64,000 nucleotides of DNA from DASRDR01 sp963812945 [NCBI: uncultured Candidatus Rokubacteria bacterium]. GTDB taxonomy: Bacteria; Methylomirabilota; Methylomirabilia; Rokubacteriales. Positions 1-64,000 of this stretch are shown here, piece after piece; the stretch's first letter is position 1; each line of letters opens with the position of its first letter. The notes under the pieces were generated by a model. It ran no database searches. It was not told the DNA's origin and saw only the letters and a program-made list of their open reading frames with translations. The translations under genes were made by a program, and so were the position numbers. Location of the stretch: positions 248,001-312,000 of the forward strand of contig CAWEXD010000004.1 of assembly GCA_963812945.1 (NCBI GenBank), read 5' to 3'.

Positions 1-628
1 CGGGGACGATGAGCGCCCCGGCCACGGCTGCCAGGCCGGCCCCGACGCCGAAGGCCATCGTGTAGACGCGATTCACCGGCACGGCGAACGCCTGGGCCAT
101 CTCGCGGTCCTGCTGCGTGGCCCGCATATAGAGGCCGAGCCGCGTTCGCGAGAGCGCGAGCCAGGTGGCCCCGAGGAGCGCCGCCGCCAGGGCGGCAACG
201 ACGAGCTTGTACCCCGAGTAGCCGAACCCGGGAAACGCGACCAGGAAATAGACCGGAGGGGAAACGGGCCGAGCGTACGGTCCGTAGGTGGTCAGCACGA
301 GCTGCTGCAGGATGTACAGGAGCCCGATGGTGGCGACGATCGTGCTCTCCGGCTCGTAGCCGATCCGCCGAAGCACGAGCCGATCCGCCAGGATGGCGAC
401 GGCCGCGACGACGGCCGGCGCCGCCAGGAGCGCCAGGAGAAAGCTCCCGGTGGCCGTGGCGACGTACCAGGTGACGACCGCCCCGAGCATGAAGAACTCC
501 CCGTGGGCGACGTTGACGATCCGCATGACGCCGAACACGAGGGACAGGCCCAGCGCGGTCAGCGCGAGGACCAGGGCGCCGACGGTCCCCTCGAGGAGGG
601 CCAGGAAGAGATGCGGCCCGAGGCTCAT
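1..628 (-). CDS. livH: Branched-chain amino acid-type ABC transporter permease (LivH-like), partial
   Basis: Inner-membrane permease of a Liv/HAAT-type ABC importer. Read on the minus strand it starts with ATG at 628 and runs off the left edge after about 209 codons, so the last quarter of a usual ~290-residue LivH is missing. The N-terminal segment GVMRIVNVAHGEFFMLGA is the family hallmark, and LGLYMRATQQDREMAQAF is the conserved cytoplasmic loop. Hydrophobic segments alternate with short loops throughout. It lies downstream of a Liv-type binding protein on the same strand, 264 bp away, which supports one transport system. The substrate need not be an amino acid; related systems import many small organic acids and amides. 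Confidence 0.9.
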   Translation of the reverse strand, partial: MSLGPHLFLALLEGTVGALVLALTALGLSLVFGVMRIVNVAHGEFFMLGAVVTWYVATATGSFLLALLAAPAVVAAVAILADRLVLRRIGYEPESTIVATIGLLYILQQLVLTTYGPYARPVSPPVYFLVAFPGFGYSGYKLVVAALAAALLGATWLALSRTRLGLYMRATQQDREMAQAFAVPVNRVYTMAFGVGAGLAAVAGALIVP

Positions 629-632
629 GCGG

Positions 633-800
633 GTCGGGGCTGCGCAGCGACGGCACGCCCCGACGGGGACAGGGTCGGACTATCCGCGTTGTCCGTGCAG
701 GGTCTCCACGAGCCTGTCACGGACTTGACGCCGGGGTCGAGACGCGAGCAGCCCTAGGACGCAGGCCCGAGCCCACCGGAGCCGTACGCGGTTGTACGGC
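633..800 (-). other. Intergenic leader with two inverted repeats
   Basis: The spacer between the binding-protein gene and the livH-like gene holds two perfect inverted repeats: 781-787 with 794-800 (7-bp arms, 6-nt loop) and 633-640 with 657-664 (8-bp arms, 16-nt loop, ending just upstream of the livH start). Neither is followed by a run of T. They may dampen transcription between a highly expressed binding protein and its permease, as is common in such operons; this is inference. Confidence 0.35.
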
Positions 801-892
801 GAGGATGGGCGAGGGCCGAGGACGACCAGAGGTCGCCGCGCCCCGAGGCGCGCCGACCGTGACGATCGTCGCGACGCGGATCGGCCACGGCA

Positions 893-2188
893 CTAAAGCG
901 GCTGCTTCGTGTAGTCGGCCTCGGGCTCGTACATCGACTCCTCGATCGCGGTGCGATGCACGACCTGGAGCTGGCGCTTCTCCACCTTGGAGATGAGCTG
1001 CTGCCCGAAGGCCTGGTGAATCCGCCCCACGAAGCGCTTCGGCCCCTGCGGGTGCTCGATGCCCTCCGGGAAGCTCTGGAAGCCCTCGAGCGTCTCGATG
1101 AACGCCTTGTAGTCCGGTCCGGGCCGCTTGTACCCGCTCTGCTCGACGGCCCGCTTGATCACGAAGAGCGTCTCCCAGCACCCGAACATGTGCGAGGCCG
1201 TGGACACGTCTTTCGGGTCGGTGAGGCTCGCCCCGCTGTCGTTGATGCCCACGCGCTCGCGGTAGAGGCGCACGTGCGACGGGGTGCTTGCCGTCGTATA
1301 GCGCGGGAAGGCCTCCCAGAAGTACGTCCCCTCCAGGTACTCGAGCCCGGGGCTCCCGATATCGACGCCCTCCACCGAGTCGACGAAGCCGAAGATCTGC
1401 GGCCGCTTGGCCCCGAAGTGCTCGCCCATCTCCTTGACGAAGGTGAGGACGCCCGGGCCGACCATGACGTGGTACAGCACCTCCGTGTCGGCCGGCACCC
1501 GCGGGAAGTACTTCGTGAAGGAGGTCTCGGTCGGCGGGATGGGGATGAGCGCGCGGACGGTGCCGCCCTGGGCGGTCGCGACCCGGCTGAAGAAGTCCCG
1601 GTGGTCGTGGCCGAAGGCGTAATCGGGGAAGATCAGGGTGACCTTCTTGCCCACGTTCTTCAGGATCCACCCGGCCACGGCCGTGATCTGCGCCCGGACG
1701 TCCGTGATGCCGGGCTGGAACACGTACCGGTTCAGCTTGCCGGAGGCCACGTGATAGCCCTCGCTCACCACGAGGTAGGGGATCTTCAGCTCGCCCGCCC
1801 GCGGGGCGGAGGCGATGACGACGTGCGAGAAGAGCGTGCCGAAGATCATGTCCACCTTGTGGTGGATGGCCAGCTTCTCGACCACCTCGCCGCCCCGCTT
1901 CGGATCCGTCCCGTCGTCCTCGGCGACGATCTCCACCTGGCGCCCCGCGATGCCGCCCCGCTCGTTGATGAGCTTGACCGCGGCGGCGGTCGTGCGCTCG
2001 TACCAGCGGCCGTAGACGGCGCCGATGCCGGTCCGGTGGACCTGGAAGCCGAGCCTCAGGGGCGCGGCCTGCGCGGCGGCGCCGGACACCCAGGGGCCCG
2101 GGAGAGAGGCGCCCAGCCCCAGGGCCCCGCCCGCCCTCAGGAGGTCCCGTCTGGAGATTCTCGCCGCTCGCTCGGTGGTCTCGCTCAT
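893..2188 (-). CDS. ABC transporter substrate-binding protein, Liv/HAAT type, Tat-exported
   Basis: Periplasmic receptor of the Liv-type importer (431 aa). The ATG at 2188 is preceded by AGGAGG seven bases upstream. Residues 12-40 form a twin-arginine signal (SRRDLLRAGG, then a hydrophobic stretch ending GAAAQA). The mature part starts PLRLGFQVHRTGIGAVYG and contains the Periplas_BP_6-type signature region AVKLINERGGIAGRQVEIV at about residues 90-110, followed by a two-lobed periplasmic-binding-protein pattern. This is the length usual for the family. Gene order (receptor first, permease next) is typical; the ATPase genes would be beyond the left edge. Substrate unknown: related proteins bind amino acids, amides, urea or aromatic acids. 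Confidence 0.9.
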   Translation of the reverse strand: MSETTERAARISRRDLLRAGGALGLGASLPGPWVSGAAAQAAPLRLGFQVHRTGIGAVYGRWYERTTAAAVKLINERGGIAGRQVEIVAEDDGTDPKRGGEVVEKLAIHHKVDMIFGTLFSHVVIASAPRAGELKIPYLVVSEGYHVASGKLNRYVFQPGITDVRAQITAVAGWILKNVGKKVTLIFPDYAFGHDHRDFFSRVATAQGGTVRALIPIPPTETSFTKYFPRVPADTEVLYHVMVGPGVLTFVKEMGEHFGAKRPQIFGFVDSVEGVDIGSPGLEYLEGTYFWEAFPRYTTASTPSHVRLYRERVGINDSGASLTDPKDVSTASHMFGCWETLFVIKRAVEQSGYKRPGPDYKAFIETLEGFQSFPEGIEHPQGPKRFVGRIHQAFGQQLISKVEKRQLQVVHRTAIEESMYEPEADYTKQPL

Positions 2189-2290
2189 GGCTGGTCCTCC
2201 TGGGAGGCCGGACGTCTGCGATCTCGGGATTGGGCCGAGTAGCGGCCCTCTTGTAGCACGGCCCCGCCGGCGTTTTCAACGGGTGGGGGG

Positions 2291-3781
2291 CTACCCGACG
2301 GCCGGCGTCGACAGGAGCCAGAGCCCCAGCGTCGTGTACCCGACCATGAGGACGAGCATCGGCAGCTGGCTCACGGTCGCGGGCGCCGGCCCGGCCAGGC
2401 GCAGGGCGAGGGCGTGGGCGATGACGACGCCCGCCACGTGAGCGACCACGATCATGGCGACCTGGCTGTGCCAGATCGCATAGACGCGCTCCGGATCCGA
2501 GAGGAAGGAGGTCACCACGGGGAGATCGCGCGTCCCCAGGAGGTCCCATCCCCGCGCGAAGGGGTCCGAGGCGGCCCGGATCGCATGCTGCACGTCCACA
2601 AGAAAGACCGGCAGGTAGTGCGCGAAGTGATACCCGCAGGCGATGGGGACGAGCGGGAGCGCGAAGAGCGCGACGAGCCGGGCCGGCGGGACGCGGAGGC
2701 CGGCCAGAGTCGCCAGGAGCCGCACGGCCGCCACGTAGGCCAGCGCCAGCCCGCCGAAGAGAGCGAGAAAGCCAAGCGTGTTCGGAACCATGAGGGCGGT
2801 GCGGCCCGGGTAGGCGAGCGGGTTCGCGCCGAGCAGCCCGAGCCAGGCGAACGTGCGGGACAGCCCGTCGAACGACACGGACGCGAGCACGAGGAGGACG
2901 AACGCGGCGAAGCTCGGGGCCGGCGCCTCCGCCCGCAGCAGCCTGAGGGAGGGGAGCGTCAGCTCGACCTCGCGCGCCGCAGCCGGGCCGGGAGTGGAGC
3001 GGCCCGGGACGCGCACGCCGAGGGGCGCCAGCGACGAGACCATGCCGAAGAACACGGTGAACGACTCCGCCCGGCGAAGCCATCCCTCCCCGAAGGCGAG
3101 GACGCCGCCCAGGTGGAAGAGGAGGTAGCTCGCGACCAGACTGGCCAGCACGGCGGGGTCGGACGGCGCCGGATGGATCAGCTCGAACCAGGCGAACGCG
3201 GCGAAGCCCGCCACGGCGGGCCAGTGGCCGGCCCACGTCGGGTACTGGAGGGGCGGGTGCTCGCGCCGCCGGCGAAGCCGCCCGGCCGCGGTCAGGAGGC
3301 GGTAGAGGCCGATCCACGGGTTCACGTGTGCCCAGAGGTTGCCGAACGCCGCGTGCAGGTAGGTGAAGCCGATCCACCAGACCGCCCAGACGAAGAGCGG
3401 GAGCGGGTTCGCGAGCGGGTCGCGGCTGCCGAGGAGGCCGGCGGTGGCCAGGAGCACGATGGCCGCGAGCGAGAGCAGGCTGGCGGCGGTCGAGACCGCC
3501 TCGCCCCACGGGACGGCGGGAGCGCTCCACCGCGCCGAGAACGCCTCGAGACGCGCGAACAGCCTCGGCGGCGCCAGCGCGACCAGGGCGAACGACGCCG
3601 CCACGACGATCGCGCCGCCCGCGACGTAGAGGTGCGTCGGCAGGAGCAGGATGAACGCCCCGCCGCCGGCATGAGCGGCCGCGAGGTCGGGCCAGGCGGT
3701 CGCGACGCCGGCGCCGGCCGCGCCGGCCAGAACCGTGAACGGGATCTTCGTCGCCGGTCGCATGAAAGCGATCACGGGCAT
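2291..3781 (-). CDS. Polytopic membrane protein, function unknown
   Basis: About 496 residues with roughly ten to twelve predicted membrane segments. The N-terminus has a signal-like stretch followed by AHAGGGAFILLLPTHLYV and GGAIVVAASFALVAL. This AH-x-GG...LPT-LY plus hydrophobic arrangement resembles a family of bacterial membrane proteins sometimes labelled fenitrothion hydrolase (FedB-like), but that label is weakly founded and I see no catalytic motif, so no function is assigned. The start is uncertain: ATG at 3808, 3781 and 3763 are all in frame and none has a clear ribosome-binding site. It lies between the nitrilase-like gene and the Liv binding protein on the same strand and may belong to that transcript. 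Confidence 0.7.
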   Translation of the reverse strand: MPVIAFMRPATKIPFTVLAGAAGAGVATAWPDLAAAHAGGGAFILLLPTHLYVAGGAIVVAASFALVALAPPRLFARLEAFSARWSAPAVPWGEAVSTAASLLSLAAIVLLATAGLLGSRDPLANPLPLFVWAVWWIGFTYLHAAFGNLWAHVNPWIGLYRLLTAAGRLRRRREHPPLQYPTWAGHWPAVAGFAAFAWFELIHPAPSDPAVLASLVASYLLFHLGGVLAFGEGWLRRAESFTVFFGMVSSLAPLGVRVPGRSTPGPAAAREVELTLPSLRLLRAEAPAPSFAAFVLLVLASVSFDGLSRTFAWLGLLGANPLAYPGRTALMVPNTLGFLALFGGLALAYVAAVRLLATLAGLRVPPARLVALFALPLVPIACGYHFAHYLPVFLVDVQHAIRAASDPFARGWDLLGTRDLPVVTSFLSDPERVYAIWHSQVAMIVVAHVAGVVIAHALALRLAGPAPATVSQLPMLVLMVGYTTLGLWLLSTPAVG

Positions 3782-3872
3782 CGATTCGCCGCGCTGGAGA
3801 CCCAGCATCCGCGCCCGGGTGGATGAGCTCGGGGCGCGCCGGGGACGGACGGCGCCCGGTCGCCCCGCGCGC

Positions 3873-4694
3873 TCACATGGGGGGATAGAACGCCGGGTTG
3901 TACCGCCGCGCGCAGAAGCCCGTGGCCCGAGACAGGTCGACGTCGTGCACCAGCAGCTGCTCCTCGCCGTAGGGCACGTAGGCCAGGCAGTCCCCGTCCG
4001 GACCGATGAGGCTGGTCGCCGAGTCCTGGTAGCGCATCGCGTAGTTGACGCTGGCGAAGTAGATGGTGTTTTCCACGCCACGGGCCACCATCGCCTTCTC
4101 GTAGTACGGCGAGCTCGGGTCACCCCAGCGATCGATGGTAATGCCAGTGCCGTCGCTGCCCGTGAGCTGCGGGTGGAAGACCAGACGGGCACCGCGGGCA
4201 GCCGACCACCGAACCGCCTCCGGGTAGCGCCATCCTTCGTGGCAGATCGTGATCCCGAACGGGACACCATCCACCTCGAACAGCCGCCGCCGGCCGTCGG
4301 GCACGTAGAACGGCTCCTCCTCGAGGGGAATCTGGTTCTTCGTCTGGTAGCCCTCGACGGCGCCCTCGCGCGAGATCACGAAGGCCACGTTGTGCAGGCC
4401 GGCGGCGGACTCCCATTCCATCCCGAGGACGACCGCCACGCCGTGTCGCTGGGCCATGGCGCCGACCTCCTCGAGCGCCGCATGCTGGCGGCGCTGATCG
4501 TGGGGCGGGACGGGAAAGTCCTGTCCACGAAGTCCCGGGATGTAGGTCTCGGGAAAGCAGACGATGGCCACCCCCTGCGCGGCGGCGGCCCCCAGGAATC
4601 GGTCGACCGTCTTGAGCCGCTCCTCGACGGACAGCGCATTCCGCGCGGCGGCCAGACCGATGCGTAGGCTCGTGGTTGCTTTCGCCTGTCTCAT
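3873..4694 (-). CDS. Nitrilase-superfamily C-N hydrolase (amidase)
   Basis: Cytoplasmic carbon-nitrogen hydrolase (273 aa), expected to hydrolyse an amide or N-carbamoyl group. The Glu-Lys-Cys catalytic triad is readable: Glu49 in CFPETY, Lys119 in GYQTKNQ, and Cys151 in ITICHEGWRYPE. Length and spacing fit the single-domain nitrilase superfamily (N-carbamoylputrescine amidase, omega-amidase, aliphatic amidase branches). It begins 18 bp after the stop of the SpeD-like gene, so the two are almost certainly co-transcribed. That neighbour makes polyamine metabolism, for example an N-carbamoylputrescine amidase role, an attractive inference, but no agmatine deiminase is present nearby. Confidence 0.88.
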   Translation of the reverse strand: MRQAKATTSLRIGLAAARNALSVEERLKTVDRFLGAAAAQGVAIVCFPETYIPGLRGQDFPVPPHDQRRQHAALEEVGAMAQRHGVAVVLGMEWESAAGLHNVAFVISREGAVEGYQTKNQIPLEEEPFYVPDGRRRLFEVDGVPFGITICHEGWRYPEAVRWSAARGARLVFHPQLTGSDGTGITIDRWGDPSSPYYEKAMVARGVENTIYFASVNYAMRYQDSATSLIGPDGDCLAYVPYGEEQLLVHDVDLSRATGFCARRYNPAFYPPM

Positions 4695-4712
4695 CCGCCC
4701 CCCCGCGCCACC

Positions 4713-5324
4713 TCAGCGAAAGTCGTAGGAGTCGAGCTCACCGGCCTTCCGGCCGTCGATGAGGATCTCCCAGCGGTCGTTGACCTGGAAGTGGGTGATC
4801 CGCGGCGTGCCGCGCTGGAAGCGGAGCAGATCCACCGCGTTCATCATCTCCATGTCGAAGCTGTTGAGAAGCAGCCGGAGGGCGTCGGCCGGGCTGAAGT
4901 CCTTGCACGAGAACGCGTCGAAGGCCAGGTACAGGTCCTCGTCCCAGGTGTGGATGGCGCAGTGGCTCTCCGCCCAGATGCCAATGCCCGTCACCCCGGA
5001 ATCCTCCATCTGCCGCTTCTTGAGCGACTGGCGCATGACCGCGATCGGGCTCAAGTTCAGATCCACGCCCGCGTTCTCGCCCAGCTCGGTCATCTTCTTC
5101 TTCAGCTCCTGCTCGACGTCATCACAGAACGTCTCCAGCTCGCTGTTGGCGAACGGATACCGGCACACGAGCGGCGGGATGACGAGGGTCATGTCGAGGT
5201 TGCGGGCCATCGACTCGAACAGGGAGAAGACCGTATCGGTCGAGGTGAGATTCCGGCGGTTGTACGTGGACGCGTCCACGATCAGGTGCCGCCCCGCAAA
5301 GTCGTCGGGACGCGGGGTCTTCAT
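4713..5324 (-). CDS. SpeD-like S-adenosylmethionine decarboxylase family protein
   Basis: 203-residue member of the pyruvoyl-dependent AdoMet decarboxylase (SpeD) fold. An ATG further upstream is possible, but the one at 5324 is preceded by AAGGAGGA at ideal spacing. The self-cleavage region is clear at about residues 113-135: GIWAESHCAIHTWDEDLYLA followed by FDAFSCKDF. The Glu-Ser pair supplies the processing serine that becomes pyruvoyl, with the conserved HTW and a downstream Cys. The N-terminal half (residues 12-100) is unlike short E. coli or thermophile-type SpeD and is longer than usual class 1b enzymes (~120-130 aa). Some SpeD homologs have changed substrate to arginine or ornithine; the adjacent amidase makes that worth testing here. 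Confidence 0.82.
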   Translation of the reverse strand: MKTPRPDDFAGRHLIVDASTYNRRNLTSTDTVFSLFESMARNLDMTLVIPPLVCRYPFANSELETFCDDVEQELKKKMTELGENAGVDLNLSPIAVMRQSLKKRQMEDSGVTGIGIWAESHCAIHTWDEDLYLAFDAFSCKDFSPADALRLLLNSFDMEMMNAVDLLRFQRGTPRITHFQVNDRWEILIDGRKAGELDSYDFR

Positions 5325-5403
5325 GCACAGTTCCTCCTTGCCTGTGTGACTGTCAAGGCATTCACAGGAACACAAGTGGGGGGCTGGCGCAAGGCGCGTT
5401 CAG

Positions 5404-5425
5404 CGGTGCGGTATCAGACGCACCG
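5404..5425 (-). terminator. Hairpin downstream of the HD-domain gene
   Basis: Perfect 7-bp inverted repeat (CGGTGCG / CGCACCG) with an 8-nt loop, in the 138-bp gap between the HD-domain gene and the SpeD-like gene. No T tract follows, so it could be a weak terminator or an RNA-stabilising hairpin. Confidence 0.35.
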
Positions 5426-5462
5426 ACGCCGTCGCGTCGAAGCGATCCGATCCGGGGCTTCC

Positions 5463-6128
5463 CTACAGGGGCTTGGTCGGATCGATCAGCGTGCGCCACA
5501 TGTGGGCTGTCGGGCTGCTGTCGTTGCCGAGGCCTTCCTTCGGCTGGCGGAAGTGGCGGCCGATGATGTCGGCGAACGGCTCGAGCGAGAACGGCGCGGT
5601 CCGGTCGAAGCTGTAGTCGTCGTACAGCGTGACGTGGCGGGCGGTCATGTACCACCGGTGGCCCAGCGCGTGCCGGTAGGCCGCCTCGATGTAGTCCGGC
5701 GGCCGGTAGTCCTTGCCGAAGATCTCGACGTACATCTCGGGGTACTCGTAGCCGACGGCCGGGTCCGGGTAGTAGCGCAGCGCCTGGTGGTATCGCACCG
5801 CCCACGAGACTCGCTCGGACACGTACGGCTCGATAAGCTGCGCCCCCCACCAGCCGTGATCCGGCCGCTGCACTCCCATGCCGATGTCGTGCAGGAGGCA
5901 CGCCAGCACCGTCTCCTCGTCGACCCCCGCCCTCAGCGCATGCATGCCGCACTGGGCGCAGTGGCGCGCCGCGGCGAACGGCAGCCCGAACTTGGGCTGG
6001 TGCAGGCGCCGGGTGAACACATCGACGAGCGTCGGCCGGGCCGGCATCGGCGGTAGGTCTTCCCGCGCCGCCGACCGTGCCGTCACCGCCCCGATCTCTC
6101 TCATGCTCTCCACGTGACCGTCGTTCAT
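5463..6128 (-). CDS. HD-domain protein (putative metal-dependent phosphohydrolase)
   Basis: 221 residues. The ATG at 6128 follows AGGAGAG. An HD signature, ACLLHDIGMG, lies at residues 76-85 (His80-Asp81) with a preceding His at about 56 (AAARHCAQCG) and later histidines in VRYHQALRYYPD (about residue 115), matching the metal-ligand pattern of small HD hydrolases. This resembles HD proteins seen near phosphonate or organic-nitrogen genes, acting on small phosphorylated or hydroxylated compounds, but the substrate cannot be read. It heads the minus-strand run that continues with the SpeD-like and amidase genes and is divergent from the glycosyltransferase at 6334. Confidence 0.8.
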   Translation of the reverse strand: MNDGHVESMREIGAVTARSAAREDLPPMPARPTLVDVFTRRLHQPKFGLPFAAARHCAQCGMHALRAGVDEETVLACLLHDIGMGVQRPDHGWWGAQLIEPYVSERVSWAVRYHQALRYYPDPAVGYEYPEMYVEIFGKDYRPPDYIEAAYRHALGHRWYMTARHVTLYDDYSFDRTAPFSLEPFADIIGRHFRQPKEGLGNDSSPTAHMWRTLIDPTKPL

Positions 6129-6333
6129 GATCCGCTCTCCTGCATCAGTGTTCGAACCTGAGACATCTTACGCCCTTCCGGCGCTCTCACGAGCGCGCGC
6201 AGGGTCTCTGTATCCGCAAGTCGCCTTCCTCGTGAGGACGCGCCGCCACAGGACATGAGCGCACGAGACGGGAAAGCACGTTCATCCGGACCGCTGACCG
6301 GCTCCGGGGGCGGCGGGGAGAGCATGCCAGAAT

Positions 6334-7851
6334 ATGGTTGTGTCCGGTGTCGTCCTCGCTGCGCCGCGTGGCCGGCCCTGGCCCTCGGGGGGGCCGCCAC
6401 GTTTCCTCCTCGTGCTGGCCCTTTATGCCGCGATCCACATCGGCCTCCGCCTCCTGCTGTCGCCCGTGGTGGCCATCGACGACTCGCGGGAAGCCCTCTT
6501 CAGCCAGACACTCCAGCGCGGATACCTGGCCCAGCAGCCTCCGCTGTACAACTGGCTGGCCTGGGCCAGCGTCCAATTCTTGGGCGTCAGCGCGACCACC
6601 CTGGTCGTCTGCCGGTACGCGACCCTCTCCGTCCTCTACCTCTTTCTGTACCTCAGCGCCGCCCACCTGCTGCGGCACGGGACCCTCGCCGTGCTGGCCG
6701 CGTTCTCTTTGATCCTCGTGGGGCCCTTCACCTGGGACGCGCACACGGAGCTGACCCACAGCCTCGCCGCGTCGGCAGCGGCGGCGGCGACCCTGTACGC
6801 GCTGCTTCGGGTGGGGCGGTCGGGCAGCACGCTCGCCTATCTCGGACTGGGCGTCGCGATCGCCGCGGGCCTTCTCGCGAAGTTCAGCTATGGCCTCTTC
6901 GTGGGCGCGCTCCTGGCGGGGGCGATCGCCACCCCGGAGTACCGGCGCCGAGTCCTCACGCCGCGGTTCGGCCTCACGGTCGGCATCGCCGTGCTGCTGT
7001 GCCTCCCCTACGCATTCTGGTTCGTCGGCCATGAGCTCTCGATCGCGAGCGTGTATGCGGAGCAGATTCGGCAGGCCCCCGTCAGCTACCGAAGAGGGGT
7101 GACCCGCGGTCTCTTCCATCTGGGCCGCATGATCGTGGTCTATGTGTTGCCGTTCGCCCTGGTGTTTCTCGCGGTTTTCCGAGGGACGTGGACGCGGGAA
7201 GCGACCTTCCAGGGGGCGCGCCGATTGCTGGGCGTCCTGCTGCTCGTCCAGGTGGGGATCCTGATCGCCGGAACGCTGACGGGACAGCTCACGTACTTCA
7301 GGGTCCGCTGGTTGATGCCCGTGTTCGTCCTGGCGCCGCTCTTCGCGTTCACCTGGATCGATCCGATGGCGCTCGACCGCCGTCGGATCGCCCGCTACGT
7401 CGTCGTGCTCCTCATCGTCGAGACGCTCGTCGTGCTGGGGCTCTTGGCCAACGTGCTCCGGGGCGATGCCTTCGGACGCCCGACGGGCCTCAATGCGCCG
7501 TACGACGCAGTCGCCGACGCGCTGGCGACCGCCGGATTCACGCGGGGGACGATCGCCACGGGCGAGGGGCCGTTGGCCGGCAACCTCCGGCTCCACTTCC
7601 CGGACTCGCGGGTGATCCGTCTGTCGAGCCCGGACTACCTGCCGCCCGCAACGGGTGAAGGGCAGTGCCTGGTCGTGTGGGAGGAGCCCCGGGGCGGCTC
7701 CGAGCTAGTCTCCTGGGTCGCGTCCGCGCTCGGCGCCCGCGTCGAGGCCGAGTCGCCCCAGCGCATCAGCGTGCGATACCGCCATACGCGAGCGCATTCG
7801 CTCGAGGTGCGCTACATCCTCCTGCCGACTGGGCGCGGGGAGTGCCGCTGA
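6334..7851 (+). CDS. Glycosyltransferase family 39-type membrane protein (ArnT/PMT-like)
   Basis: 505-residue inner-membrane protein with about ten membrane segments. The first periplasmic loop carries DDSREALFSQTLQRGYLA followed by QQPPLYNW (residues 45-75), the acidic pair and QPPLY motif of GT-C enzymes related to ArnT, which move sugars from polyprenyl-phosphate donors to periplasmic acceptors such as lipid A or proteins. A soluble C-terminal tail of about 110 residues follows the last membrane helix. The start is not certain: GGGGAG lies rather far upstream of ATG 6334 and GTG 6337/6343 are alternatives. No sugar-nucleotide or lipid A genes are adjacent, so the acceptor is unknown. Confidence 0.85.
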   Translation: MVVSGVVLAAPRGRPWPSGGPPRFLLVLALYAAIHIGLRLLLSPVVAIDDSREALFSQTLQRGYLAQQPPLYNWLAWASVQFLGVSATTLVVCRYATLSVLYLFLYLSAAHLLRHGTLAVLAAFSLILVGPFTWDAHTELTHSLAASAAAAATLYALLRVGRSGSTLAYLGLGVAIAAGLLAKFSYGLFVGALLAGAIATPEYRRRVLTPRFGLTVGIAVLLCLPYAFWFVGHELSIASVYAEQIRQAPVSYRRGVTRGLFHLGRMIVVYVLPFALVFLAVFRGTWTREATFQGARRLLGVLLLVQVGILIAGTLTGQLTYFRVRWLMPVFVLAPLFAFTWIDPMALDRRRIARYVVVLLIVETLVVLGLLANVLRGDAFGRPTGLNAPYDAVADALATAGFTRGTIATGEGPLAGNLRLHFPDSRVIRLSSPDYLPPATGEGQCLVVWEEPRGGSELVSWVASALGARVEAESPQRISVRYRHTRAHSLEVRYILLPTGRGECR

Positions 7852-7918
7852 GCTACGGGGACGCACCGCCGTCGGACCGCCACGAGATCAGGGACAGCCA
7901 GGTGGCGGCGAGTCGCGC

Positions 7919-7937
7919 AGGCTCGGTGACCGAGCCT
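7919..7937. terminator. Bidirectional hairpin between convergent genes
   Basis: Perfect 19-bp palindrome (9-bp arms AGGCTCGGT / ACCGAGCCT, one central base) between the convergent glycosyltransferase and DoxX genes, overlapping the DoxX stop codon. A short T run (CTTTT) follows about 10 bases later on the plus strand. Position and symmetry suit termination of both transcripts. Confidence 0.55.
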
Positions 7938-8385
7938 ACAGGGCTTTTCCCGGAGGTCCGTCCCGCCTGTCTCCCCCGATCGCGAGCGCGCCGGGTCCGC
8001 CTAGCACGAGGGTCAGCGCGGCGGCCAGGATCAGGAGCGCCTCCCGGAAGCTCGGCAACGGATCGCCGCCCGGTAGCGGAGCCGGGATGCCGCCCCGGAT
8101 CGCGCCCAGCACGAGGAGGCCCGCGACGTTCAGGGCGTTGATGCCGGCGCTGATCGGCAGGACCGCGCCCAGAAGAATCCCCAGCCCCCCGACACTCTCC
8201 ACGACCCCCACGATCCATGCCATGAGGTCGGCCGCGGGCACTCCCAGCTGAGTCAGCAGGTGCGCGATGTTCGCGTGGCCCCCCGGGGCGAACAGCTTGA
8301 TGCCCCCGTGGTAGATCAGCCCCCCGCCCAGCACCAGGCGCAGCGGAAGCGGGGCCCACGCTCGAAGCGCGGCGCAGACGGTCAT
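7936..8385 (-). CDS. DoxX family membrane protein
   Basis: 149 residues with four membrane segments, starting at ATG 8385 after a clear AGGAGG. The first helix region LPLRLVLGGGLIYHGGIKLF and the later VGVVESVGGLGILLGAVLP match the DoxX/SURF4-like pattern (RL-x-hydrophobic-GxxFxxhGxxK, then E-x-x-GG). Members associate with thiosulfate:quinone oxidoreductase, with redox homeostasis or with detoxification, but most are of unknown function. It lies 13 bp downstream of the DyP peroxidase on the same strand and is probably co-transcribed, so a role in oxidative-stress handling is a reasonable inference. Confidence 0.88.
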   Translation of the reverse strand: MTVCAALRAWAPLPLRLVLGGGLIYHGGIKLFAPGGHANIAHLLTQLGVPAADLMAWIVGVVESVGGLGILLGAVLPISAGINALNVAGLLVLGAIRGGIPAPLPGGDPLPSFREALLILAAALTLVLGGPGALAIGGDRRDGPPGKAL

Positions 8386-8398
8386 CCGTCCGGCCTCC

Positions 8399-9838
8399 TC
8401 AGGGTGGCAGCGTGGCCAGGAAGCGCGCGGCGCGGATCCCCGGCATGAAGAAGTAGGCGCCACCCCGGACGTGCACGAATCGCGGCAGGCCGACCACGCG
8501 CTTCCGGACGGGAGCGGCCTGGACGATGAAGGTGCCCCCTTCGCCCTTGCCACCCGCGCCGCGGTCGCCCATCAGCGGGTCGTCATCCGCGTACAGGCCG
8601 TCGAACTTGGGACTGTTGATCCATGTGTGCTGGATGAACTCGAACTGCCGGCCGATGTGGGTGTTGAAGCATATGAAGTGGAGCCCGCGGTCGCGGGCGT
8701 CGTCGCCCGCCGCCAGGATGTCGCCGGACGCCATCGACGGCGCGATCGGCGGGCCGTACGCACGCCCGCGGCGAATGAGGCGGTGGCGCTTGCCGACCTC
8801 GATGGACTCCTGCGAGCCGGGCGTCGGATCGAGCGAGTCGCGCGGGTTCGTGCGCCGAACATGGCTGCCGATGGGGCACTTGAGCCCATGGGGATCGTCC
8901 GAGCCGTGGTACAGGAACACGTCGTCGTCCATCAGCTGCGGGTTGTCGGCGTCGGGCGACTTGACCAGCGGCGCGCCGCTCGGCCAGCGGCCCACCATCT
9001 TCGCGGCCAGCCGGTCGCGCGCGCCCGGGTCAGGCCCGTCATTCGCCGCCCGCGTCCTGTCGTCCAGGGCGCTCCAGAACGTGAAGACGTCCTGGCTCAG
9101 CTGCCGGAAGACCAGATAGCTGCCGTTCCGGCCCAGGTCGCGCCGACCCGGGCCGTCCGCCGGCTCGGGAAGCAGCCCGCGAGGATCCCTCTCCCGGGAC
9201 AGCAGCGGCCGGTCGGTGTACTGCCCGTAGGCGTTCGGATACCCGAGGAGGAACTCGCCGGCCGCGACCGTGTTCTCGGGCGGGCCGGCCGTCTCGAGAC
9301 CCTCGATCAGCGGCTGGGCGATCCCGTCGCGAAAGCCGAAGTGCTCCTTCCGGTCGGGCAGGTAGATGGTCGGGAGCGCTGCGATGAGGTCGAGGCCGGC
9401 GCCCGCGAAGCGGGCCGCGTGCGACTGGTACACCGCCTCGATCCGGTCCTCCGAGGCGTAGAGCATCAGCAGGACGTCGACGCCGGCGGTGCCCGGCCCG
9501 CCCCACTGCCAGCGCTCCGGGGCGCTGTCCTCCAGGTCCCCGAGAATCCGCCGGCGATGCTCGCTGCCCGTCATCCCCTCCCGGAACTCCCCGGCAAACG
9601 ACGCCAGGACGTCGGGGTACACCCCCAGCTTCTCGAGTCCCGCGTGGGTGAAAGCGACGTTCACGCAGGTGTCCGACTCGGTCGGCCGGGTCTCGCCGCT
9701 GCGGATGCCGAGCTCGCCGAGCCAGCGCTTCGCGGCCGGCGCATCGCGAATGCCCAGGACGACGAAGCGGGCCCCCCGCAGGCTGCCGTAACCCCGGACG
9801 ATGATTCCCTGGATGTCCGTCAGATCGAGCTTCGACAT
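8399..9838 (-). CDS. DyP-type heme peroxidase
   Basis: 479-residue dye-decolorising peroxidase, oxidising aromatic or other donors with H2O2. The start chosen is ATG 9838 (MSKLDLTDIQG); an open frame continues upstream but overlaps the partner gene. Hallmarks: the DIQGIIVRGYG N-terminus of the first ferredoxin-like half, the GxxDG distal motif in HFGFRDGIAQP (about residue 170), the proximal heme histidine region CPIGSHVRRTNPRD (about residue 320), and HRLIRRGRAYGPP. No signal peptide, so cytosolic or loaded into a compartment; no encapsulin gene is seen nearby. The first 19 bases overlap the end of the preceding gene, indicating translational coupling. Confidence 0.93.
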   Translation of the reverse strand: MSKLDLTDIQGIIVRGYGSLRGARFVVLGIRDAPAAKRWLGELGIRSGETRPTESDTCVNVAFTHAGLEKLGVYPDVLASFAGEFREGMTGSEHRRRILGDLEDSAPERWQWGGPGTAGVDVLLMLYASEDRIEAVYQSHAARFAGAGLDLIAALPTIYLPDRKEHFGFRDGIAQPLIEGLETAGPPENTVAAGEFLLGYPNAYGQYTDRPLLSRERDPRGLLPEPADGPGRRDLGRNGSYLVFRQLSQDVFTFWSALDDRTRAANDGPDPGARDRLAAKMVGRWPSGAPLVKSPDADNPQLMDDDVFLYHGSDDPHGLKCPIGSHVRRTNPRDSLDPTPGSQESIEVGKRHRLIRRGRAYGPPIAPSMASGDILAAGDDARDRGLHFICFNTHIGRQFEFIQHTWINSPKFDGLYADDDPLMGDRGAGGKGEGGTFIVQAAPVRKRVVGLPRFVHVRGGAYFFMPGIRAARFLATLPP

Positions 9839-11178
9839 TTCCTGCCCCACGGTATGCGGCTGAGCAGCCGCGCCACCAACCCGGGAGTCGGCAGCTGGTT
9901 CCCCGCGCCGAAGCGGCGCAGCCATGCTTCGGTCTCCTCGCGGCTCAGCGACCCGAAGAGCCCTTCGCGAACCGCCGCGTTGTTGGCGATGTTCTTCGTC
10001 GAGAGGTTCGGGTACGCGCTGTACCACACGCGCCCCTGCACCTGCCGCGTGGGCAGGAACCGCTTGTACGCCTGCTCGTCCGTGATGCCGCCGCAGAACA
10101 GGTAGGACGTCCGGGGAAAGCCATCGCCGTTGCTGAAGATGGCATTGAGCCCCCAGGCCGCCTTGTCGATGAAGTCGTTCATGTAGCTCTCGAGGCTGCC
10201 ATCATAGTTGCTGGAGAAGAACATGCGCTTCCCGCCGTCGAGCGGCACCCAGCGCGCGAAATGGATCGTGTTGAGGCCCGAGAGGCTGCCGTTGCCGTAG
10301 ATGTGCCGGACCGCGTAGCTGGTCAGCCCGAGGATGCCGTTGGTGATGGCCTTGCGGAACCACCCGGGCTTGAAGAAGCCGATCGCCAGGATCTGGTTCT
10401 GCCCGCCCAGGTCCTCGTCCGCCCGGAACATGCGGGCCTCTTGCGCCGAGATCTGCGACGTGTCCGGGATGTCCCGCTTCTCGTGCCGCCGCAACAGAAC
10501 CAGCCCGATCGGCAGCAGGAGGAGGAATACCGGGGAGAGCAGGATGGCGAGCCCGGCCAGCACGATCCGGTGCAGGGCCTCCTTGATCCTCCACGAGAGC
10601 GCGGGCGGCGCGGCCGGCGACGTGGCCCAGGCGAGACGCGGCTGGCTCCGGACGAAGTCCTGGATGTGGGCCCGCACCTCTGCCGGCGCGCGCCCGGAGA
10701 AGTCCTGGGTGTCGAGGAAGCCCTCGATCGCCGCGCGCAGCTCGGCCTCCTGCCGGATCTGCTCGACGGACCGGCCCTGGCGATTGACGTAGAAGACCCG
10801 GGCGGGCACGGAGTGCTCCCGGACATACGCGGCGCGGCTCTCGGACGTCCGCGCCGCCGGCGTGGGATACCCCTTGCAGTGACCGAAGACCCGGTCCAGG
10901 CCGTCGCCGCAGACGCGAGCCAGACCGCGGATGTGCGCCTCCAGCGGCGCGTCGACGTTGGTGAGCAAGGCCACGTAAGGAGGGGCGGCGTTGCCCTCCA
11001 GGTCCTTCGTCTCCTCGAAGACGACGAGCCGCGCGAAGTGCACGGTCGGAAGCTTCCCGAACGGGATGACCGTCCAGTTGTCGCGATGCTCGGCGAGCGT
11101 GCCGAGGAGTCCCTTGAGCGCCTCGACTTGCCCGGGCTTGATCTGATCGATCACCGTCAGCGATTCCTGATGGGGCAT
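9820..11178 (-). CDS. DyP-associated conserved protein with a membrane hairpin
   Basis: 452 residues, function unknown. Two halves of related character flank a central hydrophobic segment (about residues 205-230, LAGLAILLSPVFLLLLPIGL). Each half has a pattern such as LPTVHFARLVVFEE and LNTIHFARWVPLDGGKRMFF, i.e. two copies of an HFARW/HFARL-type strand, suggesting an internal duplication of a ferredoxin-like alpha/beta unit similar in fold style to DyP and EthD proteins. Proteins of this type are found next to DyP peroxidases. Its 3' end overlaps the peroxidase start by 19 bp, so the pair is one translational unit. Start ATG 11178; in-frame alternatives were not better. Confidence 0.75.
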   Translation of the reverse strand: MPHQESLTVIDQIKPGQVEALKGLLGTLAEHRDNWTVIPFGKLPTVHFARLVVFEETKDLEGNAAPPYVALLTNVDAPLEAHIRGLARVCGDGLDRVFGHCKGYPTPAARTSESRAAYVREHSVPARVFYVNRQGRSVEQIRQEAELRAAIEGFLDTQDFSGRAPAEVRAHIQDFVRSQPRLAWATSPAAPPALSWRIKEALHRIVLAGLAILLSPVFLLLLPIGLVLLRRHEKRDIPDTSQISAQEARMFRADEDLGGQNQILAIGFFKPGWFRKAITNGILGLTSYAVRHIYGNGSLSGLNTIHFARWVPLDGGKRMFFSSNYDGSLESYMNDFIDKAAWGLNAIFSNGDGFPRTSYLFCGGITDEQAYKRFLPTRQVQGRVWYSAYPNLSTKNIANNAAVREGLFGSLSREETEAWLRRFGAGNQLPTPGLVARLLSRIPWGRKCRSSI

Positions 11179-11293
11179 CGATCATCGCCTCCGTGTCAGT
11201 CGCCGCGGCCCCGCCCTCGGTGGCTCACAGCCGCATGTGACGAGGGCGCGTTGCAGGCGTCGCGCAAGGCACTCGCGCACTCCGGTCATGCGC

Positions 11294-11525
11294 ACAAGCG
11301 AGATTCGGGCCAATGCGGCAGTGCGGCCCCAGAGCACCGGTTTCCGCCGCTCTCACCGGCATTTATCCGCCTGGGTCGGGCAGGACTGGACGCGCGGGAG
11401 GGTGCACAGCGGACAGGGCACCGGCTCCCGGGACAGGCGCCCGGATCCTCCAGAACGAATGGCGAATCGCGAGGTTCCGTGACGCTGCACACCAGACTGT
11501 GCACACTGCACTGTGGACTGTGCAG
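11294..11525. repeat. Dispersed intergenic repeat, copy A, ending in twin palindromes
   Basis: About 232 bp that align, with scattered changes, to 18935-19173. Shared blocks include CAAGCGAGATT at the left, CACCGGTT-x-CCGC in the middle, and a 40-bp right end (11486-11525) that matches 34 of 40 bases of 19134-19173. The right end contains two short hairpins (arms TGCAC/GTGCA and CTGCAC/GTGCAG) whose arms are conserved between copies while their loops differ. It fills most of the 381-bp gap between the molybdopterin enzyme 3' end and the start of the DyP-associated gene. No open frame of note is inside. Confidence 0.65.
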
Positions 11526-11559
11526 GCGACCGGCGGGCGCCGGACGGCGAGCTCGCCCT

Positions 11560-13629
11560 CTAGAGCCGCTCGACCTCCACGCGGTTGTCGTGGAAGACCG
11601 CTCCGCCGCCCATGTCGGCGTCTCGCTCGTCCACGGTGGCGTTGACGGTCGCACCGCCCTTCACGAAGCGGGGCCATCGGCCCTTGGTGCTGGCCACCAC
11701 GCCGCGTCGGACACGATCGGTGACCTCGACGCGCGCCACGAACGCGCCGCGATCGTTGAACACGCGCGCCTCGTGCCCCGTCTCGAGTCCCCGCACCGTC
11801 GCGTCCTCGGGGTGGATCCGCACCACTGGCGGTCCCGATCGCCTCACCTGGTCGGCGACGTTGGCGAACAGCGAGTTCAGGAAATAGTGATCCGCCCCCG
11901 CGATCAGGGCCAGGGGGTACCGGTCGGCCAGCGGGGTGTCCCGTTGCGCCGCCTCGTACGGGGGCGTGTAGCCGGCCAGCGGATCCAGCCCCGCCCTTGC
12001 CATGCGCTCGGACAGGAACTCGAGCTTCCCCGACGCCGTGAGGAAGCCATCGGCGAACGGCACGAACGGCTCGGGATAGTTGAGCCGGATCCACCCGCGC
12101 TTCTTCAGGCCGTCGAGCGTGATGCCACGCAGCGACGGGTGCGCGGAGTCGAGGATCTGGCGCGCGATCTCGTCGTCGCTGTCGTACAGACACGGCACGT
12201 CGAGCCCCAGGCGCTTCGCGAGGCGCCGGAAGATCTCGGTCGTCGGCAGGCATTCCCCGGGCGGCGGCACGGCCGGCTCGTTCCAGGAGACGTAGAGATG
12301 CCCGTAGGAGATCTGGAGGTCGGCGTGCTCGAGCTGCATGGTCGCGGGCAGCACGATGTCCGCGTACTCGACCGTGTCCGTGCGGAAGTGCTCGACGGCC
12401 ACCGTGAAGAGATCGGGGCGCTCCAGCCCCCGCCGGATCTTCGATTGGTGCGGCACGCTGGCAAGCGGGTTGCTGGCGTAGACGAACAGCGCTTTCACGG
12501 GCGGGTCGTGCACGTCGAGCAGGCCTTCCCCGAGTCTCGTCATGCTCAGCGACCGTGTGCCGGGGCGCCTCAGGTCGTCGCGATACAGGGCCGCCCAGTT
12601 GACCCCGAAGAACCCGCGGGTGTCGTACGCGGCGCCGCCGCCGGGATAGCGCCAGTCCCCGGTGACGCCCGGAATGCACGTGATGGTCCGGACCGCCATC
12701 CCGCCGCCGCCGTGGCGCTGGAGACCCATGGTCAGCCGGATCCCGGTGGGTCGCGTATGAGCGATTCGCTTCCCGAGGCCGACGATGGCCTCCGCCGGAA
12801 TGCCGCAGATCTGGGCGACCCGGGCCGGCGGATACTCGAGGATGCGCGCCCGGAACGCGTCCCAGCCATGCGTGTGCCGGCCGATGAACTCTCGGTCCTC
12901 CGCGCCTTCGGCCAGCACGACGTTCATGAGACCCAGCGCCAGCGCGGCGTCGGTCCCGGGGACCGGCGCCAGGTGGAGATCGGCGGCGTCGGCGGTGCGG
13001 GTCCGGGTCGGGTCGATCACGACCAGACTCGCCCCGCGCCGGCGGGCCGTCGTGATGGCGCGCCAGAGGTGATGGTTCGTGCTCAGCGTATTGCTGCCCC
13101 ACAGGACGATGAGCCGCGAGAAGCACAGCGTCTCCGGGTCCATCCCGACGCGGTTGTCACCGAGCGTGTAGCCGGTGCCGACCCCGCCGGCGATCGTGCA
13201 GATCGTCATGAGGTGCTGGGACGCCCCGAGCGCGTTCCACAGCCGGCGCCCCGCGCCGTACACGCCCTGGATGAGCCCCATGCTGCCGGAGCCGAGGTAG
13301 GGCCAGATGGCCTCGGGGCCGTGGTCCCGGATCGTGCCGGCGAACCGCTCCGCGATCTCGTCGAGCGCCTCCTCCCACGAGATGGGTTCGAAGGCCCCGC
13401 GCCCCTTGGGACCGACGCGCCGCATCGGGTGCAGCAGCCGGTCCGGCGACTGGGTGTATGCGACGTAGCCATTCACCTTGTTGCACAGCACTCCGCGCGT
13501 GAAGGGATGCTCGGCGTCGCCCTCCAGCCTCACGGCACGCCCGTCCTCGACGGTGACCACCCAGCTGCAGGTATCCGGGCAATCCAGCGCGCACGCCCCA
13601 CGGACCCGACGTGTGCCGCTCGGAGCCAC
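11560..13629 (-). CDS. Molybdopterin-dependent oxidoreductase (DMSO reductase family)
   Basis: 689-residue molybdenum/tungsten bis-MGD enzyme. The start is GTG 13629, preceded by AAGGAAGGGG; the frame stays open far upstream but without homology. A [4Fe-4S] site is formed by Cys13, Cys17, Cys21 and Cys49 (ACALDCPDTCSW ... GVLCNKVN). Further family features: WEEALDEIAERFA, YLGSGSMG, WGSNTLSTNHH (nucleotide contact region), and the C-terminal MGD-binding barrel VVRIHPEDATVRGL. No Tat signal, so cytoplasmic. Closest in style to formate dehydrogenase/polysulfide reductase-like or thiosulfate reductase-like stand-alone subunits; substrate unknown. It is the second gene of an operon, 14 bp after a small membrane protein, and is divergent from an XRE regulator. 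Confidence 0.9.
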   Translation of the reverse strand: MAPSGTRRVRGACALDCPDTCSWVVTVEDGRAVRLEGDAEHPFTRGVLCNKVNGYVAYTQSPDRLLHPMRRVGPKGRGAFEPISWEEALDEIAERFAGTIRDHGPEAIWPYLGSGSMGLIQGVYGAGRRLWNALGASQHLMTICTIAGGVGTGYTLGDNRVGMDPETLCFSRLIVLWGSNTLSTNHHLWRAITTARRRGASLVVIDPTRTRTADAADLHLAPVPGTDAALALGLMNVVLAEGAEDREFIGRHTHGWDAFRARILEYPPARVAQICGIPAEAIVGLGKRIAHTRPTGIRLTMGLQRHGGGGMAVRTITCIPGVTGDWRYPGGGAAYDTRGFFGVNWAALYRDDLRRPGTRSLSMTRLGEGLLDVHDPPVKALFVYASNPLASVPHQSKIRRGLERPDLFTVAVEHFRTDTVEYADIVLPATMQLEHADLQISYGHLYVSWNEPAVPPPGECLPTTEIFRRLAKRLGLDVPCLYDSDDEIARQILDSAHPSLRGITLDGLKKRGWIRLNYPEPFVPFADGFLTASGKLEFLSERMARAGLDPLAGYTPPYEAAQRDTPLADRYPLALIAGADHYFLNSLFANVADQVRRSGPPVVRIHPEDATVRGLETGHEARVFNDRGAFVARVEVTDRVRRGVVASTKGRWPRFVKGGATVNATVDERDADMGGGAVFHDNRVEVERL

Positions 13630-13643
13630 GCTGCCCCTTCCTT

Positions 13644-14021
13644 TCACGCCGCCTGAAGCCGACGGGCTCGGCGCGCCCACATCCCGAGCGCACGCCGTGG
13701 CGTCATCCCGGGGGTGAGGACCAGCTCGTACCGACTTGCGCCGTCGCGCGTCAGCGCGTCGTGCGCGATGGCGACGATGCGGCTCACAATCGCAGGCTGG
13801 CCGATGGGAACCCGGATCTCGATTCGCCACGGTCCGCGGCGCGGCCTCGTGACGACCGGCGCCACGACCGCGCCCAGCTCCGCGGCGATGGCATCGGTCA
13901 ACCGCACCTGGCGCGCGACCATGGCCTCCCGGCGGCGGGCCCGGCGCCCGGCCTGCGCCAGCAGGCCGAGCATCATCAGGATTGGCCAGGACATCATCAG
14001 GAACGCGACCGCGGCGGTCAT
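13644..14021 (-). CDS. Small membrane-anchored protein, function unknown
   Basis: 125 residues, starting at ATG 14021 with GGAAGGAGG eight bases upstream. One N-terminal membrane segment (AAVAFLMMSWPILMMLGLL), then a basic stretch (GRRARRRE) and a cytoplasmic alpha/beta domain with a WRIEIRVPIGQPAIVSRIV strand. I do not recognise the family. It is the first gene of the operon with the molybdopterin enzyme and faces the regulator gene across the palindromic operator, so it could help assemble or anchor the enzyme; that is inference from position only. Confidence 0.65.
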   Translation of the reverse strand: MTAAVAFLMMSWPILMMLGLLAQAGRRARRREAMVARQVRLTDAIAAELGAVVAPVVTRPRRGPWRIEIRVPIGQPAIVSRIVAIAHDALTRDGASRYELVLTPGMTPRRALGMWARRARRLQAA

Positions 14022-14140
14022 CCTGTCGGCCTCCTTCCTGTTCAGGGGCGCGATGTCCCTGTGTGGCGCTCCCCGACGGCGGTCGGATCCGTGGGCACGA
14101 CCGCCCTCGCGGGGCATCGTCGGCGCGGGACGCGGGGAAA

Positions 14141-14196
14141 TCAATTACGCGGAAGGTAACTGGGCGATCCGCCGGCTCATTACCTCTGAGGTAATG
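14141..14196. promoter_or_regulatory. Palindromic operator in the divergent regulator/oxidoreductase promoter region
   Basis: A perfect 19-bp palindrome, CATTACCTC-T-GAGGTAATG, lies at 14178-14196, 34 bp before the regulator start. A degenerate second copy (ATTAC...AGGTAAC) lies at 14144-14160. The two sites sit between the divergent transcription units, the usual place for an XRE autoregulator to bind. Confidence 0.65.
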
Positions 14197-14230
14197 GCTG
14201 CGGGCCGTCGGCCGGTGTAGAGTCCCTGCC

Positions 14231-15076
14231 ATGCCCCGGACACGTGCGGCGGCCACCGAGCCCGGAGCACGGCCCGGCGAGGGCAGCCCCTTCGGCCGGG
14301 CCCTGCGCGAGTGGCGGACGCGCCGGGGGCTGAGCCAGCTGGCCCTCGCCGGCGACGCCGACGTGTCGGCTCGACATCTGAGCTTCGTCGAGACGGGCCG
14401 CGCCCAGCCCAGCCGGGAGATGGTGCTTCTCCTGGCGCGCGCCCTGGACGTCCCGCTGCGCGACCGAAACGACTTCCTCTCGGCGGCCGGCTACGCGCCG
14501 CTCTATCGCGCGACCGACCTCGACGCCCCGGCGCTGGCGCAGGCGCGGCGCGCCCTCGAGTTCATCTTGCGCCAGCAGGAGCCCTACCCGGCGATCGTGA
14601 TCGACCGGCACTGGGACATCCTTCAGGCCAACAAGGGCACCGCGCGCCTGGTGGAGCTGTTCCTCGAGCCGTCAGCAACCGCCGAGCTCGGATCGAACGC
14701 CATGCGCCTCATGCTCCACCCGCGGGGATTCCGGCCGCACATCGTCAACTGGGAGGCGATGGCGGCGGCGCTGATCCAGTGGCTTCACCGGGACGTCCTG
14801 AGCGGGATGGCCGATGCCGGGACCCGGCGGCTCCTCGACGAGCTGCTGGCCTATCCCGGCGTGCCGCGTCACTGGCGCCGGCTCGACCTCGACGCCTCCA
14901 CCGATCCCTTCCTGCCGATCGAGTTCCGTCGGGGCGACGTCGAGCTCCGCTACTTCTCGATGCTCACCAGCCTCGGAACGCCCCACGACATCACGCTCCA
15001 GGAGCTGCGGATCGAATCCTTCTTCCCGGCCGACCCGGCCACCGAGGACGCCGCCCGCCGCCTCGCCGCGCCCTGA
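14231..15076 (+). CDS. XRE-family transcriptional regulator with MmyB-like ligand domain
   Basis: 281 residues. The N-terminal helix-turn-helix (residues 21-75) reads LREWRTRRGLSQLALAGDAD then VSARHLSFVETGRAQPSRE, the standard HTH_3 pattern. The C-terminal part (about 105-270), beginning EPYPAIVIDRHWDILQANKG, is the MmyB-like PAS-type ligand-binding domain found in many actinobacterial and proteobacterial regulators that respond to small lipophilic or acyl ligands and control short-chain dehydrogenases or other oxidoreductases. It is divergent from the small membrane protein/molybdopterin enzyme operon and has a palindromic operator immediately upstream, so it probably represses that operon and itself. 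Confidence 0.92.
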   Translation: MPRTRAAATEPGARPGEGSPFGRALREWRTRRGLSQLALAGDADVSARHLSFVETGRAQPSREMVLLLARALDVPLRDRNDFLSAAGYAPLYRATDLDAPALAQARRALEFILRQQEPYPAIVIDRHWDILQANKGTARLVELFLEPSATAELGSNAMRLMLHPRGFRPHIVNWEAMAAALIQWLHRDVLSGMADAGTRRLLDELLAYPGVPRHWRRLDLDASTDPFLPIEFRRGDVELRYFSMLTSLGTPHDITLQELRIESFFPADPATEDAARRLAAP

Positions 15077-15141
15077 CGACCGGCTCGCGGGCGCCGAGCC
15101 CGCCGCCGCCACCCGTTCCCGGCGCCTATCCTCGCCCTCGA

Positions 15142-16635
15142 TCACACCCCGCACGAGAACCGAATGCGCTGCAGCACCTTCTGGCCCCCGCGTGTCCGGA
15201 GGTGATGGGTCGGAAGAATTTGGGTGGCCGATCGTGCGGTCTTGCGCTTCGTCCCGCGCCGGACGGTCTTCATCGCCACGACGCCGTGCTCGAGCAACGT
15301 CGTGACGAAGTGCTGGACCTCGTCGACCGTGGTGCGGGCATCGGGCAAACGGTCGAGGACGACAGCTCGGTCGGCGCTGGAACCGATGAGAACTGACTCG
15401 ACGGCGGACACGACGACGTTTTTCAGGCGGCTGTCGAGCGCTCCCAGAGCGACGCGGCGGCGATGGACAGCCTTGGCGACGGCCTGGCCGCCGACCCTGA
15501 TGCTCTTCAGGCGCAGCCGGCCACGCCCGCCGATGCGTCTCAGGAGATCGCGACGGGCGCCCGCCGGGAGGGACGCCCGGCCAGTCGCCAGGTCCACGGT
15601 CGGCGGCGCCCCGGCCAGGCCCGACGTCGGCGCGAGCATCGCCGTGCTTCCGATGGCGATCTGGTGACCGGCGAAGGCGTCGCGGATCGCCGAGTGATGC
15701 GTGCCGCCGCTCAGGACTCCGTCCTCGAGGACCATGGCCCGGCCGACCGCCTGGAAGAAGCGGGCGCCTTCGGGAGCCGCCTGGGCGCCGGCGATCAGCA
15801 GCCGGCCCGCAATCTGCGCCGCCGCGAGGAGCCCTTGCTCGTCCTGGGTTGGCTGGCTCGCGAAGACGTTGCACACGGTGTCGTAGAAGCAGCCGGTGAA
15901 GATACGGCCGAAGCTGTGGCGCTCCGCGGTGAGCGCTCCGGGGGGGCCGCCCGGCGGGAGGCCCACCGGGATCTCCCACTGGAGCGTGTTCAGGGCCCGG
16001 CGGGGAACCGCCTGCGGGTGGTTCGGGCCGTGCTCGAGGCGCACGCCCTCGGCCACGTCCTCCGCCAGTGCCTCAAGGAAGTTCGGCGCGCGCAGGATGC
16101 CCCCCTCCAGCAGGGCCTGGCGGGAGGCCTGATCGAAGAGGCCCACCAGCATCGCCGTGCAATCGCCGAACGCTTCGTGGAAGGCGGCCGTCTCCGTGTA
16201 GGGACTGTCCCACAGCGCGGGGCGAACGGCGTCGAGGAGAGCATGGCCGATCTCGTGGGCGACGGCCTCGGTACTGGCTGCCGGGTAGGTATTCTTGGCG
16301 GCGGTCTCCCAGCCGAGGAACGTCACCGCCGTGCGGTCGTACTGGGCATTGAGCCCCGGCCCGGCGTCGTGCTGGAGCGGGAGGAGTCGCTGGCCGTTCT
16401 GCCACCGTGTCGGGAGCGGCGCCAAGGCCGCCCACGCCTCGAGCGTTGCCAGGGCCGCCTCCCGGCACTGCCAGAGCCGGAACTCGGGGCTGTCCAGCGC
16501 GTAGATGTCTTCCGGGATTCCGGCGGCGTAGCTGAAGCCGACCTGCGGCGCGGTCGGGTCCGGACGCGCCGGCTGCTCTCGGTGGGGCAACGCCTCCAGC
16601 GCGAGCGGGTCGTTCGGGAGGAAGCGGATCGTCAC
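15142..16635 (-). CDS. Putative gluzincin-type zinc metallopeptidase, conserved protein
   Basis: 497 residues, no signal peptide. A zinc-binding HEIGH motif is present at about residues 126-130 (AVAHEIGHALLD), and 25-30 residues later ETAAFHEAFGDCTAM supplies the Glu and Asp of an E-x3-D third-ligand motif, the arrangement of gluzincins such as thermolysin/fungalysin-type peptidases (M4/M36). Residues about 230-300 continue with a helical domain; the C-terminal ~130 residues are basic, with no recognised motif. Start ATG 16635 is the only good one. The neighbouring gene also encodes a zinc peptidase of another clan. Substrate unknown. Confidence 0.7.
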   Translation of the reverse strand: MTIRFLPNDPLALEALPHREQPARPDPTAPQVGFSYAAGIPEDIYALDSPEFRLWQCREAALATLEAWAALAPLPTRWQNGQRLLPLQHDAGPGLNAQYDRTAVTFLGWETAAKNTYPAASTEAVAHEIGHALLDAVRPALWDSPYTETAAFHEAFGDCTAMLVGLFDQASRQALLEGGILRAPNFLEALAEDVAEGVRLEHGPNHPQAVPRRALNTLQWEIPVGLPPGGPPGALTAERHSFGRIFTGCFYDTVCNVFASQPTQDEQGLLAAAQIAGRLLIAGAQAAPEGARFFQAVGRAMVLEDGVLSGGTHHSAIRDAFAGHQIAIGSTAMLAPTSGLAGAPPTVDLATGRASLPAGARRDLLRRIGGRGRLRLKSIRVGGQAVAKAVHRRRVALGALDSRLKNVVVSAVESVLIGSSADRAVVLDRLPDARTTVDEVQHFVTTLLEHGVVAMKTVRRGTKRKTARSATQILPTHHLRTRGGQKVLQRIRFSCGV

Positions 16636-16686
16636 GTGCGCCTCGCTTCCTCCCGAACGCCCGTCAGATGGTCACCGCGGCCGCAG

Positions 16687-18009
16687 TTACGGCCCGGCCG
16701 TGTGGGTGACGATGAGATCGTACCCTCCCGCCGTGTACCCGTGCACCATCACGAACGCGCGCGTCTGCCCCGCCGGCACGTCGAGGGAGCAGCTCTCCTC
16801 CGACCCGGTGAGGTATGGCCGGCAGGCGAAGGAGCCGGCGGTGCGCTGCGGCTCCTGGCCGAACCGGACGTAGAGATCCGGATCTCCCGGTGTCGCGCCG
16901 TCGCCAACCATCTTGACCTCGAGTCGCGATCCGGGCGCCACGTTGACCGACCCGTGCCGCTTCTCCTCACCCATCGCGACCCGCTGATCGTTGAAGGCCA
17001 CGGTCTGCGGGCCACAGCCCGCCGGCGCCGGCGTCGCGGCCGTGCAGACCGCGGGATCCACGGTGAAGCCGGGGGCCGCGCCGTACAGACAGGCGGCGCC
17101 GTTCTTGTCGAAGTTGGTGAGCACGAGCGACCAGTCGCCCGCGCCGTTGCACTGCGGGTAGTGCATGACGGAGAAGCTGTCGTACGACGTGAGCGGGCGC
17201 CACTCGTTGTCCTCGAAGCAGGTGCCCGAATCGGGGCGGGTGTGCTCGTGCCGCCAGCCCAGGGTGTGCCCGAGCTCGTGGCGAATGATGCCGAGGAGGG
17301 TCAGCTTGCCGTTGGGGTCGAGCCCGAACGAGGACTCGTCGATCAGCACGTTGCGCCCGGGCCGGGGCTCGTTCGGGAAGAACGCCCGGGCCAGGTACTG
17401 CCCGTTCACGTTGACGGGCCGGACGTCGAACACGACGTTGGGGTTGGTCGCGGTGCAGCTGGCGTCCTGGGAGGCGACGTGGACGAACGCGATGTCCGCC
17501 ACCTGCGACCACGCGCCGCCCGCGGCCTGCATGGCGCTCACGACCCCCGCGTGACGGGCGCCGAAGCCCGTGCTGACGCAGTAGGTGAGCTGCTTCTTCT
17601 GGGTGCTGTTCCAGACCGCGTCCTGACCACCGGCCGTCGCGACGATCAGAAACCCAGGCCGTGTCGCGGCCGGCTCCTGCTTGATGCTGGTCTCGAAGAA
17701 CTCACGAAGCTGCTTGCGATCAGCGATGGCGATGTCGCCGTTGACGATGTACTTGCCATCCGGGAACGGCTCCTTGTAGACGGATCGCTCGAACTCCTCG
17801 AAGGTCTTGTTCGCCCACGCGGCGCGCTGGGCCCGGTCCTTCCGCAGCATCTGGGCGCGAGCCTCCTCGATCGACGCCGGCGTGGCGGGAACGGCCCCGG
17901 TGGCCGGCGTGATCTTGCTGCCCCCGCTCCGCATGGTCTGGCAGCCGAGCACGACGAGGCAGAGGATGGACGTGAGCGCGATCGACACGGATCGAGTGCG
18001 GGAACGCAT
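16687..18009 (-). CDS. Lipoprotein metzincin zinc peptidase with C-terminal PPC-like domain
   Basis: 440 residues. ATG 18009 follows GGAGGA. A lipoprotein signal (ALTSILCLVVLGC, Cys23) anchors it to a membrane outside the cytoplasm. The catalytic domain has the metzincin zinc motif HELGHTLGWRHEH (HExxHxxGxxH, about residue 225) and a Met-turn SVMHYPQC about 40 residues later, placing it among M10/M12-like peptidases. About 110 C-terminal residues (VNVAPGSRLEVKMVGDG..., DPDLYVRFG, GYDLIVTHT) form a bacterial pre-peptidase C-terminal (PPC)-like beta domain. Paired cysteines in the catalytic domain fit an extracytoplasmic location. Downstream of, and likely co-transcribed with, the small lipoprotein at 18036. 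Confidence 0.88.
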   Translation of the reverse strand: MRSRTRSVSIALTSILCLVVLGCQTMRSGGSKITPATGAVPATPASIEEARAQMLRKDRAQRAAWANKTFEEFERSVYKEPFPDGKYIVNGDIAIADRKQLREFFETSIKQEPAATRPGFLIVATAGGQDAVWNSTQKKQLTYCVSTGFGARHAGVVSAMQAAGGAWSQVADIAFVHVASQDASCTATNPNVVFDVRPVNVNGQYLARAFFPNEPRPGRNVLIDESSFGLDPNGKLTLLGIIRHELGHTLGWRHEHTRPDSGTCFEDNEWRPLTSYDSFSVMHYPQCNGAGDWSLVLTNFDKNGAACLYGAAPGFTVDPAVCTAATPAPAGCGPQTVAFNDQRVAMGEEKRHGSVNVAPGSRLEVKMVGDGATPGDPDLYVRFGQEPQRTAGSFACRPYLTGSEESCSLDVPAGQTRAFVMVHGYTAGGYDLIVTHTAGP

Positions 18010-18035
18010 TGCGGTTCCTCCATTCCGGCAGGATG

Positions 18036-18461
18036 TCAAGACTTCGAGCATGGCTCCTCCACGACGTTGAGCAATTCGACGCGTGTGGCCATCTCGCGCG
18101 CGCGCGCCAGCATCTCCTGCGCGCGCCGGGAGTCCGAGAACTCGGCGCACAGGCGCACCTCGCCCTCGAGACCGATGCGGGTTTGCCGGAGCGTCGCGAC
18201 TGCGCCGTCCCGACGGGCGGCCTCGAGCATCTCCCACAGGCTCTGCCACGCGCTCCGGGTCGCGTCCGGGACGCCCCGGCCTCGCGAGAGCGCGTAGACG
18301 GCAAAGCTCGGCGGCGTGGCTCGAGGGGCCTGCGCCACGTCCCCGGGCCGAGGCGTCGCGGCGGCACATCCCGCCGCGGCCGTCCACGCGCCGAGGAGGC
18401 ACGCGACCGCAACCGACCAGCATTCCGGGGTCGCCACGGCGTACCTCACGCGTTCACACAT
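18036..18461 (-). CDS. Small putative lipoprotein, function unknown
   Basis: 141 residues from ATG 18461 (an upstream start at 18491 is possible). The N-terminus VACLLGAWTAAAGCAAAT looks like a lipoprotein signal with the lipidated Cys near residue 32. The mature part contains a helix-rich region (RAQEMLARAREMATRVELL) and no recognised domain. It precedes the metzincin lipoprotein by 26 bp on the same strand, so the two probably form an operon; a chaperone or inhibitor role would be speculation. Confidence 0.6.
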   Translation of the reverse strand: MCERVRYAVATPECWSVAVACLLGAWTAAAGCAAATPRPGDVAQAPRATPPSFAVYALSRGRGVPDATRSAWQSLWEMLEAARRDGAVATLRQTRIGLEGEVRLCAEFSDSRRAQEMLARAREMATRVELLNVVEEPCSKS

Positions 18462-18719
18462 GCCCGCCGGGGGCAGCGCGGCGTCCACCAATCGCGCCGG
18501 GGTCGATCATGGCACCCGTCTCCAGACGTGGTCGGAGGGCTGCAACCGGAGTGCCGTCGAGCGGCGGCGCGACCGGAGGCCATGCGCGAGAAGGCCGACG
18601 CGTCCAACTGGAAGGCTGTGCCCATGCGGAGTTGCTCGCCATGGCGCCCGCTGAGTCGGCCGTCACGAAGGCATGAGACGGCGCCGGCCGACGGCGGCAG
18701 CCGGGCACGGTGCCGGGCC

Positions 18720-18752
18720 AGGTGGTGGTGCTAGCGTGACCACCGGTGGTGG
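18720..18752. repeat. ACCACCGGTGGT palindromic element, copy 1
   Basis: Contains the perfect 12-bp palindrome ACCACCGGTGGT (18739-18750) preceded by GGTGGTGGTGC. A closely similar arrangement recurs at 56429-56471. It may be an operator for a shared regulator or a small dispersed repeat. Confidence 0.45.
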
Positions 18753-18934
18753 CCATGCCCGGCCGCGTGCTCGACGTTGGGTTGGCTCCAAGCGATCGCC
18801 ACTCCCGCGAGAAGGACCGTGGGTGCACCTGGCTGCCGGCCGCTGCAGCCCCGTCACGCGCCGGCCGCAGCGTCGGTCAGCCGACCATGTCGAGACGTCG
18901 CGTGAGTCGTCTCCAGGCGGGCGACCCCGTGGTG

Positions 18935-19173
18935 CAAGCGAGATTTGCGCCAACGACGCGGGCCGGTCGCGAATCACCGGTTCCCGCTGCTGCACCGGGC
19001 ATTTTGGTCGCGCCTCGGGGCTCCTGGTCCCGGGGCGCCTCTGCGGGCAGGTGCACTGAAACAGGGCAGTGCCCTCCCGCGCGGACACGCGCACCCAGTG
19101 CAAGTGTCGGAGAATCGCTGGGTTTGGGGGCGTTGCACACTAGGCTGTGCACCCTGCACTGTAGGCAGTGCAG
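18935..19173. repeat. Dispersed intergenic repeat, copy B, ending in twin palindromes
   Basis: Second copy of the element at 11294-11525, in the same orientation and almost the same length (239 vs 232 bp). The right end 19134-19173 keeps the two hairpins TGCAC...GTGCA and CTGCAC...GTGCAG. Like copy A it lies just beyond the 3' end of a minus-strand gene (here the ABC permease at 19306). Confidence 0.65.
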
Positions 19174-19305
19174 CCGTGCGCGAGCCATGGGCCCGGCGCG
19201 GCTGGGACCCCGTCGAGCGCCTCGCCATGCGAGCGGTCCGCTCCCCGTCGTGATCGGCTCGCCCCGGCGCCCCCGGGGGATCCGCCGGGGGCCGGCGCCC
19301 GTCGG

Positions 19306-20157
19306 CTACGCCTTCGCTTCGAACTGCGGCTGCCAGCGCAGGAGATACGCCTGCACGCGCCGCACGACGAACGAGAGGACGATCCCGACGATCATCATGA
19401 CGAAGATCGCCACCATCATCTCCGCGGAATTGGCGCGCGCCTCCGCCTCGATGATCAGCTTGCCGAGCCCGCGCTCCGCGCCGATAAACTCGCCGACGAT
19501 GACCCCGATCAGGGCAAACGAGACGGCGGGCGTCAGCGAGGCGAAGACCCAGGCGAGCGCCGACGGAATCACGACGGTCCTGAGCACCACGAGCTCGCTC
19601 GCGCCGAGCAGCCGGGCGGCGGCGATCTGATCGCGGTCGACCGAGCGCGTGCCTTCGAACGTGTTGAAGAACACGACGAAGAAGACGACGATCCCCGCCG
19701 TGACGACCTTCGACAGATCGCCAAGGCCGCAGATCAGGATGATGAGCGGGACGAGCGCGATGCGCGGGATCGAGTTCATCGCCACGATGTACGGCTCGAA
19801 GATCCGCGACAGGTACTCCGAGCGACCCAGCACGAGGCCTGCCAGGATGCCGAGGCTCGTGCCCCACAAGAACCCCCAGCACATGTTCTTCAGGGTGACG
19901 AGCGTCGCCAGCCAGAGGTTGTTGGCGTTCTCCCGGTAGCAGGACACGAAACCCGCCTTGTCCGCGAGACACCCGAGCTTCAGGAAGCTCCGCCAGATCG
20001 CCGAGGGCTCCGAGATGAAGTACGGGTCGAGGATTTTCGGGACCCAGGGCTTCGGCAGCGTGGCCCGGGCGACGTCCCAGCCCCACTCCCAGACCGAGAG
20101 CCCGACCACGAGGATGGCGAGCTGCCAGCCCACGATCGCGGCCCGGGACCGGTTCAC
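19306..20157 (-). CDS. ABC transporter permease, NitT/TauT type
   Basis: 283-residue inner-membrane permease with six membrane segments. The EAA-type cytoplasmic loop is AARLLGASELVVLRTVVIPS (about residues 190-210), which docks the ATPase. FEPYIVAMNSIPRIALVPL is the conserved family stretch preceding it. The start ATG at 20157 overlaps the ATPase stop by four bases, so it is the last gene of a coupled SBP-ATPase-permease set. Compared with SsuC/TauC it has an extended first periplasmic loop with two or three cysteines (LGCLADKAGFVSCYRE). Substrate unknown; the operon context points to a small organic acid. Confidence 0.92.
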   Translation of the reverse strand: MNRSRAAIVGWQLAILVVGLSVWEWGWDVARATLPKPWVPKILDPYFISEPSAIWRSFLKLGCLADKAGFVSCYRENANNLWLATLVTLKNMCWGFLWGTSLGILAGLVLGRSEYLSRIFEPYIVAMNSIPRIALVPLIILICGLGDLSKVVTAGIVVFFVVFFNTFEGTRSVDRDQIAAARLLGASELVVLRTVVIPSALAWVFASLTPAVSFALIGVIVGEFIGAERGLGKLIIEAEARANSAEMMVAIFVMMIVGIVLSFVVRRVQAYLLRWQPQFEAKA

Positions 20158-21044
20158 CGAGGCCCCGCGGCCGGCCCTTCCGCCCGGGACCGACGAAACT
20201 CCTCACCGAGCGCATGCCAGACATGGGAATAACGCCGGCCGAACTCGGCCGTCTCGCGGAGGGCGACGGCGTCCCGCGGCCGGGGAAAGGTCACCTCGAA
20301 GTCCTCCTTCACCCGCCCCGGCCGCGCCGAGAGCAGGATGATTCGGCTCGCCAGCGTCAGCGCCTCGCCGAGATCGTGCGTGACGAAGAGCACGGTCTGA
20401 CGCTCCCGCTCCCAGATCTCCAGCAGCGTCTTGTGCATCTCAAGCTTGGTGTGCGTGTCGAGCGCCCCGAAAGGCTCGTCCATCAGGAGGATCTCGGGCT
20501 CCATGATGAGCGTGCGCATGAGCGCCACGCGCTGGCGCATCCCGCCGGAGAGCATGCGCGGGAAGCTCCTGTCGAACCCCGCCAGCCCGGCGGCCTCGAT
20601 CGTGCGCCTCACCTTCTCCTGCCGCGCCGCCTTCGGCACGCCGGCGATCTCGAGCCCGTAGCCGATGTTGGCCTCGACGGTGCGCCACGGGAACACGGTA
20701 TCGCGCTGGAAGACGTAGCCCACCTTGCGGTTCACGTAGCCGTAGCGCACGTCCTCGTCGTCGAGGCGGACCCGGCCGCCCGTCCGGTCGAGCAGGCCCG
20801 CGACGATGTTGAGGATCGTCGACTTGCCGCAGCCGGACGGGCCGAGAAGGGCGACGAACTCCCCCTGGGCGATCTCGAACGAGACGTTGTCGACGGCGTT
20901 CACCTCCCCGCCCGGCGTCCGGTAGCGCATGTCGAGCCCCTCGACGCTGATGCGCACCCGCGCCGCCGGCGCCGCGACCCGGTGATCGTCGCGCGACGGG
21001 GAGGCCGTGATCCGGTCGACGTGTGACGAGGGCGCCGGGTTCAC
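20154..21044 (-). CDS. ABC transporter ATP-binding protein, NitT/TauT type
   Basis: 296-residue ATPase energising the importer. GTG 21044 is chosen because it overlaps the stop of the binding-protein gene in a GTGA arrangement. Walker A GPSGCGKST (about residue 75), Q-loop region VFQRDTVFPWRTV, signature LSGGMRQRV and Walker B ILLMDEPFGALD are all intact, with the D-loop and switch His (FVTHDLGEAL). The first 30 residues are low-complexity. The stop overlaps the permease start. Cytoplasmic face of the inner membrane. Confidence 0.94.
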   Translation of the reverse strand: MNPAPSSHVDRITASPSRDDHRVAAPAARVRISVEGLDMRYRTPGGEVNAVDNVSFEIAQGEFVALLGPSGCGKSTILNIVAGLLDRTGGRVRLDDEDVRYGYVNRKVGYVFQRDTVFPWRTVEANIGYGLEIAGVPKAARQEKVRRTIEAAGLAGFDRSFPRMLSGGMRQRVALMRTLIMEPEILLMDEPFGALDTHTKLEMHKTLLEIWERERQTVLFVTHDLGEALTLASRIILLSARPGRVKEDFEVTFPRPRDAVALRETAEFGRRYSHVWHALGEEFRRSRAEGPAAGPR

Positions 21045-22087
21045 CTGAACTTCGCTTGCGCGGCGTCGAGGAAGCTCATGTCCACCAGGTCCTCGTATCT
21101 CGACTCCGGAATGTCCGACCCCTTGCGGTACCAGACCCTGCCACCGCGCTCGAACGACGCCTTGTCGATCCGCCCGTCGTATTCCCAGGTCGCCTTGTCG
21201 AATCCCATCTCGGCCTTGACGGCGACGGGGTCGACGCCCGAGAAGTGCTTCTCGCCGACGAGCGCGTAGACCTCGTCGATGGGCGTGGCCTTCACCCACT
21301 TCATGGCCTGGTACATGGCATTGACGAAGGACTGCACCAGCGCCTTCTTCTGCTGCGTGGTCTCCTCGAGCGTGTAGAGGACGAGCACGGGCACCGTGCC
21401 GCCGAACGCGTCGATGAACACGCGCGGCTTGGACGTGTCGTAGATCACCTTCCCGAAGCCCTTCGTCTCGCACTCGATCACCCAGCCGGGAACGGCCATG
21501 ATGGCATCGAACTGCTTCGTCTCGAGGCCCGGGAACATAGTCTTCGGGCCGCCGCCCGCGACCCAGTTGATCCGGTCCCCCAGCTTCTTCGACTCGAACA
21601 CGTACGTGCCGTACATCCAGGTGCCGGCCCCGATCGCGGTCGCCGCGACGATCGGCTTGGCCCCGTCCGGCCGCTTGTAGTCGGCGAGCTTCTCGACCGT
21701 CGTGATGCCGGCGTCGTACAGGTCCCTTCGGACGACGATGTTGGAGATCGAGGCGATCATCTGCGTCGCCATGATGATCTTGCTCTTCTTGCCGCGCGTG
21801 GAGAGCTGCAGCGGATGGCTGGCATCGCCGTGCGCGAAGAGGGCCTGCTCGGCGGCGAGCGCCTGGCGCCCGTGCGTGCCCGCGTTGCCCAGAACGAGCT
21901 TGAAGTCGAGGTTCTCCGACTTGAAGTAGCCCTTGGCGTCCGCGATCATGCCCAGGGCATAGACGGCCGTCGACGGCCCGAAGGCGAGCGTGGCCGTGCC
22001 GGCCTGGGCGCGGGTGAGCGAAGGCATCAGGCTGGCGCCAAGCGCGGCCGCGCCGGTGACGAGTACCTGGCGTCGCGTGGTGGTCAT
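21041..22087 (-). CDS. ABC transporter substrate-binding protein, NMT1/SsuA-like, Tat-exported
   Basis: 348-residue periplasmic receptor. The N-terminus MTTTRRQVLVTGAAALGASL is a twin-arginine signal ending near TRAQA. The mature chain begins with TLAFGPSTAVYALGMIADAKGYF, the typical NMT1/THI5-like opening in which the ligand is contacted by the first loop. Length is normal. First gene of the transport half of this operon, 87 bp after the CaiB gene; the ATPase start overlaps its stop. Ligand not predictable; TauA/SsuA relatives bind sulfonates, nitrate, or aromatic and organic acids. Confidence 0.9.
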   Translation of the reverse strand: MTTTRRQVLVTGAAALGASLMPSLTRAQAGTATLAFGPSTAVYALGMIADAKGYFKSENLDFKLVLGNAGTHGRQALAAEQALFAHGDASHPLQLSTRGKKSKIIMATQMIASISNIVVRRDLYDAGITTVEKLADYKRPDGAKPIVAATAIGAGTWMYGTYVFESKKLGDRINWVAGGGPKTMFPGLETKQFDAIMAVPGWVIECETKGFGKVIYDTSKPRVFIDAFGGTVPVLVLYTLEETTQQKKALVQSFVNAMYQAMKWVKATPIDEVYALVGEKHFSGVDPVAVKAEMGFDKATWEYDGRIDKASFERGGRVWYRKGSDIPESRYEDLVDMSFLDAAQAKFR

Positions 22088-22174
22088 GAGTGTGTCCCCC
22101 TTGGCCCCCTTATGGGTGGTCGATTCATGCGCCGAGCGCCCAGAGACCCCGACGGAACCCCGACGCGTCCCTGG

Positions 22175-23395
22175 TCACTCTCCCACACCGACGACCCCCG
22201 CCTCGGCAAGGGCCGTGATCTCCGCGTCGCCATAGCCGATGTCCGCCAGCACGTCCCGCGTGTGCTCGCCGAGGCGCGGCGGATCGCGATGGTTGCCCAG
22301 GCGCTCGCCGTCGATCGACACCGGGAGCGCGGGGGTCTTGGCGGTTCTTCCATCCGGCAAGCGGATGTCGATGAGGCCCCCGGACTGTGCGAGATGGGGA
22401 TCCTCGAAGAGATCGCCCGGCCGATTGACCGGCGCGAACGGCAGCCCCAGTCGCTCCAGCGTCTCGGCCAGCTCCGCGGCCGGCCATCGCCGGAAGATCG
22501 CGGCGATCTCGGGGATGAGCCATGCGCGCTGGCCGACCCGCTCCTGATTGGTCGCAAGCCGCGGATCCGTCAGCCAGGCGTCGCATCCGAACGCGCGGCA
22601 GAAGGCGCTCCAGTGCTCCTCGCCGACGACCGCGACGAACAGCATGGTGCCATCCTTGGTCTGGAACAGGTCGTAGACGGGCCAGGGGCTGTCCTTGACC
22701 GAGTAGGGAACCGCCGGAGCTCCCGTCACCGCCTCGAACATCATCGCCTGCCCGATCAGGAAGACGCTGTTCTCGAACAGCCCGCTCTGGATGTGGCGTC
22801 CGCGCCCTGTCGTCTGGCGTTCCGTGAGCGCCGCCTGGATCGCGACGACGCCGAACATGCCGCCCATGACGTCGTTCACCGAGGCGCCGACCCGCATGGG
22901 GCGATCGGGCAGACCCGTCATGTAGGCGAGGCCCCCCATCATCTGGACCACCTCGTCGAGGGCCAGGCGATGCTCGTAGGGGCCCGGCAGATAGCCCTTC
23001 AACGAGCAGTAGACGACGTGCGGGGCGAACGCCGCGACGCTGTCGTAGTCGAGGCCGAACCGCTTGAGCAGGCCCGGGCGGAAGTTCTCGATCAGGACGT
23101 CGGCCTTCCCGATCAGGCGCCGCGCCACCTCCTGCCCCGCCGGCCCGGCCGTGTCCACCGCGAGGCTGCGCTTGTTGCGACAGTAGTTGGCGAAGAAGCC
23201 CGACGCGGGCCCCTTGAACACGCCGCGGGTTCGATCGCCCTCGATTGGCTCGACCTTGACCACGTCGGCGCCGAGATCGGCGAGGATGAGGCCGCAGGTC
23301 GGCCCCATCACCAGCTGGCTGAACTCGGCGACCCGGATTCCCGCGAGCGGACGAAAGGCGCCTTGCCGGCTGCTCCCAGCCGCAACCTCACGCAT
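22175..23395 (-). CDS. CaiB/BaiF (class III) CoA transferase
   Basis: 406-residue family III CoA transferase, moving CoA between carboxylic acids via an aspartyl thioester/anhydride intermediate. The start region LAGIRVAEFSQLVMGPTCG, VKVEPIEGDRTR, NKRSLAVD and ADVLIENFRPGLLKRFGLDY are all diagnostic. The catalytic aspartate should be the Asp near residue 147 in ALDEVVQMMGG. Its first 8 bp overlap the end of the TPP-enzyme gene, so the two are coupled. The pairing of a CaiB transferase with a TPP enzyme recalls formyl-CoA transferase/oxalyl-CoA decarboxylase, but the TPP partner here does not look like an oxalyl-CoA decarboxylase. Confidence 0.92.
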   Translation of the reverse strand: MREVAAGSSRQGAFRPLAGIRVAEFSQLVMGPTCGLILADLGADVVKVEPIEGDRTRGVFKGPASGFFANYCRNKRSLAVDTAGPAGQEVARRLIGKADVLIENFRPGLLKRFGLDYDSVAAFAPHVVYCSLKGYLPGPYEHRLALDEVVQMMGGLAYMTGLPDRPMRVGASVNDVMGGMFGVVAIQAALTERQTTGRGRHIQSGLFENSVFLIGQAMMFEAVTGAPAVPYSVKDSPWPVYDLFQTKDGTMLFVAVVGEEHWSAFCRAFGCDAWLTDPRLATNQERVGQRAWLIPEIAAIFRRWPAAELAETLERLGLPFAPVNRPGDLFEDPHLAQSGGLIDIRLPDGRTAKTPALPVSIDGERLGNHRDPPRLGEHTRDVLADIGYGDAEITALAEAGVVGVGE

Positions 23396-25034
23396 GGCGG
23401 CGCACCCGCTCCCGCAGGAACCACGGCCACGGGTCGGGCATGGGCCCGGTCGAGACGTGGATCAGCGCCGGGGCGCCGGCGTCGAACGCCTCGTCGAGCC
23501 GGGCGCGGAGCTCGTCCGGTCCGTCGGCGTGGAGGCCGAGCGCGCCGAACGCGCGAGCGTAGGCGACGAAGTCGGGGTTGCGCAGCGTCGACGCGATCGT
23601 GCGCTCCTTGCCGAACCGCTGCTCCTGGATCCGCTTGACGTTGCCGTAGGCCCCGTCGTCGAACACGCAGCAGACGATCGGGATGTCGTGCTGCACCGCC
23701 GTCGCCAGCTCGCTTCCCGTGAACAGGAACCCGCCGTCGCCGGCGACCACCAGCGCCTTGCGGCCGCGGCCTTCGCGGTCGAGCGCAACCTGTGCGCCGA
23801 TGCCCTGGGCGTAGCCGGCGCCGAGCGTGCCGGCAGCTCCCGTCGACTGGAACGTTCGCGGCCGGCGGAAGTCGAACGCGAGGTGAGCGGCGAACCCGAC
23901 CTGGGTGACGTCCTCGACGAAGATCCCGTCGTCGGGGAGCACGTCGCGGATGGCGGCGAGGAAGTCGAGCTGCGGTCGGAGGTGGTCGATCTCGGCGAAG
24001 TAGCGGGCACGCCGCTGGGCCAGCTCGTCGGATCGGTCGGGCCGGGCGGGCATGCCGTCCAGCGCCGCCAGCAGGGCTCGCACCGCGTCGTGGGCGTCGG
24101 CCCACACGCCGATCGTGTTCAGACCGTGGCGGTCGAGCTCGTCCGCGTCGATGTCGATCTTGACGAACGTCATCGCCCGATCGGTGCCCCAGTGCATGAT
24201 CGGCCACTCCATGCGTGAGCCGATGCCGATCACCACGTCCGCGGTCTTCCACAGCGCGTGGCCGATGGGGAGATGGACGAACATCGGATGCGAGGTGGGG
24301 ACCGCGCCCTGGCCCGAGCGCCGGGTGGTGACGGGAGCCTGGAGCAGCTCGGCGAGCCGGCCGATCGGCTCGCCCGCGTCCTGCGCGCCCCCGCCGACCA
24401 CGATCAGCGGACGCTCGGCCCGCCGCAAGGCGTCGGCCGCGCGGTCGACCGCGCTCGGGTCGATCGGCGGCTTGCTCGGGGAGGGCGGGCGCAGACGGCC
24501 GGGCGCCGGCGCTCGCCACCGGTTGACGGGGATCTCGAGGCTCACGGGCCGCGGGCGACCCGAGACGAGGGCGTCGAGCGCCGCTTGCGCCTGCTTGGTC
24601 GCCGACTCGCCGTTGTCGAGGAGCTCGGCGTGCTTGGTGAGCTGGCCCAGGATGGCATGCTGGTCGGCGAGCTCGTGCAGCACGCCGAAGCCGCGCCCGC
24701 GAACGCCCGTGGCGATCTCGCCGACGACGGCCAGCACTCGGGCGTTGGACCAGTAGCCGCTCGTGAGGGCCGCGCTGGCGTTGAGCAGGCCGGGCCCGGG
24801 GACGACGCAGAACGCCGCCGGCTTGCCGTCGACCAGCGAGGCGCCGTTCGCCATGTAGGCGGCGCCCTGCTCGTGGCGGCTGACGATCGGGCGGATGTCC
24901 CGGGCGTCGACCAGCGCGTCGAAGAAGTCGTCGTTCTGCACGCCGGGGAGGCAGAACAGGGTGTCGATGCCGGCCATCCGGATTGCCTCGACGACCTGCT
25001 GGGCGATCGTGCGAATGTCGTTCTGCTCGGTCAT
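23388..25034 (-). CDS. Thiamine pyrophosphate-dependent enzyme (acetolactate synthase/decarboxylase type)
   Basis: 548-residue three-domain TPP enzyme: Pyr domain (residues 10-175, with catalytic Glu55 in SRHEQGAAYMANG), central Rossmann-like domain (about 190-330, LIVVGGGAQDAGEPI), and PP domain (about 360-540). The metal-TPP motif is VAGDGGFLFTG...CVFDDGAYGN (GDG-x25-N). It is close in style to benzoylformate decarboxylase/acetolactate synthase-like proteins; it lacks obvious features that fix the substrate. First gene of the operon with CaiB and the importer. Its promoter region is only 145 bp long before an insertion sequence begins, so its expression may have been altered by the insertion. 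Confidence 0.88.
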   Translation of the reverse strand: MTEQNDIRTIAQQVVEAIRMAGIDTLFCLPGVQNDDFFDALVDARDIRPIVSRHEQGAAYMANGASLVDGKPAAFCVVPGPGLLNASAALTSGYWSNARVLAVVGEIATGVRGRGFGVLHELADQHAILGQLTKHAELLDNGESATKQAQAALDALVSGRPRPVSLEIPVNRWRAPAPGRLRPPSPSKPPIDPSAVDRAADALRRAERPLIVVGGGAQDAGEPIGRLAELLQAPVTTRRSGQGAVPTSHPMFVHLPIGHALWKTADVVIGIGSRMEWPIMHWGTDRAMTFVKIDIDADELDRHGLNTIGVWADAHDAVRALLAALDGMPARPDRSDELAQRRARYFAEIDHLRPQLDFLAAIRDVLPDDGIFVEDVTQVGFAAHLAFDFRRPRTFQSTGAAGTLGAGYAQGIGAQVALDREGRGRKALVVAGDGGFLFTGSELATAVQHDIPIVCCVFDDGAYGNVKRIQEQRFGKERTIASTLRNPDFVAYARAFGALGLHADGPDELRARLDEAFDAGAPALIHVSTGPMPDPWPWFLRERVRRHA

Positions 25035-25179
25035 TCGGCCTCGGTCGCTGCGAATCCTCGAACGGGGGCTGGCGGACGAAGCCGCCCGGCCGGACTCGTC
25101 CCCGATACTGCGAGGCCGGCGCGGGCGGTGTCAAGCGACCGATCGCCCTCAAAACAAGTGCTACCGAAACGAAAGGGGT

Positions 25180-26411
25180 TGCCTCAAAACCGGTGTGACC
25201 AAGTCACGCACCGGAAAGGGGGCCCTGTGACCGAGCCAGCACGCCGAGAGTACGCGGCCGCGATGCGGCCGCGGTATCAGCGGGCGACCAAGCAGGAGCG
25301 GGGTCGGATCCTCGATGAGTACTGTCGGATCACGGGATGTCATCGCAAGGCGGCCATCCGGCGGTTGCGGGCGGCGGCGCGTCTGGCGGGGCGGCGCCCC
25401 GGCCGCCCCGCCCGTTACGGGCGCGAGCTGGTGCCGCTCCTCGAGCGGGCCTGGCTCGCGAGCGATCAGCTGTCCGGCAAGCTGTTGGCCCCGATCCTGC
25501 CGACCCTGCTGACGGCCTTGCGGGATCACCATGGCGTCCCGATGGCGCCGGCGGTCCAGGCCGCGCTCACCGCCGCCAGCCCGGCGACGCTGGACCGCCT
25601 CTTGCGCCCCCTGCGCCGCGGCCGCGGCCGCCCGCCCCGGCGCGCCGCTCCCGCCCTGCCCAGTCTCCGGGCCCAGGTGCCCCTGCGCACCTGGAGTGAG
25701 TGGACCGGCGTCGCCCCGGGGGCCCTGCAGGGCGATCTCGTCCTGCATTGCGGCGAGACCACCGCTGGCCGGTATTGCGTGACCCTCGTCGCCGTCGACG
25801 TGGCCACGACGTGGACCGAACTGCAGGCCCTCTACGCCCTGCACCAGCAACGCGTCACGGGCGCCATCCAGCACCTGCACCAGCGCCTGCCTTTTGCCCT
25901 GCACGCGTGGCACAGTGACAACGGCAGTGAGTTCATCAATGCCTGTCTGCTCGGCTGGTGCCAGCGCCACCAGGTGCGCTTCACCCGAGGCCGGCCCTAT
26001 CGCAAGAATGATCAGGCCTGGGTCGAACAGCGTAACGGCCTGCTCGTCCGCCGCCTCGTCGGCTACGACCGCTATAGCTCCCGCGCCGCCCTCGCCGTCC
26101 TGCAGCGCGTGTACGGCCTGCTTCGCCTGCAGCACAACTTCTTCCGCCCGGTCCGCAAGCTCGTCAGCAAGCACCGCGTCGGCAGCACGGTCGTCAAGCG
26201 CTACGACACGGCCCAGACCCCCTACCAGCGCGTGCTCGCGGCCGGCGTGCTCACGGCCGCCCAGCGGCAGGTGCTCGACCAGCAGCTGCACGCGCTCGAC
26301 CCCATCGCCCTGGCGCGGGATCTGCGGCAGACCCTGGACCTCCTCTGGAAGCTCGCCGAGACTCGCCCCGCTCATCAGGAGGTTGCTCATGGGTAACAGA
26401 GTTTTGAGGCA
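25180..26411 (+). mobile_element. Insertion sequence with integrase-core transposase (about 1.23 kb)
   Basis: Ends are marked by short inverted repeats TGCCTCAAAAC (25180-25190) and GTTTTGAGGCA (26401-26411). One transposase fills the element. A hairpin (25190-25199 with 25203-25214) sits immediately before the transposase ribosome-binding site and could block translation from read-through transcripts. No clear target-site duplication is seen, so the exact ends may differ by a few bases. A further CCTCAAAAC copy lies at about 25147-25155, outside the element. Confidence 0.7.
25227..26396 (+). CDS. DDE transposase with integrase core (rve) domain
   Basis: 389 residues from GTG 25227, preceded by GAAAGGGGG. 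The N-terminal ~130 residues form a DNA-binding region (KQERGRILDEYCRITGCHRK then AAIRRLRAAA, a helix-turn-helix) of the type in ISNCY-like integrase-core transposases. The catalytic residues are Asp in VAVDVATTW, Asp in HSDNGSEF and Glu in KNDQAWVEQRNG. The reading frame is intact from end to end of the element, so it may still be active. Confidence 0.88.
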   Translation: MTEPARREYAAAMRPRYQRATKQERGRILDEYCRITGCHRKAAIRRLRAAARLAGRRPGRPARYGRELVPLLERAWLASDQLSGKLLAPILPTLLTALRDHHGVPMAPAVQAALTAASPATLDRLLRPLRRGRGRPPRRAAPALPSLRAQVPLRTWSEWTGVAPGALQGDLVLHCGETTAGRYCVTLVAVDVATTWTELQALYALHQQRVTGAIQHLHQRLPFALHAWHSDNGSEFINACLLGWCQRHQVRFTRGRPYRKNDQAWVEQRNGLLVRRLVGYDRYSSRAALAVLQRVYGLLRLQHNFFRPVRKLVSKHRVGSTVVKRYDTAQTPYQRVLAAGVLTAAQRQVLDQQLHALDPIALARDLRQTLDLLWKLAETRPAHQEVAHG

Positions 26412-26582
26412 TCGCCCGCATCGCACAGTAACACCCTCTTCTGAGGCACCGCGGCGACGTGCGCTCAGGACGTCGGCTCACCCATCTCGCCCGGTCGGTC
26501 TCCGTGGGGTTCTTGACAGGCTCGTGACCGACCCCCAGAATCGGCCCGGACCGAAAGCGTGGGTCATTCATCGTCCGCCGGC

Positions 26583-26590
26583 CACTAGAC
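26583..26590. repeat. Target-site duplication of the IS481-type element, left copy
   Basis: CACTAGAC immediately precedes the left terminal repeat; the identical octamer CACTAGAC follows the right end at 27756-27763. Confidence 0.8.
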
Positions 26591-27755
26591 TGTCCAGGGT
26601 CGCATTAGTGTTGACACTCGTGACCGAAACGCAGGAGGGCCATCAGCCCTATCCTCTCCAGAGTGGACATCCGGCCAAGGAAACCACCTGGGGAGGAGCG
26701 ACTGATGACCCTCGACGAGAGCATACAGGGGCTGCGCCTGCGCGTCATGCAGCGCGCCGAGCGCGTGGGCAACGTCAGCCAAGTCTGTCGGGAGTTCGGA
26801 ATCTCCCGGACGCTGTTCTACCGGTGGCGGCGGCGCCTCGAACGGTATGGCGTCGACGGGGTGCATCCCCGTCGGACGCAGGGGCGGCGGGGCCGCCCGG
26901 TCCAGGTGGCCCCGGAGACCGAACGGCTGGTAACGAGCGTGGCGATCAGCGCCGGAACCTGGGGGTGCAGTCGGATCGCCGGCCACCTGGCGCGAACGTG
27001 GCAGGTCCGCGTGGCGCCCAGTACGGTGCAGCGGATCCTGCGCCGGGTCGGGCTGGCCACCCGCCGGGCGCGGCTGGCGGTGCTCGAACAGCAGGCGGTC
27101 CACACGGTGGGGTTGCTCACCGAGCGGACCCGCCGTCGCCTCTGGCGCGCCCGTCACGGTCAGACCCGGCATGTCGAGGCCCGCGAGCCCGGCGAGCTCG
27201 TGTGTCTGGACACCTTCTACATCGGCCAGCTCAAAGGGGTGGGCAAGGTCTGGCAGATCACCGCCTGCGACGCCTTCGGCTCGTACGGGGTGGCGTGGCT
27301 GCTGCCCGCCTTCACCGCGACGGCCGCCGCCACCTTCCTGCGCACCGTGTTGCTCCCGCACTACCGCCGGGCGGGGTGGCCGCTTCAGCGCGTCCTGACG
27401 GACGGGGGTTCGGAGTTCAAAGGGGCCTTCGATGAGGCCTGTCGGGACCTCGGCATCCGCCACACCCGGACGAAGCCCCGGCATCCATGGACCAACGGCT
27501 TCGTCGAACGGCTGCAAGGCACGATCCTGCAGGAGCACTGGCGGGTCACCTTCCGCCGCCGGTACTTCACCAGCCGGGTGGCGCTCCAACGCTCGCTGGA
27601 CGGCTTCCGGCACTCCTACAATCACGACCGTCCCCATCAAGGCTATCGACTCCGCGGCCAGCCCCCCGCCACGCTCTTCTGGGGAACCGTTGGCGCGTGA
27701 CCTCACCTCCCACTCTGGCCCGGTCACGGTGTCAACACCTTTGCGGGTCTGGACA
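26591..27755 (+). mobile_element. IS481-type insertion sequence (1165 bp) with intact ends
   Basis: Terminal inverted repeats begin TGTCCAG and share GTGTTGACAC (left 26591-26617, right 27729-27755), continuing inward to a common CGTGACCG. Perfect 8-bp target duplications flank it. One intact transposase gene is inside. The perfect duplication and intact gene suggest a recent insertion, only 180 bp from the other insertion sequence. Confidence 0.88.
26705..27700 (+). CDS. IS481-family transposase
   Basis: 331 residues from ATG 26705, preceded by GGGGAGGAG. The N-terminal helix-turn-helix reads GNVSQVCREFGISRTLFYRW; a second winged segment follows (RRGLATRRARLAV-like region around residue 125). 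The DDE triad lies in CLDTFYIG, LTDGGSEF and NGFVERLQG, ending with the HSYNHDRPHQGYRLRGQPPA box typical of IS3/IS481 enzymes. A complete frame and good ribosome-binding site suggest activity. Confidence 0.92.
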   Translation: MTLDESIQGLRLRVMQRAERVGNVSQVCREFGISRTLFYRWRRRLERYGVDGVHPRRTQGRRGRPVQVAPETERLVTSVAISAGTWGCSRIAGHLARTWQVRVAPSTVQRILRRVGLATRRARLAVLEQQAVHTVGLLTERTRRRLWRARHGQTRHVEAREPGELVCLDTFYIGQLKGVGKVWQITACDAFGSYGVAWLLPAFTATAAATFLRTVLLPHYRRAGWPLQRVLTDGGSEFKGAFDEACRDLGIRHTRTKPRHPWTNGFVERLQGTILQEHWRVTFRRRYFTSRVALQRSLDGFRHSYNHDRPHQGYRLRGQPPATLFWGTVGA

Positions 27756-27763
27756 CACTAGAC
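27756..27763. repeat. Target-site duplication of the IS481-type element, right copy
   Basis: CACTAGAC directly after the right terminal repeat, identical to 26583-26590. Confidence 0.8.
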
Positions 27764-27828
27764 TAGACGCGTCCGAGCGCGGCCGGGCTTGTTGACCAGC
27801 CGTTCGGCGCGTCGTGGTGTCACCCCAT

Positions 27829-27844
27829 GGCAGCCATGGCTGCC
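27829..27844. promoter_or_regulatory. 16-bp perfect palindrome upstream of an ABC binding-protein gene
   Basis: GGCAGCCATGGCTGCC ends 25 bp before the ATG at 27870, with extra GCTGCC half-sites to the right. It could be an operator or an mRNA hairpin in the leader of the importer operon. Confidence 0.4.
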
Positions 27845-27869
27845 AAAGCTGCCACAGCTGGAGGTGGGT

Positions 27870-29597
27870 ATGAGAACGTGGCTCTGCAGAGCGTCGGGGA
27901 TCGTCGGTCTCGTGGTCGTCGCTGCCCTCGTCCTCGCCCTCGTCTACGGGCCCGGGCCGACACTGACTGCCATCCCGCTGATCGCGGCGAGTCCGGCGGC
28001 GGCGCAAACACCCACGGCCAAGCCGGGCGAACCCTTCTTCCTGAAGGCGATCGACCACGACAAGGCCAAGCGCGGCGGCACGCTCAGGCTGGCGGCGCAC
28101 GGCCCGCCCTCGATGTTCGACATCTACGCGTCCGGGACAATCGCCAACGTCGGCGCGCAGGCGCCCATGTACGACCTGCTCGTTCGACAGGATCCGAGGG
28201 ACCCGAAGCTGCCCATCATCCCGAGCTTGGCGACCAGCTGGACGATCTCTCCCGATGGGATGACCTACACCTTCAAGCTGCGCCAGGGCGTCAAGTTCCA
28301 CGACGGGACGGACTTCGGCGCCGAGGACGTGAAGGCGAGCTTCGACCGGATCGTCTTCCCGCCGCCGAACCTGATCAGCTTGCGGCTCCTGCCCATCAAG
28401 GAGATCGTGGTCCGCGACCGCCACACCGTCGAGATGAAGCTCTCCGAGCCCCGGGACTCGTACACCTTCCTGGCCTCGCTCGCCGGGGGCTGGAACGTCA
28501 TCACCAGCAAGGAGGCCCTCGACAAGCACAAGGGCGACCTGAAGCAGGTGGACAACTTCCCGGGCACCGGACCCTTCATGCACAAGACCCGCACCACCGA
28601 GTCATGGGAGCAGGTCAGGAATCCCAACTACTGGAACCCCAACGTGCCGTACGTGGACCGCATCGTCCATGTCTGGCTGAAGGCCTGGACGCCCGAGCTG
28701 GCCTCGGCGCTGCTGGGCGGGCAGGTCGACTGGGCGATGTGGCTCGACCCGAGCGCGTACCAGAAGGTGAAGGCCAGCGCCAACATGTCCGGCCTCATCT
28801 GGCTGGCGCCGAACCTCAACTCTTGGATCGGCTTCAACAACGACCGCGAGCCGTTCAACGACAACCGCGTGCGGCGCGCCCTGCACCTGGTGCTCGACCA
28901 GGACGCCCTGAGCAAGATCACGCAGCAGTTCGACCCGACCATGCAGCTGGGTGACTACCTTCCGCCCCCGTACGGCAAGAGCTACGAGGAGCTGATGAAG
29001 GAGTACCCCTACGCGCCGGCCACGCGGGAGAAGGCCATCGCCGACGCCAAGAAGCTCATGGCCGACGCGGGACACCCGAACGGCATTGCCAAGACCTTCA
29101 ACTTCGTGGTCAGGGAATCCCCCCAGAACCGGCAGCTGGCGGCCTACGCCCAGGCCGAGTGGGAGCGGCTCCTCGGGGTGAAGACTCGCCTCGAGGTCGT
29201 GCAGGTCTCGGCGATGGTGGACCGGCAGGTCGCTGGCACGTTCGACATCATCTCCCACGCCGCGTGTCTCGGAGGGGCCGACCTGAGCGCCACCATCAGG
29301 GCGTGCTACAGCATCAACAAGACCACGGGCAAGAAGTCCGACAGCAACTTCACCAACTTCAAGAGCGCCGAGTTCGACAAGCTGCTCGACCAGTTCTCCG
29401 TCGAGGTGGACGCCCAGAAGAAGGTCCAGCTCGGGCGGCAGCTGAACCAGATCCTCAACAGGGAGATGCCCAACACCGGCGTGACCCACGGCGGCCGCGC
29501 GTACGGCTGGCACAACCACGTGAAGGGGCTCCCCAAGGTCGGCGGCAACTCCGACTACAACACCTACCAGTGGGACTTCGTCTGGCTTGAGAAGTAG
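27870..29597 (+). CDS. ABC transporter substrate-binding protein, oligopeptide (SBP_bac_5) type
   Basis: 575-residue periplasmic receptor of a peptide/nickel/opine-type importer. ATG 27870 follows GGAGGTG. A Sec-type signal (residues 1-48) ends SPAAAQ. Family features: KRGGTLRLAAHG at the mature N-terminus, SWTISPDGMTYTFKLRQGVK then FHDGTDFGAEDVKASFDRI, and the KSYEELMKEYPYAPATREKA region. Typical length. First gene of an SBP-permease-permease set; a GC-rich hairpin follows its stop. Ligand unknown; a DppA/OppA-like role in uptake of peptides or other mid-sized organics is expected. It lies 107 bp after the IS481-type element. Confidence 0.93.
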   Translation: MRTWLCRASGIVGLVVVAALVLALVYGPGPTLTAIPLIAASPAAAQTPTAKPGEPFFLKAIDHDKAKRGGTLRLAAHGPPSMFDIYASGTIANVGAQAPMYDLLVRQDPRDPKLPIIPSLATSWTISPDGMTYTFKLRQGVKFHDGTDFGAEDVKASFDRIVFPPPNLISLRLLPIKEIVVRDRHTVEMKLSEPRDSYTFLASLAGGWNVITSKEALDKHKGDLKQVDNFPGTGPFMHKTRTTESWEQVRNPNYWNPNVPYVDRIVHVWLKAWTPELASALLGGQVDWAMWLDPSAYQKVKASANMSGLIWLAPNLNSWIGFNNDREPFNDNRVRRALHLVLDQDALSKITQQFDPTMQLGDYLPPPYGKSYEELMKEYPYAPATREKAIADAKKLMADAGHPNGIAKTFNFVVRESPQNRQLAAYAQAEWERLLGVKTRLEVVQVSAMVDRQVAGTFDIISHAACLGGADLSATIRACYSINKTTGKKSDSNFTNFKSAEFDKLLDQFSVEVDAQKKVQLGRQLNQILNREMPNTGVTHGGRAYGWHNHVKGLPKVGGNSDYNTYQWDFVWLEK

Positions 29598-29604
29598 TCG
29601 CAGG

Positions 29605-29632
29605 CGGGGGTGGCGCGCGCGCGTCACCCCCG
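29605..29632 (+). terminator. Intercistronic hairpin after the binding-protein gene
   Basis: Perfect 8-bp arms CGGGGGTG / CACCCCCG with a 12-nt alternating GC loop, 8 bp after the stop, followed only by TT. As in many importer operons it probably protects the binding-protein mRNA 3' end and lowers read-through into the permease genes. Confidence 0.55.
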
Positions 29633-29661
29633 TTCGTCACCCCGCGTAGGGAGTTGCCAGG

Positions 29662-30618
29662 GTGCGGACGTACCTGGCCAGACGCCTCTTGCTCGTCGTG
29701 CCGACCCTGCTCGGCGTCTCCATGGTCATCTTCGTGGCCATGCGCCTGCTTCCGGGCGACCCGCTCGTGGCCATCTTCGGCCTCGAGGGGGCGAGACGGA
29801 TGACGTCCGAGCAACGGGCGAACCTGGAGCAGGCCCTGGGACTGCGCGACCCGTACGTGGTCCAGTACGGCAAGTGGCTGCGGGACATCGCCACCGGCGA
29901 ATTCGGCAAGTCGCTGCTGCGGGGCGACAGCGTCACCCAGTTCGTGGTGCGCCGCGGCCCTATCACGTTGGAGATTGCCGTCCTTGCGGCGTTGATCTCC
30001 TGGATCGTTGGCTTTCCCGTCGGGATCCTCAGCGCCATCAGGCCCAATTCCTGGATGGATCACGCCAGCCGGATGTTCTCGATTCTCTTCGTCGCCATCC
30101 CTGGGTTCTGGCTGGGCCTCGTGATCGTCCTTGCGCTGATACTCTGGTTCGACTACAAGGCGCCGATCCTGCCGGTGTACCCGTGGGAAAGCCTCTCGAA
30201 GAACTTTCAGATGGTCGCCGGCCCCGCCGCGGTCCTGGGCCTGGGATTCGCGGGATTCGTCGCGCGGATCGTCCGCTCCTCTCTCGTCGAGGTGATACAG
30301 GAAGACTATGTCCGGACGGCCCGAGCCAAGGGCCTGAACGAGCAGTTGGTCGTTGTCCGCCACGCCCTGCGCAACGCGATTCTCCCCGTGGTGACGTGGA
30401 GCAGTCTCTTCCTGGGCGTCGCCCTGGGCGGCTCGGTCGCCGTCGAGAAGGCCTTCGGGGTCCCTGGGCTGGGCTTGACCATGATCGACGCCATCCTGGA
30501 TCGAGACCTGCCCGTGGTCCAGAACCTCGTGCTCCTCTACGCGGTCGTGTTCGTGGTGGTGAACCTGATCACGGACATGAGCTACGCCTGGCTGGACCCG
30601 AGAATACGGTACGACTAG
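29662..30618 (+). CDS. ABC transporter permease, DppB type
   Basis: 318-residue inner-membrane permease starting at GTG 29662. The N-terminus RTYLARRLLLVVPTLLGVSM is diagnostic of the DppB/OppB family, with FGKSLLRGDSVTQFV in the periplasmic loop and the EAA-type loop YVRTARAKGLNEQLVVVRHA then LRNAILPV (about residues 215-245). The C-terminus MSYAWLDPRIRYD is also typical. Six membrane segments. Partners: the DppC-like gene 28 bp downstream. Confidence 0.95.
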   Translation: MRTYLARRLLLVVPTLLGVSMVIFVAMRLLPGDPLVAIFGLEGARRMTSEQRANLEQALGLRDPYVVQYGKWLRDIATGEFGKSLLRGDSVTQFVVRRGPITLEIAVLAALISWIVGFPVGILSAIRPNSWMDHASRMFSILFVAIPGFWLGLVIVLALILWFDYKAPILPVYPWESLSKNFQMVAGPAAVLGLGFAGFVARIVRSSLVEVIQEDYVRTARAKGLNEQLVVVRHALRNAILPVVTWSSLFLGVALGGSVAVEKAFGVPGLGLTMIDAILDRDLPVVQNLVLLYAVVFVVVNLITDMSYAWLDPRIRYD

Positions 30619-30646
30619 GGCCGGTCCGCCGGGCAGACGACAGCCA

Positions 30647-31543
30647 ATGGCCGTCCAGGCAGGTCTCGACGGGAGCCTCGTGAGGAAGCCCACGAAGGGC
30701 GGCCTTGCGCGGCTGAGGACGTTTGCCCGGCGCTACCCTCTTCCCGCCGCGTGCGGAGTCGTGGCGGTGGTCATCACCCTGATGGGCGCCTTCGCCCCGC
30801 TGGTGTCGCCCGACGACCCGCTCAGGCCCAATGCCTTGGCGCGGGCCCAGGGACCCAGCTGGCAGCACTGGTTCGGGACGGATTTCATAGGCCGGGACGT
30901 GCTCAGCCGGATCGTGCACGGCGCCAAGTGGTCCCTGTTCGTCGCCATCACGTCCGTGCTGCTGGGCACCACATTGGGAGCGGTGTGGGCGGTGGCCAGC
31001 GCTTTCTTCGGCGGCATGTTCGACCTGTTGGGTCAGCGTCTGGTGGAGGTGCTGTTGTCCTTTCCGCCGATACTCCTGGCGCTGTTGCTCGCCGCCGCCC
31101 TCGGAGCCAGCACATGGACGGTCATCCTGTCCATCGCCGCCACTCGGGTGGGCTATGGCACCCGGATCATCCGGTCCCAGGCCTTGGCCATAGAGGCGAT
31201 GCAATACGTCGAGGCCGCCCGGAGCCTGGGGTCTTCCTCCTGGAGAATCATCTTCCTTCACATCGCGCCCCAGTGCATCGGGCCGTACCTGGTTCTCATC
31301 ACGACGTCCCTCGGCATCGCCATCGTGCTGGAGGCGACGCTGGGCTTCCTGGGCGCCGGGATTCCGCCTCCCACGCCGACCTGGGGCAACATGCTGGGCG
31401 ACGCGGCCTCCATGCTGATTCCCCAGTGGCACCTGGTGGTCTTCCCGGGGCTCGCCATCGTCGTCGCGGTGCTGGCCTTCAACCAGTTCGGGGACGGCCT
31501 GCGCGACGCGTTCGACCCTCGGCTCCGCGGCACCAACATCTAG
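30647..31543 (+). CDS. ABC transporter permease, DppC type
   Basis: 298-residue permease. After a basic N-terminal tail and the first membrane helix comes HWFGTDFIGRDVLSRIVHG, the family hallmark, then the EAA-type loop YVEAARSLGSSSWRIIFLHI (about residues 185-205) and LEATLGFLGAGIPPPTPTWG near the C-terminus. The C-terminal GLRDAFDPRLRG is diagnostic. No DppD/DppF ATPase gene follows; the next gene encodes an unrelated soluble protein, so ATPases must be supplied from elsewhere. Confidence 0.95.
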   Translation: MAVQAGLDGSLVRKPTKGGLARLRTFARRYPLPAACGVVAVVITLMGAFAPLVSPDDPLRPNALARAQGPSWQHWFGTDFIGRDVLSRIVHGAKWSLFVAITSVLLGTTLGAVWAVASAFFGGMFDLLGQRLVEVLLSFPPILLALLLAAALGASTWTVILSIAATRVGYGTRIIRSQALAIEAMQYVEAARSLGSSSWRIIFLHIAPQCIGPYLVLITTSLGIAIVLEATLGFLGAGIPPPTPTWGNMLGDAASMLIPQWHLVVFPGLAIVVAVLAFNQFGDGLRDAFDPRLRGTNI

Positions 31544-31643
31544 GACGTTTCTGCCACGGACACGCTCTGGCTTCGAGGCATGATGGTGAAGAGCACGGCT
31601 GCTCTCGCTGACGCTCCTCACGATCACGCTGGGAGGTCTGGCT

Positions 31644-32192
31644 ATGACTCACGCGCGAGCGGAAGATCGGGCAGGGTTCCATCGTGTCCTGGCGGCGCCG
31701 GGTCGCTCGCCCGACATTCCCGAATCGATGGACGTGTACGGGTGGCTCGTCGGGAGCTGGGACCTGGCAGTCCTTCGCTACCGGGGCATCGACGTCACCG
31801 CACGCCGCCTGGCGGGCGAGGTCCATTTCGGCTGGGTGCTCGAGGGCCGAGCCATTCAGGACGTCTGGATCATGCCTCGGCGGTCTGACCGCACCGGGAA
31901 CGAAGAGAGCACGCAGAACATGTATGGCACGACGTTTCGTCTCTGGGACCCGGTGATCCAGGCCTGGCGCATCAGCTGGAAGAATCCCGCCGGGGGACAC
32001 TACGAGGAGCAGGTCGGCCGCCGGATGGGCCCGGACATCGTCCAGCTCGGTGCTCGCCCGAACGGCACGCCGACGCGGTGGATCTTTACCGAGATCATGG
32101 CAGATTCCTTCCGGTGGCTCGGCGAGGCGCTGGAGCCGGATGGCAGGACCTGGAAGCTCGAGGGGGAATTCCGGGCCACGCGCGTGCGCTGA
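31644..32192 (+). CDS. Conserved hypothetical protein (DUF1579-like beta-barrel)
   Basis: 182 residues from ATG 31644 with GGGAGGT upstream. Motifs GWLVGSWDLAVLRYRG near residue 32, HFGWVLEGRAIQDVWIMP and FRLWDPVIQAWRISWKNPAG resemble small calycin/lipocalin-like proteins of the DUF1579/THAP4-like sort, in which GxW starts a beta barrel. No signal peptide. Function unknown; it may follow the importer genes in one transcript (100-bp gap). Confidence 0.65.
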   Translation: MTHARAEDRAGFHRVLAAPGRSPDIPESMDVYGWLVGSWDLAVLRYRGIDVTARRLAGEVHFGWVLEGRAIQDVWIMPRRSDRTGNEESTQNMYGTTFRLWDPVIQAWRISWKNPAGGHYEEQVGRRMGPDIVQLGARPNGTPTRWIFTEIMADSFRWLGEALEPDGRTWKLEGEFRATRVR

Positions 32193-32199
32193 GACGAAA

Positions 32200-32216
32200 G
32201 GCCAGACGCGCTGGCC
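32200..32216. terminator. Hairpin between convergent genes
   Basis: GGCCAG-ACGCG-CTGGCC, perfect 6-bp arms with a 5-nt loop, 8 bp after the upstream stop and between two convergent genes. No T run. Confidence 0.45.
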
Positions 32217-32248
32217 ATCGGGTCGATCGATCGGGGCTGCCGGGGCGG

Positions 32249-33136
32249 CTACGTTACTTCTGGCTGCTCCTCGTAGACCTCGAAGTAGCGGTTGGCCAGC
32301 GTGCGCTGGTTCTCGTAGATGGAGCCCTCGAAGGGTGCGACCGGCAGCGGGATCCGCACCGGGACCGGGGTCACCCGCGGCTCCATGGTTGGCTCGCCGG
32401 TCACGATGTTGGCGTTGAACTTCTCCCAGTCCGGGATGCCCAGGAGCGGGAAGGCGTCGACCGCCGTGTACTGGAACAGCAGGAGCCGGCGCGGACGGTC
32501 GGAGGTGTTCAGCGCCGAGCCGTGAATCATCCGCACGTGGTGGATGGTCATGCAGCCCGCCCGGCCGGTGAGCATGACGGCCTTCGAGAAGTCGATGCCC
32601 GAGGCAGCCGGATCGATCGCGCCGCAGAACACGCCGCCGCTGTGGTGATCGGCGATCGGCCCGGTGTGGCTCCCCGGAATCACCATGAGCGGCCCGTTGT
32701 CGGGCCCGCAATCGTCGAGGTAGAGCCCGATGGCCAGCAGGTCGTCGTTGGTGTGGGGATAGAAGGCCCAGTCCTGGTGCCACTCGACCGCCGCGCCGTA
32801 GCCGGCCGACTTCATGTTGAGCTTGCCCGTCTGGTAGCGGAGGCCGGAGGGGCCGATCAGCGGCGTCAGGATGTCCGCGATCTTCCTGCTGAACGCGATG
32901 TCCCGGAAGGCCGAATGGACGTTGTGCGGCTCCTTGATCCGGCGGACGCGCGGCGCCTGGGCGGTGTGGGTCGGCTCGAGGTCGTAGATGTGATTGTGCT
33001 CCGTGACGGCATGGGACGCCGCGACCAGCTCGTCGGTCACCTGGCGGAGGGTGGCCAGCTCCCGCGCGCTCAGGGCGTTCTCGACTAGAACGTAGCCGTC
33101 CCGCCGGTAGGACTGCACCTGTTCCCGAGTGAGCAT
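32249..33136 (-). CDS. Phytanoyl-CoA dioxygenase (PhyH) family Fe(II)/2-oxoglutarate enzyme
   Basis: 295 residues from ATG 33136, chosen because GGAGGG lies at good spacing; starts at 33166 and 33202 are also in frame. The N-terminus LTREQVQSYRRDGYVLVENA is typical. The facial triad reads His120 and Asp122 (VEWHQDWAFYPHTN) and His205 (HVRMIHGSALNTS), with the 2-oxoglutarate-binding Arg in SDRPRRLLLFQY. Cofactor sites are complete, so it should hydroxylate a small molecule. Substrate unknown; nothing adjacent fixes a pathway. Cytoplasmic. Confidence 0.92.
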   Translation of the reverse strand: MLTREQVQSYRRDGYVLVENALSARELATLRQVTDELVAASHAVTEHNHIYDLEPTHTAQAPRVRRIKEPHNVHSAFRDIAFSRKIADILTPLIGPSGLRYQTGKLNMKSAGYGAAVEWHQDWAFYPHTNDDLLAIGLYLDDCGPDNGPLMVIPGSHTGPIADHHSGGVFCGAIDPAASGIDFSKAVMLTGRAGCMTIHHVRMIHGSALNTSDRPRRLLLFQYTAVDAFPLLGIPDWEKFNANIVTGEPTMEPRVTPVPVRIPLPVAPFEGSIYENQRTLANRYFEVYEEQPEVT

Positions 33137-33372
33137 GCCGTGGACCCTCCGCGTGCCGGCGGCCATCGCCGTGATTTCCGGTAACTCCCGGGCCCGCCCC
33201 ATCGCGCCCGCGAGGCACGAAGGGCGTGAGTTCCCCGTCCGCCCCTAGTGTACTCCGCGCCGGCGGCCGGTTCGAAGCCCGCGGTCCGGCCTTCTCGACC
33301 CCTCTCCGGCCGCTGCGCGTGAGCGCGGCGCTGCGCGGGTGGCGATTCCGAGCGCTTCTGCGCTTCTGCCGC

Positions 33373-36300
33373 CTATCGCCGCTTGGTGGCTCCGCTGAGG
33401 AGACTCACGAGCTCGTTGTACCGGCGGCGGGCAACCTCGACCGCCTCCAGGTCCTTCATCTCCAGCGTGTCGGCGGTGGCGGACCGTTCGCCTGGATTGG
33501 TCTCGGCGGCTCGCGAACTCGCGTACATGAGCGCGCTCCAGCCGCTCCGATCGGTGAGCGTCGGGTCGGCGCCCGCTCTCAGCAACCGTCGCGCGATCTC
33601 CGGGTGCGCCTTCCTGGCGGCGTACGTGAGGGCCGTCCAGCCGTCCCGCGTCCGGGCGTCGACGCTGGCACCGCGATCCAAGAGGCGCTGGACGAGGGCC
33701 ACGTCGCCGTCACGGGCCGCCAGCATGAGAGCCGTGACACCCTGGTCATCCCGGGCGTTGACGTTCGCACCCCGGGCGAGCAGAAGCTCGGCCACCGTGC
33801 TGTGTCCATGGATCATCGCCGTCATCAGCACGGTCCGCCCCTGGAGGTCTCGAGCGCTGGGCGATGTGCCGCTATCCAGCAGACTGCGAACCGCCAACAA
33901 ATCCCCGGACTCGGCGGCATCCAGCAGCACGTACTCCCGCAGTGAGTCAGGACGACGGGCGGCGGGCGACGTTGCCGTGACGACGGCCCGAGACGCTCTT
34001 GGCTCCTGCGCCGTCGCGAGGGCCCCGGGCTCCGGGTCGCGCGGCCTCGTCTCGGGCGCCGGCTCACTGGAGACGGCCCGAGACGCTCTTGGCTCCTGCG
34101 CCGTCGCGAGGGCCCCGGGCTCCGGGTCGCGCGGCCTCGTCTCGGGCGCCGGCTCACTGGAGACGGCCCGAGACGCTCTTGGCTCCTGCGCCGTCGCGAG
34201 GGCCCCGGGCTCCGGGTCGCGCGGCCTCGTCTCGGGGGACGGCCGTCCAGGTGCTGGCTGCGCGGGCCTTGCGCGAGCCGGGGCCGGGGCGGCGGGAGGG
34301 CGCGGACGGGCCGCGATCTGCGGGGACGCCGCAACCCGCGGGTCAGGCGGCGGCTGGTCTGGCCGCGGCGCGAAGAGCAGCACGGTGACGAGGCCGAGGG
34401 CCACGGCCCCGGCACGCGCTATCCATACGCGAGACCGTCCGCGCCAGGAGTGCCCGCGGCGCCATGCGGCCAGGCTCCGTGCGGATCGGGGCGCGCGCCG
34501 TTCCGGCCACGCCAGGCGTGCCCCGAAGGACCGGGTGCGAAGCTCGCCGACCACGCTCTGGAGGAGCGCGGCGGCGCGAGCCCGGATGGCAGGGAGCTGC
34601 TCGGCGACCCCCCGGCCAAACGCGGCGCCCCGATCCTGCATGGCGCGGAACTGACCGGCCACCCCGTGACCGAACGCAGTGGCGCGATCCCAGGTGGCGC
34701 GCAGCTGGCTGGCGACGCCACGGCCAAACGCGGTGGCGCGATCCCGCGCGGCAGGGAGCTGCTTCGCGAGCCCGCGGCCAAACGCGGCGCCCCGATCCCG
34801 CGTGGCGCGGAGCTCGTCGCCGACCCGCCGCCCGAACGCAGCGGCCGGATCCCGGGTAGCGTGGAGCTGACCGGCGACCTCCACGCCCAACGCGGCAACG
34901 CGATCCCCCGCGGTGCGCAGCTGACCGGCGACCCCTCGGCCAAACGCGGTGGCCCGATCCTGGGTGGCACGCAGATGACCCTCGACGCCCCGCCCGAACG
35001 CGGCGCCCCGATCCCCTGCGGCACGCAGCTGACCGGCCACCCCGTGGCCCAACGCGGCCACCCCATCCCGCGCAGCATGGAGCTGGCCGGCCACGCCGCC
35101 GCCGAACGCGGTGACCCCATCCCGCGCGGCACGCAGCTGACCGGCCACCCCGTGGCCCAACGCGGCCACCCCATCCCGCGCAGCATGGAGCTGGCCGGCC
35201 ACGCCGCCGCCGAACGCGGTGACCCCATCCCGCGCGGCACGCAGCTGACCGGCCACCCCGTGGCCCAACGCGGCCACCCCATCCCGCGCAGCATGGAGCT
35301 GGCCGGCCACGCCGCCGCCGAACGCGGTGACCCCATCCCGCGCGGCACGCAGCTGACCGGCCACCCCGTGGCCCAACGCGGCCACCCCATCCCGCGCAGC
35401 GTGGAGCTGGCCGGCCACGCCGCCGCCGAACGCGGTGACCCCATCCCGCGCGGCACGCAGCTGACCGGCCACCCCGTGGCCCAACGCGGCCACCCCATCC
35501 CGCGCAGCATGGAGCGGACCAGCCACCCCGTGGCCAGGCGCGGCGGCACGGTGACGGGCGGCCCGCGCGATCTCCCGCTCGAGGCCGCGGAGGCCAGCCA
35601 CGCGCGTGTACCCTTGCACGATCTGGCGGAGGGTCTCGGGCTCGACGCTTACCTCGCCCGGGGCGAGGCCGTGGGCGGCGAGCTGCTTCGGGATCAAGTA
35701 TCGGCGCGCGATCTCGATCTTCTCCTCATCCGTGTACCCGGAGAGCGTCAGCACTTCCATCCGGTCTCGCAGCAGCCCCGGGATGGTGTCGAGGGTGCTG
35801 GCGGTCGCGATGAACAGCACCTGCGAGAGGTCGAACGCCACCCCCAGGTAGTTGTCCACGAAGGTGTGATTCTGGGCGGGGTCCAGCACCTCGAGCAGCG
35901 CCGTCACTGGATCTCCCAGCCGCTCGGCTCCCATCTTGTCGATCTCGTCCAGCATGAAGACGGGGTTCCGGGTCTCCGCCCGCCGCAGCCCCTGGATGAT
36001 CCGGCCGGGAAGGGCCCCGGTGTACGTCCGCCGGTGGCCCCGGATCTCCGCCTCGTCCCGCACCCCGCCGAGCGACATCCGCGCGAACCGCCGGCCGAGC
36101 GCCCGGGCGATGCTATGCCCGAGGCTGGTCTTGCCCACCCCGGGAGGCCCCACGAAGCACAGGATCGGCCGGCTTCTCGCCACGAGGTACTGGAGGATCC
36201 GCTCCTTGACCTTCTCCAGGCCGAAGTGGTCCTCGTCCAGCGCCTCGCGGACCCGTCGGAGGTCGATGGCGCCGCCGGCGAGCTTCGTCCAGGGCAGGCT

Positions 36301-37119
36301 CGCCATCCACTCGAGGTACGTGACGATCATGTCGCGCTCGGGCGACATCGGCGGCAGGGTTGCAAACCGGGTCAGTTCGCGCTCCGCCTCGCGCCGGGCC
36401 TCCTCCGGAAGGCCGGCGGCCTCGATTCGACGGCGATGCTCGTTGAGGTGGTCCTTCGCGATCCTCTTGCCAAGCTCGCGCGTGGCCAACTCACGCCGCA
36501 GCAGGTCGACCAGGCGGCGTAGCTTGGCCGTCACTCCGGCCGTCTCGAGAAGCTCCTGCTGCCCGGCCACGCCGAGCGGCAGGACCGAGGCGACGAAGTA
36601 GACCAGGTGGCGGGGGTCCGTGACGCTCTCCACGGTGCCCGCCAGCTCGGCCGGCAGGTCCGGGGACGCCTCCGCGAGCCGGCGGGAGAGGTCCAGGACC
36701 GCGCGTCGAAGCGCGTCGAACTCCCCGGACTGGACGCTCGGCTCCGAAGCCGCCTCGACCCGAGCCACGAGGTACGGCTCCGTGCTGACGAGGTCCAGGA
36801 CTCGCACGCGCTCGAGGCCCTGGACCATGAGCCGCACGCTGCCGTCGGGGGCTCGAGCGACCTGGTGGATCACGCCCACCGTGCCCATCCGGTGGAGGTC
36901 GTCTCGCTTGGCCGGTTCCGCCTTCGCATCCCGCTGGGCCACCAGGACGAGCAACTGGTTGCCGCGCATCGCGTCGTCGACCAGCCGGACCGAGCGGGAC
37001 TGTTCGACGGCGAGCGGCAGGGTTGTCAACGGGAACACGACCCTGTCCCGGAGGGGCAGGACCGGGAGCGCGTCAGGGACGGTGAAGTCGCCGGGGCCCG
37101 GACCAGCCTGGACCGTCAT
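33373..37119 (-). CDS. Lon-type N-domain + AAA+ module fused to 18-residue repeats, membrane segment and ankyrin repeats; protease domain absent
   Basis: One uninterrupted frame of 1248 residues. Residues 15-210 are a LON substrate-binding domain (ALPVLPLRDRVVFPLTTLPL). Residues about 270-517 are a Lon AAA+ module: Walker A GPPGVGKT (Lys330), Walker B FMLDEIDK (Asp391, Glu392), arginine finger in LLRDRMEVL and sensor 2 in GLRGLEREI. Where Lon proteases continue into the Ser-Lys peptidase domain, this protein switches to nineteen 18-residue repeats (about 521-862; consensus RDGVAALGHGVAGQLRAA), a basic stretch, one membrane helix (about 899-917), three 30-residue Pro/Ala-rich repeats (about 960-1046) and about five ankyrin repeats (1054-1210). 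The usual sensor-1 Asn is Ser441. ATP hydrolysis should be possible, proteolysis not. Positive charges before the helix predict ankyrin repeats outside the cytoplasm. Confidence 0.9.
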   Translation of the reverse strand: MTVQAGPGPGDFTVPDALPVLPLRDRVVFPLTTLPLAVEQSRSVRLVDDAMRGNQLLVLVAQRDAKAEPAKRDDLHRMGTVGVIHQVARAPDGSVRLMVQGLERVRVLDLVSTEPYLVARVEAASEPSVQSGEFDALRRAVLDLSRRLAEASPDLPAELAGTVESVTDPRHLVYFVASVLPLGVAGQQELLETAGVTAKLRRLVDLLRRELATRELGKRIAKDHLNEHRRRIEAAGLPEEARREAERELTRFATLPPMSPERDMIVTYLEWMASLPWTKLAGGAIDLRRVREALDEDHFGLEKVKERILQYLVARSRPILCFVGPPGVGKTSLGHSIARALGRRFARMSLGGVRDEAEIRGHRRTYTGALPGRIIQGLRRAETRNPVFMLDEIDKMGAERLGDPVTALLEVLDPAQNHTFVDNYLGVAFDLSQVLFIATASTLDTIPGLLRDRMEVLTLSGYTDEEKIEIARRYLIPKQLAAHGLAPGEVSVEPETLRQIVQGYTRVAGLRGLEREIARAARHRAAAPGHGVAGPLHAARDGVAALGHGVAGQLRAARDGVTAFGGGVAGQLHAARDGVAALGHGVAGQLRAARDGVTAFGGGVAGQLHAARDGVAALGHGVAGQLRAARDGVTAFGGGVAGQLHAARDGVAALGHGVAGQLRAARDGVTAFGGGVAGQLHAARDGVAALGHGVAGQLRAAGDRGAAFGRGVEGHLRATQDRATAFGRGVAGQLRTAGDRVAALGVEVAGQLHATRDPAAAFGRRVGDELRATRDRGAAFGRGLAKQLPAARDRATAFGRGVASQLRATWDRATAFGHGVAGQFRAMQDRGAAFGRGVAEQLPAIRARAAALLQSVVGELRTRSFGARLAWPERRAPRSARSLAAWRRGHSWRGRSRVWIARAGAVALGLVTVLLFAPRPDQPPPDPRVAASPQIAARPRPPAAPAPARARPAQPAPGRPSPETRPRDPEPGALATAQEPRASRAVSSEPAPETRPRDPEPGALATAQEPRASRAVSSEPAPETRPRDPEPGALATAQEPRASRAVVTATSPAARRPDSLREYVLLDAAESGDLLAVRSLLDSGTSPSARDLQGRTVLMTAMIHGHSTVAELLLARGANVNARDDQGVTALMLAARDGDVALVQRLLDRGASVDARTRDGWTALTYAARKAHPEIARRLLRAGADPTLTDRSGWSALMYASSRAAETNPGERSATADTLEMKDLEAVEVARRRYNELVSLLSGATKRR
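33983..34240 (-). repeat. Three 90-bp direct repeats inside the Lon-ankyrin gene
   Basis: Units start at 33983, 34073 and 34163 and are essentially identical; the third is cut short at about 34237. Each encodes 30 residues of the type DPEPGALATAQEPRASRAVS, placed between the membrane helix and the ankyrin repeats. Confidence 0.85.
35041..35518 (-). repeat. 108-bp tandem repeats inside the Lon-ankyrin gene
   Basis: Units start at 35041, 35149, 35257, 35365 and 35473 (the last partial), nearly identical apart from a single change near 35400. Each 108-bp unit encodes two 18-residue repeats. More diverged 54-bp repeats continue to about 34535. The identity of the units points to recent expansion by unequal exchange or slippage. 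Confidence 0.9.
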
Positions 37120-37199
37120 CAGCGAGCCGTCCCGCGCTCCGGCAGGGCGATGCGCAGCAGGCTTCGGTCGTAGCGAACCTCGAACCGGCGGTACGGCAT
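37119..37199 (-). CDS. 26-residue upstream reading frame coupled to the Lon-ankyrin gene
   Basis: ATG 37199 opens a 26-codon frame (MPYRRFEVRYDRSLLRIALP...) whose TGA overlaps the ATG of the Lon-ankyrin gene in a TGATG arrangement. The Lon-ankyrin start has no strong ribosome-binding site of its own, so coupled translation from this frame would make sense. It has no clear Shine-Dalgarno sequence either (GGAAC only) and no recognised family; it may be a leader peptide or chance. Confidence 0.35.
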   Translation of the reverse strand: MPYRRFEVRYDRSLLRIALPERGTAR

Positions 37200-37399
37200 G
37201 TTCCGACTTGGGAGCCCATTGTGCGCGCGAGGACCAGGCGGGTCAACCACGGACGCCGGAGGGGCGAGCCGAACTCGTCACCGATCCCGGCGGGCGAAAG
37301 GTCACCCACCGGGAGGCTCGGAGCCGGCCGCACCCGAGGCTCCAACCACGAAAAGGACCACGCTCCCGTCCTTCCGCCTTAGCCTCGCCGCATGACGGC

Positions 37400-38488
37400 C
37401 TAGTCTCGCGGCGGAGCGAAGGCCAGGAGCCGCCGCGGCGTCTCCACCAGCATCGTCTGGATGTCCGCTTCCTTGAACCCGCGCGCGCGCAGCCGGGGCA
37501 CGATGTTCTGCAGGATGTGGCCATAGCCGCACCCGCCGTACCGGACGAGGTGCGACTTCTGAGCCGTATCCTGCGCCAGGACGAGCTGCCGGCCGTGGCC
37601 CTCCGCGATCAGCCAGGCGAGCAGCTTCAGGCGCACGCCGTCGTTGATCATGTCGATGTCGGGCGAGTGCTTGTAGTACGAGTGCTCGCGGCCGAACAGG
37701 TCGAACTCGAGGACGCACCCCGTCTCCGCGAGCTTCCGCATGTCCGAGCGCTCGAAGAGCGTCCGCTCGATGTGCCCGATGATCGTCCGCGACAGGTCCG
37801 TGTCGACGTCCCGGAGGACGCCCACGATCTCCGCCGGGGCGCCCTCGTTCCGTCCGGGATGGATGAGGAGCGGCGCCCCTGTCCGTCGCTGGGCGCGCCC
37901 CGACGCCCGGAGCACCTTGCGCTCGTTCGGCGTCAAGGGCCAGGAGCACCCCACCTCGCCGATCACGCCCGCCCGCACCCCGGTATGGCCGATGCCCTCG
38001 AGAACGTCGCGGACGATCGCGTCCGCGATGGCGTCCTCCGACCGCGCGTCCATGTCGGGGGGATGCGCCGCGCCGACGTAGTGGGAAGCGCCCATGATCA
38101 CGTGGACGCCCGTGGCCCGGGCGATCTGCCGGAGGCCCTCCGGATCGCGCCCGATCCCGATGCTGGTCGCCTCGACGATCGTGTCGCCGCCGGCGCGCTT
38201 GTAGAGGAGAGTCTCGGCGATCGCCGTCTCGACGTCGAGCAGCCGGCTGTTGTCGAGGCACCGGTGGCCGCCGAAGTTGATGCTCCCGAGGATCTCCATG
38301 GTCACCGGGGCGTAGAACGTGGCGCGCCGGCTCGCCTCGACGGGCGGCGGCTGGAGGCCGGACAGGTCGACCAGGAGGTGCTCGTGCGTCGAGGTGACTC
38401 CGAGGCGGTCGGCCGGGATCGGCCCCAGGACCGTCTGGGCCTTCCCGGTGAGGTCCGTGTTCCGAGGCTCGCGCTGGCCCGCCATCAT
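37400..38488 (-). CDS. Phosphotriesterase/lactonase-family amidohydrolase
   Basis: 362 residues; ATG 38488 (or 38485) follows GGAAGGGGAGGG. A TIM-barrel metal-dependent hydrolase: the first two metal ligands are in TSTHEHLLVD (about residue 33), followed by VEATSIGIGRDPEGLRQIA, the bridging-ligand region GEVGCSWPLTPNERK, His in LLIHPGR and GHIERT, and the final Asp in VLAQDT. PTE-family members hydrolyse lactones, phosphotriesters or related esters; an extended insertion between strands 1 and 2 is present. It follows the DppC-like gene by 74 bp on the same strand and may act on the imported compound. Confidence 0.88.
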   Translation of the reverse strand: MMAGQREPRNTDLTGKAQTVLGPIPADRLGVTSTHEHLLVDLSGLQPPPVEASRRATFYAPVTMEILGSINFGGHRCLDNSRLLDVETAIAETLLYKRAGGDTIVEATSIGIGRDPEGLRQIARATGVHVIMGASHYVGAAHPPDMDARSEDAIADAIVRDVLEGIGHTGVRAGVIGEVGCSWPLTPNERKVLRASGRAQRRTGAPLLIHPGRNEGAPAEIVGVLRDVDTDLSRTIIGHIERTLFERSDMRKLAETGCVLEFDLFGREHSYYKHSPDIDMINDGVRLKLLAWLIAEGHGRQLVLAQDTAQKSHLVRYGGCGYGHILQNIVPRLRARGFKEADIQTMLVETPRRLLAFAPPRD

Positions 38489-38562
38489 TCCCTCCCCTTC
38501 CGTGTCTCTACGTGAGTGGCCGGCGCCGATCGCGGGAAACGCGCCGCGATCCCGCATCCCTG

Positions 38563-39396
38563 TCAATCGCTCGGTCCGCTCCGAAGAGGGCGCCCCGCGA
38601 GCAGTCGCCGGAGCGCGCCGGTGGATACCCGGTCGACCCCGCCGCGATTCGATCGCGGCCGTCGCCGCGCCAGGACAAGCTGGAGCCCGTCCGCCACCGT
38701 CTGCGAGGCCAGGGCGATCAGGAAGATCGCGCTCCCGGCGGCCACGGCGAGCCACGGCGCCTCGAGCACGAACGAATAGCCCTCCCGCAGCATGCGTCCC
38801 CACGACAGGGCGGGCGGCGGCACACCCAAGCCCAGGAAGCTCAGGCTCGCCTCGGTGAGGATCGCCGTGCCGACGCCGAACGACGACTGCACGAGGAGCA
38901 CGTCCCCGAGATTCGGCAGGACGTGCCGCCACATGATGCGGGATCGCGCGGCGCCGAGGGCCCGGGCCGCGGTCACGAACTCGCGCGCGCCGAGCGCGAG
39001 CGCCTCCCCGCGCACGAGGATCGCGAAGGTCGGGATGAAGGTGACCGCCAGCGCGCCGATGACGTTCCACAGACTGGTCCCGAGAAACGCGGTGATCGTG
39101 AGGGCCAGGACGAGCGACGGAAAGACGAGCAAGGCGTCCATGGCGCGCATGAGGACGCCAGCGACGCGGCCGGGCGCCAGGCCCGCCACGAGGCCGATGG
39201 CGGTCCCGACGGCCATCCCGACGGCCACCGACACGAGGCCCACGATCATCGAGATGCGCGCGCCCCCGATGATCTGGCTGAACACGTCCCGGCCGAGAGG
39301 GTCCGTCCCCAAGAGGTGCTCGCCGCCGGGCGCCGCGAGCACCAGGCGCGGGTTGTACCGCAAGGGGTCGTGGGGGGCCAGCTGCCGCCCGAACAC
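38563..39396 (-). CDS. ABC transporter permease, DppC type (start uncertain)
   Basis: About 277 residues from GTG 39396. Family marks: LLGTDPLGRDVFSQIIGGAR, the EAA loop EFVTAARALGAARSRIMWRH, LTEASLSFLGLGVPPPALSW and GLQLVLARR. However, the frame upstream of the GTG encodes GWGALVIALALLCA, clearly the first membrane helix, and no ATG, GTG or TTG precedes it before an in-frame stop. Either an unusual codon such as ATC near 39461 is used, or there is a base change or sequencing slip near the junction with the preceding permease. The preceding gene ends at 39455. Confidence 0.88.
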   Translation of the reverse strand: MFGRQLAPHDPLRYNPRLVLAAPGGEHLLGTDPLGRDVFSQIIGGARISMIVGLVSVAVGMAVGTAIGLVAGLAPGRVAGVLMRAMDALLVFPSLVLALTITAFLGTSLWNVIGALAVTFIPTFAILVRGEALALGAREFVTAARALGAARSRIMWRHVLPNLGDVLLVQSSFGVGTAILTEASLSFLGLGVPPPALSWGRMLREGYSFVLEAPWLAVAAGSAIFLIALASQTVADGLQLVLARRRPRSNRGGVDRVSTGALRRLLAGRPLRSGPSD

Positions 39397-39454
39397 GGCG
39401 CAGAGAAGCGCGAGCGCGATGACGAGCGCGCCCCAGCCGACCTGCGCGCCCGGG

Positions 39455-40399
39455 CTAGTGATGGCGCACCCGCGGATCGACGACCGCGTAGGCGATCTCG
39501 ATCAGGAAGTTCGTCGCGAAGACACCGACCGTCACGATGACGATGATGCCCTGCACGACGGGAAAGTCCCGGCCCAGGATGGAGTCGACCAGGAGGATCC
39601 CGACGCCGGGCAGGGCGAAGATCGTCTCCGTCACCACCGCGCCGCCGAAGAGGCGCGACATGCTCACGGCGAGGATGCTCAGCACCGGCAGCACGGAGTT
39701 CCGCAGGGCGTGCACCCAGAGCACGCGGCGCTCCTGGAGGCCCTTGGCGCGCGCCGTCCGCACGTAGTCGGTCTCGAGCGCCTCGAGCATCTTCGTGCGG
39801 ACCAGTCGGGTCAGGTTGCAGACGTACGCGAAGCTGAGGGTGATGGTCGGGAGCAGCATGGCGCGGGCGTGCCCGAGCGGATCGTCCAGGAAGGAGACGC
39901 TGCCGGACGACGGCAGCACCCGCAGGTGGAGCGCGAACAAGAGGATCAGGAGAATGGCGACCCAGAAGTTCGGCATCGCCGTCCCGAACGCCGTCAGCAA
40001 GGAGATGCCGACGTCCGTCGGCGTCCCCGGCCGGACGGCGGCCAGCGTCCCCAGGGCCAGGGCGACCAGCACCGCGACCAGGAGCGAGAGCAGGGCGAGC
40101 TCCAGGCTGAGCGGGAGCCGGGCGGCGATCGCGCCGAGCACGGGCTGGCCCGTCCGGAAGGACCGCCCCCAGTCGCCCTGGGCCAGGCGGCCCAGCCAGT
40201 CCGCGTACTGGACGTGGACCTGCCGCTCCAGCCCCAGGTCCCGCCGAAGGCGCGCCACCGTGTCGGGGTCCACGTCCCGGCCCAGCATGATCACCACGGG
40301 ATCGCCGAACACCGCCTGCATCAGGACGAAGATGAGGGCGGTCAGGAACAGGATGGAGAAGGCCATCGCCGCGACGCGGCGCGCGATCAAGACCCACAC
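39455..40399 (-). CDS. ABC transporter permease, DppB type
   Basis: 314-residue permease. The N-terminus VLIARRVAAMAFSILFLTAL, the FGDPVVIMLGRDVDPDTVAR loop, WGRSFRTGQPVLGAI, the EAA loop YVRTARAKGLQERRVLWVHA and the C-terminus IAYAVVDPRVRHH all fit OppB/DppB. Six membrane segments. It follows the binding-protein gene by 81 bp and precedes the DppC-like gene. Together they make a second oligopeptide-type importer in the window without ATPase genes. Confidence 0.95.
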   Translation of the reverse strand: MWVLIARRVAAMAFSILFLTALIFVLMQAVFGDPVVIMLGRDVDPDTVARLRRDLGLERQVHVQYADWLGRLAQGDWGRSFRTGQPVLGAIAARLPLSLELALLSLLVAVLVALALGTLAAVRPGTPTDVGISLLTAFGTAMPNFWVAILLILLFALHLRVLPSSGSVSFLDDPLGHARAMLLPTITLSFAYVCNLTRLVRTKMLEALETDYVRTARAKGLQERRVLWVHALRNSVLPVLSILAVSMSRLFGGAVVTETIFALPGVGILLVDSILGRDFPVVQGIIVIVTVGVFATNFLIEIAYAVVDPRVRHH

Positions 40400-40480
40400 G
40401 GATGACCTCGGCGATCGGCCGGGCGACCCGGCGACCCGATGGGGACGCTGGCCCTCGGGTCGTCCGGCGCCGTCAGGGCT

Positions 40481-42055
40481 CTACTTCTCGAGCCAGAGGT
40501 CGCGGAAGCGCGGGATGAGGTCGGGGACCCATCCCCAGTTCTGCACCTTTCGGTTCATCACGGCGAACTCGGCCGTGTAGTTCAGGAACACGTACGGCAC
40601 GTCGTCGGTGATCGTCCGCTCCGCGGTGTAGTAGAGGCCCCGCCGGCGCTCCACGTCGTAGATCGATGCCGCCTGATCCAGGAGCTCGTCGACCTTCGGA
40701 TTGTTGTACCCGGTCGTGTTCGCGTGCCCCTTGCTGTGGAAGAGGATGTACAGGAGGCCGTTGGGATCCGCCCGCTGGGCCCAGCGCGTGTGCGTCCAGT
40801 TCGTCTTCCGCGCCACGATCCGCGAATAGGCGTCCGCCGGGTTCACCGGCTCGATGTCCAGCCCGACGTTGATCTTCTGCAGCTGGGCCTGCAGGAGCTC
40901 CGTCTGGCGGATCCACTGCGGCGTGTTCTCGACCACGAACTTCGCCCGGAACCCGTTGGGGTGGCCGGCCTCGGCGAGCTTCTTCTTGGCCATCTCGAGA
41001 TCGTGACCGAACCCCCGGAAGCTCGGGTCCGACCACCAGAGGCCCGGGCTGACCGGCCCCCGGGCCGGCTCGCCGAAGCCGCGGAGCAGCACGTCCCGGA
41101 TCTCGTTCCGGTCGATCGCCAGCGCGATCGCCTGCCGGAGCGCCTTGTTGTTGAACGGCGGCTCGTCCACGCGCCACTGGAGCGCGGTCCAGCGCGCGGC
41201 GGGCTTCATCTCGGACACCTTGAGGCTCGCCTCGTTGCGCACGCTCGGGATGTCCTTCGCGTCGACGTCGGTGGCGATGTCCACCTCGCCCGTCCGCACC
41301 ATGGTGAGACGCACGGTCGGGTCCGGGACGACCCGGTAAACCACGCGGTCCACGTGGGGCTTCCCCTTCTCCCAGTAGTCCGGGAACCGCTCGAGCGTCA
41401 CCTGGGAGTCGCGCACCCACTCGACGAACTTGAAGGGACCGGTCCCCACCGGGCGCTGGCCAAACTCCGGCCCGAGCTGCTTCACCGCCGCCGGCGAGAC
41501 GATGAACCCCGGGCGCTCGGCCAGCGCCGCGAGCAACGGGGCGAACGGCCTCTTCAGCTCGAACGCCACCGTGTGGGGGTCGACGACGGTCACCCCCGCG
41601 ATCGCCGGCTCGAGGGGGGCGCGCTGGGGCGACTTCGTCTGCGGATCGAGGATCCGCTCGATGTTCCACTTCACCGCGTCGGCGTTGAAGTCGGTGCCGT
41701 CGTGGAACTTGACCCCCCGCTGGAGCTGGAACGTGACCCGCTTGCCGTCCTGGGACACGGTCCACGCCCGGGCCAGCTCGGGCACGACGTTGAAGCCCTG
41801 GTCGAGCCCGACGAGGGTGTTGAACACGAGGTAGCACACGTAGCGCTCGGAGAATTCCACCGAGAGGTGGGGGTCGAGGGTCTTCGCGGCTGGGATCCAG
41901 CCGATGCGCAGCGTGCCACCCCGCACCGGAGCCTGCGCCTCTGACGGGGTCATCGGCCGGATCATCGGGGCGGCCACCATCAGGAGCGTGGCCAGCAGCA
42001 AGAGACCGAGTCGGCTCGCGCTCGCCTTCCGAGACGATCGTCCGGTTCGCTTCAT
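40481..42055 (-). CDS. ABC transporter substrate-binding protein, oligopeptide (SBP_bac_5) type
   Basis: 524-residue periplasmic receptor; ATG 42055 follows GGAGGGGAGGGG. A signal peptide covers residues 1-43 (SRLGLLLLATLLMVAAPMI..., ending SEAQA). Mature features: PVRGGTLRIGWIPAAKTLDP, ARAWTVSQDGKRVTFQLQRG then VKFHDGTDFNADAVKWNIER, and the RQAIALAIDRNEI segment. Normal length. It is the receptor for the DppB/DppC pair directly downstream. Neighbouring LLM, CMD and phosphotriesterase-family genes suggest that the ligand is an organic compound degraded inside the cell rather than a peptide. Confidence 0.94.
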   Translation of the reverse strand: MKRTGRSSRKASASRLGLLLLATLLMVAAPMIRPMTPSEAQAPVRGGTLRIGWIPAAKTLDPHLSVEFSERYVCYLVFNTLVGLDQGFNVVPELARAWTVSQDGKRVTFQLQRGVKFHDGTDFNADAVKWNIERILDPQTKSPQRAPLEPAIAGVTVVDPHTVAFELKRPFAPLLAALAERPGFIVSPAAVKQLGPEFGQRPVGTGPFKFVEWVRDSQVTLERFPDYWEKGKPHVDRVVYRVVPDPTVRLTMVRTGEVDIATDVDAKDIPSVRNEASLKVSEMKPAARWTALQWRVDEPPFNNKALRQAIALAIDRNEIRDVLLRGFGEPARGPVSPGLWWSDPSFRGFGHDLEMAKKKLAEAGHPNGFRAKFVVENTPQWIRQTELLQAQLQKINVGLDIEPVNPADAYSRIVARKTNWTHTRWAQRADPNGLLYILFHSKGHANTTGYNNPKVDELLDQAASIYDVERRRGLYYTAERTITDDVPYVFLNYTAEFAVMNRKVQNWGWVPDLIPRFRDLWLEK

Positions 42056-42178
42056 CTCAGTCCCCTCCCCTCCGCGCGCCCGGTGGTTCGGAACGGCACC
42101 GCATCGGTCCCTGGGAATGGCGGGTCGAGTGTCAGCCATCGAGGGAGCCTTGGCAAGGCCGCGCGGGCCGCGTCATTG

Positions 42179-42571
42179 CTACCGATTCGCCCCATCGAGC
42201 TGGTCGAAGACTTCCTTCGCCGCCCGGAACCCCGCGTGGGCGGCCGGCTGTCCCGCGTAGAACGCCATCTGCATGATGATCTCGACGATCTGCTCCCGCG
42301 TGAGCCCGACGTTCAGGCCCCCGCGGATGTGCGCCTTCAGCTCGGGCTCCCGTCCCAGCGCCGTCAGCGCGGCGATCGTGATCATGCTGCGATGCGCGAC
42401 CTCGAGGCCGGGCCGGCTCCAGACCTGGCCGAAGAGCACCTCGTCGCTGATACGGCCCAGGTCCGGAGCCAGCTCCTGCGTCGGGCTCTTCTTCGCCCCC
42501 GGCGCCGGCGCGCCGAAGACCTTCTGGCGGAGCGCCTGCCCCTTGGCTCGATACTCGTCCAGCGTCGACAT
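42179..42571 (-). CDS. Carboxymuconolactone decarboxylase (CMD) family protein
   Basis: 130 residues from ATG 42571, 5 bp after the LLM gene stop, so translationally coupled. The CMD core SRPGLEVAHRSMITIAALTA and ELKAHIRGGLNVGLTREQIV then EIIMQMAFYAGQPAAHAGF match PcaC-type proteins. The CxxC of AhpD-like redox members is absent, so a decarboxylase or isomerase-like role is more likely than peroxidase. No protocatechuate beta-ketoadipate genes are adjacent; the ring-cleavage genes at 46946-50570 are of the different 4,5-cleavage type. Confidence 0.88.
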   Translation of the reverse strand: MSTLDEYRAKGQALRQKVFGAPAPGAKKSPTQELAPDLGRISDEVLFGQVWSRPGLEVAHRSMITIAALTALGREPELKAHIRGGLNVGLTREQIVEIIMQMAFYAGQPAAHAGFRAAKEVFDQLDGANR

Positions 42572-42576
42572 GGTCG

Positions 42577-44013
42577 TCACCGCCCCATCGCGCGTCGGTT
42601 CGTGTGCCGCTCGTGCCACCGGAGCTCCCGCATGCGCTCCGTCAGGTGGCGCGTGATCGCCGCCCGATCCTCCCCCTCCCGGCGCCGGTACAGCGCGATG
42701 ACCGGGCGGCCGCACTCCGGACACCCCATGTCGGAGATGAGGCGCAGCAATCCCGGGGTGTCGACCGCGCCGTCGGCGTGCGCCCGCACCTTCGGCGCGG
42801 TGGCGAAGTCGAAGATGTAACTCCGCCGATGCGGGCCGGCCGCGGGGCTCTCGAACTGGCGGAACCACTCGTCGGCTTCCCAGGAGACCCAGTCCCCCGC
42901 CAGCCCCTCGACGTCGATGAGCACCGGCTCGCGCACGGTCGTGCGGGCTCGGCCGTGGGGATCCGGGATCGGCCGCGTCGGCGGACGATCATCGGTGAAG
43001 TGCGGCATCACCTGCTCGGCAAAGAGCTGCATCGAGCGAAGGATGTCCGGCTGCGGCTGACCCCAGTCGAAGTTCGCGATGAAGGCGTCGGCGCCGAGCG
43101 CCGCGTACTGGCGGAGCCGCTCGACGCAATGGTCCGGATCCCCGATCACGCCTCGGACGATCAGCTCCTCGGGAGAGATGTCGTACCCCTTGGGCAGCGG
43201 CAGCGCCTCGGTGAACCCGTCCACGGTGGGCGCCGCGTTCTGGTGGAGGTTCCACTGCACCCGGTGGTACTCGGCCAAGAGCTCGGCGACCTGGCGCGCC
43301 TCGGCCTGGCTCGTGGTTACCCAGATCTCACGCGTGATCCGCACCGGCGGCCGCACGACCCCCAGGTCCTCGCAGATGGCGTCGAGCAACCGCATCTGAC
43401 CCTGCAGGCGGCCGATCGGCTGGCGCTGGGGCGCCATCATGATCCCGATCCCGTGCTCGGCGGCGAATCGCAGGCTGTCCGGCGTGCGGGCGGCGATCCA
43501 CGTCGGCGGGCACGGGCGCTGGAAGGGGCGGGGGACCACCGTCACCTCGGGGAACTTGAAGTACGTGCCCGCGTACGCGAAGTCGGTCTCCGTCCACGCC
43601 CGCAGGATCACCTCCAGGGCCTCCTGCTGGCGGGCAGCGGCGATCGGCTCCGTCATCTCGAGCCGCTCGTACTCGTACTTGAAGCCCCCCCGGCCGAACC
43701 CGATCTCGAGGCGCCCGCGCGTGAGCTGGTCGGCGAGCGCGACCTGTCCCGCCACCAAGAGCGGGTTGTAATACGGCGTGATCACCACCGCGGTGCCGAG
43801 CCGGACGCGGCGCGTGCGATGGGCGGCATCGACGACGTTGATGAGGGGGGCCGGCGAGCAGAGCTGGTTGGTGAACTGGTGCTCCGGGAACCAGATCGTG
43901 TCGATCCCCATCTCGTCGCAGAGCCGGATCTGCTCCAGCCCGTCGGCGTACAGCTGCTCGTAGGGCTTGGAGGCGTCGCTCCGCGTGTGGGTCACGAAGT
44001 AGTCGAACTTCAT
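42577..44013 (-). CDS. LLM-class flavin-dependent oxidoreductase with C-terminal CxxC extension
   Basis: 478 residues. The N-terminal ~350 residues are a luciferase-like (bacterial luciferase/alkanal monooxygenase fold) enzyme: KFDYFVTHTRSDA start, LCDEMGIDTIWFPEHQF, VRLGTAVVITPYYNPLLVAG, RGRLEIGFGRGGFKYEYERL. Such enzymes oxidise or cleave organics with reduced FMN and O2. About 125 additional residues follow, including a CPEC pair (SDMGCPECGRPVIALYRR) and a basic C-terminus; this tail is not part of the standard enzyme and may bind metal or a partner. First gene of the operon with CMD and the importer. Confidence 0.88.
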   Translation of the reverse strand: MKFDYFVTHTRSDASKPYEQLYADGLEQIRLCDEMGIDTIWFPEHQFTNQLCSPAPLINVVDAAHRTRRVRLGTAVVITPYYNPLLVAGQVALADQLTRGRLEIGFGRGGFKYEYERLEMTEPIAAARQQEALEVILRAWTETDFAYAGTYFKFPEVTVVPRPFQRPCPPTWIAARTPDSLRFAAEHGIGIMMAPQRQPIGRLQGQMRLLDAICEDLGVVRPPVRITREIWVTTSQAEARQVAELLAEYHRVQWNLHQNAAPTVDGFTEALPLPKGYDISPEELIVRGVIGDPDHCVERLRQYAALGADAFIANFDWGQPQPDILRSMQLFAEQVMPHFTDDRPPTRPIPDPHGRARTTVREPVLIDVEGLAGDWVSWEADEWFRQFESPAAGPHRRSYIFDFATAPKVRAHADGAVDTPGLLRLISDMGCPECGRPVIALYRRREGEDRAAITRHLTERMRELRWHERHTNRRAMGR

Positions 44014-44392
44014 CGCCGTCTCGTGCCTCCCCTCCTCACAGTCCGAGGGCCGCGCGGAGAGACCTCGTTCACCCCGTGGGCCCGGGTCAAGAGGCGCACC
44101 CCCGGCGACATCGGCGCCGATTGTACAACGGGTCGCTCTGCGCTCTCACCCCGGTCATCCGGCGCCGCATTGCCTTGATCGTCACGAGCGCAGGCAGGTC
44201 GTGGTCCGCTACACGCGCCCCAGAAGACATGCCAGACCGGGACACGATGTAGTCAAGCGCCGTGCGGGAGCAACGGCACCGCGGACCGGCGCCGAGGCTT
44301 CGGCTATCGCAAAGCCCCCCGCGCCATCGCTTGCGAAGCGAGGGTCGGTCATGCGGTAACCCACGTTGCCTGGACGCTGTGTCGCGAGAGCT
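44014..44392. other. 379-bp region without a gene
   Basis: Presumed promoter region of the LLM operon at its left and the 3' flank of the PaaK-like gene at its right. A short palindrome TTGTACAA lies at 44121-44128. Nothing else recognised. Confidence 0.5.
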
Positions 44393-46027
44393 TCATGCCG
44401 TCGACGGCACGCTCCCGGCCCGGGTGGAGGTCCGGTGAAAATGGAGGATCTTGCCGGTAGCGGTGCATATCGGCGCCCGGCGCTCGACGCGGAGCACATC
44501 CGCCTCCCGCCAGGCCAGCCCCATGACGCGCTCCACCCCGGACCCCCGGCTGATCGCGTCGAGGAACGCCTCGGCTACCCGATCCGGATCGAGCGGTCCG
44601 ACGAACGGATGCACGAGAAGCCGCAGCCGCGATTGCCCTCCGGACGTCTCCTCCTCGACCAGCTGATAGTGCGTCGCCGCCCCACCGAACCGGGCGGGCA
44701 GCACGTCCTCGAGCACACGGATCAGCTCGGCATCCGAGAACTTCATTCCCGCCGCCGTCACCTTCTCGTCGCTCCGGATCGAATGCACGTGCACCCTCCA
44801 GCCCTCCGCCTCGAACGGGCAGCCGCACGTCCGACCGGTGATGGTGCCCTGGTCTCCGAGCGAGGCGTTCAACAGGATGTTGCGCGCGGTGGGACGGAGC
44901 GACGTCATGAAGAGCATGCGAGGGGGCAGCCCCGGAGTCGACCCGTCGTCGGGAGGCTGGATGACGGCGTGGAGGTCCGAGAGCCAGTGCACCTCGTCGG
45001 GGAGCTCCGGATCCAGGCAGCCTAAGCCGATCTGGCCACAGTCGCTGGCCCCGTAGCGGGGGACGATCTCCGCGCCCGTCTCTTGCACCGCGGCCAGACG
45101 CGCCGGTGTCACCGGCTCACCGGATACGGAGAAGCGCGCGCCCCGGATGTCGAGCCCCGCCTGCGCCGCGACCTGACAGACGCGCGTGGCCGAGCTGGCA
45201 TAGGTCCACAGGTGAGGAATACGCCGCGACCGCAAAGTCTCGGCCATCCAGCGCGCGATCGGCAGGGGGGCCTCGATCGGAACGTGCCGCGGCGCAGGGA
45301 GGGGCACACCCGCCATGCGGCTTCCCCAGACGAGCGTTCGGACGCTCCAGCGGTAGCGAGGGTGCAGGCCATCCGCGGCCGGATCGATCTGCGTGAACCA
45401 CCGGGCCGGGACGAGACCGCAGCCGCTGAGACGGAGCAGGAGACTCGTCGCCCAGCCGCCGGGCACTGCCCACACCGCGTGGACCGAACCGGTGTCTCCC
45501 CGCGCCTCGATGAACAGCCGGAGGTCGATGACCTGATCCCACACGTGGGCCAAATCGATCCGGACCGGCGTGCGCGGTCCGCCGGTTCCCGTGCTCTGCC
45601 CGGAGAGGTGGGTGGTCAGAGCCCGGTTTCGCAGCCGGTCAGGATTCACCGCGAAGCTGACGCCTCCCCGCACGACGGGCCGCCGCCCCTTGAGCTCGTC
45701 CGCGGTCAAGTAGATGCCCGCCCGGAAGAGTGCCCGGAGTGCTCCCTCCACGCCCTCGCACTCCACGAGGCGCTCGACGTCGCCGTACTGGCATCCCGCC
45801 CAGGCAAGGAGCGGTCGATAGGGACTGCCCGGATCCTCGAACACCGAGCGCTTCACGAGAGCAAGCAGGTCGGGCTCGCGCCGGGCCAGCCATCCGGCGA
45901 GAACCGCACGGGCGTGCGCCGGGGTGATCGAGTCCCGGAAGAAGGCAGGAAGGCGCCACACCAATCGCGTGCCGACCACGACGTCCTCGAACGAGGTCAC
46001 GGCACGTCCGAGCCAAGCGGCGATCAC
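44393..46027 (-). CDS. PaaK-like adenylate-forming (acyl-CoA ligase) protein
   Basis: 544 residues from GTG 46027. The phosphate-binding loop is THLSGQSTGTGGPRTPV (about residue 143), followed by the A5-like motif PRYGASDCGQIGLG (about 335) and FMTSLRPTARNILLNASLGD, with a C-terminal subdomain VTAAGMKFSDAELIRVLEDV ending near TATGKILHF (the lysine-bearing A10-like region). This is the layout of phenylacetate-CoA ligase/LuxE/CapK-type enzymes, which adenylate a carboxylic acid. The N-terminal 140 residues are longer and divergent. A TGCTATAGT extended -10-like sequence ends 8 bases before the GTG. Co-directional with the methyltransferase gene 57 bp upstream. Confidence 0.78.
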   Translation of the reverse strand: MIAAWLGRAVTSFEDVVVGTRLVWRLPAFFRDSITPAHARAVLAGWLARREPDLLALVKRSVFEDPGSPYRPLLAWAGCQYGDVERLVECEGVEGALRALFRAGIYLTADELKGRRPVVRGGVSFAVNPDRLRNRALTTHLSGQSTGTGGPRTPVRIDLAHVWDQVIDLRLFIEARGDTGSVHAVWAVPGGWATSLLLRLSGCGLVPARWFTQIDPAADGLHPRYRWSVRTLVWGSRMAGVPLPAPRHVPIEAPLPIARWMAETLRSRRIPHLWTYASSATRVCQVAAQAGLDIRGARFSVSGEPVTPARLAAVQETGAEIVPRYGASDCGQIGLGCLDPELPDEVHWLSDLHAVIQPPDDGSTPGLPPRMLFMTSLRPTARNILLNASLGDQGTITGRTCGCPFEAEGWRVHVHSIRSDEKVTAAGMKFSDAELIRVLEDVLPARFGGAATHYQLVEEETSGGQSRLRLLVHPFVGPLDPDRVAEAFLDAISRGSGVERVMGLAWREADVLRVERRAPICTATGKILHFHRTSTRAGSVPSTA

Positions 46028-46084
46028 GTGGCCCGACTATAGCAGAAGCCCACGCGGCAGATGAGGAAGAAGCCGGGATTCGAT

Positions 46085-46738
46085 TCACCCCGGCGATCGG
46101 AAGACGAAAAAGCGGTTGCCCAGGAACTCCCTGGTCTCCACGCGCCAGCCGCGGAAGACCTCGTGGCCTGGGGAAGAGTCGCCCAGCAGGTTGTTGTGGT
46201 ACACAACGTGGATCTCCCGGGGACTCTGGCGCCAGGACTCGAGGACCCGACCGAAAAAGGCCCGCGTCGTCGCCTCATCGAACGGATCGTAGAGATAGAA
46301 GACCTGGTCCGAGGGCTCGAACTCATGGTCGAGAGCGTCGGCCCGCAGGAGCTGCAGGTCGAGACCTCCCATCCGGGCGACGACGGCCGCGAGGTTGCGT
46401 TCGGCGTCCGCCAGGAGATCCGCGCGGTACTCGATTCCCTTGAAGCGCTTGAAACCGCAGAGCGCCGCGACGGCGAGGGCGCGGCCCTTCCCGCAGCCGA
46501 CATCGACGAACTTCAGGCCAGTCGGAACTGCACCGGAGCGCAGGAGCGCGCGGAGGGGCGCCATCCGGCTGGGCAGGTATAGGCCTTGCGCCGTGATCAT
46601 GGCGCCTCTCGTGGAGATTCCCAGGCGGGCGTCTGACGGCAGGTCGATCGCGGACGACAGGGCGATCTTCAGAGCGCGCCACGCTCCATGCTTGCGCAAG
46701 GCTCGCCACACGCCGAGCGCCCGTCGCCGTTGCAGCAT
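46085..46738 (-). CDS. Class I SAM-dependent methyltransferase
   Basis: 217 residues from ATG 46738. Motif I LKFVDVGCGKGRALAVAALC (about residues 78-97) with the acidic residue in GIEYRADLLADAERN and a motif IV-like FYLYDPFDEAT define a Rossmann-fold methyltransferase. The preceding SARLGISTRGAMITAQGLY-type region resembles small uncharacterised methyltransferases. Substrate unknown; a carboxyl- or O-methyl transfer on the product of the adjacent PaaK-like enzyme is conceivable but unproven. Confidence 0.85.
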   Translation of the reverse strand: MLQRRRALGVWRALRKHGAWRALKIALSSAIDLPSDARLGISTRGAMITAQGLYLPSRMAPLRALLRSGAVPTGLKFVDVGCGKGRALAVAALCGFKRFKGIEYRADLLADAERNLAAVVARMGGLDLQLLRADALDHEFEPSDQVFYLYDPFDEATTRAFFGRVLESWRQSPREIHVVYHNNLLGDSSPGHEVFRGWRVETREFLGNRFFVFRSPG

Positions 46739-46945
46739 AGGCTGGAGTCCGTACGTCCGCTCAGCGGGGCTCTCGTTCTCTCCGTCAGGCTCAGGCCGAG
46801 AGCCCAGCGAGGACCGTCGCCGCCGTCCACGAAAAGCGGCCGCCGTTGAACAGCCAGGGAGTGCTCGCGCAACCACCGTACGTTGCGCGGGCCGCAACGG
46901 TAGGACGCGTCCAGGGCATTCGACAGCAAGACACAAAAGCGCTTC

Positions 46946-47935
46946 TCACATCCTCCACCTCGAATAGACCTTCTTGGCGTTGCCCTCGAAGATCCTCTGC
47001 TTGTCCGCCGCGCCGAGGCTGCTCGCGTCGATGTAGCGCTTCGTGTCGTCGAAGTACTGGCCCGTCTCCGGGTCGATCCCGCGCACCGCCCCGACCATCT
47101 CGGACGCGAAGAGGACGTTGGCGACCGGGATCACCCGGAGCAAGAGGTCGATGCCCGGCTGGTGGTAGACGCAGGTGTCGAAGTACACGTTCCCCAGCAG
47201 GTGATCCGTGAGCGGCGGGCGCTTCATGTCCTGCGCCAGGCCCCGGTAGCGCCCCCAGTGGTACGGCACGGCCCCGCCGCCGTGCGGGATCACGAGCTTG
47301 AGCTGCGGGAACTCCTTGAAGAGATCGCCCTGGATGAGCTGCATGAACGCCGTGGTATCGGCGTTGATGTAGTGCGCCCCGGTGAAGTGGAAGGCCGGAT
47401 TGCACGACGAGCTGACGTGCACCATGGCCGGCACGCCGAGCTCGACCATCTTCTCGTAGAGCGGGTACCACCAGCGGTCGGTGAGCGGGGCCTCCTTCCA
47501 CCAGCCGCCCGACGGATCGGGATTCAGGTTGCACCCGATGAAGCCCAGCTCCTCGACGCAGCGCCGGAGCTCCTCGACGCAGTTCGCCGGCGAGACGCCC
47601 GGCGACTGGGGCAGCATGCATACCGGCGCGAAGTTCCTCGGGTACAGCCTGCAGACGCGGTGGATCAGGTCGTTCTGCACGCGCGCCCACTGCGCGCTGA
47701 TGGCGGCGTCGCCGACGTGGTGCTCCATGGAGCCGGCGCGCGGCGAGAAGAAGGTGACGTCGCTCCCCCGCTCGCGCTGCAGCTTCAGCTGGGCCTTCTC
47801 GAGGCTGTCGCGGATCTCGTCGTCGCCGATCTTCAGCTCTGCGGGAGACACGCTCTTCTCGGACACCTGCCGCTTGCGCCAGTCCCAGAGAGCCTGGGGC
47901 GCCGTGGTGTAGTGGCCGTGACAATCGACGATCAT
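46946..47935 (-). CDS. ligJ: 4-oxalomesaconate hydratase (amidohydrolase family)
   Basis: 329-residue TIM-barrel metal enzyme. The N-terminal MIVDCHGHYTTAP holds the first metal ligands (His6, His8); further ligands are His in AMVHVSSSCNPAF and His/Gly in LVIPHGGGAVPYHWGR. The sequence RYRGLAQDMKRPPL and the C-terminal IFEGNAKKVYSRW are typical of LigJ-like hydratases, which hydrate 4-oxalomesaconate to 4-carboxy-4-hydroxy-2-oxoadipate in the protocatechuate 4,5-cleavage pathway. ATG 47935 overlaps the preceding stop in an ATGA arrangement. Last gene of the lig operon; presence of LigA, LigB and LigK upstream makes the assignment firm. Confidence 0.9.
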   Translation of the reverse strand: MIVDCHGHYTTAPQALWDWRKRQVSEKSVSPAELKIGDDEIRDSLEKAQLKLQRERGSDVTFFSPRAGSMEHHVGDAAISAQWARVQNDLIHRVCRLYPRNFAPVCMLPQSPGVSPANCVEELRRCVEELGFIGCNLNPDPSGGWWKEAPLTDRWWYPLYEKMVELGVPAMVHVSSSCNPAFHFTGAHYINADTTAFMQLIQGDLFKEFPQLKLVIPHGGGAVPYHWGRYRGLAQDMKRPPLTDHLLGNVYFDTCVYHQPGIDLLLRVIPVANVLFASEMVGAVRGIDPETGQYFDDTKRYIDASSLGAADKQRIFEGNAKKVYSRWRM

Positions 47936-48738
47936 CGGAACAGCTCCTCCACCGTGAGGCGCCGCGGGAGCATCCGCTGGCGGCGCATGCACTCGATGGC
48001 CACCTCGAGGTTGCGGCGGTTGTCCTCCGCGCCGAACGGGTTCATCTCGGGGTTGCCGGCGGCCTTCCGGCTCTCCACGAGCAAGTCGTAGATCCGCGTC
48101 GCCTGCTCGTCGGACACGGTGCTCTTCACGGTGACCATGTGGTTGATCTGGATCGCCCGGTGCTTCGCCCGCCACGCCGCGGCCGCGGCGGCCGGATCGG
48201 GGATCAGGGGCCGGAGCGGCCCGACCTTCGGCGGCTCGGGCAGGATGGCGGCGTCGAGCTCGCCGGTGAGCAGCATCGCGGTCACGTCCGTGCCCGCCGG
48301 CATGCGCGTGGCGTTCGGCGGGTCGCGGAACTCCGCGACGTGGGGATCTTCGAAGGTCACCCAGTTCACCGTGTCCAGGTCGACGCCGTAGTCGTCGGCG
48401 AGGATGCCGCGCACCCAGGTCGCGGTGGTGACGGAATAGGACCGCATCCCCACCTTCTTCCCCGCGAGCTTCTCCGGCGACAGCGCGCCGCGCTCGGGGT
48501 TGTAGGCGAGCGTCGAATGCTGGAAGCGCGCCGTCACCACTGCCGGCAGCAGCCGGTAGGGCGTGCCGTGGGCCTTGGCGAGCAGGAAGGTCATCAGCGC
48601 GAGCTCGGCGACGTCGAACTCGAGCTCCCGGACCACGCGCTTGAACGCGGTGTTGGGAACCTTGACGTCCGCGAACTCCAGCGAGGCCTGTTCCTTGAAG
48701 AGCTTCGTGACGGGGTAGTCGCCGAGGAGCGCCTTCAC
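47932..48738 (-). CDS. 4,5-dihydroxyphthalate decarboxylase-like protein (periplasmic-binding-protein fold)
   Basis: 268 residues from GTG 48738, which overlaps the ligK stop (GTGA). The segments VPNTAFKRVVRELEFDVAEL, LLPAVVTARFQHSTLAYNPE, GKKVGMRSYSVTTATWVRGI and VNWVTFEDPHVAEFRDPP match the Pht5-type decarboxylases that convert 4,5-dihydroxyphthalate to protocatechuate. It has no signal peptide although the fold is that of ABC binding proteins. Position inside the protocatechuate cleavage operon supports a role in feeding protocatechuate from phthalates. Somewhat shorter than well-studied Pht5 (about 330 aa), so another aromatic-acid decarboxylation cannot be excluded. Confidence 0.8.
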   Translation of the reverse strand: MKALLGDYPVTKLFKEQASLEFADVKVPNTAFKRVVRELEFDVAELALMTFLLAKAHGTPYRLLPAVVTARFQHSTLAYNPERGALSPEKLAGKKVGMRSYSVTTATWVRGILADDYGVDLDTVNWVTFEDPHVAEFRDPPNATRMPAGTDVTAMLLTGELDAAILPEPPKVGPLRPLIPDPAAAAAAWRAKHRAIQINHMVTVKSTVSDEQATRIYDLLVESRKAAGNPEMNPFGAEDNRRNLEVAIECMRRQRMLPRRLTVEELFR

Positions 48739-49424
48739 TCCAGCGGTCCGTCCACGTACCTCAGCCCCTTCTCCGCCAGGCTCTTCCGCATGTCGTAGAT
48801 GTCGAGCCCGAGCTCGCCCTTCTGCAGGCGGGCGCGGCTCCCGGCTTCCTTCTTCTCGCGCTCCTCGCCCGCCTTGGCGACCTTGGCCGCCTCGAGCCTC
48901 GGCACGACCACCACTCCGTCGTCGTCCGCGACGACAACGTCGCCGGGCGTGACCTGGACGCCGGCGCACACCACGGGCAGGTTCACCGACCCGATGCTCG
49001 CCTTCACCGTGCCCTTGGCCGAGATGGCACGCGACCAGAGCGGGAATCGCATCTCGGCGATCTCGGCGGCGTCGCGGCACCCGAGGTCGAGCACCACGCC
49101 CGCGCAGCCGCGCGCCCTGAGCGAGGTGGCGAGCAGCTCGCCGACCGCGCCGTCGGTGTTCTCGCTCGAGCAGGCGACGACCAGGACGTCGCCCGTCTTC
49201 ACCATCTCGCAGGCGACGTGGATCATCCAGTTGTCGCCCGGGTGGCAGAGCGCGGTCACCGCGCTGCCGGCGATGCGCGCGCCGCGCCACACCGGCCGCA
49301 TGTAGGGCTGCATCAGGCCGGTGCGCCCCTGCGCCTCGTGCACGGTCGCCACGCCGAGGCGCTCGAGCGTGGCGATCACGCCGGCGTCGGCGCGGTGGAT
49401 GTTGCGCACCACGGTTCCGCCCAT
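48735..49424 (-). CDS. ligK: 4-carboxy-4-hydroxy-2-oxoadipate aldolase / oxaloacetate decarboxylase
   Basis: 229-residue class II, RraA-fold aldolase that splits 4-carboxy-4-hydroxy-2-oxoadipate to pyruvate and oxaloacetate, the last step of protocatechuate 4,5-cleavage. Diagnostic segments: VATVHEAQGRTGLMQPYMRP, the Arg-Asp pair in LDLGCRDAAEIAEMRFPLWS, and CAGVQVTPGDVVVADDDGVV. Metal-coordinating acidic residues follow this pattern. The ATG at 49424 begins one base after the ligA stop. Cytoplasmic hexamer expected from family knowledge. Confidence 0.93.
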   Translation of the reverse strand: MGGTVVRNIHRADAGVIATLERLGVATVHEAQGRTGLMQPYMRPVWRGARIAGSAVTALCHPGDNWMIHVACEMVKTGDVLVVACSSENTDGAVGELLATSLRARGCAGVVLDLGCRDAAEIAEMRFPLWSRAISAKGTVKASIGSVNLPVVCAGVQVTPGDVVVADDDGVVVVPRLEAAKVAKAGEEREKKEAGSRARLQKGELGLDIYDMRKSLAEKGLRYVDGPLE

Positions 49425-49425
49425 G

Positions 49426-49743
49426 TCATCGCGCTCCGGGGACCCGGCGGGTCTTCAGGAACTGCCCGAGCGTCTCGCCGCGGAACGCCGCCACCATCTC
49501 CGGGTTCGACACGCCCTTGGCGCGCGCCAGCTTCTCCAGGCAGAAGAAGCTCGCGCCGTAGTCCTGCAGCGCCTTCCAGTCCAGCCGCCGCACCATGTCC
49601 TTCTCCTGCTCGGTGAGGCCCTGCATGGCCTCCTCGGGCTTCTCGAGGAAGATCGTCCGCCGGTCGCTGGAGGTCAAGGCGTGCAGAAACCGGTTGATCC
49701 GGAGACCGCGCCCGCTTCGCTCGAGGTCGAAGACGTACGTCAC
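49426..49743 (-). CDS. ligA: Protocatechuate 4,5-dioxygenase alpha subunit
   Basis: 105-residue small helical subunit. GTG 49743 overlaps the ligB stop (GTGA). The segments RINRFLHALTSSDRRTIFLE, PEEAMQGLTEQEKDMVRRLD and ALQDYGASFFCLEKLARAKG are the LigA signature; the protein covers the LigB active site in the heterotetramer. It is shorter at its N-terminus than Sphingobium LigA (about 139 aa), which is common. Obligate partner of the following... upstream-encoded LigB. Confidence 0.93.
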   Translation of the reverse strand: MTYVFDLERSGRGLRINRFLHALTSSDRRTIFLEKPEEAMQGLTEQEKDMVRRLDWKALQDYGASFFCLEKLARAKGVSNPEMVAAFRGETLGQFLKTRRVPGAR

Positions 49744-50570
49744 TCGAAGAGCGCCACGGCCATGGCAGTGGTCATGGGCAGGTAGTAGCTCTGGTGGATC
49801 TTGCGCGCGCCCTCGTTCAGCGCGCCGCGCATGATGAGCCACATGATCACCTCGGCGCCCTCGTTGCCCCCCCGGCGGGCGAAGTCCTCGATGCTCATCT
49901 TCGCCAAGCGCTCGGGGTCACGGTCGATGAGGTCGAGGAACTCGCGGTCCCACGTCTCGTCGTTGAATCCCGCCCGCTCGCCGATCATCTGGTGCGACAG
50001 GCCGCCGGTGCCGACCATCGCCACCTTGAGATCCTCCGGATACGACCGGATGGCCCGGCCGATCGCCTTGCCCAGCTTGTAGCAGCGCATCGGCCTGGGC
50101 AGCGGGTGCTGCAGCACGTTGACCACCAGCGGCACCACGCGCCCCGGCCAGTCCGGACGCGACGGCCACATCATGGTGAGCGGGGAGTGCAGCCCGTGGT
50201 CGAGCGGCAGGTCCTGGAAGATCGTCAGGTCGAACTCGTCGTCGACCAGCGACCTCGCGACGTGGCGCGACAGGCCCGCGTGCCCCTTCAGCGCCGGGAT
50301 CTTCCGCGCGCCGAGGCCCTCGTCGGCGATGGGGTACTCGTCGCTCACGCCGAGCGCGAACGTCGGGTAGTGGTCGAAGAAGAACGTGGTGGCGTGGTCG
50401 TTGAAGCAGAAGAAGAGCACGTCGGGCTTCTTCTCGGCGAGCCACTTCGCCACCGGCTCGTAACCCTTGAACAAGGGCGTCCAGTCCGGATCGTCCTGCT
50501 TGCCCTTGTCGAACGCCATCGCGATCGTGGGGACGTGCGAGGTGCCGATGCCGCCGACGATGCGGGCCAT
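49740..50570 (-). CDS. ligB: Protocatechuate 4,5-dioxygenase beta subunit
   Basis: 276-residue class III extradiol dioxygenase subunit. Fe(II) ligands are His12 (GIGTSHVPTIA), His59 (CFNDHATTFFF) and the Glu in GGNEGAEVIMWL (about residue 240); the acid-base His lies in TGGLSHQMIG (about 190). These match LigB, which opens protocatechuate between C4 and C5. ATG 50570 begins the operon LigB-LigA-LigK-Pht5-like-LigJ. The 196 bp upstream, towards the phosphatidylserine synthase gene, should hold the promoter; no adjacent LysR regulator is seen. Confidence 0.95.
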   Translation of the reverse strand: MARIVGGIGTSHVPTIAMAFDKGKQDDPDWTPLFKGYEPVAKWLAEKKPDVLFFCFNDHATTFFFDHYPTFALGVSDEYPIADEGLGARKIPALKGHAGLSRHVARSLVDDEFDLTIFQDLPLDHGLHSPLTMMWPSRPDWPGRVVPLVVNVLQHPLPRPMRCYKLGKAIGRAIRSYPEDLKVAMVGTGGLSHQMIGERAGFNDETWDREFLDLIDRDPERLAKMSIEDFARRGGNEGAEVIMWLIMRGALNEGARKIHQSYYLPMTTAMAVALFE

Positions 50571-50766
50571 GTCTCTAGATGCCGTCGAGGCGGGAGCGGG
50601 GCTCCATCAGACTCTTTTACTGCAATTCGGCCTCGGGCGCCATCCATCGGAGTGGATCCAGCAGGTCCCGTCGGAGGCACTCGCCCGGCTCCCCGCGAGG
50701 AGCGACAGCGGTCCAGCCGAACGCAACGCTCTTGGGGTCGCATCGGGCGCAGCGGCGGGCCGCATC

Positions 50767-51363
50767 TCAGGGCTTCGGGATGCGCAGCGTCCGGCTGATC
50801 ATGAGCGAGCCCGAGAGCACGAACACTAGGACGAGGGGGTGAAAGCTGGCGGCTCCGACCCGGACCGAGCCGAATGGGAGCGCGTCGCCGATCCGGCCGG
50901 CTGCCGCGAGGATCACGAGCAGTAAGACGAGAAGGACGGTGGTGGGAATGGGCGTCCCCTCGAAATGGGTGACCTTGCCCGTCGCCGCCGACATGGCCTC
51001 CGCCGTGATGTTGTAGCGCGCGAGCCGGCTGATCCCACAGGCGACAAAGTAGAGCAGGGCCAGCTCGTCGATGAGTCCAGTCATGCCCACGGCGTAGGCG
51101 AGGCACGCCGGAGCGACCCCGAAGCTGATCACATCCGCCAGCGAATCGAGCTCCCGTCCGAGAGGAGAGGCAACGTGCCGCCATCGCGCGACCCGCCCGT
51201 CGACGACGTCGAACACGAGGGCCAGGAAGATGAACGCCCCCGCCGCGTAGACGTGCTCCGCCGCCGCCTCACGCATGTGCATCATGGCCAGGAATATCGC
51301 GGCGGTGCCGCAGCAGCCATTGGCGAGCGTGAAGACGTCCGCCAGGTGGAAGGACCGAATCAT
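50767..51363 (-). CDS. pssA: CDP-diacylglycerol-serine O-phosphatidyltransferase
   Basis: 198-residue membrane enzyme making phosphatidylserine. ATG 51363 opens IRSFHLADVFTLANGCCG, the usual N-terminus; upstream extension to 51456 lacks homology. The CDP-alcohol phosphotransferase motif is complete: DVVDGRVARWRHVASPLG then RELDSLAD (D-G-x2-A-R-x8-G-x3-D-x3-D), and GISRLARYN follows. Six membrane segments. Slightly shorter than typical type II PssA, missing only a C-terminal tail. No decarboxylase (psd) gene is adjacent, which is unusual because psd-pssA pairs are frequent. Confidence 0.92.
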   Translation of the reverse strand: MIRSFHLADVFTLANGCCGTAAIFLAMMHMREAAAEHVYAAGAFIFLALVFDVVDGRVARWRHVASPLGRELDSLADVISFGVAPACLAYAVGMTGLIDELALLYFVACGISRLARYNITAEAMSAATGKVTHFEGTPIPTTVLLVLLLVILAAAGRIGDALPFGSVRVGAASFHPLVLVFVLSGSLMISRTLRIPKP

Positions 51364-52165
51364 CGAGAAGTGCTGCTTGGGCAAGGTCCCTTCCGGCACT
51401 GGCCTGTCCCCGCGACAATCCCTCTCCAGTGGGCCGACCGTGACCACCAACTCCACCTCATTATCCCCGGGTTTCCAGACCCCCCGGCGGTCTTTGCTTG
51501 GCGGCTAGAGTGGCCCGTCCATCGGCCGCCGGCCTGGGGGCGCCTTTCATGATCGCATGCGCGGAGTAAAAGCTGCGGCCGCCCCGATTCTTGAGTCGGC
51601 CCGTCCTGGGGAGCGGCTTCGGGCGGATTCACGCCGGCCCGCAGGCTGCGACAGGCCGGCGTCTTCGCGTCAGCCTGTCTCGGCACCCTAGTGGAACGTA
51701 ACCGAAAATGGCCGCCGATCGGGCCCTCAACTCCGGCATGCGCTCTGCACAGGAGGTAGAGGGCTCCGGCCCGTCCGGGGGCCGACATGTCATGTCGGTG
51801 AGACCGCGGCCGGAGGCACCACGAGCGTGCCGGAGTCCCCTTGCCAAGGAGGCGAGGGCTGGCCAAAGAAGTGAGGACCGCGATTGACACCACCTGCCGC
51901 GGCGGTGGCGCGCAGGACCAGGCGCATGGAACTGACGGGGCCCTGGCGATACCTCTGCCCTCTCGGCGGTGTCCTGCGGTCCAGGTCCTGGATCGGTCGG
52001 TGCGATTTGATGCGCACAGCCGCTTCGGCTCGTCCGTCAACACGAGGCATCGGGCTGGCGGCGAGCTACTCATGTGACAACGCTCGCGCGCCGTCGTCCT
52101 CCTTCCGGGTCGTGAGGCGTGTGAGCCTGGCCGGGCACGGTCCTAGAGCGACAGGAGGAGAACAC
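51364..52165. other. 802-bp region without a convincing gene
   Basis: Between divergent pssA and the TAXI binding-protein gene. It holds a perfect 17-bp palindrome CCGACATG-T-CATGTCGG at 51782-51798, possibly an operator. Several open frames cross the region but none has a ribosome-binding site plus recognisable sequence. Confidence 0.5.
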
Positions 52166-53167
52166 ATGCACCGACGATCAGCAGTGTTCGGCATCGCGGG
52201 GCTCGTCCTCGCCATCATGGTGCAGACACCGGTCCTGGGCGCGACTGACCTCGGCGTCACGACCGGCGGCGAGAAGGGAACCTACTACCAGTTCGGCCTG
52301 GACCTGCAGCGCCTCGCCAAGCGACATGACGTCAGCATGAGCGTCTATCCCTCCAAGGGATCCATCGAGAACGTGTACGCGGTCTATCAGCGGCCTGCGA
52401 CGCAGCTGGGAATCGTGCAGTCCGACGTTCTGGCGTTCGTCGCTCGTGTCCAATCGGATCCCGTATTGAAGCGGATCGCCAAGAAGACCAAGATGGTGTT
52501 TCCGCTCTACAACGAAGAGATCCACCTCCTCGCTCGGTCCGGAATCGCGGAATTCGACGATCTGAGCGACCGGCGCGTCGCCATCGGGCGCGAGGGAAGC
52601 GGGACCTTCTTGACGGCTCGCCTCCTGTTCAGTGTCGCCGACGTCGTTCCGCGTGAGATGGTCCCGATCGATACCGACCAGGCGCTGGCCGAGCTCAAAG
52701 CCGGAAGGATCGACGCCATGTTCTACGTGGCGGGGTATCCAGTGAAGCTCTTCAGCGAAGGCGTGCAAGACGGAGATCAGTTGCACCTGGTTCCAATCCT
52801 CAACAAGAGCATCACGGAGTTCTATCCACGCGCCGAGATTCCGCGGGGCACATACGCGTGGCAGCCCAACCCCGTGGAGACGGTGGCCGTGAAGTCCGTC
52901 CTCATATCCTTCGATTTTCGGCGACGAGACTGTGACGTCGTGGGCAAGTTTGCCAAGACCATGGCCGACAACATGGATTGGCTCGTGAAAAACGGTCACC
53001 CGAAATGGAAGACCGTCGATCTCAACTTCCCTTTGAAAGGATGGGAGCAATACGACTGCGCCCGGAAGTACCTGGGGAAGTCGACCGAGGCGGCACCACG
53101 CGCAGCAACCAAGTCCGGGGACACGAATCCGATCATGGATGCGATCAAGCAGGTTCTCGGCGATTGA
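52166..53167 (+). CDS. TAXI-family TRAP transporter solute-binding protein
   Basis: 333 residues from ATG 52166 with AGGAGGAG upstream. A Sec signal peptide (residues 1-26) ends VLGA. The mature chain begins LGVTTGGEKGTYYQFGLDLQ, the conserved TAXI opening (T-GG-x-GTYY), followed by SKGSIENVYAVYQRP and GIVQSDVLAF, then GREGSGTFLTARLLF. It should bind an organic acid or glutamate-like ligand outside the cell. No TRAP membrane subunits (TAXI 4TM-12TM) are adjacent, so it is an orphan receptor or part of another system; similar orphans have been linked to sensing. The C-terminal 30 residues are low-complexity. Confidence 0.9.
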   Translation: MHRRSAVFGIAGLVLAIMVQTPVLGATDLGVTTGGEKGTYYQFGLDLQRLAKRHDVSMSVYPSKGSIENVYAVYQRPATQLGIVQSDVLAFVARVQSDPVLKRIAKKTKMVFPLYNEEIHLLARSGIAEFDDLSDRRVAIGREGSGTFLTARLLFSVADVVPREMVPIDTDQALAELKAGRIDAMFYVAGYPVKLFSEGVQDGDQLHLVPILNKSITEFYPRAEIPRGTYAWQPNPVETVAVKSVLISFDFRRRDCDVVGKFAKTMADNMDWLVKNGHPKWKTVDLNFPLKGWEQYDCARKYLGKSTEAAPRAATKSGDTNPIMDAIKQVLGD

Positions 53168-53283
53168 ACCGCCGGAGGATCGGTGAAGTCCGTGGTTTGC
53201 GTTCCGCTCCGCCACGCGTTTGAGTGCCACGGGGCCATCCGCTTCGGGCGGCGGCAGACGCACACGGCCGCCGCCTGACTCCC

Positions 53284-54258
53284 ATGCGCACTCTGTTCGT
53301 CTGCCGCGGGAACCTGTGTCGCAGCCGGGTCGCGGAGGACATCTTCCGCGTTCTCACCTGGAGGGCTCAGGGCCAGAACCACTACGAAGTGCGTTCCGCC
53401 GGCACGAAGGCTGACCCGGGGGGACACCAGATCACGACCCAAGACGTCGAGTGGGCAGATGTGATCTGTGTGATGGAGCAGGAGCAAGAAGCGCACATCC
53501 GCAGGCGCTGGCCCGCGCAAGCCGACAAGATACGTGTCCTCGGAATTCCCGATATCTTCGAACGTGGCGACGAGACGCTGCAGACCCTCCTCACGGACGT
53601 GGTGCGGACACTGCTCGCAGACGGGTCGCCACAGCCCCCGAGCGTCGACTCCGCGCCTCCGCGGCAGCGCCGGCTCCGGTCTGGCAGCTCCCGCTGGCGG
53701 AGCGCTGGCGCCATTGCCGCCCTCGTAGCCGTAGTGGCAATCGTCGGGTACCTGATCGGATCCCGGGTTGAACCGGAGCAGCCCGTGTCGAGCGCGCGCA
53801 CCTCGAGTGAACTCGGTCCTTCCGTCGCCCCCGATGTGACCGTTCCGCCGGGCCCTCCTGCTGGCCGCAACATTCCATCGGATCAGACGGAGCCGGCTGT
53901 CCCCGTTCCGAGTAGCCCGACTGATCCGACCAGCCCGGTAGACCGTGCCGAATCACCGATGGCCGCGAGTGAGGGTCCCACCACGCGCTCCGCCGAGATC
54001 CTCGCCGAGTTGCCATCTGGGCCCCCGGTCACACCTCCGCCGCAGCGCCCCCGGCCTCCAGTGGCGCTACCACCGCCAGCGCGGGTGACGCCCGTCATGG
54101 GCCAAGAACGAGGCGGCCAGGCCCCGCCGATCGAGTCGAGTGGAACCGCGCCGGTCGGCGGACGGGCTCGCGATGGCGACTCTCGTCAGGACGCAGACGC
54201 CGCCGATCCCGGCGCCATCATCGACTGGGTCCTACGAGAGTATCCGGCCAGGAGGTAG
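53284..54258 (+). CDS. Low-molecular-weight tyrosine phosphatase-like domain fused to a membrane helix and proline-rich tail
   Basis: 324 residues. Residues 1-110 are an LMW-PTP-like domain: P-loop CRGNLCRSR (Cys7-x5-Arg13), SAGTKA, a WADVICVMEQEQEAHIRRRW stretch and LGIPDIFERGDETL near residue 90, the short form of the family in which IPD replaces the usual general-acid loop. A basic linker (RQRRLRSGSSRWR) leads to one membrane helix (about 141-158, AIAALVAVVAIVGYLIG). The remaining ~165 residues are Pro/Ser/Thr-rich without a fold and should lie outside the cytoplasm. Phosphatase activity is plausible but not shown. Co-directional with the TAXI receptor, 116 bp away. Confidence 0.82.
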   Translation: MRTLFVCRGNLCRSRVAEDIFRVLTWRAQGQNHYEVRSAGTKADPGGHQITTQDVEWADVICVMEQEQEAHIRRRWPAQADKIRVLGIPDIFERGDETLQTLLTDVVRTLLADGSPQPPSVDSAPPRQRRLRSGSSRWRSAGAIAALVAVVAIVGYLIGSRVEPEQPVSSARTSSELGPSVAPDVTVPPGPPAGRNIPSDQTEPAVPVPSSPTDPTSPVDRAESPMAASEGPTTRSAEILAELPSGPPVTPPPQRPRPPVALPPPARVTPVMGQERGGQAPPIESSGTAPVGGRARDGDSRQDADAADPGAIIDWVLREYPARR

Positions 54259-54289
54259 TGACGGCGCGGGGATGGCCTCAGGACGCTGA

Positions 54290-56233
54290 TCAGGCCTCCG
54301 CCTGACGGCGGCGACGGGCGGCGGCGAGCAGGATCAGCGTGAGAATCCCCAGCAGGACGGGGACGAGGACCCACCAGTGCCGGGGCCCCGGCGGCGCGGG
54401 GGTCACTGCGGGCAGACATGCACCCGCGCTCAGCCGCGCCCGCTCCTCGGCGGTCTTGAACTGCCACCAGCTCTGGACGCGGGCGAGGAGGGGCCGGCGC
54501 TCGGGCGGAGTCCCTTTCAGCAGGCAGTAGATGTCGGAGAGCATCGAGGCGTTGGAGGCGTAGTACGAGTGGCCGAGGAAGTCGGTCGCGAGGTCGGACG
54601 CGTTGATCGGGTCGAAGAACCCCGCGTCGGTCGTCTCGTTCAGGAGACCTCCCTGGATTTCCCCGGCACGAGGCTCTCCACTGTGCGCTTTTCTCGACGC
54701 AATGAGCGCCTTGTCGCCGTCCGAGACGTACAGGGTGACCCGCTCGGCGATCCGTGGGAGAACCTTCAGGAACCTGTCCCGGAAGTGCGTCGCCCAGATG
54801 TCCGGAGCGGCCAGGATGAGCTGATCCACCTTCCGTTGGTCTCGCGGAAGAGTCGATAGGGCCTCGGCGACGAGGCGGTTCCCCATGCTGTGGGCGATCA
54901 CGTGGACTCGCCGAATGCCCGCCTCCCCCTTCACGAGGTCGAAGAACTGAAGGAACGTCGCGGCGGCGTGCAGCGAGGCATCGGAGTCGGCGATGTAGTT
55001 CAGGGTCCCGCCTCTCGAAGGCCAGCTGTACATCATCGTCAGGCCCTGGAAGTCCGGGCTCACGTCGAAATCGAGATCGTAGGCGACCTGCGCGGCCCGC
55101 CTCGCCGCGTCGGCGAACGTGGTCTCGAATCCGTGCACGTAGATGAAGGCCTGGTCTCTCCCCGCGCTCTTCACCTCGCGCACCCACGCGGCATGGTCCC
55201 CGGAGAACGACCGCAGCTCGGAGACCACCACGTCCCTGTTGGGGTCCTGGCCCCGGAGGGTGAAGGTGAAAATCTTGGGAGGGCGCTCGATCTCGCCGGT
55301 TGTGTGCTCTGGCGGGAACGTCACGGTCAGCATCCCCACCTCGAGGCCCGACTCTTCGGGCCGGTCACCCCTCCGGGGGGCCGGCGTGATCCCGTAGAAG
55401 CCGTCCGGCTTGCATCCGGTTCCCTGGTCGAGACTCGCGGCGTCGATCCGAGCGCAGACGTCCTCGCGCTTCCGATTCGTCCCATAGAAGACCTTGACGA
55501 AGCGAAGGTCCTTGCTCACGAGCGTGGGGCGCTCGGGAGGAACCGCGACCGCCTCCCGCCGGGCAGCCCCCCGGCGGGGTGCCGGCGGCCTGGACCGCGC
55601 CAGCGGCTCCGCGGGCGCGGGCAAGGACGGAGGACCGGAGCCTCCCGCGGCTCCCACGTCCGCGGAGCCCGAGGCGCCTCCGAGAGCGCCAGGTGCCCCG
55701 GCCGGGGCGCGTCCGGTCGGACGAGGCGCGGTCACGGAACGTTCAGTCCCCAACGGGAAGCCGCCTGCGGAGTCCTGGAGCCTTCCGAGAGCGCCGGGCG
55801 TCCCGGAGGGTGCGCGCATGGTCGGACGCGGCGCGGCCATGGAAGGATCCGTCCCCGACGGGGATGACGGGCCAGGGTCTCCGGCACCTGCGCCCGCGGC
55901 GGCGGCCGCCGCTCCCCCAGGAGCAGCAGCCGCACCAGGCGCCCCCGCGGTTGAAGCCCCGGCCGGAGGAGGAGGCGCGGTCACGGAAGGCTCCTCCCCC
56001 GCGGTGGCGGGCCTGGACGGTTCCGCCTCGGTCGCGGGCCCGGACGAGGCCGTGCTCTCGCTTCCCGTTGTCCGCTTGGACGCGCATCCGTACAGAAGAA
56101 CGATGATCGCGAGGATGACGAGCACAAGACCGCGTCGGGCGCGGTCCACCGATCCCAGGTGCGAGCGTGTCGACACGGCCCAGCTCCCACCCCCAGACTG
56201 GCCGGCAGCCCGCCGCTCGGTCGTTGGCATCAC
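54290..56233 (-). CDS. Membrane-anchored alpha/beta hydrolase, DUF900 type
   Basis: About 647 residues from GTG 56233 (ATG 56230 is equally possible). The N-terminus carries a signal anchor/lipobox-like helix (LVLVILAIIVLLYGCASK, Cys near 51), then about 180 residues of Ala/Pro/Gly-rich low complexity. The catalytic part (about 245-590) is a DUF900-type hydrolase: FVKVFYGTNRKRE at its start, YVHGFETTFADAARRA, nucleophile elbow VIAHSMGNRL (Ser near 445), acidic DGDKALIASR and His in FLGHSYYASN. A final membrane helix (HWWVLVPVLLGILTLILLAA) is followed by RRRR. So it is anchored at both ends. Function unknown; esterase or lipase-like activity is expected. Confidence 0.82.
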   Translation of the reverse strand: MMPTTERRAAGQSGGGSWAVSTRSHLGSVDRARRGLVLVILAIIVLLYGCASKRTTGSESTASSGPATEAEPSRPATAGEEPSVTAPPPPAGASTAGAPGAAAAPGGAAAAAAGAGAGDPGPSSPSGTDPSMAAPRPTMRAPSGTPGALGRLQDSAGGFPLGTERSVTAPRPTGRAPAGAPGALGGASGSADVGAAGGSGPPSLPAPAEPLARSRPPAPRRGAARREAVAVPPERPTLVSKDLRFVKVFYGTNRKREDVCARIDAASLDQGTGCKPDGFYGITPAPRRGDRPEESGLEVGMLTVTFPPEHTTGEIERPPKIFTFTLRGQDPNRDVVVSELRSFSGDHAAWVREVKSAGRDQAFIYVHGFETTFADAARRAAQVAYDLDFDVSPDFQGLTMMYSWPSRGGTLNYIADSDASLHAAATFLQFFDLVKGEAGIRRVHVIAHSMGNRLVAEALSTLPRDQRKVDQLILAAPDIWATHFRDRFLKVLPRIAERVTLYVSDGDKALIASRKAHSGEPRAGEIQGGLLNETTDAGFFDPINASDLATDFLGHSYYASNASMLSDIYCLLKGTPPERRPLLARVQSWWQFKTAEERARLSAGACLPAVTPAPPGPRHWWVLVPVLLGILTLILLAAARRRRQAEA

Positions 56234-56693
56234 GAGTCGGTCGGCTGCAACCGCGGTGCCGCTTCGGATCGAACTGCGTCGAGACTCGAGTATATGACTT
56301 GGAGGGGTGTTGCCAAGTGGATACGCTGGGCCGAAGCGCTCTGAGCATGGTTACTTGCCGGACACGCCAGGCGTGGCGCCAGCGCTTCCCCGGAACGGAT
56401 GCGGGCCGGGTCACCGCCGGCGACCGGGCACACTGGTGGTGCAGACCTGACCACCGGTGCCACCGGTGGTGAGTCACTCGCGCAAGACGATGGCGATGCT
56501 CGCGGCTCCTCAGGCTTGACAAGCATCCGGTCCACGCTCAGCATCGCGGCGACGAGCGAACGGCCGCCCACGGAGGCCACCATGACGGCCGGCGCGAATC
56601 TCCAGGCAAGACGATCGGATACGTTGTCGTGCTGTCCGGCGGCGCCGGGCCGGCGGCAGGACAGGAGGCTGGCCTCCCGCCGGGAGCCATGAC
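56234..56693. other. 460-bp divergent promoter region
   Basis: Lies between two divergently transcribed hydrolase genes. It contains the ACCACCGGTG-type palindromes at 56429-56471. No gene was recognised; the short frames have no support. Confidence 0.5.
56429..56471. repeat. ACCACCGGTG palindromic element, copy 2
   Basis: CCACCGGTG-C-CACCGGTGG (about 56451-56469) is a perfect inverted repeat around one base, preceded by CACTGGTGGTGCAG. The arrangement GGTGGTGC...TGACCACCGGTG is shared with 18720-18752. Confidence 0.5.
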
Positions 56694-58505
56694 ATGCTGC
56701 CGAACGACTCGCTGACCATCGGCCGCGATTCCCGCCGCCTCGTCGTGCTTCTCCACGCCTACACGTCCAATCCGAGGAAGTTGGCCCACGTCAAGGGCGC
56801 GGTGTCCGAGGCCCTCCCGGATGCCGACATCTTCGCGCCCGAGCTTCCCGTCTCCGCCTTCTCGTCGGCCGATCCCGACCGTCTCGTGAGATCGCTCCTC
56901 GGCCGCATCGACACCATCTGGATTCAGAAGATGGCCGGCGGGAGCGCCGGCTACACGGAGCTGCTGCTGGTCGGGCACAGCTTCGGCGCCATCCTGGCAC
57001 GTCAGCTCTTCTGCTCGGGCTGGGGGGCCACCGACCGGGCCACGTTCGATCCGGGCGCCGAGCATCCCTGGGCCGCCCGCGTCACACGCATCGTTCTCCT
57101 CGCAGGCACGAACCGCGGGTGGTCGGTCACCTCGGCCATCAGTCCGCTGAAGACACTCCTGATGCGTGTCGGATCAGGCATCGGACACGTCCTCTCGGCC
57201 TTCGGCCGAGCGCCGATCATCTTCGCCGTTCGTCGCGGAGCGCCGTTCCTCACGCTGATGCGCCTCCAGTGGCTCGCGCTCCGGCACGCTCCTCCCCCGC
57301 GCCTGGCCCGCATGCCGTTGACGGTGCAGCTCCTCGGAACGCGGGACGATCTGGTTTCGCCCAGCGACAACATCGATCTCGCGACCGGGGGCGACTTCGT
57401 GTACCTCGACGTCCCGCACTCGGGACACCTCGACGTCATCGACATGGACCCGTCCAGTGAGGCCGGCCGGGACAGACGTCGCGTGTTCATGTTCGCCCTC
57501 ACGGCCTCCGAAGCGTCGGTGCGGGATCGCGCGGTCCGGCCGGGAGACGTCGACGACCTGGTGCAGTCGACGACCGATGACTTCGACGTGACCCTGCAGG
57601 CCACGGCATGGCCGGACGTACAGCACGTCGTCTTCGTGATCCATGGAATCCGAGACAAGGGGTTCTGGACCAAGAAGATTGGCCGCGCCATCAAGGAGCG
57701 CGCGCGAGGCGCCGGCATCCGAATGCGCTCCGTGACCTCGACCTATGGCTATTTCGCGATGCTTCCCTTCGTCGCGCCGTGGGCACGGCAGGCGAAGGTC
57801 GAATGGCTGCTCGATCAGTACGTCGGGGCGCGGGCCCTCTACCCCAACGCCGAGCTGTTCTCCTACGTAGGGCACAGCAACGGCACGTATCTCCTCACCG
57901 GCGCGCTGCAGCGCTGCCCGGCCGTCCGGTTCGCCCGGATCGTCTTCGCGGGCAGCGTGGTTCGGCGCGATTTCGACTGGCCGGCCTTCATCGGCCGGAA
58001 GCAAGTGGCGCGGGTGCTGAACTACGTCGCCACTGCGGACTGGGTCGTCGCCCTCTTTCCGAAGGGACTGCAGACGCTCCGACTCCAGGACCTCGGCGGC
58101 GCGGGCCACGACGGATTCGACTGCGATCTCGACGAGCTGAGGGATGTGGAGTACGTGTCGGGCCAGCACAGCGCCGCGCTCGACGAGCGGCATTGGGCCG
58201 ACATCGCGAGATTCGTCGTCGACGGCACGTGGCCGACGGCCGAGGCTGGACCGGAGAAGCGCAGCATCCTCGTCAGGGTCGCCGGAGGGGTGGCCCCGGC
58301 GCTGTGGGTGCTCCTCGCCGTCGTCGCCCTGGCCCCGGGGTATCTGCTCTTGACGGCGCTCGGTTTCTGGACGCCCGCCTGGTTGCGCTCGTGGTCGTAC
58401 TACCACGCGGTCCGGACAGCCCTCGACTGGGCGCCGGCCTGGATCGCAGCCCTGGGGCTCGCCGGGTACCTGAGTCTGCTCCGCGCCGTGCTGACCCGAG
58501 TCTGA
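56694..58505 (+). CDS. Tandem alpha/beta hydrolase protein with C-terminal membrane segments
   Basis: 603 residues with two hydrolase domains. Domain 1 (1-270): RRLVVLLHAYTSNPRKLAHV, nucleophile elbow LLVGHSFGAILARQ (Ser near 96), LLGTRDDLVSPSDN (acid) and DVPHSGHLDVID (His). Domain 2 (about 300-510): HVVFVIHGIRDKGFWTKKIG, elbow YVGHSNGTYLL (Ser near 395), and VSGQHSAALDERHWADIARF (His). Both keep a Ser-Asp-His set. Two or three hydrophobic segments close the protein (LWVLLAVVALAPGYLLLTAL and following). The duplication in a single membrane protein is unusual. Divergent from the DUF900-type hydrolase; start ATG 56694 has only a weak ribosome-binding site. Confidence 0.82.
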   Translation: MLPNDSLTIGRDSRRLVVLLHAYTSNPRKLAHVKGAVSEALPDADIFAPELPVSAFSSADPDRLVRSLLGRIDTIWIQKMAGGSAGYTELLLVGHSFGAILARQLFCSGWGATDRATFDPGAEHPWAARVTRIVLLAGTNRGWSVTSAISPLKTLLMRVGSGIGHVLSAFGRAPIIFAVRRGAPFLTLMRLQWLALRHAPPPRLARMPLTVQLLGTRDDLVSPSDNIDLATGGDFVYLDVPHSGHLDVIDMDPSSEAGRDRRRVFMFALTASEASVRDRAVRPGDVDDLVQSTTDDFDVTLQATAWPDVQHVVFVIHGIRDKGFWTKKIGRAIKERARGAGIRMRSVTSTYGYFAMLPFVAPWARQAKVEWLLDQYVGARALYPNAELFSYVGHSNGTYLLTGALQRCPAVRFARIVFAGSVVRRDFDWPAFIGRKQVARVLNYVATADWVVALFPKGLQTLRLQDLGGAGHDGFDCDLDELRDVEYVSGQHSAALDERHWADIARFVVDGTWPTAEAGPEKRSILVRVAGGVAPALWVLLAVVALAPGYLLLTALGFWTPAWLRSWSYYHAVRTALDWAPAWIAALGLAGYLSLLRAVLTRV

Positions 58506-58652
58506 GGACTCAGCGCGTCACGCCCTCGCCATAATCGCCCCGCCGGTGAAGGAGACGGCACGATGGCGACCCGCACGCGTCGGTCCATCCGGACGGCCAT
58601 CTGACCGTCCAGGGAAGCCGTTCAGCTTTGCCCGCGCGCGTGACGCGGCGCT

Positions 58653-58661
58653 TGGTATAAT
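58653..58661 (+). promoter_or_regulatory. Extended -10 promoter of ahcY
   Basis: TGGTATAAT (TGn plus TATAAT) with no good -35 hexamer, as expected for an extended -10 promoter. Transcription would begin near 58668, directly at the 5' edge of the riboswitch. Confidence 0.7.
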
Positions 58662-58670
58662 GGCGGACGT

Positions 58671-58745
58671 CCCCGAGGAGCGTTGCGACGGGCGCCACGC
58701 GGCGGCCGCCAGGCTCGGGATCGTCACCGCAACGGCGCTCGCGAC
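58671..58745 (+). ncRNA. S-adenosylhomocysteine riboswitch
   Basis: The leader of ahcY matches the SAH riboswitch consensus: CCCCGAGGAGCGTTGCGAC, then CCAGGCTCGGG, then GCAACGGCGCTCGCG. P1 is formed by CCCGAG (58672-58677) with CTCGGG (58714-58719); GAGCG near 58678-58682 pairs with CGCTC near 58736-58740, giving the characteristic pseudoknotted core. SAH binding should raise expression of the SAH-degrading enzyme. The gene ribosome-binding site AAAGGAGGG lies 20-30 bases further on, with no obvious terminator, so control may be at translation or RNA stability. Confidence 0.9.
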
Positions 58746-58773
58746 CCTTTTCTAGTACAGAAAGGAGGGCGCG

Positions 58774-60189
<1,416 letters not shown>

Positions 60190-60204
60190 TCAGGCCCATC
60201 GGGG

Positions 60205-60221
60205 CGGCCCGACTCGGGCCG
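60205..60221 (+). terminator. GC-rich hairpin after ahcY
   Basis: CGGCCC-GACTC-GGGCCG, 15 bp after the ahcY stop. Strong stem but no T run, so termination may be partial or Rho-assisted. Confidence 0.5.
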
Positions 60222-60438
60222 GGTCGCTCCGATGTTCCGCTGCCGCGACTTCGAATGCAGGCGGGTCCGAGAACGCGCAATGCTTCGGCCAGGATGCCAA
60301 CCGCGCCAACCGCGCCAGCCGCGATTGATCCGAGCGGGCCGGGCGGTCAATCATAGGGGGGTGCCAGATCCCCGATCCGCCGCGGTCAGCCGGCGCGGCT
60401 TCCTCCGCACCACTCTCTAGCGGGCGGCCGCACGCGAG

Positions 60439-61899
60439 ATGCTGATCGGCGCTCCTCCTCCGTCGGTCTCCTTCGGCGGCCGGCTTTGGCCGTCCGGCGA
60501 GCTGTCGGCCATGGCGGCGGGCTGGCTCGAGACCCTGCACGCCACGATTCCACCCGAGGCCGAGTCGACGGCGCTCCCTCTGGTCAATCGCCCCGAGGCG
60601 ATCGCGCTGTTCTTCGCCCTTTCGAGCTTCCCCCTTCCCGTGGTCGTGCTGCCGCCCGACCCACGCGGCTGGCGGACCTCTCCGCCGCTCCCGCCCGCCA
60701 CGCCGATATTCCTCCCGCCGTCGCTGGCGGCGCTGCCTGGGGCCGGAGACGGCCTTGGGCTTCGCACGATCACCCTGCCGGAAGGGAGGTCGCCCGCGGG
60801 AGCAACGCCCCCCATCCGTTTCCTTGCCACGCCGGGCGTGGTGAACTTCACGTCGGGATCGACGGGGCTGCCCAAGCCCGTGTACATTCGCACTCAGAGC
60901 TTCGAGCTGCAGACGGCGGCCATCGTGTCGGCCTGTCAGCTTGCACAGGGCGCCGCCGTCGCGGGCTCGCTTCCGCTGGCGATGCACTACGGGCTGGGCC
61001 AGGCGCTCCTCCTGGCCGCGTTCCTCAGGTCGACACTCGGACTCGTCGAGCGCTTCGAGCCTCGATCGTTCCTGCGGCTGCTGGAGGGCCACCCGTGCGC
61101 GTACTGGGCCGGCACGCCGCTGATGGCGGACATGCTGGCTCGCGCGCCGTGGTCCGGACCACGACCGGCCGTGCCGCCGATCTGCCACATCAGTGCCGGC
61201 CGGCTGTCGCCGCGCGTGTTCCAGGCGTTCCGGGCCCGCTTCGGCGTGACCCTCCGGCCGAACTACGGCCAGACCGAGAACGGCTTCATCACGGTGGACA
61301 CGGGTCCCGAGGACGAGATCCGCCCCGGTTCCGTCGGGCGCCCGGCGCCGGGAATCGACGTGCGCGTCGGAGACGACCCTCGCGATCCGCTGCCCAGCGG
61401 CCGCCTCGGGCGCGTCTGGTTCAAGAGCCCGTGGTACATGGAGGGTTACGGGTTCCCGCCGCGGCTCGCGGCGCGGGAGGGTCGCGACGGCTGGTGGCCC
61501 ACGCAAGACCTCGGAAGCCTCGACGAGACGAGCCGTCTCACGCTGGCCGGCCGAGCCGACGACTGCTTCAAGACGTCGGGGGGATACCTCGTGAACCCGG
61601 GCGAGATCGCGGACGCGCTCATGAGCCACCCCGATGTGGCCGATCTGGTCGTCTTGCCCGTCCCGTCCCCCCTCGGTGTCCTCGTCGGCGCTCTCGTGGA
61701 GAGCGCTCGCCTCCTCGATCCCGACGAGGTCCGTGCCGCCGCCGCTCGAACGTTGCCGCCCTGGCTGTCGCCGCAGGTCGTTGCGGTGACGACGCGCCTG
61801 CCCAGGCTCGCCGGTGGAAAGCCGGACCGATCCGCGTGTCTTGTCCTCCTGCGGGAGCTCGGCGGCGAACGCGAGCCCTCGATCTCGTCGCGTGCATGA
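60439..61899 (+). CDS. AMP-binding (adenylate-forming) acyl-activating enzyme
   Basis: 486 residues. The P-loop VNFTSGSTGLPKPVYI (about residue 138), A5 motif NYGQTENGFI (about 272), WPTQDLGSLDETSRLTLAGR then ADDCFKTSGGYLVNPGEI (A7-A8) and C-terminal LPRLAGGKPDRS (A10 lysine) are all present, so it should adenylate a fatty or other carboxylic acid and load it onto CoA or a carrier protein. The N-terminal domain is about 60-80 residues shorter than typical acyl-CoA ligases. The acyl carrier protein gene follows 106 bp later, making it the likely acceptor. The start ATG lacks a strong ribosome-binding site. Confidence 0.88.
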   Translation: MLIGAPPPSVSFGGRLWPSGELSAMAAGWLETLHATIPPEAESTALPLVNRPEAIALFFALSSFPLPVVVLPPDPRGWRTSPPLPPATPIFLPPSLAALPGAGDGLGLRTITLPEGRSPAGATPPIRFLATPGVVNFTSGSTGLPKPVYIRTQSFELQTAAIVSACQLAQGAAVAGSLPLAMHYGLGQALLLAAFLRSTLGLVERFEPRSFLRLLEGHPCAYWAGTPLMADMLARAPWSGPRPAVPPICHISAGRLSPRVFQAFRARFGVTLRPNYGQTENGFITVDTGPEDEIRPGSVGRPAPGIDVRVGDDPRDPLPSGRLGRVWFKSPWYMEGYGFPPRLAAREGRDGWWPTQDLGSLDETSRLTLAGRADDCFKTSGGYLVNPGEIADALMSHPDVADLVVLPVPSPLGVLVGALVESARLLDPDEVRAAAARTLPPWLSPQVVAVTTRLPRLAGGKPDRSACLVLLRELGGEREPSISSRA

Positions 61900-61917
61900 G
61901 CCCGCCGCCACAGGCCG

Positions 61918-61994
61918 CCACAGGCCGAAGGCCGTCCGATAACTCGCGCGGAGCCCCACAGGCCGAAGGCCGTCCGATCAACTCGCGCGGAGCC
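61918..61994. repeat. Two 38/39-bp direct repeats between the ligase and carrier protein genes
   Basis: CCACAGGCCGAAGGCCGTCC... is present at 61918-61955 and again at 61956-61994, differing by one inserted base. Two further short copies of GCCACAGGCC precede them. They separate the ligase stop from the carrier-protein start and suggest local slippage. Confidence 0.75.
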
Positions 61995-62005
61995 AGGGTA
62001 GCCCC

Positions 62006-62263
62006 GTGAGCGATGATCCGACGCTCGAACAGGTGCAGGCGATCGTCGCCCGGGTCGCCGGACGGACCGGCAGCATCTCGGGCGCGGACACGCCCCTCAC
62101 GAATGGCGGCTACTGGCTCGACTCGGTGCATCTCCTCGAGACGATCATCGCCTGCGAGGAGGCGTTCGCCATCGAGCTCGACGCCGATGTCGACCTCACC
62201 CCCGCCACCTTGACGTCGGTGAGGACGCTCTTCGACCTGATCCGCTCGAAGCGAGCCGGCTGA
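62006..62263 (+). CDS. Acyl carrier protein
   Basis: 85-residue carrier protein starting at GTG 62006. The phosphopantetheine attachment site is Ser40 in YWLDSVHLLETI (D-S-V/L pattern). The chain has the usual four-helix layout and acidic second helix (CEEAFAIELDADVDL). It sits between an adenylating enzyme and an acyltransferase-like gene, so it is a dedicated rather than the housekeeping ACP, which would be found with fab genes. Confidence 0.92.
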   Translation: MSDDPTLEQVQAIVARVAGRTGSISGADTPLTNGGYWLDSVHLLETIIACEEAFAIELDADVDLTPATLTSVRTLFDLIRSKRAG

Positions 62264-62271
62264 CCGCGGAC

Positions 62272-63231
62272 GTGCGCCGGCTGCGCGACCTCCGGGCCCT
62301 CTGGAACGCGCGGCCTCCGGACTGCCCGCCGCTCGCCTGGGCGATCCTCATCGCCTTGCGTCCGCTTCCGTGGCCGTGGGCCGAGCGGCTCCTGGAGGCA
62401 TCCTTCCGGATCAGAGCTCTGGTGGCGCTGCGCGATCTCCGGCTCGGGCTCGCCTGGGCCGGCGCCCAGCCAGGCGTCACGAGCCGCTGGCGTCTCGCCG
62501 CGGCGCTGTCCGCCTACGAGGGGCGCTTCGTCGCCCGCCACGCGTTACTGGGGATCCGCACGCCGGAAGCTCTGCGGCGTCTCACCATGGTGTGCGGCGC
62601 GGAGCATCTCGCCGGCGCGGGCCGAGGCGTCATTCTGCTGGGCTTCCTCGCGGGACCGCGGCTCTCGTGGCTGGCCCTGCGCGCCGCCGGCCATCGACTG
62701 ACCTGGCTCGGAGGCCGGCCGTCGCCCCTCTGGTCGCCGCACATCCGAACGCGCTACCTCGACGGACAGGGCGACCTGATTCTCTCGACCGGCGCCGTGG
62801 AGTCGATGCGGCTCCTGCGGCGAGCCCAGCAGATCCTGCGCGACGGCGAGTCCGTCTTCATGAACGCCGACGGCGGGGGGAGGGGCGCGTTCTCGGTGCC
62901 CCTTCCCGGGCGACCGATCGTGATCCAGAAGGGCTGGCTCGCGTTGCGGAGACTCACCGGCGCAACGGTCCTTCCGGTCCTGTCGCACCTGGAGGGGCCG
63001 ACCCAGGTCGTCACCATTCATCCGCCGCTTCCGTCGCCCACCGACGATCCGACCGTCGACCTCGAGAACATCCGCCGCGCCCTCGACGATTTGCTGATCG
63101 ATTTCACCGCGAGGCATCCCGAGCAGTGCGCGCTCTACGCATTCGCTCGTCGTGGCGGTACCCGTGTCCCGGATCGCGCGCCGCGCAAGATAGGCATCTC
63201 CAAGCCGGCCATCATGGAGTCCGACGCGTGA
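62272..63231 (+). CDS. Lysophospholipid/lipid A acyltransferase-like protein lacking the HX4D motif
   Basis: 319 residues from GTG 62272, 8 bp after the ACP stop. Overall order resembles the LpxL/HtrB acyltransferase superfamily: AEHLAGAGRGVILLGFLAGP then RLSWLALRAAGHRLTWLGG, SVFMNADGGGRG, PIVIQKGWLALRRLTGATVL then PVLSHLEG. In active enzymes an H-x4-D/E lies where this protein has LGFLAGPR, so the catalytic His is missing. It may have lost acyl transfer or use another residue. Context (ligase, ACP) still suggests handling of an acyl group; membrane association is likely. The downstream methyltransferase start overlaps its stop. Confidence 0.7.
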   Translation: MRRLRDLRALWNARPPDCPPLAWAILIALRPLPWPWAERLLEASFRIRALVALRDLRLGLAWAGAQPGVTSRWRLAAALSAYEGRFVARHALLGIRTPEALRRLTMVCGAEHLAGAGRGVILLGFLAGPRLSWLALRAAGHRLTWLGGRPSPLWSPHIRTRYLDGQGDLILSTGAVESMRLLRRAQQILRDGESVFMNADGGGRGAFSVPLPGRPIVIQKGWLALRRLTGATVLPVLSHLEGPTQVVTIHPPLPSPTDDPTVDLENIRRALDDLLIDFTARHPEQCALYAFARRGGTRVPDRAPRKIGISKPAIMESDA

Positions 63232-63971
63232 CCTCCGCCTCGGATCCTCAGCGGCGCGAGGCTCTGCGCGACCGCCTCGGCCGGACGGGCCGCTACTGGC
63301 TGGGGTTCGTCCGGCTGCTCGATCCGGCTCATCCGCTCGCGAGCCTCGACGGCCTCTACGCGACCCGGTGCGCGGCTCGATTCACGATGATCACGCCCGC
63401 AGGCCTCGCCGATCTGTGGCGGCTCACCCGCCGCGCCGAGGAGCGGGGCGTCGGCGGCGCCATCGTCCAGTGCGGCGTGTGGCGCGGTGGGGCGGCGGCA
63501 CTCATGGCCCGCGCCTCCCGCGCGTCCAATCGCCGGATGTGGCTGTTCGATTCCTTCGAGGGATTTCCCGCTCCGGGCGCGGAGGACGGGCCGAAGGACG
63601 GCATCGCCGCGGGTGACTGGACCGCGCGGGCCGACGATGCCCGGGAGGCCATGCGCTACCTCGGCGTCGACGCCGCCCGCGTGTCGATCGTGCCCGGGTG
63701 GTTCGCGACCACGCTGCCCCGCGCCGCGCCGTCCATCGGGGCCATCGCGATCCTGTCGATCGACGCCGTGCTCTATGCGTCCGTCAAGGTCTGCCTCGAG
63801 AGCCTGTATGACCAGGTCGTGCCCGGGGGCGTGGTGATCCTCGACGACTACGGCTACTGGCCGGGCTGCCGCCGCGCCACGCACGAGTTCCTCGCGCGCC
63901 ACGCGCCGACCGTCGAGCTGAGACTCACGCCCACCCGCGCATGCTGGTTCACGAAGCCCGAGTCGGCATGA
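63228..63971 (+). CDS. TylF/MycF-type SAM-dependent O-methyltransferase
   Basis: 247 residues from GTG 63228, which overlaps the preceding stop (GTGA). Signature blocks: IVQCGVWRGGAAALMARAS (SAM site, E/Q-CGVWRGG), RRMWLFDSFEGFPAP, LSIDAVLYASVKVCLESLYD and GGVVILDDYGYWPGCRRATH. These are macrocin O-methyltransferase-like. The usual DADLY metal-binding sequence reads DAVLY here, so one acidic residue is replaced; the DDY pair is intact. Likely methylates a sugar or hydroxyl on the product of this small operon. Confidence 0.87.
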   Translation: MTSASDPQRREALRDRLGRTGRYWLGFVRLLDPAHPLASLDGLYATRCAARFTMITPAGLADLWRLTRRAEERGVGGAIVQCGVWRGGAAALMARASRASNRRMWLFDSFEGFPAPGAEDGPKDGIAAGDWTARADDAREAMRYLGVDAARVSIVPGWFATTLPRAAPSIGAIAILSIDAVLYASVKVCLESLYDQVVPGGVVILDDYGYWPGCRRATHEFLARHAPTVELRLTPTRACWFTKPESA

Positions 63972-64000
63972 CGGCGTCGTCCGATCGGCGTGCCCACGCC
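63968..64000 (+). CDS. Start of a further gene, cut by the right edge
   Basis: ATG 63968 overlaps the methyltransferase stop (ATGA) and opens MTASSDRRAHA, 11 codons to the window end. The overlap makes a real start likely; the product cannot be judged. Confidence 0.45.
   Translation, partial: MTASSDRRAHA

Follow-up and report, generated by a model that had tools for sequence, protein, structure and literature searches.

A protease-less Lon, apparently rebuilt from an hsp20-lon gene pair, with a predicted membrane helix and ankyrin repeats

What becomes of a Lon protein when the part that cuts gives way to a membrane and ankyrin tail? The question is raised by a minus-strand gene at 33373..37119 of the window (the whole stretch of 64,000 nucleotides that was analysed). 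The gene comprises 1248 codons and a stop, begins with ATG and is open throughout, with no N. Its frame encodes a Lon N-domain, a Lon AAA+ module, 19 repeats, a predicted membrane helix, a Pro-rich stretch and ankyrin repeats. A sequence-only reading had described a single-frame Lon that has no protease domain and continues into repeats, a membrane helix and an ankyrin region, and both the frame and Pfam agree with it. Pfam returns LON_substr_bdg at residues 18-209 (7e-50), AAA at 320-458 (5e-23), Lon_lid at 482-525 (model positions 2-45 of 57) and ankyrin repeats at 1065-1190, while Lon_C is absent among the 20 families listed for the gene up to E = 1. The gene appears to be an hsp20-lon pair, heat-shock genes for a small chaperone and for the protein-degrading Lon, rebuilt as one large protein, in which the N-domain and a worn ATPase were kept and the cutting part was lost. 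A long helical rod probably ties this protein to the membrane, with the ankyrin repeats on the far side.

The fusion is known from a single instance. When a known family was sought with NCBIfam, Pfam and PADLOC, just Lon-type or general AAA and ankyrin matches were returned. A defence-system reading was rejected: the PADLOC match of the gene (PDC-M72A, 5.7e-29) covers the ankyrin part only, with some AAA families matching weakly, and three other window proteins (of about 45 in the window) gave no PADLOC match. A transposon-borne fusion was also rejected, as within 30500-40500 the gene is flanked only by imperfect inverted repeats. The longest of these measures 71 nt at 70%, and its arms lie in or beside two transporter gene sets.

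The missing peptidase domain and the tail in its place

For the Ser-Lys peptidase domain, an HMM of the Lon C-domain was built from 78 of 80 Lon loci (the best 80 of at least 576 relatives; two with a short C-terminus were excluded). It gives no significant peptidase match in the six frames of the window. It matches only the lid, there with no more than the first 27 model positions, and one non-significant stretch (E 0.95, negative score). The same HMM detects the domain in 169 of 169 fetched Lon loci, a count that includes two genes twice (L147/L189 and L148/L190) and was made with a model trained on 78 loci. The NCBIfam lon model scores 513.5 bits against the gene, under its cut-off of 608.05. 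The earlier claim that the peptidase domain is missing is thus upheld by Pfam and by the six-frame HMM search, neither of which finds Lon_C in the repeat region.

The lid itself (residues 482-525, 35545..35676, minus strand) is cut short; it retains the sensor-2 Arg 511 and carries E507V. In the assembled sequence the Lon/repeat junction lies at a short shared RAAR-coding stretch beside the tandem array. The tail, on the same strand, begins with 19 repeats of 18 residues (54 nt; residues 523-864, 34528..35553), all in one register and forming an in-phase amphipathic helix; copies 2-10 are nearly identical, as 108-nt pairs. The predicted membrane helix follows at residues 898-916 (34372..34428). 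It is the best hydrophobic window of the protein; second to it comes an ordinary core segment of the AAA+ domain, at 425, with a mean of 1.5. Then come 2.9 Pro-rich linker repeats of 90 nt (33982..34243, from tandem-repeat units) and several consecutive ankyrin repeats (residues 1065-1190, 33550..33927, from Pfam and predicted structure). The repeats, the membrane helix and the proline-rich repeats were all found in the order first proposed.

Structure prediction of the tail from a single sequence (pLDDT 59) yields a long helix, the membrane helix, a disordered linker and the ankyrin domain. The tail looks coding, because codon position 3 is the most variable among nine diverged repeat copies (0.41 vs 0.24 and 0.27 at the other two positions). 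Around residues 898-916, 12 K/R occur in about 40 residues before the helix vs 6 in about 40 after it. This charge bias would put the Lon part in the cytoplasm, an anchor in the inner membrane and the ankyrin domain outside the cytoplasm, in agreement with the topology predicted earlier. No tail homologue was found at E 1e-3 in 92 fetched loci (1.11 Mb, some of it overlapping; a single genome of 5.4 Mb supplies about 0.65 Mb). A plasmid search with residues 674-960 gave no homologue, and viral contigs searched with the ankyrin part gave no match.

Origin in an hsp20-lon operon

Among the relatives found, those nearest to the gene are ordinary hsp20-lon pairs at 14 loci of one phylum, which we take to be probably Methylomirabilota/Rokubacteria. 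The orthologue set holds at least 14 loci, namely those fetched among the matches listed. All 14 encode full-length Lon with the peptidase domain, so that the Lon-membrane-ankyrin order was found in none of these relatives. Directly upstream of lon, one gene family is present at all 14 loci, identified as Hsp20 by Pfam in the three tested. In the tree the Lon part falls inside this orthologue family (66-76% identity, 503 columns). The sequence shows that the gene descends from the lon member of an hsp20-lon operon.

The region before the gene retains the front of such an operon. At 37119..37199 (minus strand) lies an Hsp20 remnant of 26 codons, in which the start is joined in frame to the last 21 or so codons. 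It starts with MPYRR vs MRYRR, and this start pattern was found at all 14 orthologous loci, L180 and L186 included. Over 21 aa the C-terminal match reaches 61.9%, with an E of 1.5e-5 when the 900-nt upstream region is searched and of 0.001 for the window as a whole, and the TGA of the remnant overlaps the lon ATG (TGATG). A promoter-like site, TTGACC-17-CACAAT (37218..37246, minus strand), stands 18 nt before the remnant. This pattern, chosen after the loci had been seen, occurs once in the window, both strands counted, and never in 20,000 mononucleotide shuffles of the 200 nt upstream. Similar sites are located 20-24 nt before hsp20 at seven of the 14 orthologous loci; six are clear and that of L177 is weaker (24 of 200 shuffles equally good). 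The pattern is absent from the other seven upstream regions, including that of the tree sister L178. Taken together, promoter pattern, Hsp20 remnant and stop/start overlap argue for a remodelled native locus. The remnant and the promoter-like site lie just upstream of the gene and were missing from the sequence-only reading. A move from the ancestral site, suggested by the lack of shared flanking genes, was considered and rejected, since the flanks also differ among the 14 orthologous loci and the operon front is present.

The searches for relatives took several routes. Genome searches in other phyla returned ordinary Lons (52-64% identity over the AAA+ part) among the matches listed. Searches with the AhcY marker pointed to two other phyla; two of them and a DNA search covered 78, 74 and 80 of 193 genomes. 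In the DNA search genome G140 ranked first, and its locus L139 is closest in tetranucleotide usage (r 0.839, with 0.838 between two parts of the window); a second G140 locus reaches 0.759, below unrelated loci such as L038 (0.773). The pointer to G140 was later confirmed by the orthologue search.

The altered Lon part and its possible roles

In the N-terminal substrate-binding domain (residues 18-209, 36493..37068, minus strand) patch I is hydrophobic at six of six positions; its residues were taken from PMC8087443 and located by manual mapping in an alignment with Meiothermus Lon. At residues 223/224 (36450..36451, minus strand) the long helix is without 32-33 residues present in the 14 orthologues, comprising a coiled coil and the entry-gate Tyr. 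In Meiothermus Lon a single gate change, Y224S, abolishes casein binding according to the accessible part of PMC10643698. A further deletion, at residues 316/317 (36171..36172, minus strand), shortens the loop before the first AAA+ strand and Walker A relative to all 14 orthologues and E. coli Lon, a loop whose length varies among the orthologues. Like the Hsp20 deletion, both keep the reading frame intact. The AAA+ alpha/beta domain (residues 320-458, 35746..36162, minus strand) carries I367T, W400R, R401L and N441S. Three of these changes alter pore loop 1, where Ile has become Thr, pore loop 2, where Arg stands for Trp, and sensor 1, where Ser replaces Asn, at sites that are each invariant in the 14 aligned orthologues. 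The gene retains Walker A, Walker B, the pore-loop Tyr 366, the arginine-finger positions and sensor 2, and residues 1-566 are predicted to fold with a mean pLDDT of 80.5, all 50 listed PDB matches being Lon. Hence the Walker motifs, arginine finger and sensor 2 are present as first described; the N-domain and AAA+ module are not, however, those of a normal Lon.

The Lon part also stands on a longer branch than its sister L178 (0.26 vs 0.07; support 0.87). Of 234 columns that do not vary among the 14 orthologues, 30 are changed in the Lon part; when each orthologue was tested in the same way against the other 13 and the window, 0-5.1% differed. Its pN/pS is 0.38 vs 0.03-0.23 in nine controls. 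Its n/s is 1.34; 500 neutral simulations, whose mutation spectrum was drawn from the observed changes, averaged 5.4 and went no lower than 1.85. This test took in codons identical in five orthologues (167 of the 503 columns), and its ratio is a whole-branch average that also fits a branch of which about 30% was neutral. In 96 of the 500 simulations no stop arose in these 167 codons, and an open Lon frame therefore says little by itself. Judging from these ratios the Lon part is under relaxed selection, with its frame intact.

Which role fits such a protein? A membrane-tethered, ATP-driven unfoldase or remodeller was the original proposal, in which the Lon ring would still thread proteins and the ankyrin domain sense or bind a partner. 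The kept ATPase motifs and some constraint on the frame speak for this proposal, as does SKD3, which in the accessible part of PMC10090083 is an ankyrin and AAA+ protein acting as a disaggregase without a peptidase. However, the changes at gate, pore loops and sensor 1 leave the unfoldase reading without support, and the proposal is considered quite unlikely. Alternatively, the Lon part may be a decaying leader, with only the membrane/ankyrin tail useful and expressed from the old operon promoter. Relaxed selection, the deletions, the lost motifs, the kept promoter-like site and coupling and the stop-free neutral simulations agree with such decay. Against it, the Lon part is free of stops and frameshifts, its n/s lies below all 500 simulations, and the N-domain patch and Walker motifs are kept; we regard it as unlikely.

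In an assembly chimera, part of a lon gene would be joined to a repeat/ankyrin gene unrelated to it. The site of the junction would suit this, since assemblies break down at such places, a shared stretch next to a tandem array, and so would the lack of relatives with the same order and of tail homologues. GC at codon position 3 is also lower in repeats and linker (0.76-0.84) than in the Lon part (0.86-0.96). Yet the Lon part carries changes expected after loss of proteolysis, whereas an ordinary lon would more likely be used in a chimera, and the 5' side resembles the ancestral operon front. A chimera is decidedly improbable. Lowest of all is the chance that an odd, protease-less subunit joins the presumed canonical Lon of the host, either to inhibit it or to dock it at the membrane. 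In Meiothermus, Lon mutants that are monomeric attach to a Lon pentamer and act as inhibitors of the wild type, as the part of PMC10643698 at hand reports. From residue 316/317 on, the gene has 73-81% local identity to 12 of the 14 orthologues (71% and 68% over a longer stretch for the other two), but the peptidase contacts are absent.

The reading tentatively favoured, at slightly less than an even chance, is a putative membrane-tethered, Lon-derived capture or scaffold protein that is not a processive unfoldase. Hsp20 appears to have been cut down in frame to the 26-codon leader. From Lon the helix of the entry gate and a loop are gone, and so is the whole peptidase domain, whose place from the lid onward the helical-repeat/membrane/ankyrin tail has taken. 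The product, expressed from the old operon promoter, may be anchored in the inner membrane with a cytoplasmic Lon part and an outer ankyrin domain. Its N-domain patch may capture stretches of protein that are misfolded or hydrophobic. The nucleotide-binding AAA+ part might serve assembly or switching rather than processive threading, because the gate, the pore-loop grip and sensor 1 are degraded. A bolder extension is very doubtful: a stress operon turned into a trans-membrane proteostasis device, with a periplasmic ankyrin domain, a long amphipathic rod and a protease-less Lon that captures damaged proteins and may dock or inhibit the presumed canonical Lon. If the capture or scaffold protein is real, a Lon has lost its protease and threading parts, kept its damage-recognition domain and operon expression signals and moved to the membrane. 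This would be a route from a degradation machine to a binding or regulatory protein, and would offer a natural means of telling the Lon parts required for recognition from those required for unfolding.

Comparison with known systems

With LonA (ATP-dependent protease La) the gene shares the N-domain, the AAA+ alpha/beta domain and most of the lid, and the hsp20-lon operon front end is common to the gene and the 14 LonA orthologues. In contrast to LonA it is without the Ser-Lys peptidase domain and the entry-gate helix, its pore loops and sensor 1 are altered, and a membrane/ankyrin tail has been added. LonB and FtsH are AAA+ proteases tied to the inner membrane that keep their peptidase domain. 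Their membrane segments lie inside or N-terminal to the AAA+ region, that of LonB being inserted in the AAA+ domain. The gene resembles both in its AAA+ part, predicted to be tied to the inner membrane, and unlike both it has no peptidase. Hydrophobicity windows reveal no LonB-type membrane insertion in its AAA+ domain.

In the accessible portions of the literature searched, no described system with the Lon-repeats-membrane-ankyrin order was found. The claim that this order is new is therefore not contradicted, although the combination of ankyrin repeats with a peptidase-free AAA+ protein is known from SKD3/CLPB, a mitochondrial disaggregase (PMC10090083, as far as accessible). SKD3/CLPB, according to the same portion of that source, combines ankyrin repeats with an AAA+ domain of the HCLR clade and has no peptidase, features that the gene shares. 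SKD3/CLPB carries its ankyrin repeats N-terminally, has an Hsp100-type AAA+ domain and is released as a mature protein in the intermembrane space. The gene, in contrast, encodes a Lon-type AAA+ domain, with its ankyrin repeats C-terminal, beyond the predicted membrane helix.

Domain layout and the hsp20-lon operon

The gene at 33373-37119 (-) is a single open frame of 1248 codons. Pfam finds in it, all on the (-) strand, a Lon substrate-binding domain (residues 18-209), an AAA domain (residues 320-458), part of a Lon lid (residues 482-525, model positions 2-45 of 57) and ankyrin repeats (residues 1065-1190). One frame joining a Lon N-domain, AAA+ module, repeats, membrane helix and ankyrin part, as described in the sequence-only reading, is borne out. 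A Lon_C domain, which that reading had suggested looking for in the repeat region, is not found by Pfam anywhere in the 1248-codon protein, and the NCBIfam lon model scores 513.5 bits, below its cut-off of 608.05. An HMM of the Lon C-domain, made from related loci and run on six frames of the whole window, aligned to the lid with no more than its initial 27 positions, and otherwise only to one stretch short of significance. On these results the gene, like the nearby DNA out of frame, is without a recognisable peptidase domain.

A search of genome contigs gave at least 576 Lon relatives, the best 80 reaching 41-49% identity in their best segments. In the phylum picked by DNA similarity to the window, Lon matches were found in 94 of 95 genomes searched, with a distinct group of close Lons among the matches listed. 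Fourteen of these orthologues were fetched (L177-L190), their phylum being presumably Methylomirabilota/Rokubacteria (gene content and GC). In the tree, the window's Lon part stands beside L178 (support 0.87; branch 0.26 vs 0.07). The window's domain order, which had been proposed for a search of related genomes, did not recur among these 14; all encode a full-length Lon with a Ser-Lys domain instead. Among all fetched Lon loci checked, 169 of 169 (two genes counted twice) carry the peptidase domain in frame with the rest of the protein.

Directly upstream of lon, all 14 orthologous loci carry a gene of one family (Hsp20 in the three tested). The window holds a 26-codon Hsp20 remnant there (37199-37119, (-)): 21 of the 22 last residues encoded before lon match the Hsp20 end (61.9%), and the frame starts MPYRR where Hsp20 starts MRYRR. 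Its TGA overlaps the lon ATG (TGATG), as does the stop of the upstream gene in seven of 12 orthologous loci listed. A promoter-like site, TTGACC-17-CACAAT, is located 18 bases before the remnant (within 37119-37246, (-)). A similar pattern is present 20-24 bases upstream of hsp20 in seven of the 14 loci (six clear, L177 weaker) and missing from the other seven, among them L178, the sister in the tree. Picked after the loci had been seen, the pattern occurs once in the window when both strands are counted, and none of 20,000 shuffles of the 200 nt upstream contains it. Because of the C-terminal match, the overlap and the promoter-like site, the window appears to retain the beginning of an hsp20-lon operon, with about 107-111 hsp20 codons seemingly lost in frame. 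The assignment of MPYRR as the Hsp20 start, based on five codons and the promoter position, is less firm than the C-terminal match. Remnant and promoter-like site (37119-37246, (-)) look like a leader ORF retained for translational coupling.

The hsp20-lon pair behaves as if it moved as a unit. Besides these two genes, no flanking family listed is common to more than three of the 14 loci (fetched stretches of 6.5-16 kb). In the window, oligopeptide/nickel-type ABC transporter gene sets flank the gene on opposite strands (27789-31543, (+); 39455-42139, (-)), with imperfect inverted repeats in or beside both. Further away, an SAH riboswitch (RF01057; 58669-58747, (+)) directly precedes adenosylhomocysteinase (58774-60189); the same riboswitch is found close to the adenosylhomocysteinase gene in L093 and L112, comparison loci from genomes of two other groups, and not in L113. 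A Matrixin/astacin-like metallopeptidase domain (Peptidase_M10, 2e-9) is found in a 578-aa frame at 16687-18423 (-).

AAA+ module, gate and N-domain

The long helix lacks 32-33 residues compared to the 14 orthologues. The loop leading to the first AAA+ strand varies in length, and in none of the 14 is it as short as in the window. According to excerpts of the respective papers, this helix bears the coiled coil and Tyr doublet of the substrate collar in Thermus Lon (PMC8835725), and casein binding is abolished by the entry-gate change Y224S in Meiothermus Lon (PMC10643698). The 'Tyr-Ile' of pore loop 1, described as gripping substrate (PMC8913295), is Tyr-Thr in the window. The pore loop 2 residue Trp 431 of Meiothermus (PMC10643698) corresponds to Arg 400, counted by hand on the alignment, and the sensor-1 Asn is replaced by Ser 441. 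The gene retains Walker A, Walker B, the Arg residues that precede pore loop 1, and Arg 511 of sensor 2. Patch I of the N-domain, defined in Meiothermus as L10, V14, I15, P22, V23 and M85 (PMC8087443, excerpt), is hydrophobic at six of six hand-mapped positions; patch II (Ala, Ala, Pro, Val) is less pronounced. The predicted fold of residues 1-566 has a mean pLDDT of 80.5 but reaches no more than 53-55 around residues 351-370, at and immediately ahead of pore loop 1, and Lon accounts for 50 of 50 PDB matches among those listed. The "normal" Lon N-domain and AAA+ module claimed earlier therefore holds for Walker A/B, sensor 2 and patch I, but not for the gate helix, the pore loops and sensor 1.

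Repeats, membrane helix and ankyrin part

Nineteen 18-residue units in register (residues 523-864, (-)) precede one membrane helix predicted from hydrophobicity (residues 898-916, (-)). Eighteen residues correspond to five alpha-helix turns. The hydrophobic moment at 100 degrees is 0.27 over the whole array (at most 0.15 in 1000 shuffles) and 0.31 per unit (shuffle mean 0.23, maximum 0.32). Copies 2-10 form near-identical 108-nt pairs and those closest to the membrane helix have diverged; judged by its copies, the array is recently expanded towards the Lon end, so rod length may differ among strains. The near-identical 108-nt pairs adjoin diverged 54-nt copies at 35014-35499 (-). Among the nine diverged copies the third codon position is the most variable one (36 pairs: median dN 0.29, median dS 0.60), so the repeat frame is likely to be translated and subject to some constraint.

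Lys and Arg number 12 in the roughly 40 residues before the membrane helix vs 6 in the roughly 40 after. By the positive-inside rule, this bias would place the ankyrin part outside the cytoplasm, consistent with the location proposed previously. Single-sequence folding of the tail (mean pLDDT 59) gives only a hint of a long helix, membrane helix, disordered Pro-rich linker and ankyrin stack.

Selection, readings and known systems

At 234 columns all 14 orthologues agree; the window's Lon part departs from them at 30 of these (12.8%). Each orthologue differs at 0-5.1% when set against the other 13 and the window. Its pN/pS is 0.38 (changes polarised on five orthologues) vs 0.03-0.23 in nine controls. 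A neutral simulation of 167 codons, with the mutation spectrum taken from observed changes, gave an n/s of 5.4 (lowest of 500 runs: 1.85); the observed 1.34 lies below every run, which disfavours a wholly neutral history. Stops averaged 1.5 in these codons and were lacking in 96 of the 500 runs. A mixed history, constraint first and then neutrality over some 30% of the branch (our own arithmetic), is not disfavoured. The intact frame over all 1248 codons counts against long neutrality.

One alternative reading is decay of the Lon part. An active unfoldase could draw on the kept Walker, Arg and sensor-2 residues, but the gate is lost, and both pore loops and sensor 1 are changed. The gene might also be an assembly chimera: the Lon end and repeat start meet at a common stretch coding RAAR, which fits real illegitimate recombination and misassembly alike. 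GC at codon position 3 differs between the parts (0.86-0.96 over residues 1-500 vs 0.76-0.84 in repeats and linker); such a difference would be expected if they differed in origin or in coding demands, and it does not separate recombination from misassembly. A further alternative is an odd subunit of a canonical Lon.

At the level of sequence, the data show an origin from a Lon operon, with peptidase and gate lost, the grip altered and the N-domain kept. That the product is a capture or scaffold protein is a tentative reading, held at just under even confidence. Such a protein would be anchored in the membrane with its ankyrin part outside the cytoplasm; damaged proteins might be captured, and nucleotide may be used for assembly or switching.

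The sequence-only reading knew of no described system with this domain order, and among the openly accessible papers listed in searches for Lon with ankyrin or lacking its protease domain no such protein appeared. The gene does not encode a Lon protease, because it lacks both the peptidase domain and the gate. Nor is it a member of SKD3/CLPB, as its AAA+ is Lon-type and its domains are ordered differently; that ankyrin-bearing AAA+ protein without a peptidase (PMC10090083, excerpt) is nevertheless the described system most alike in working.
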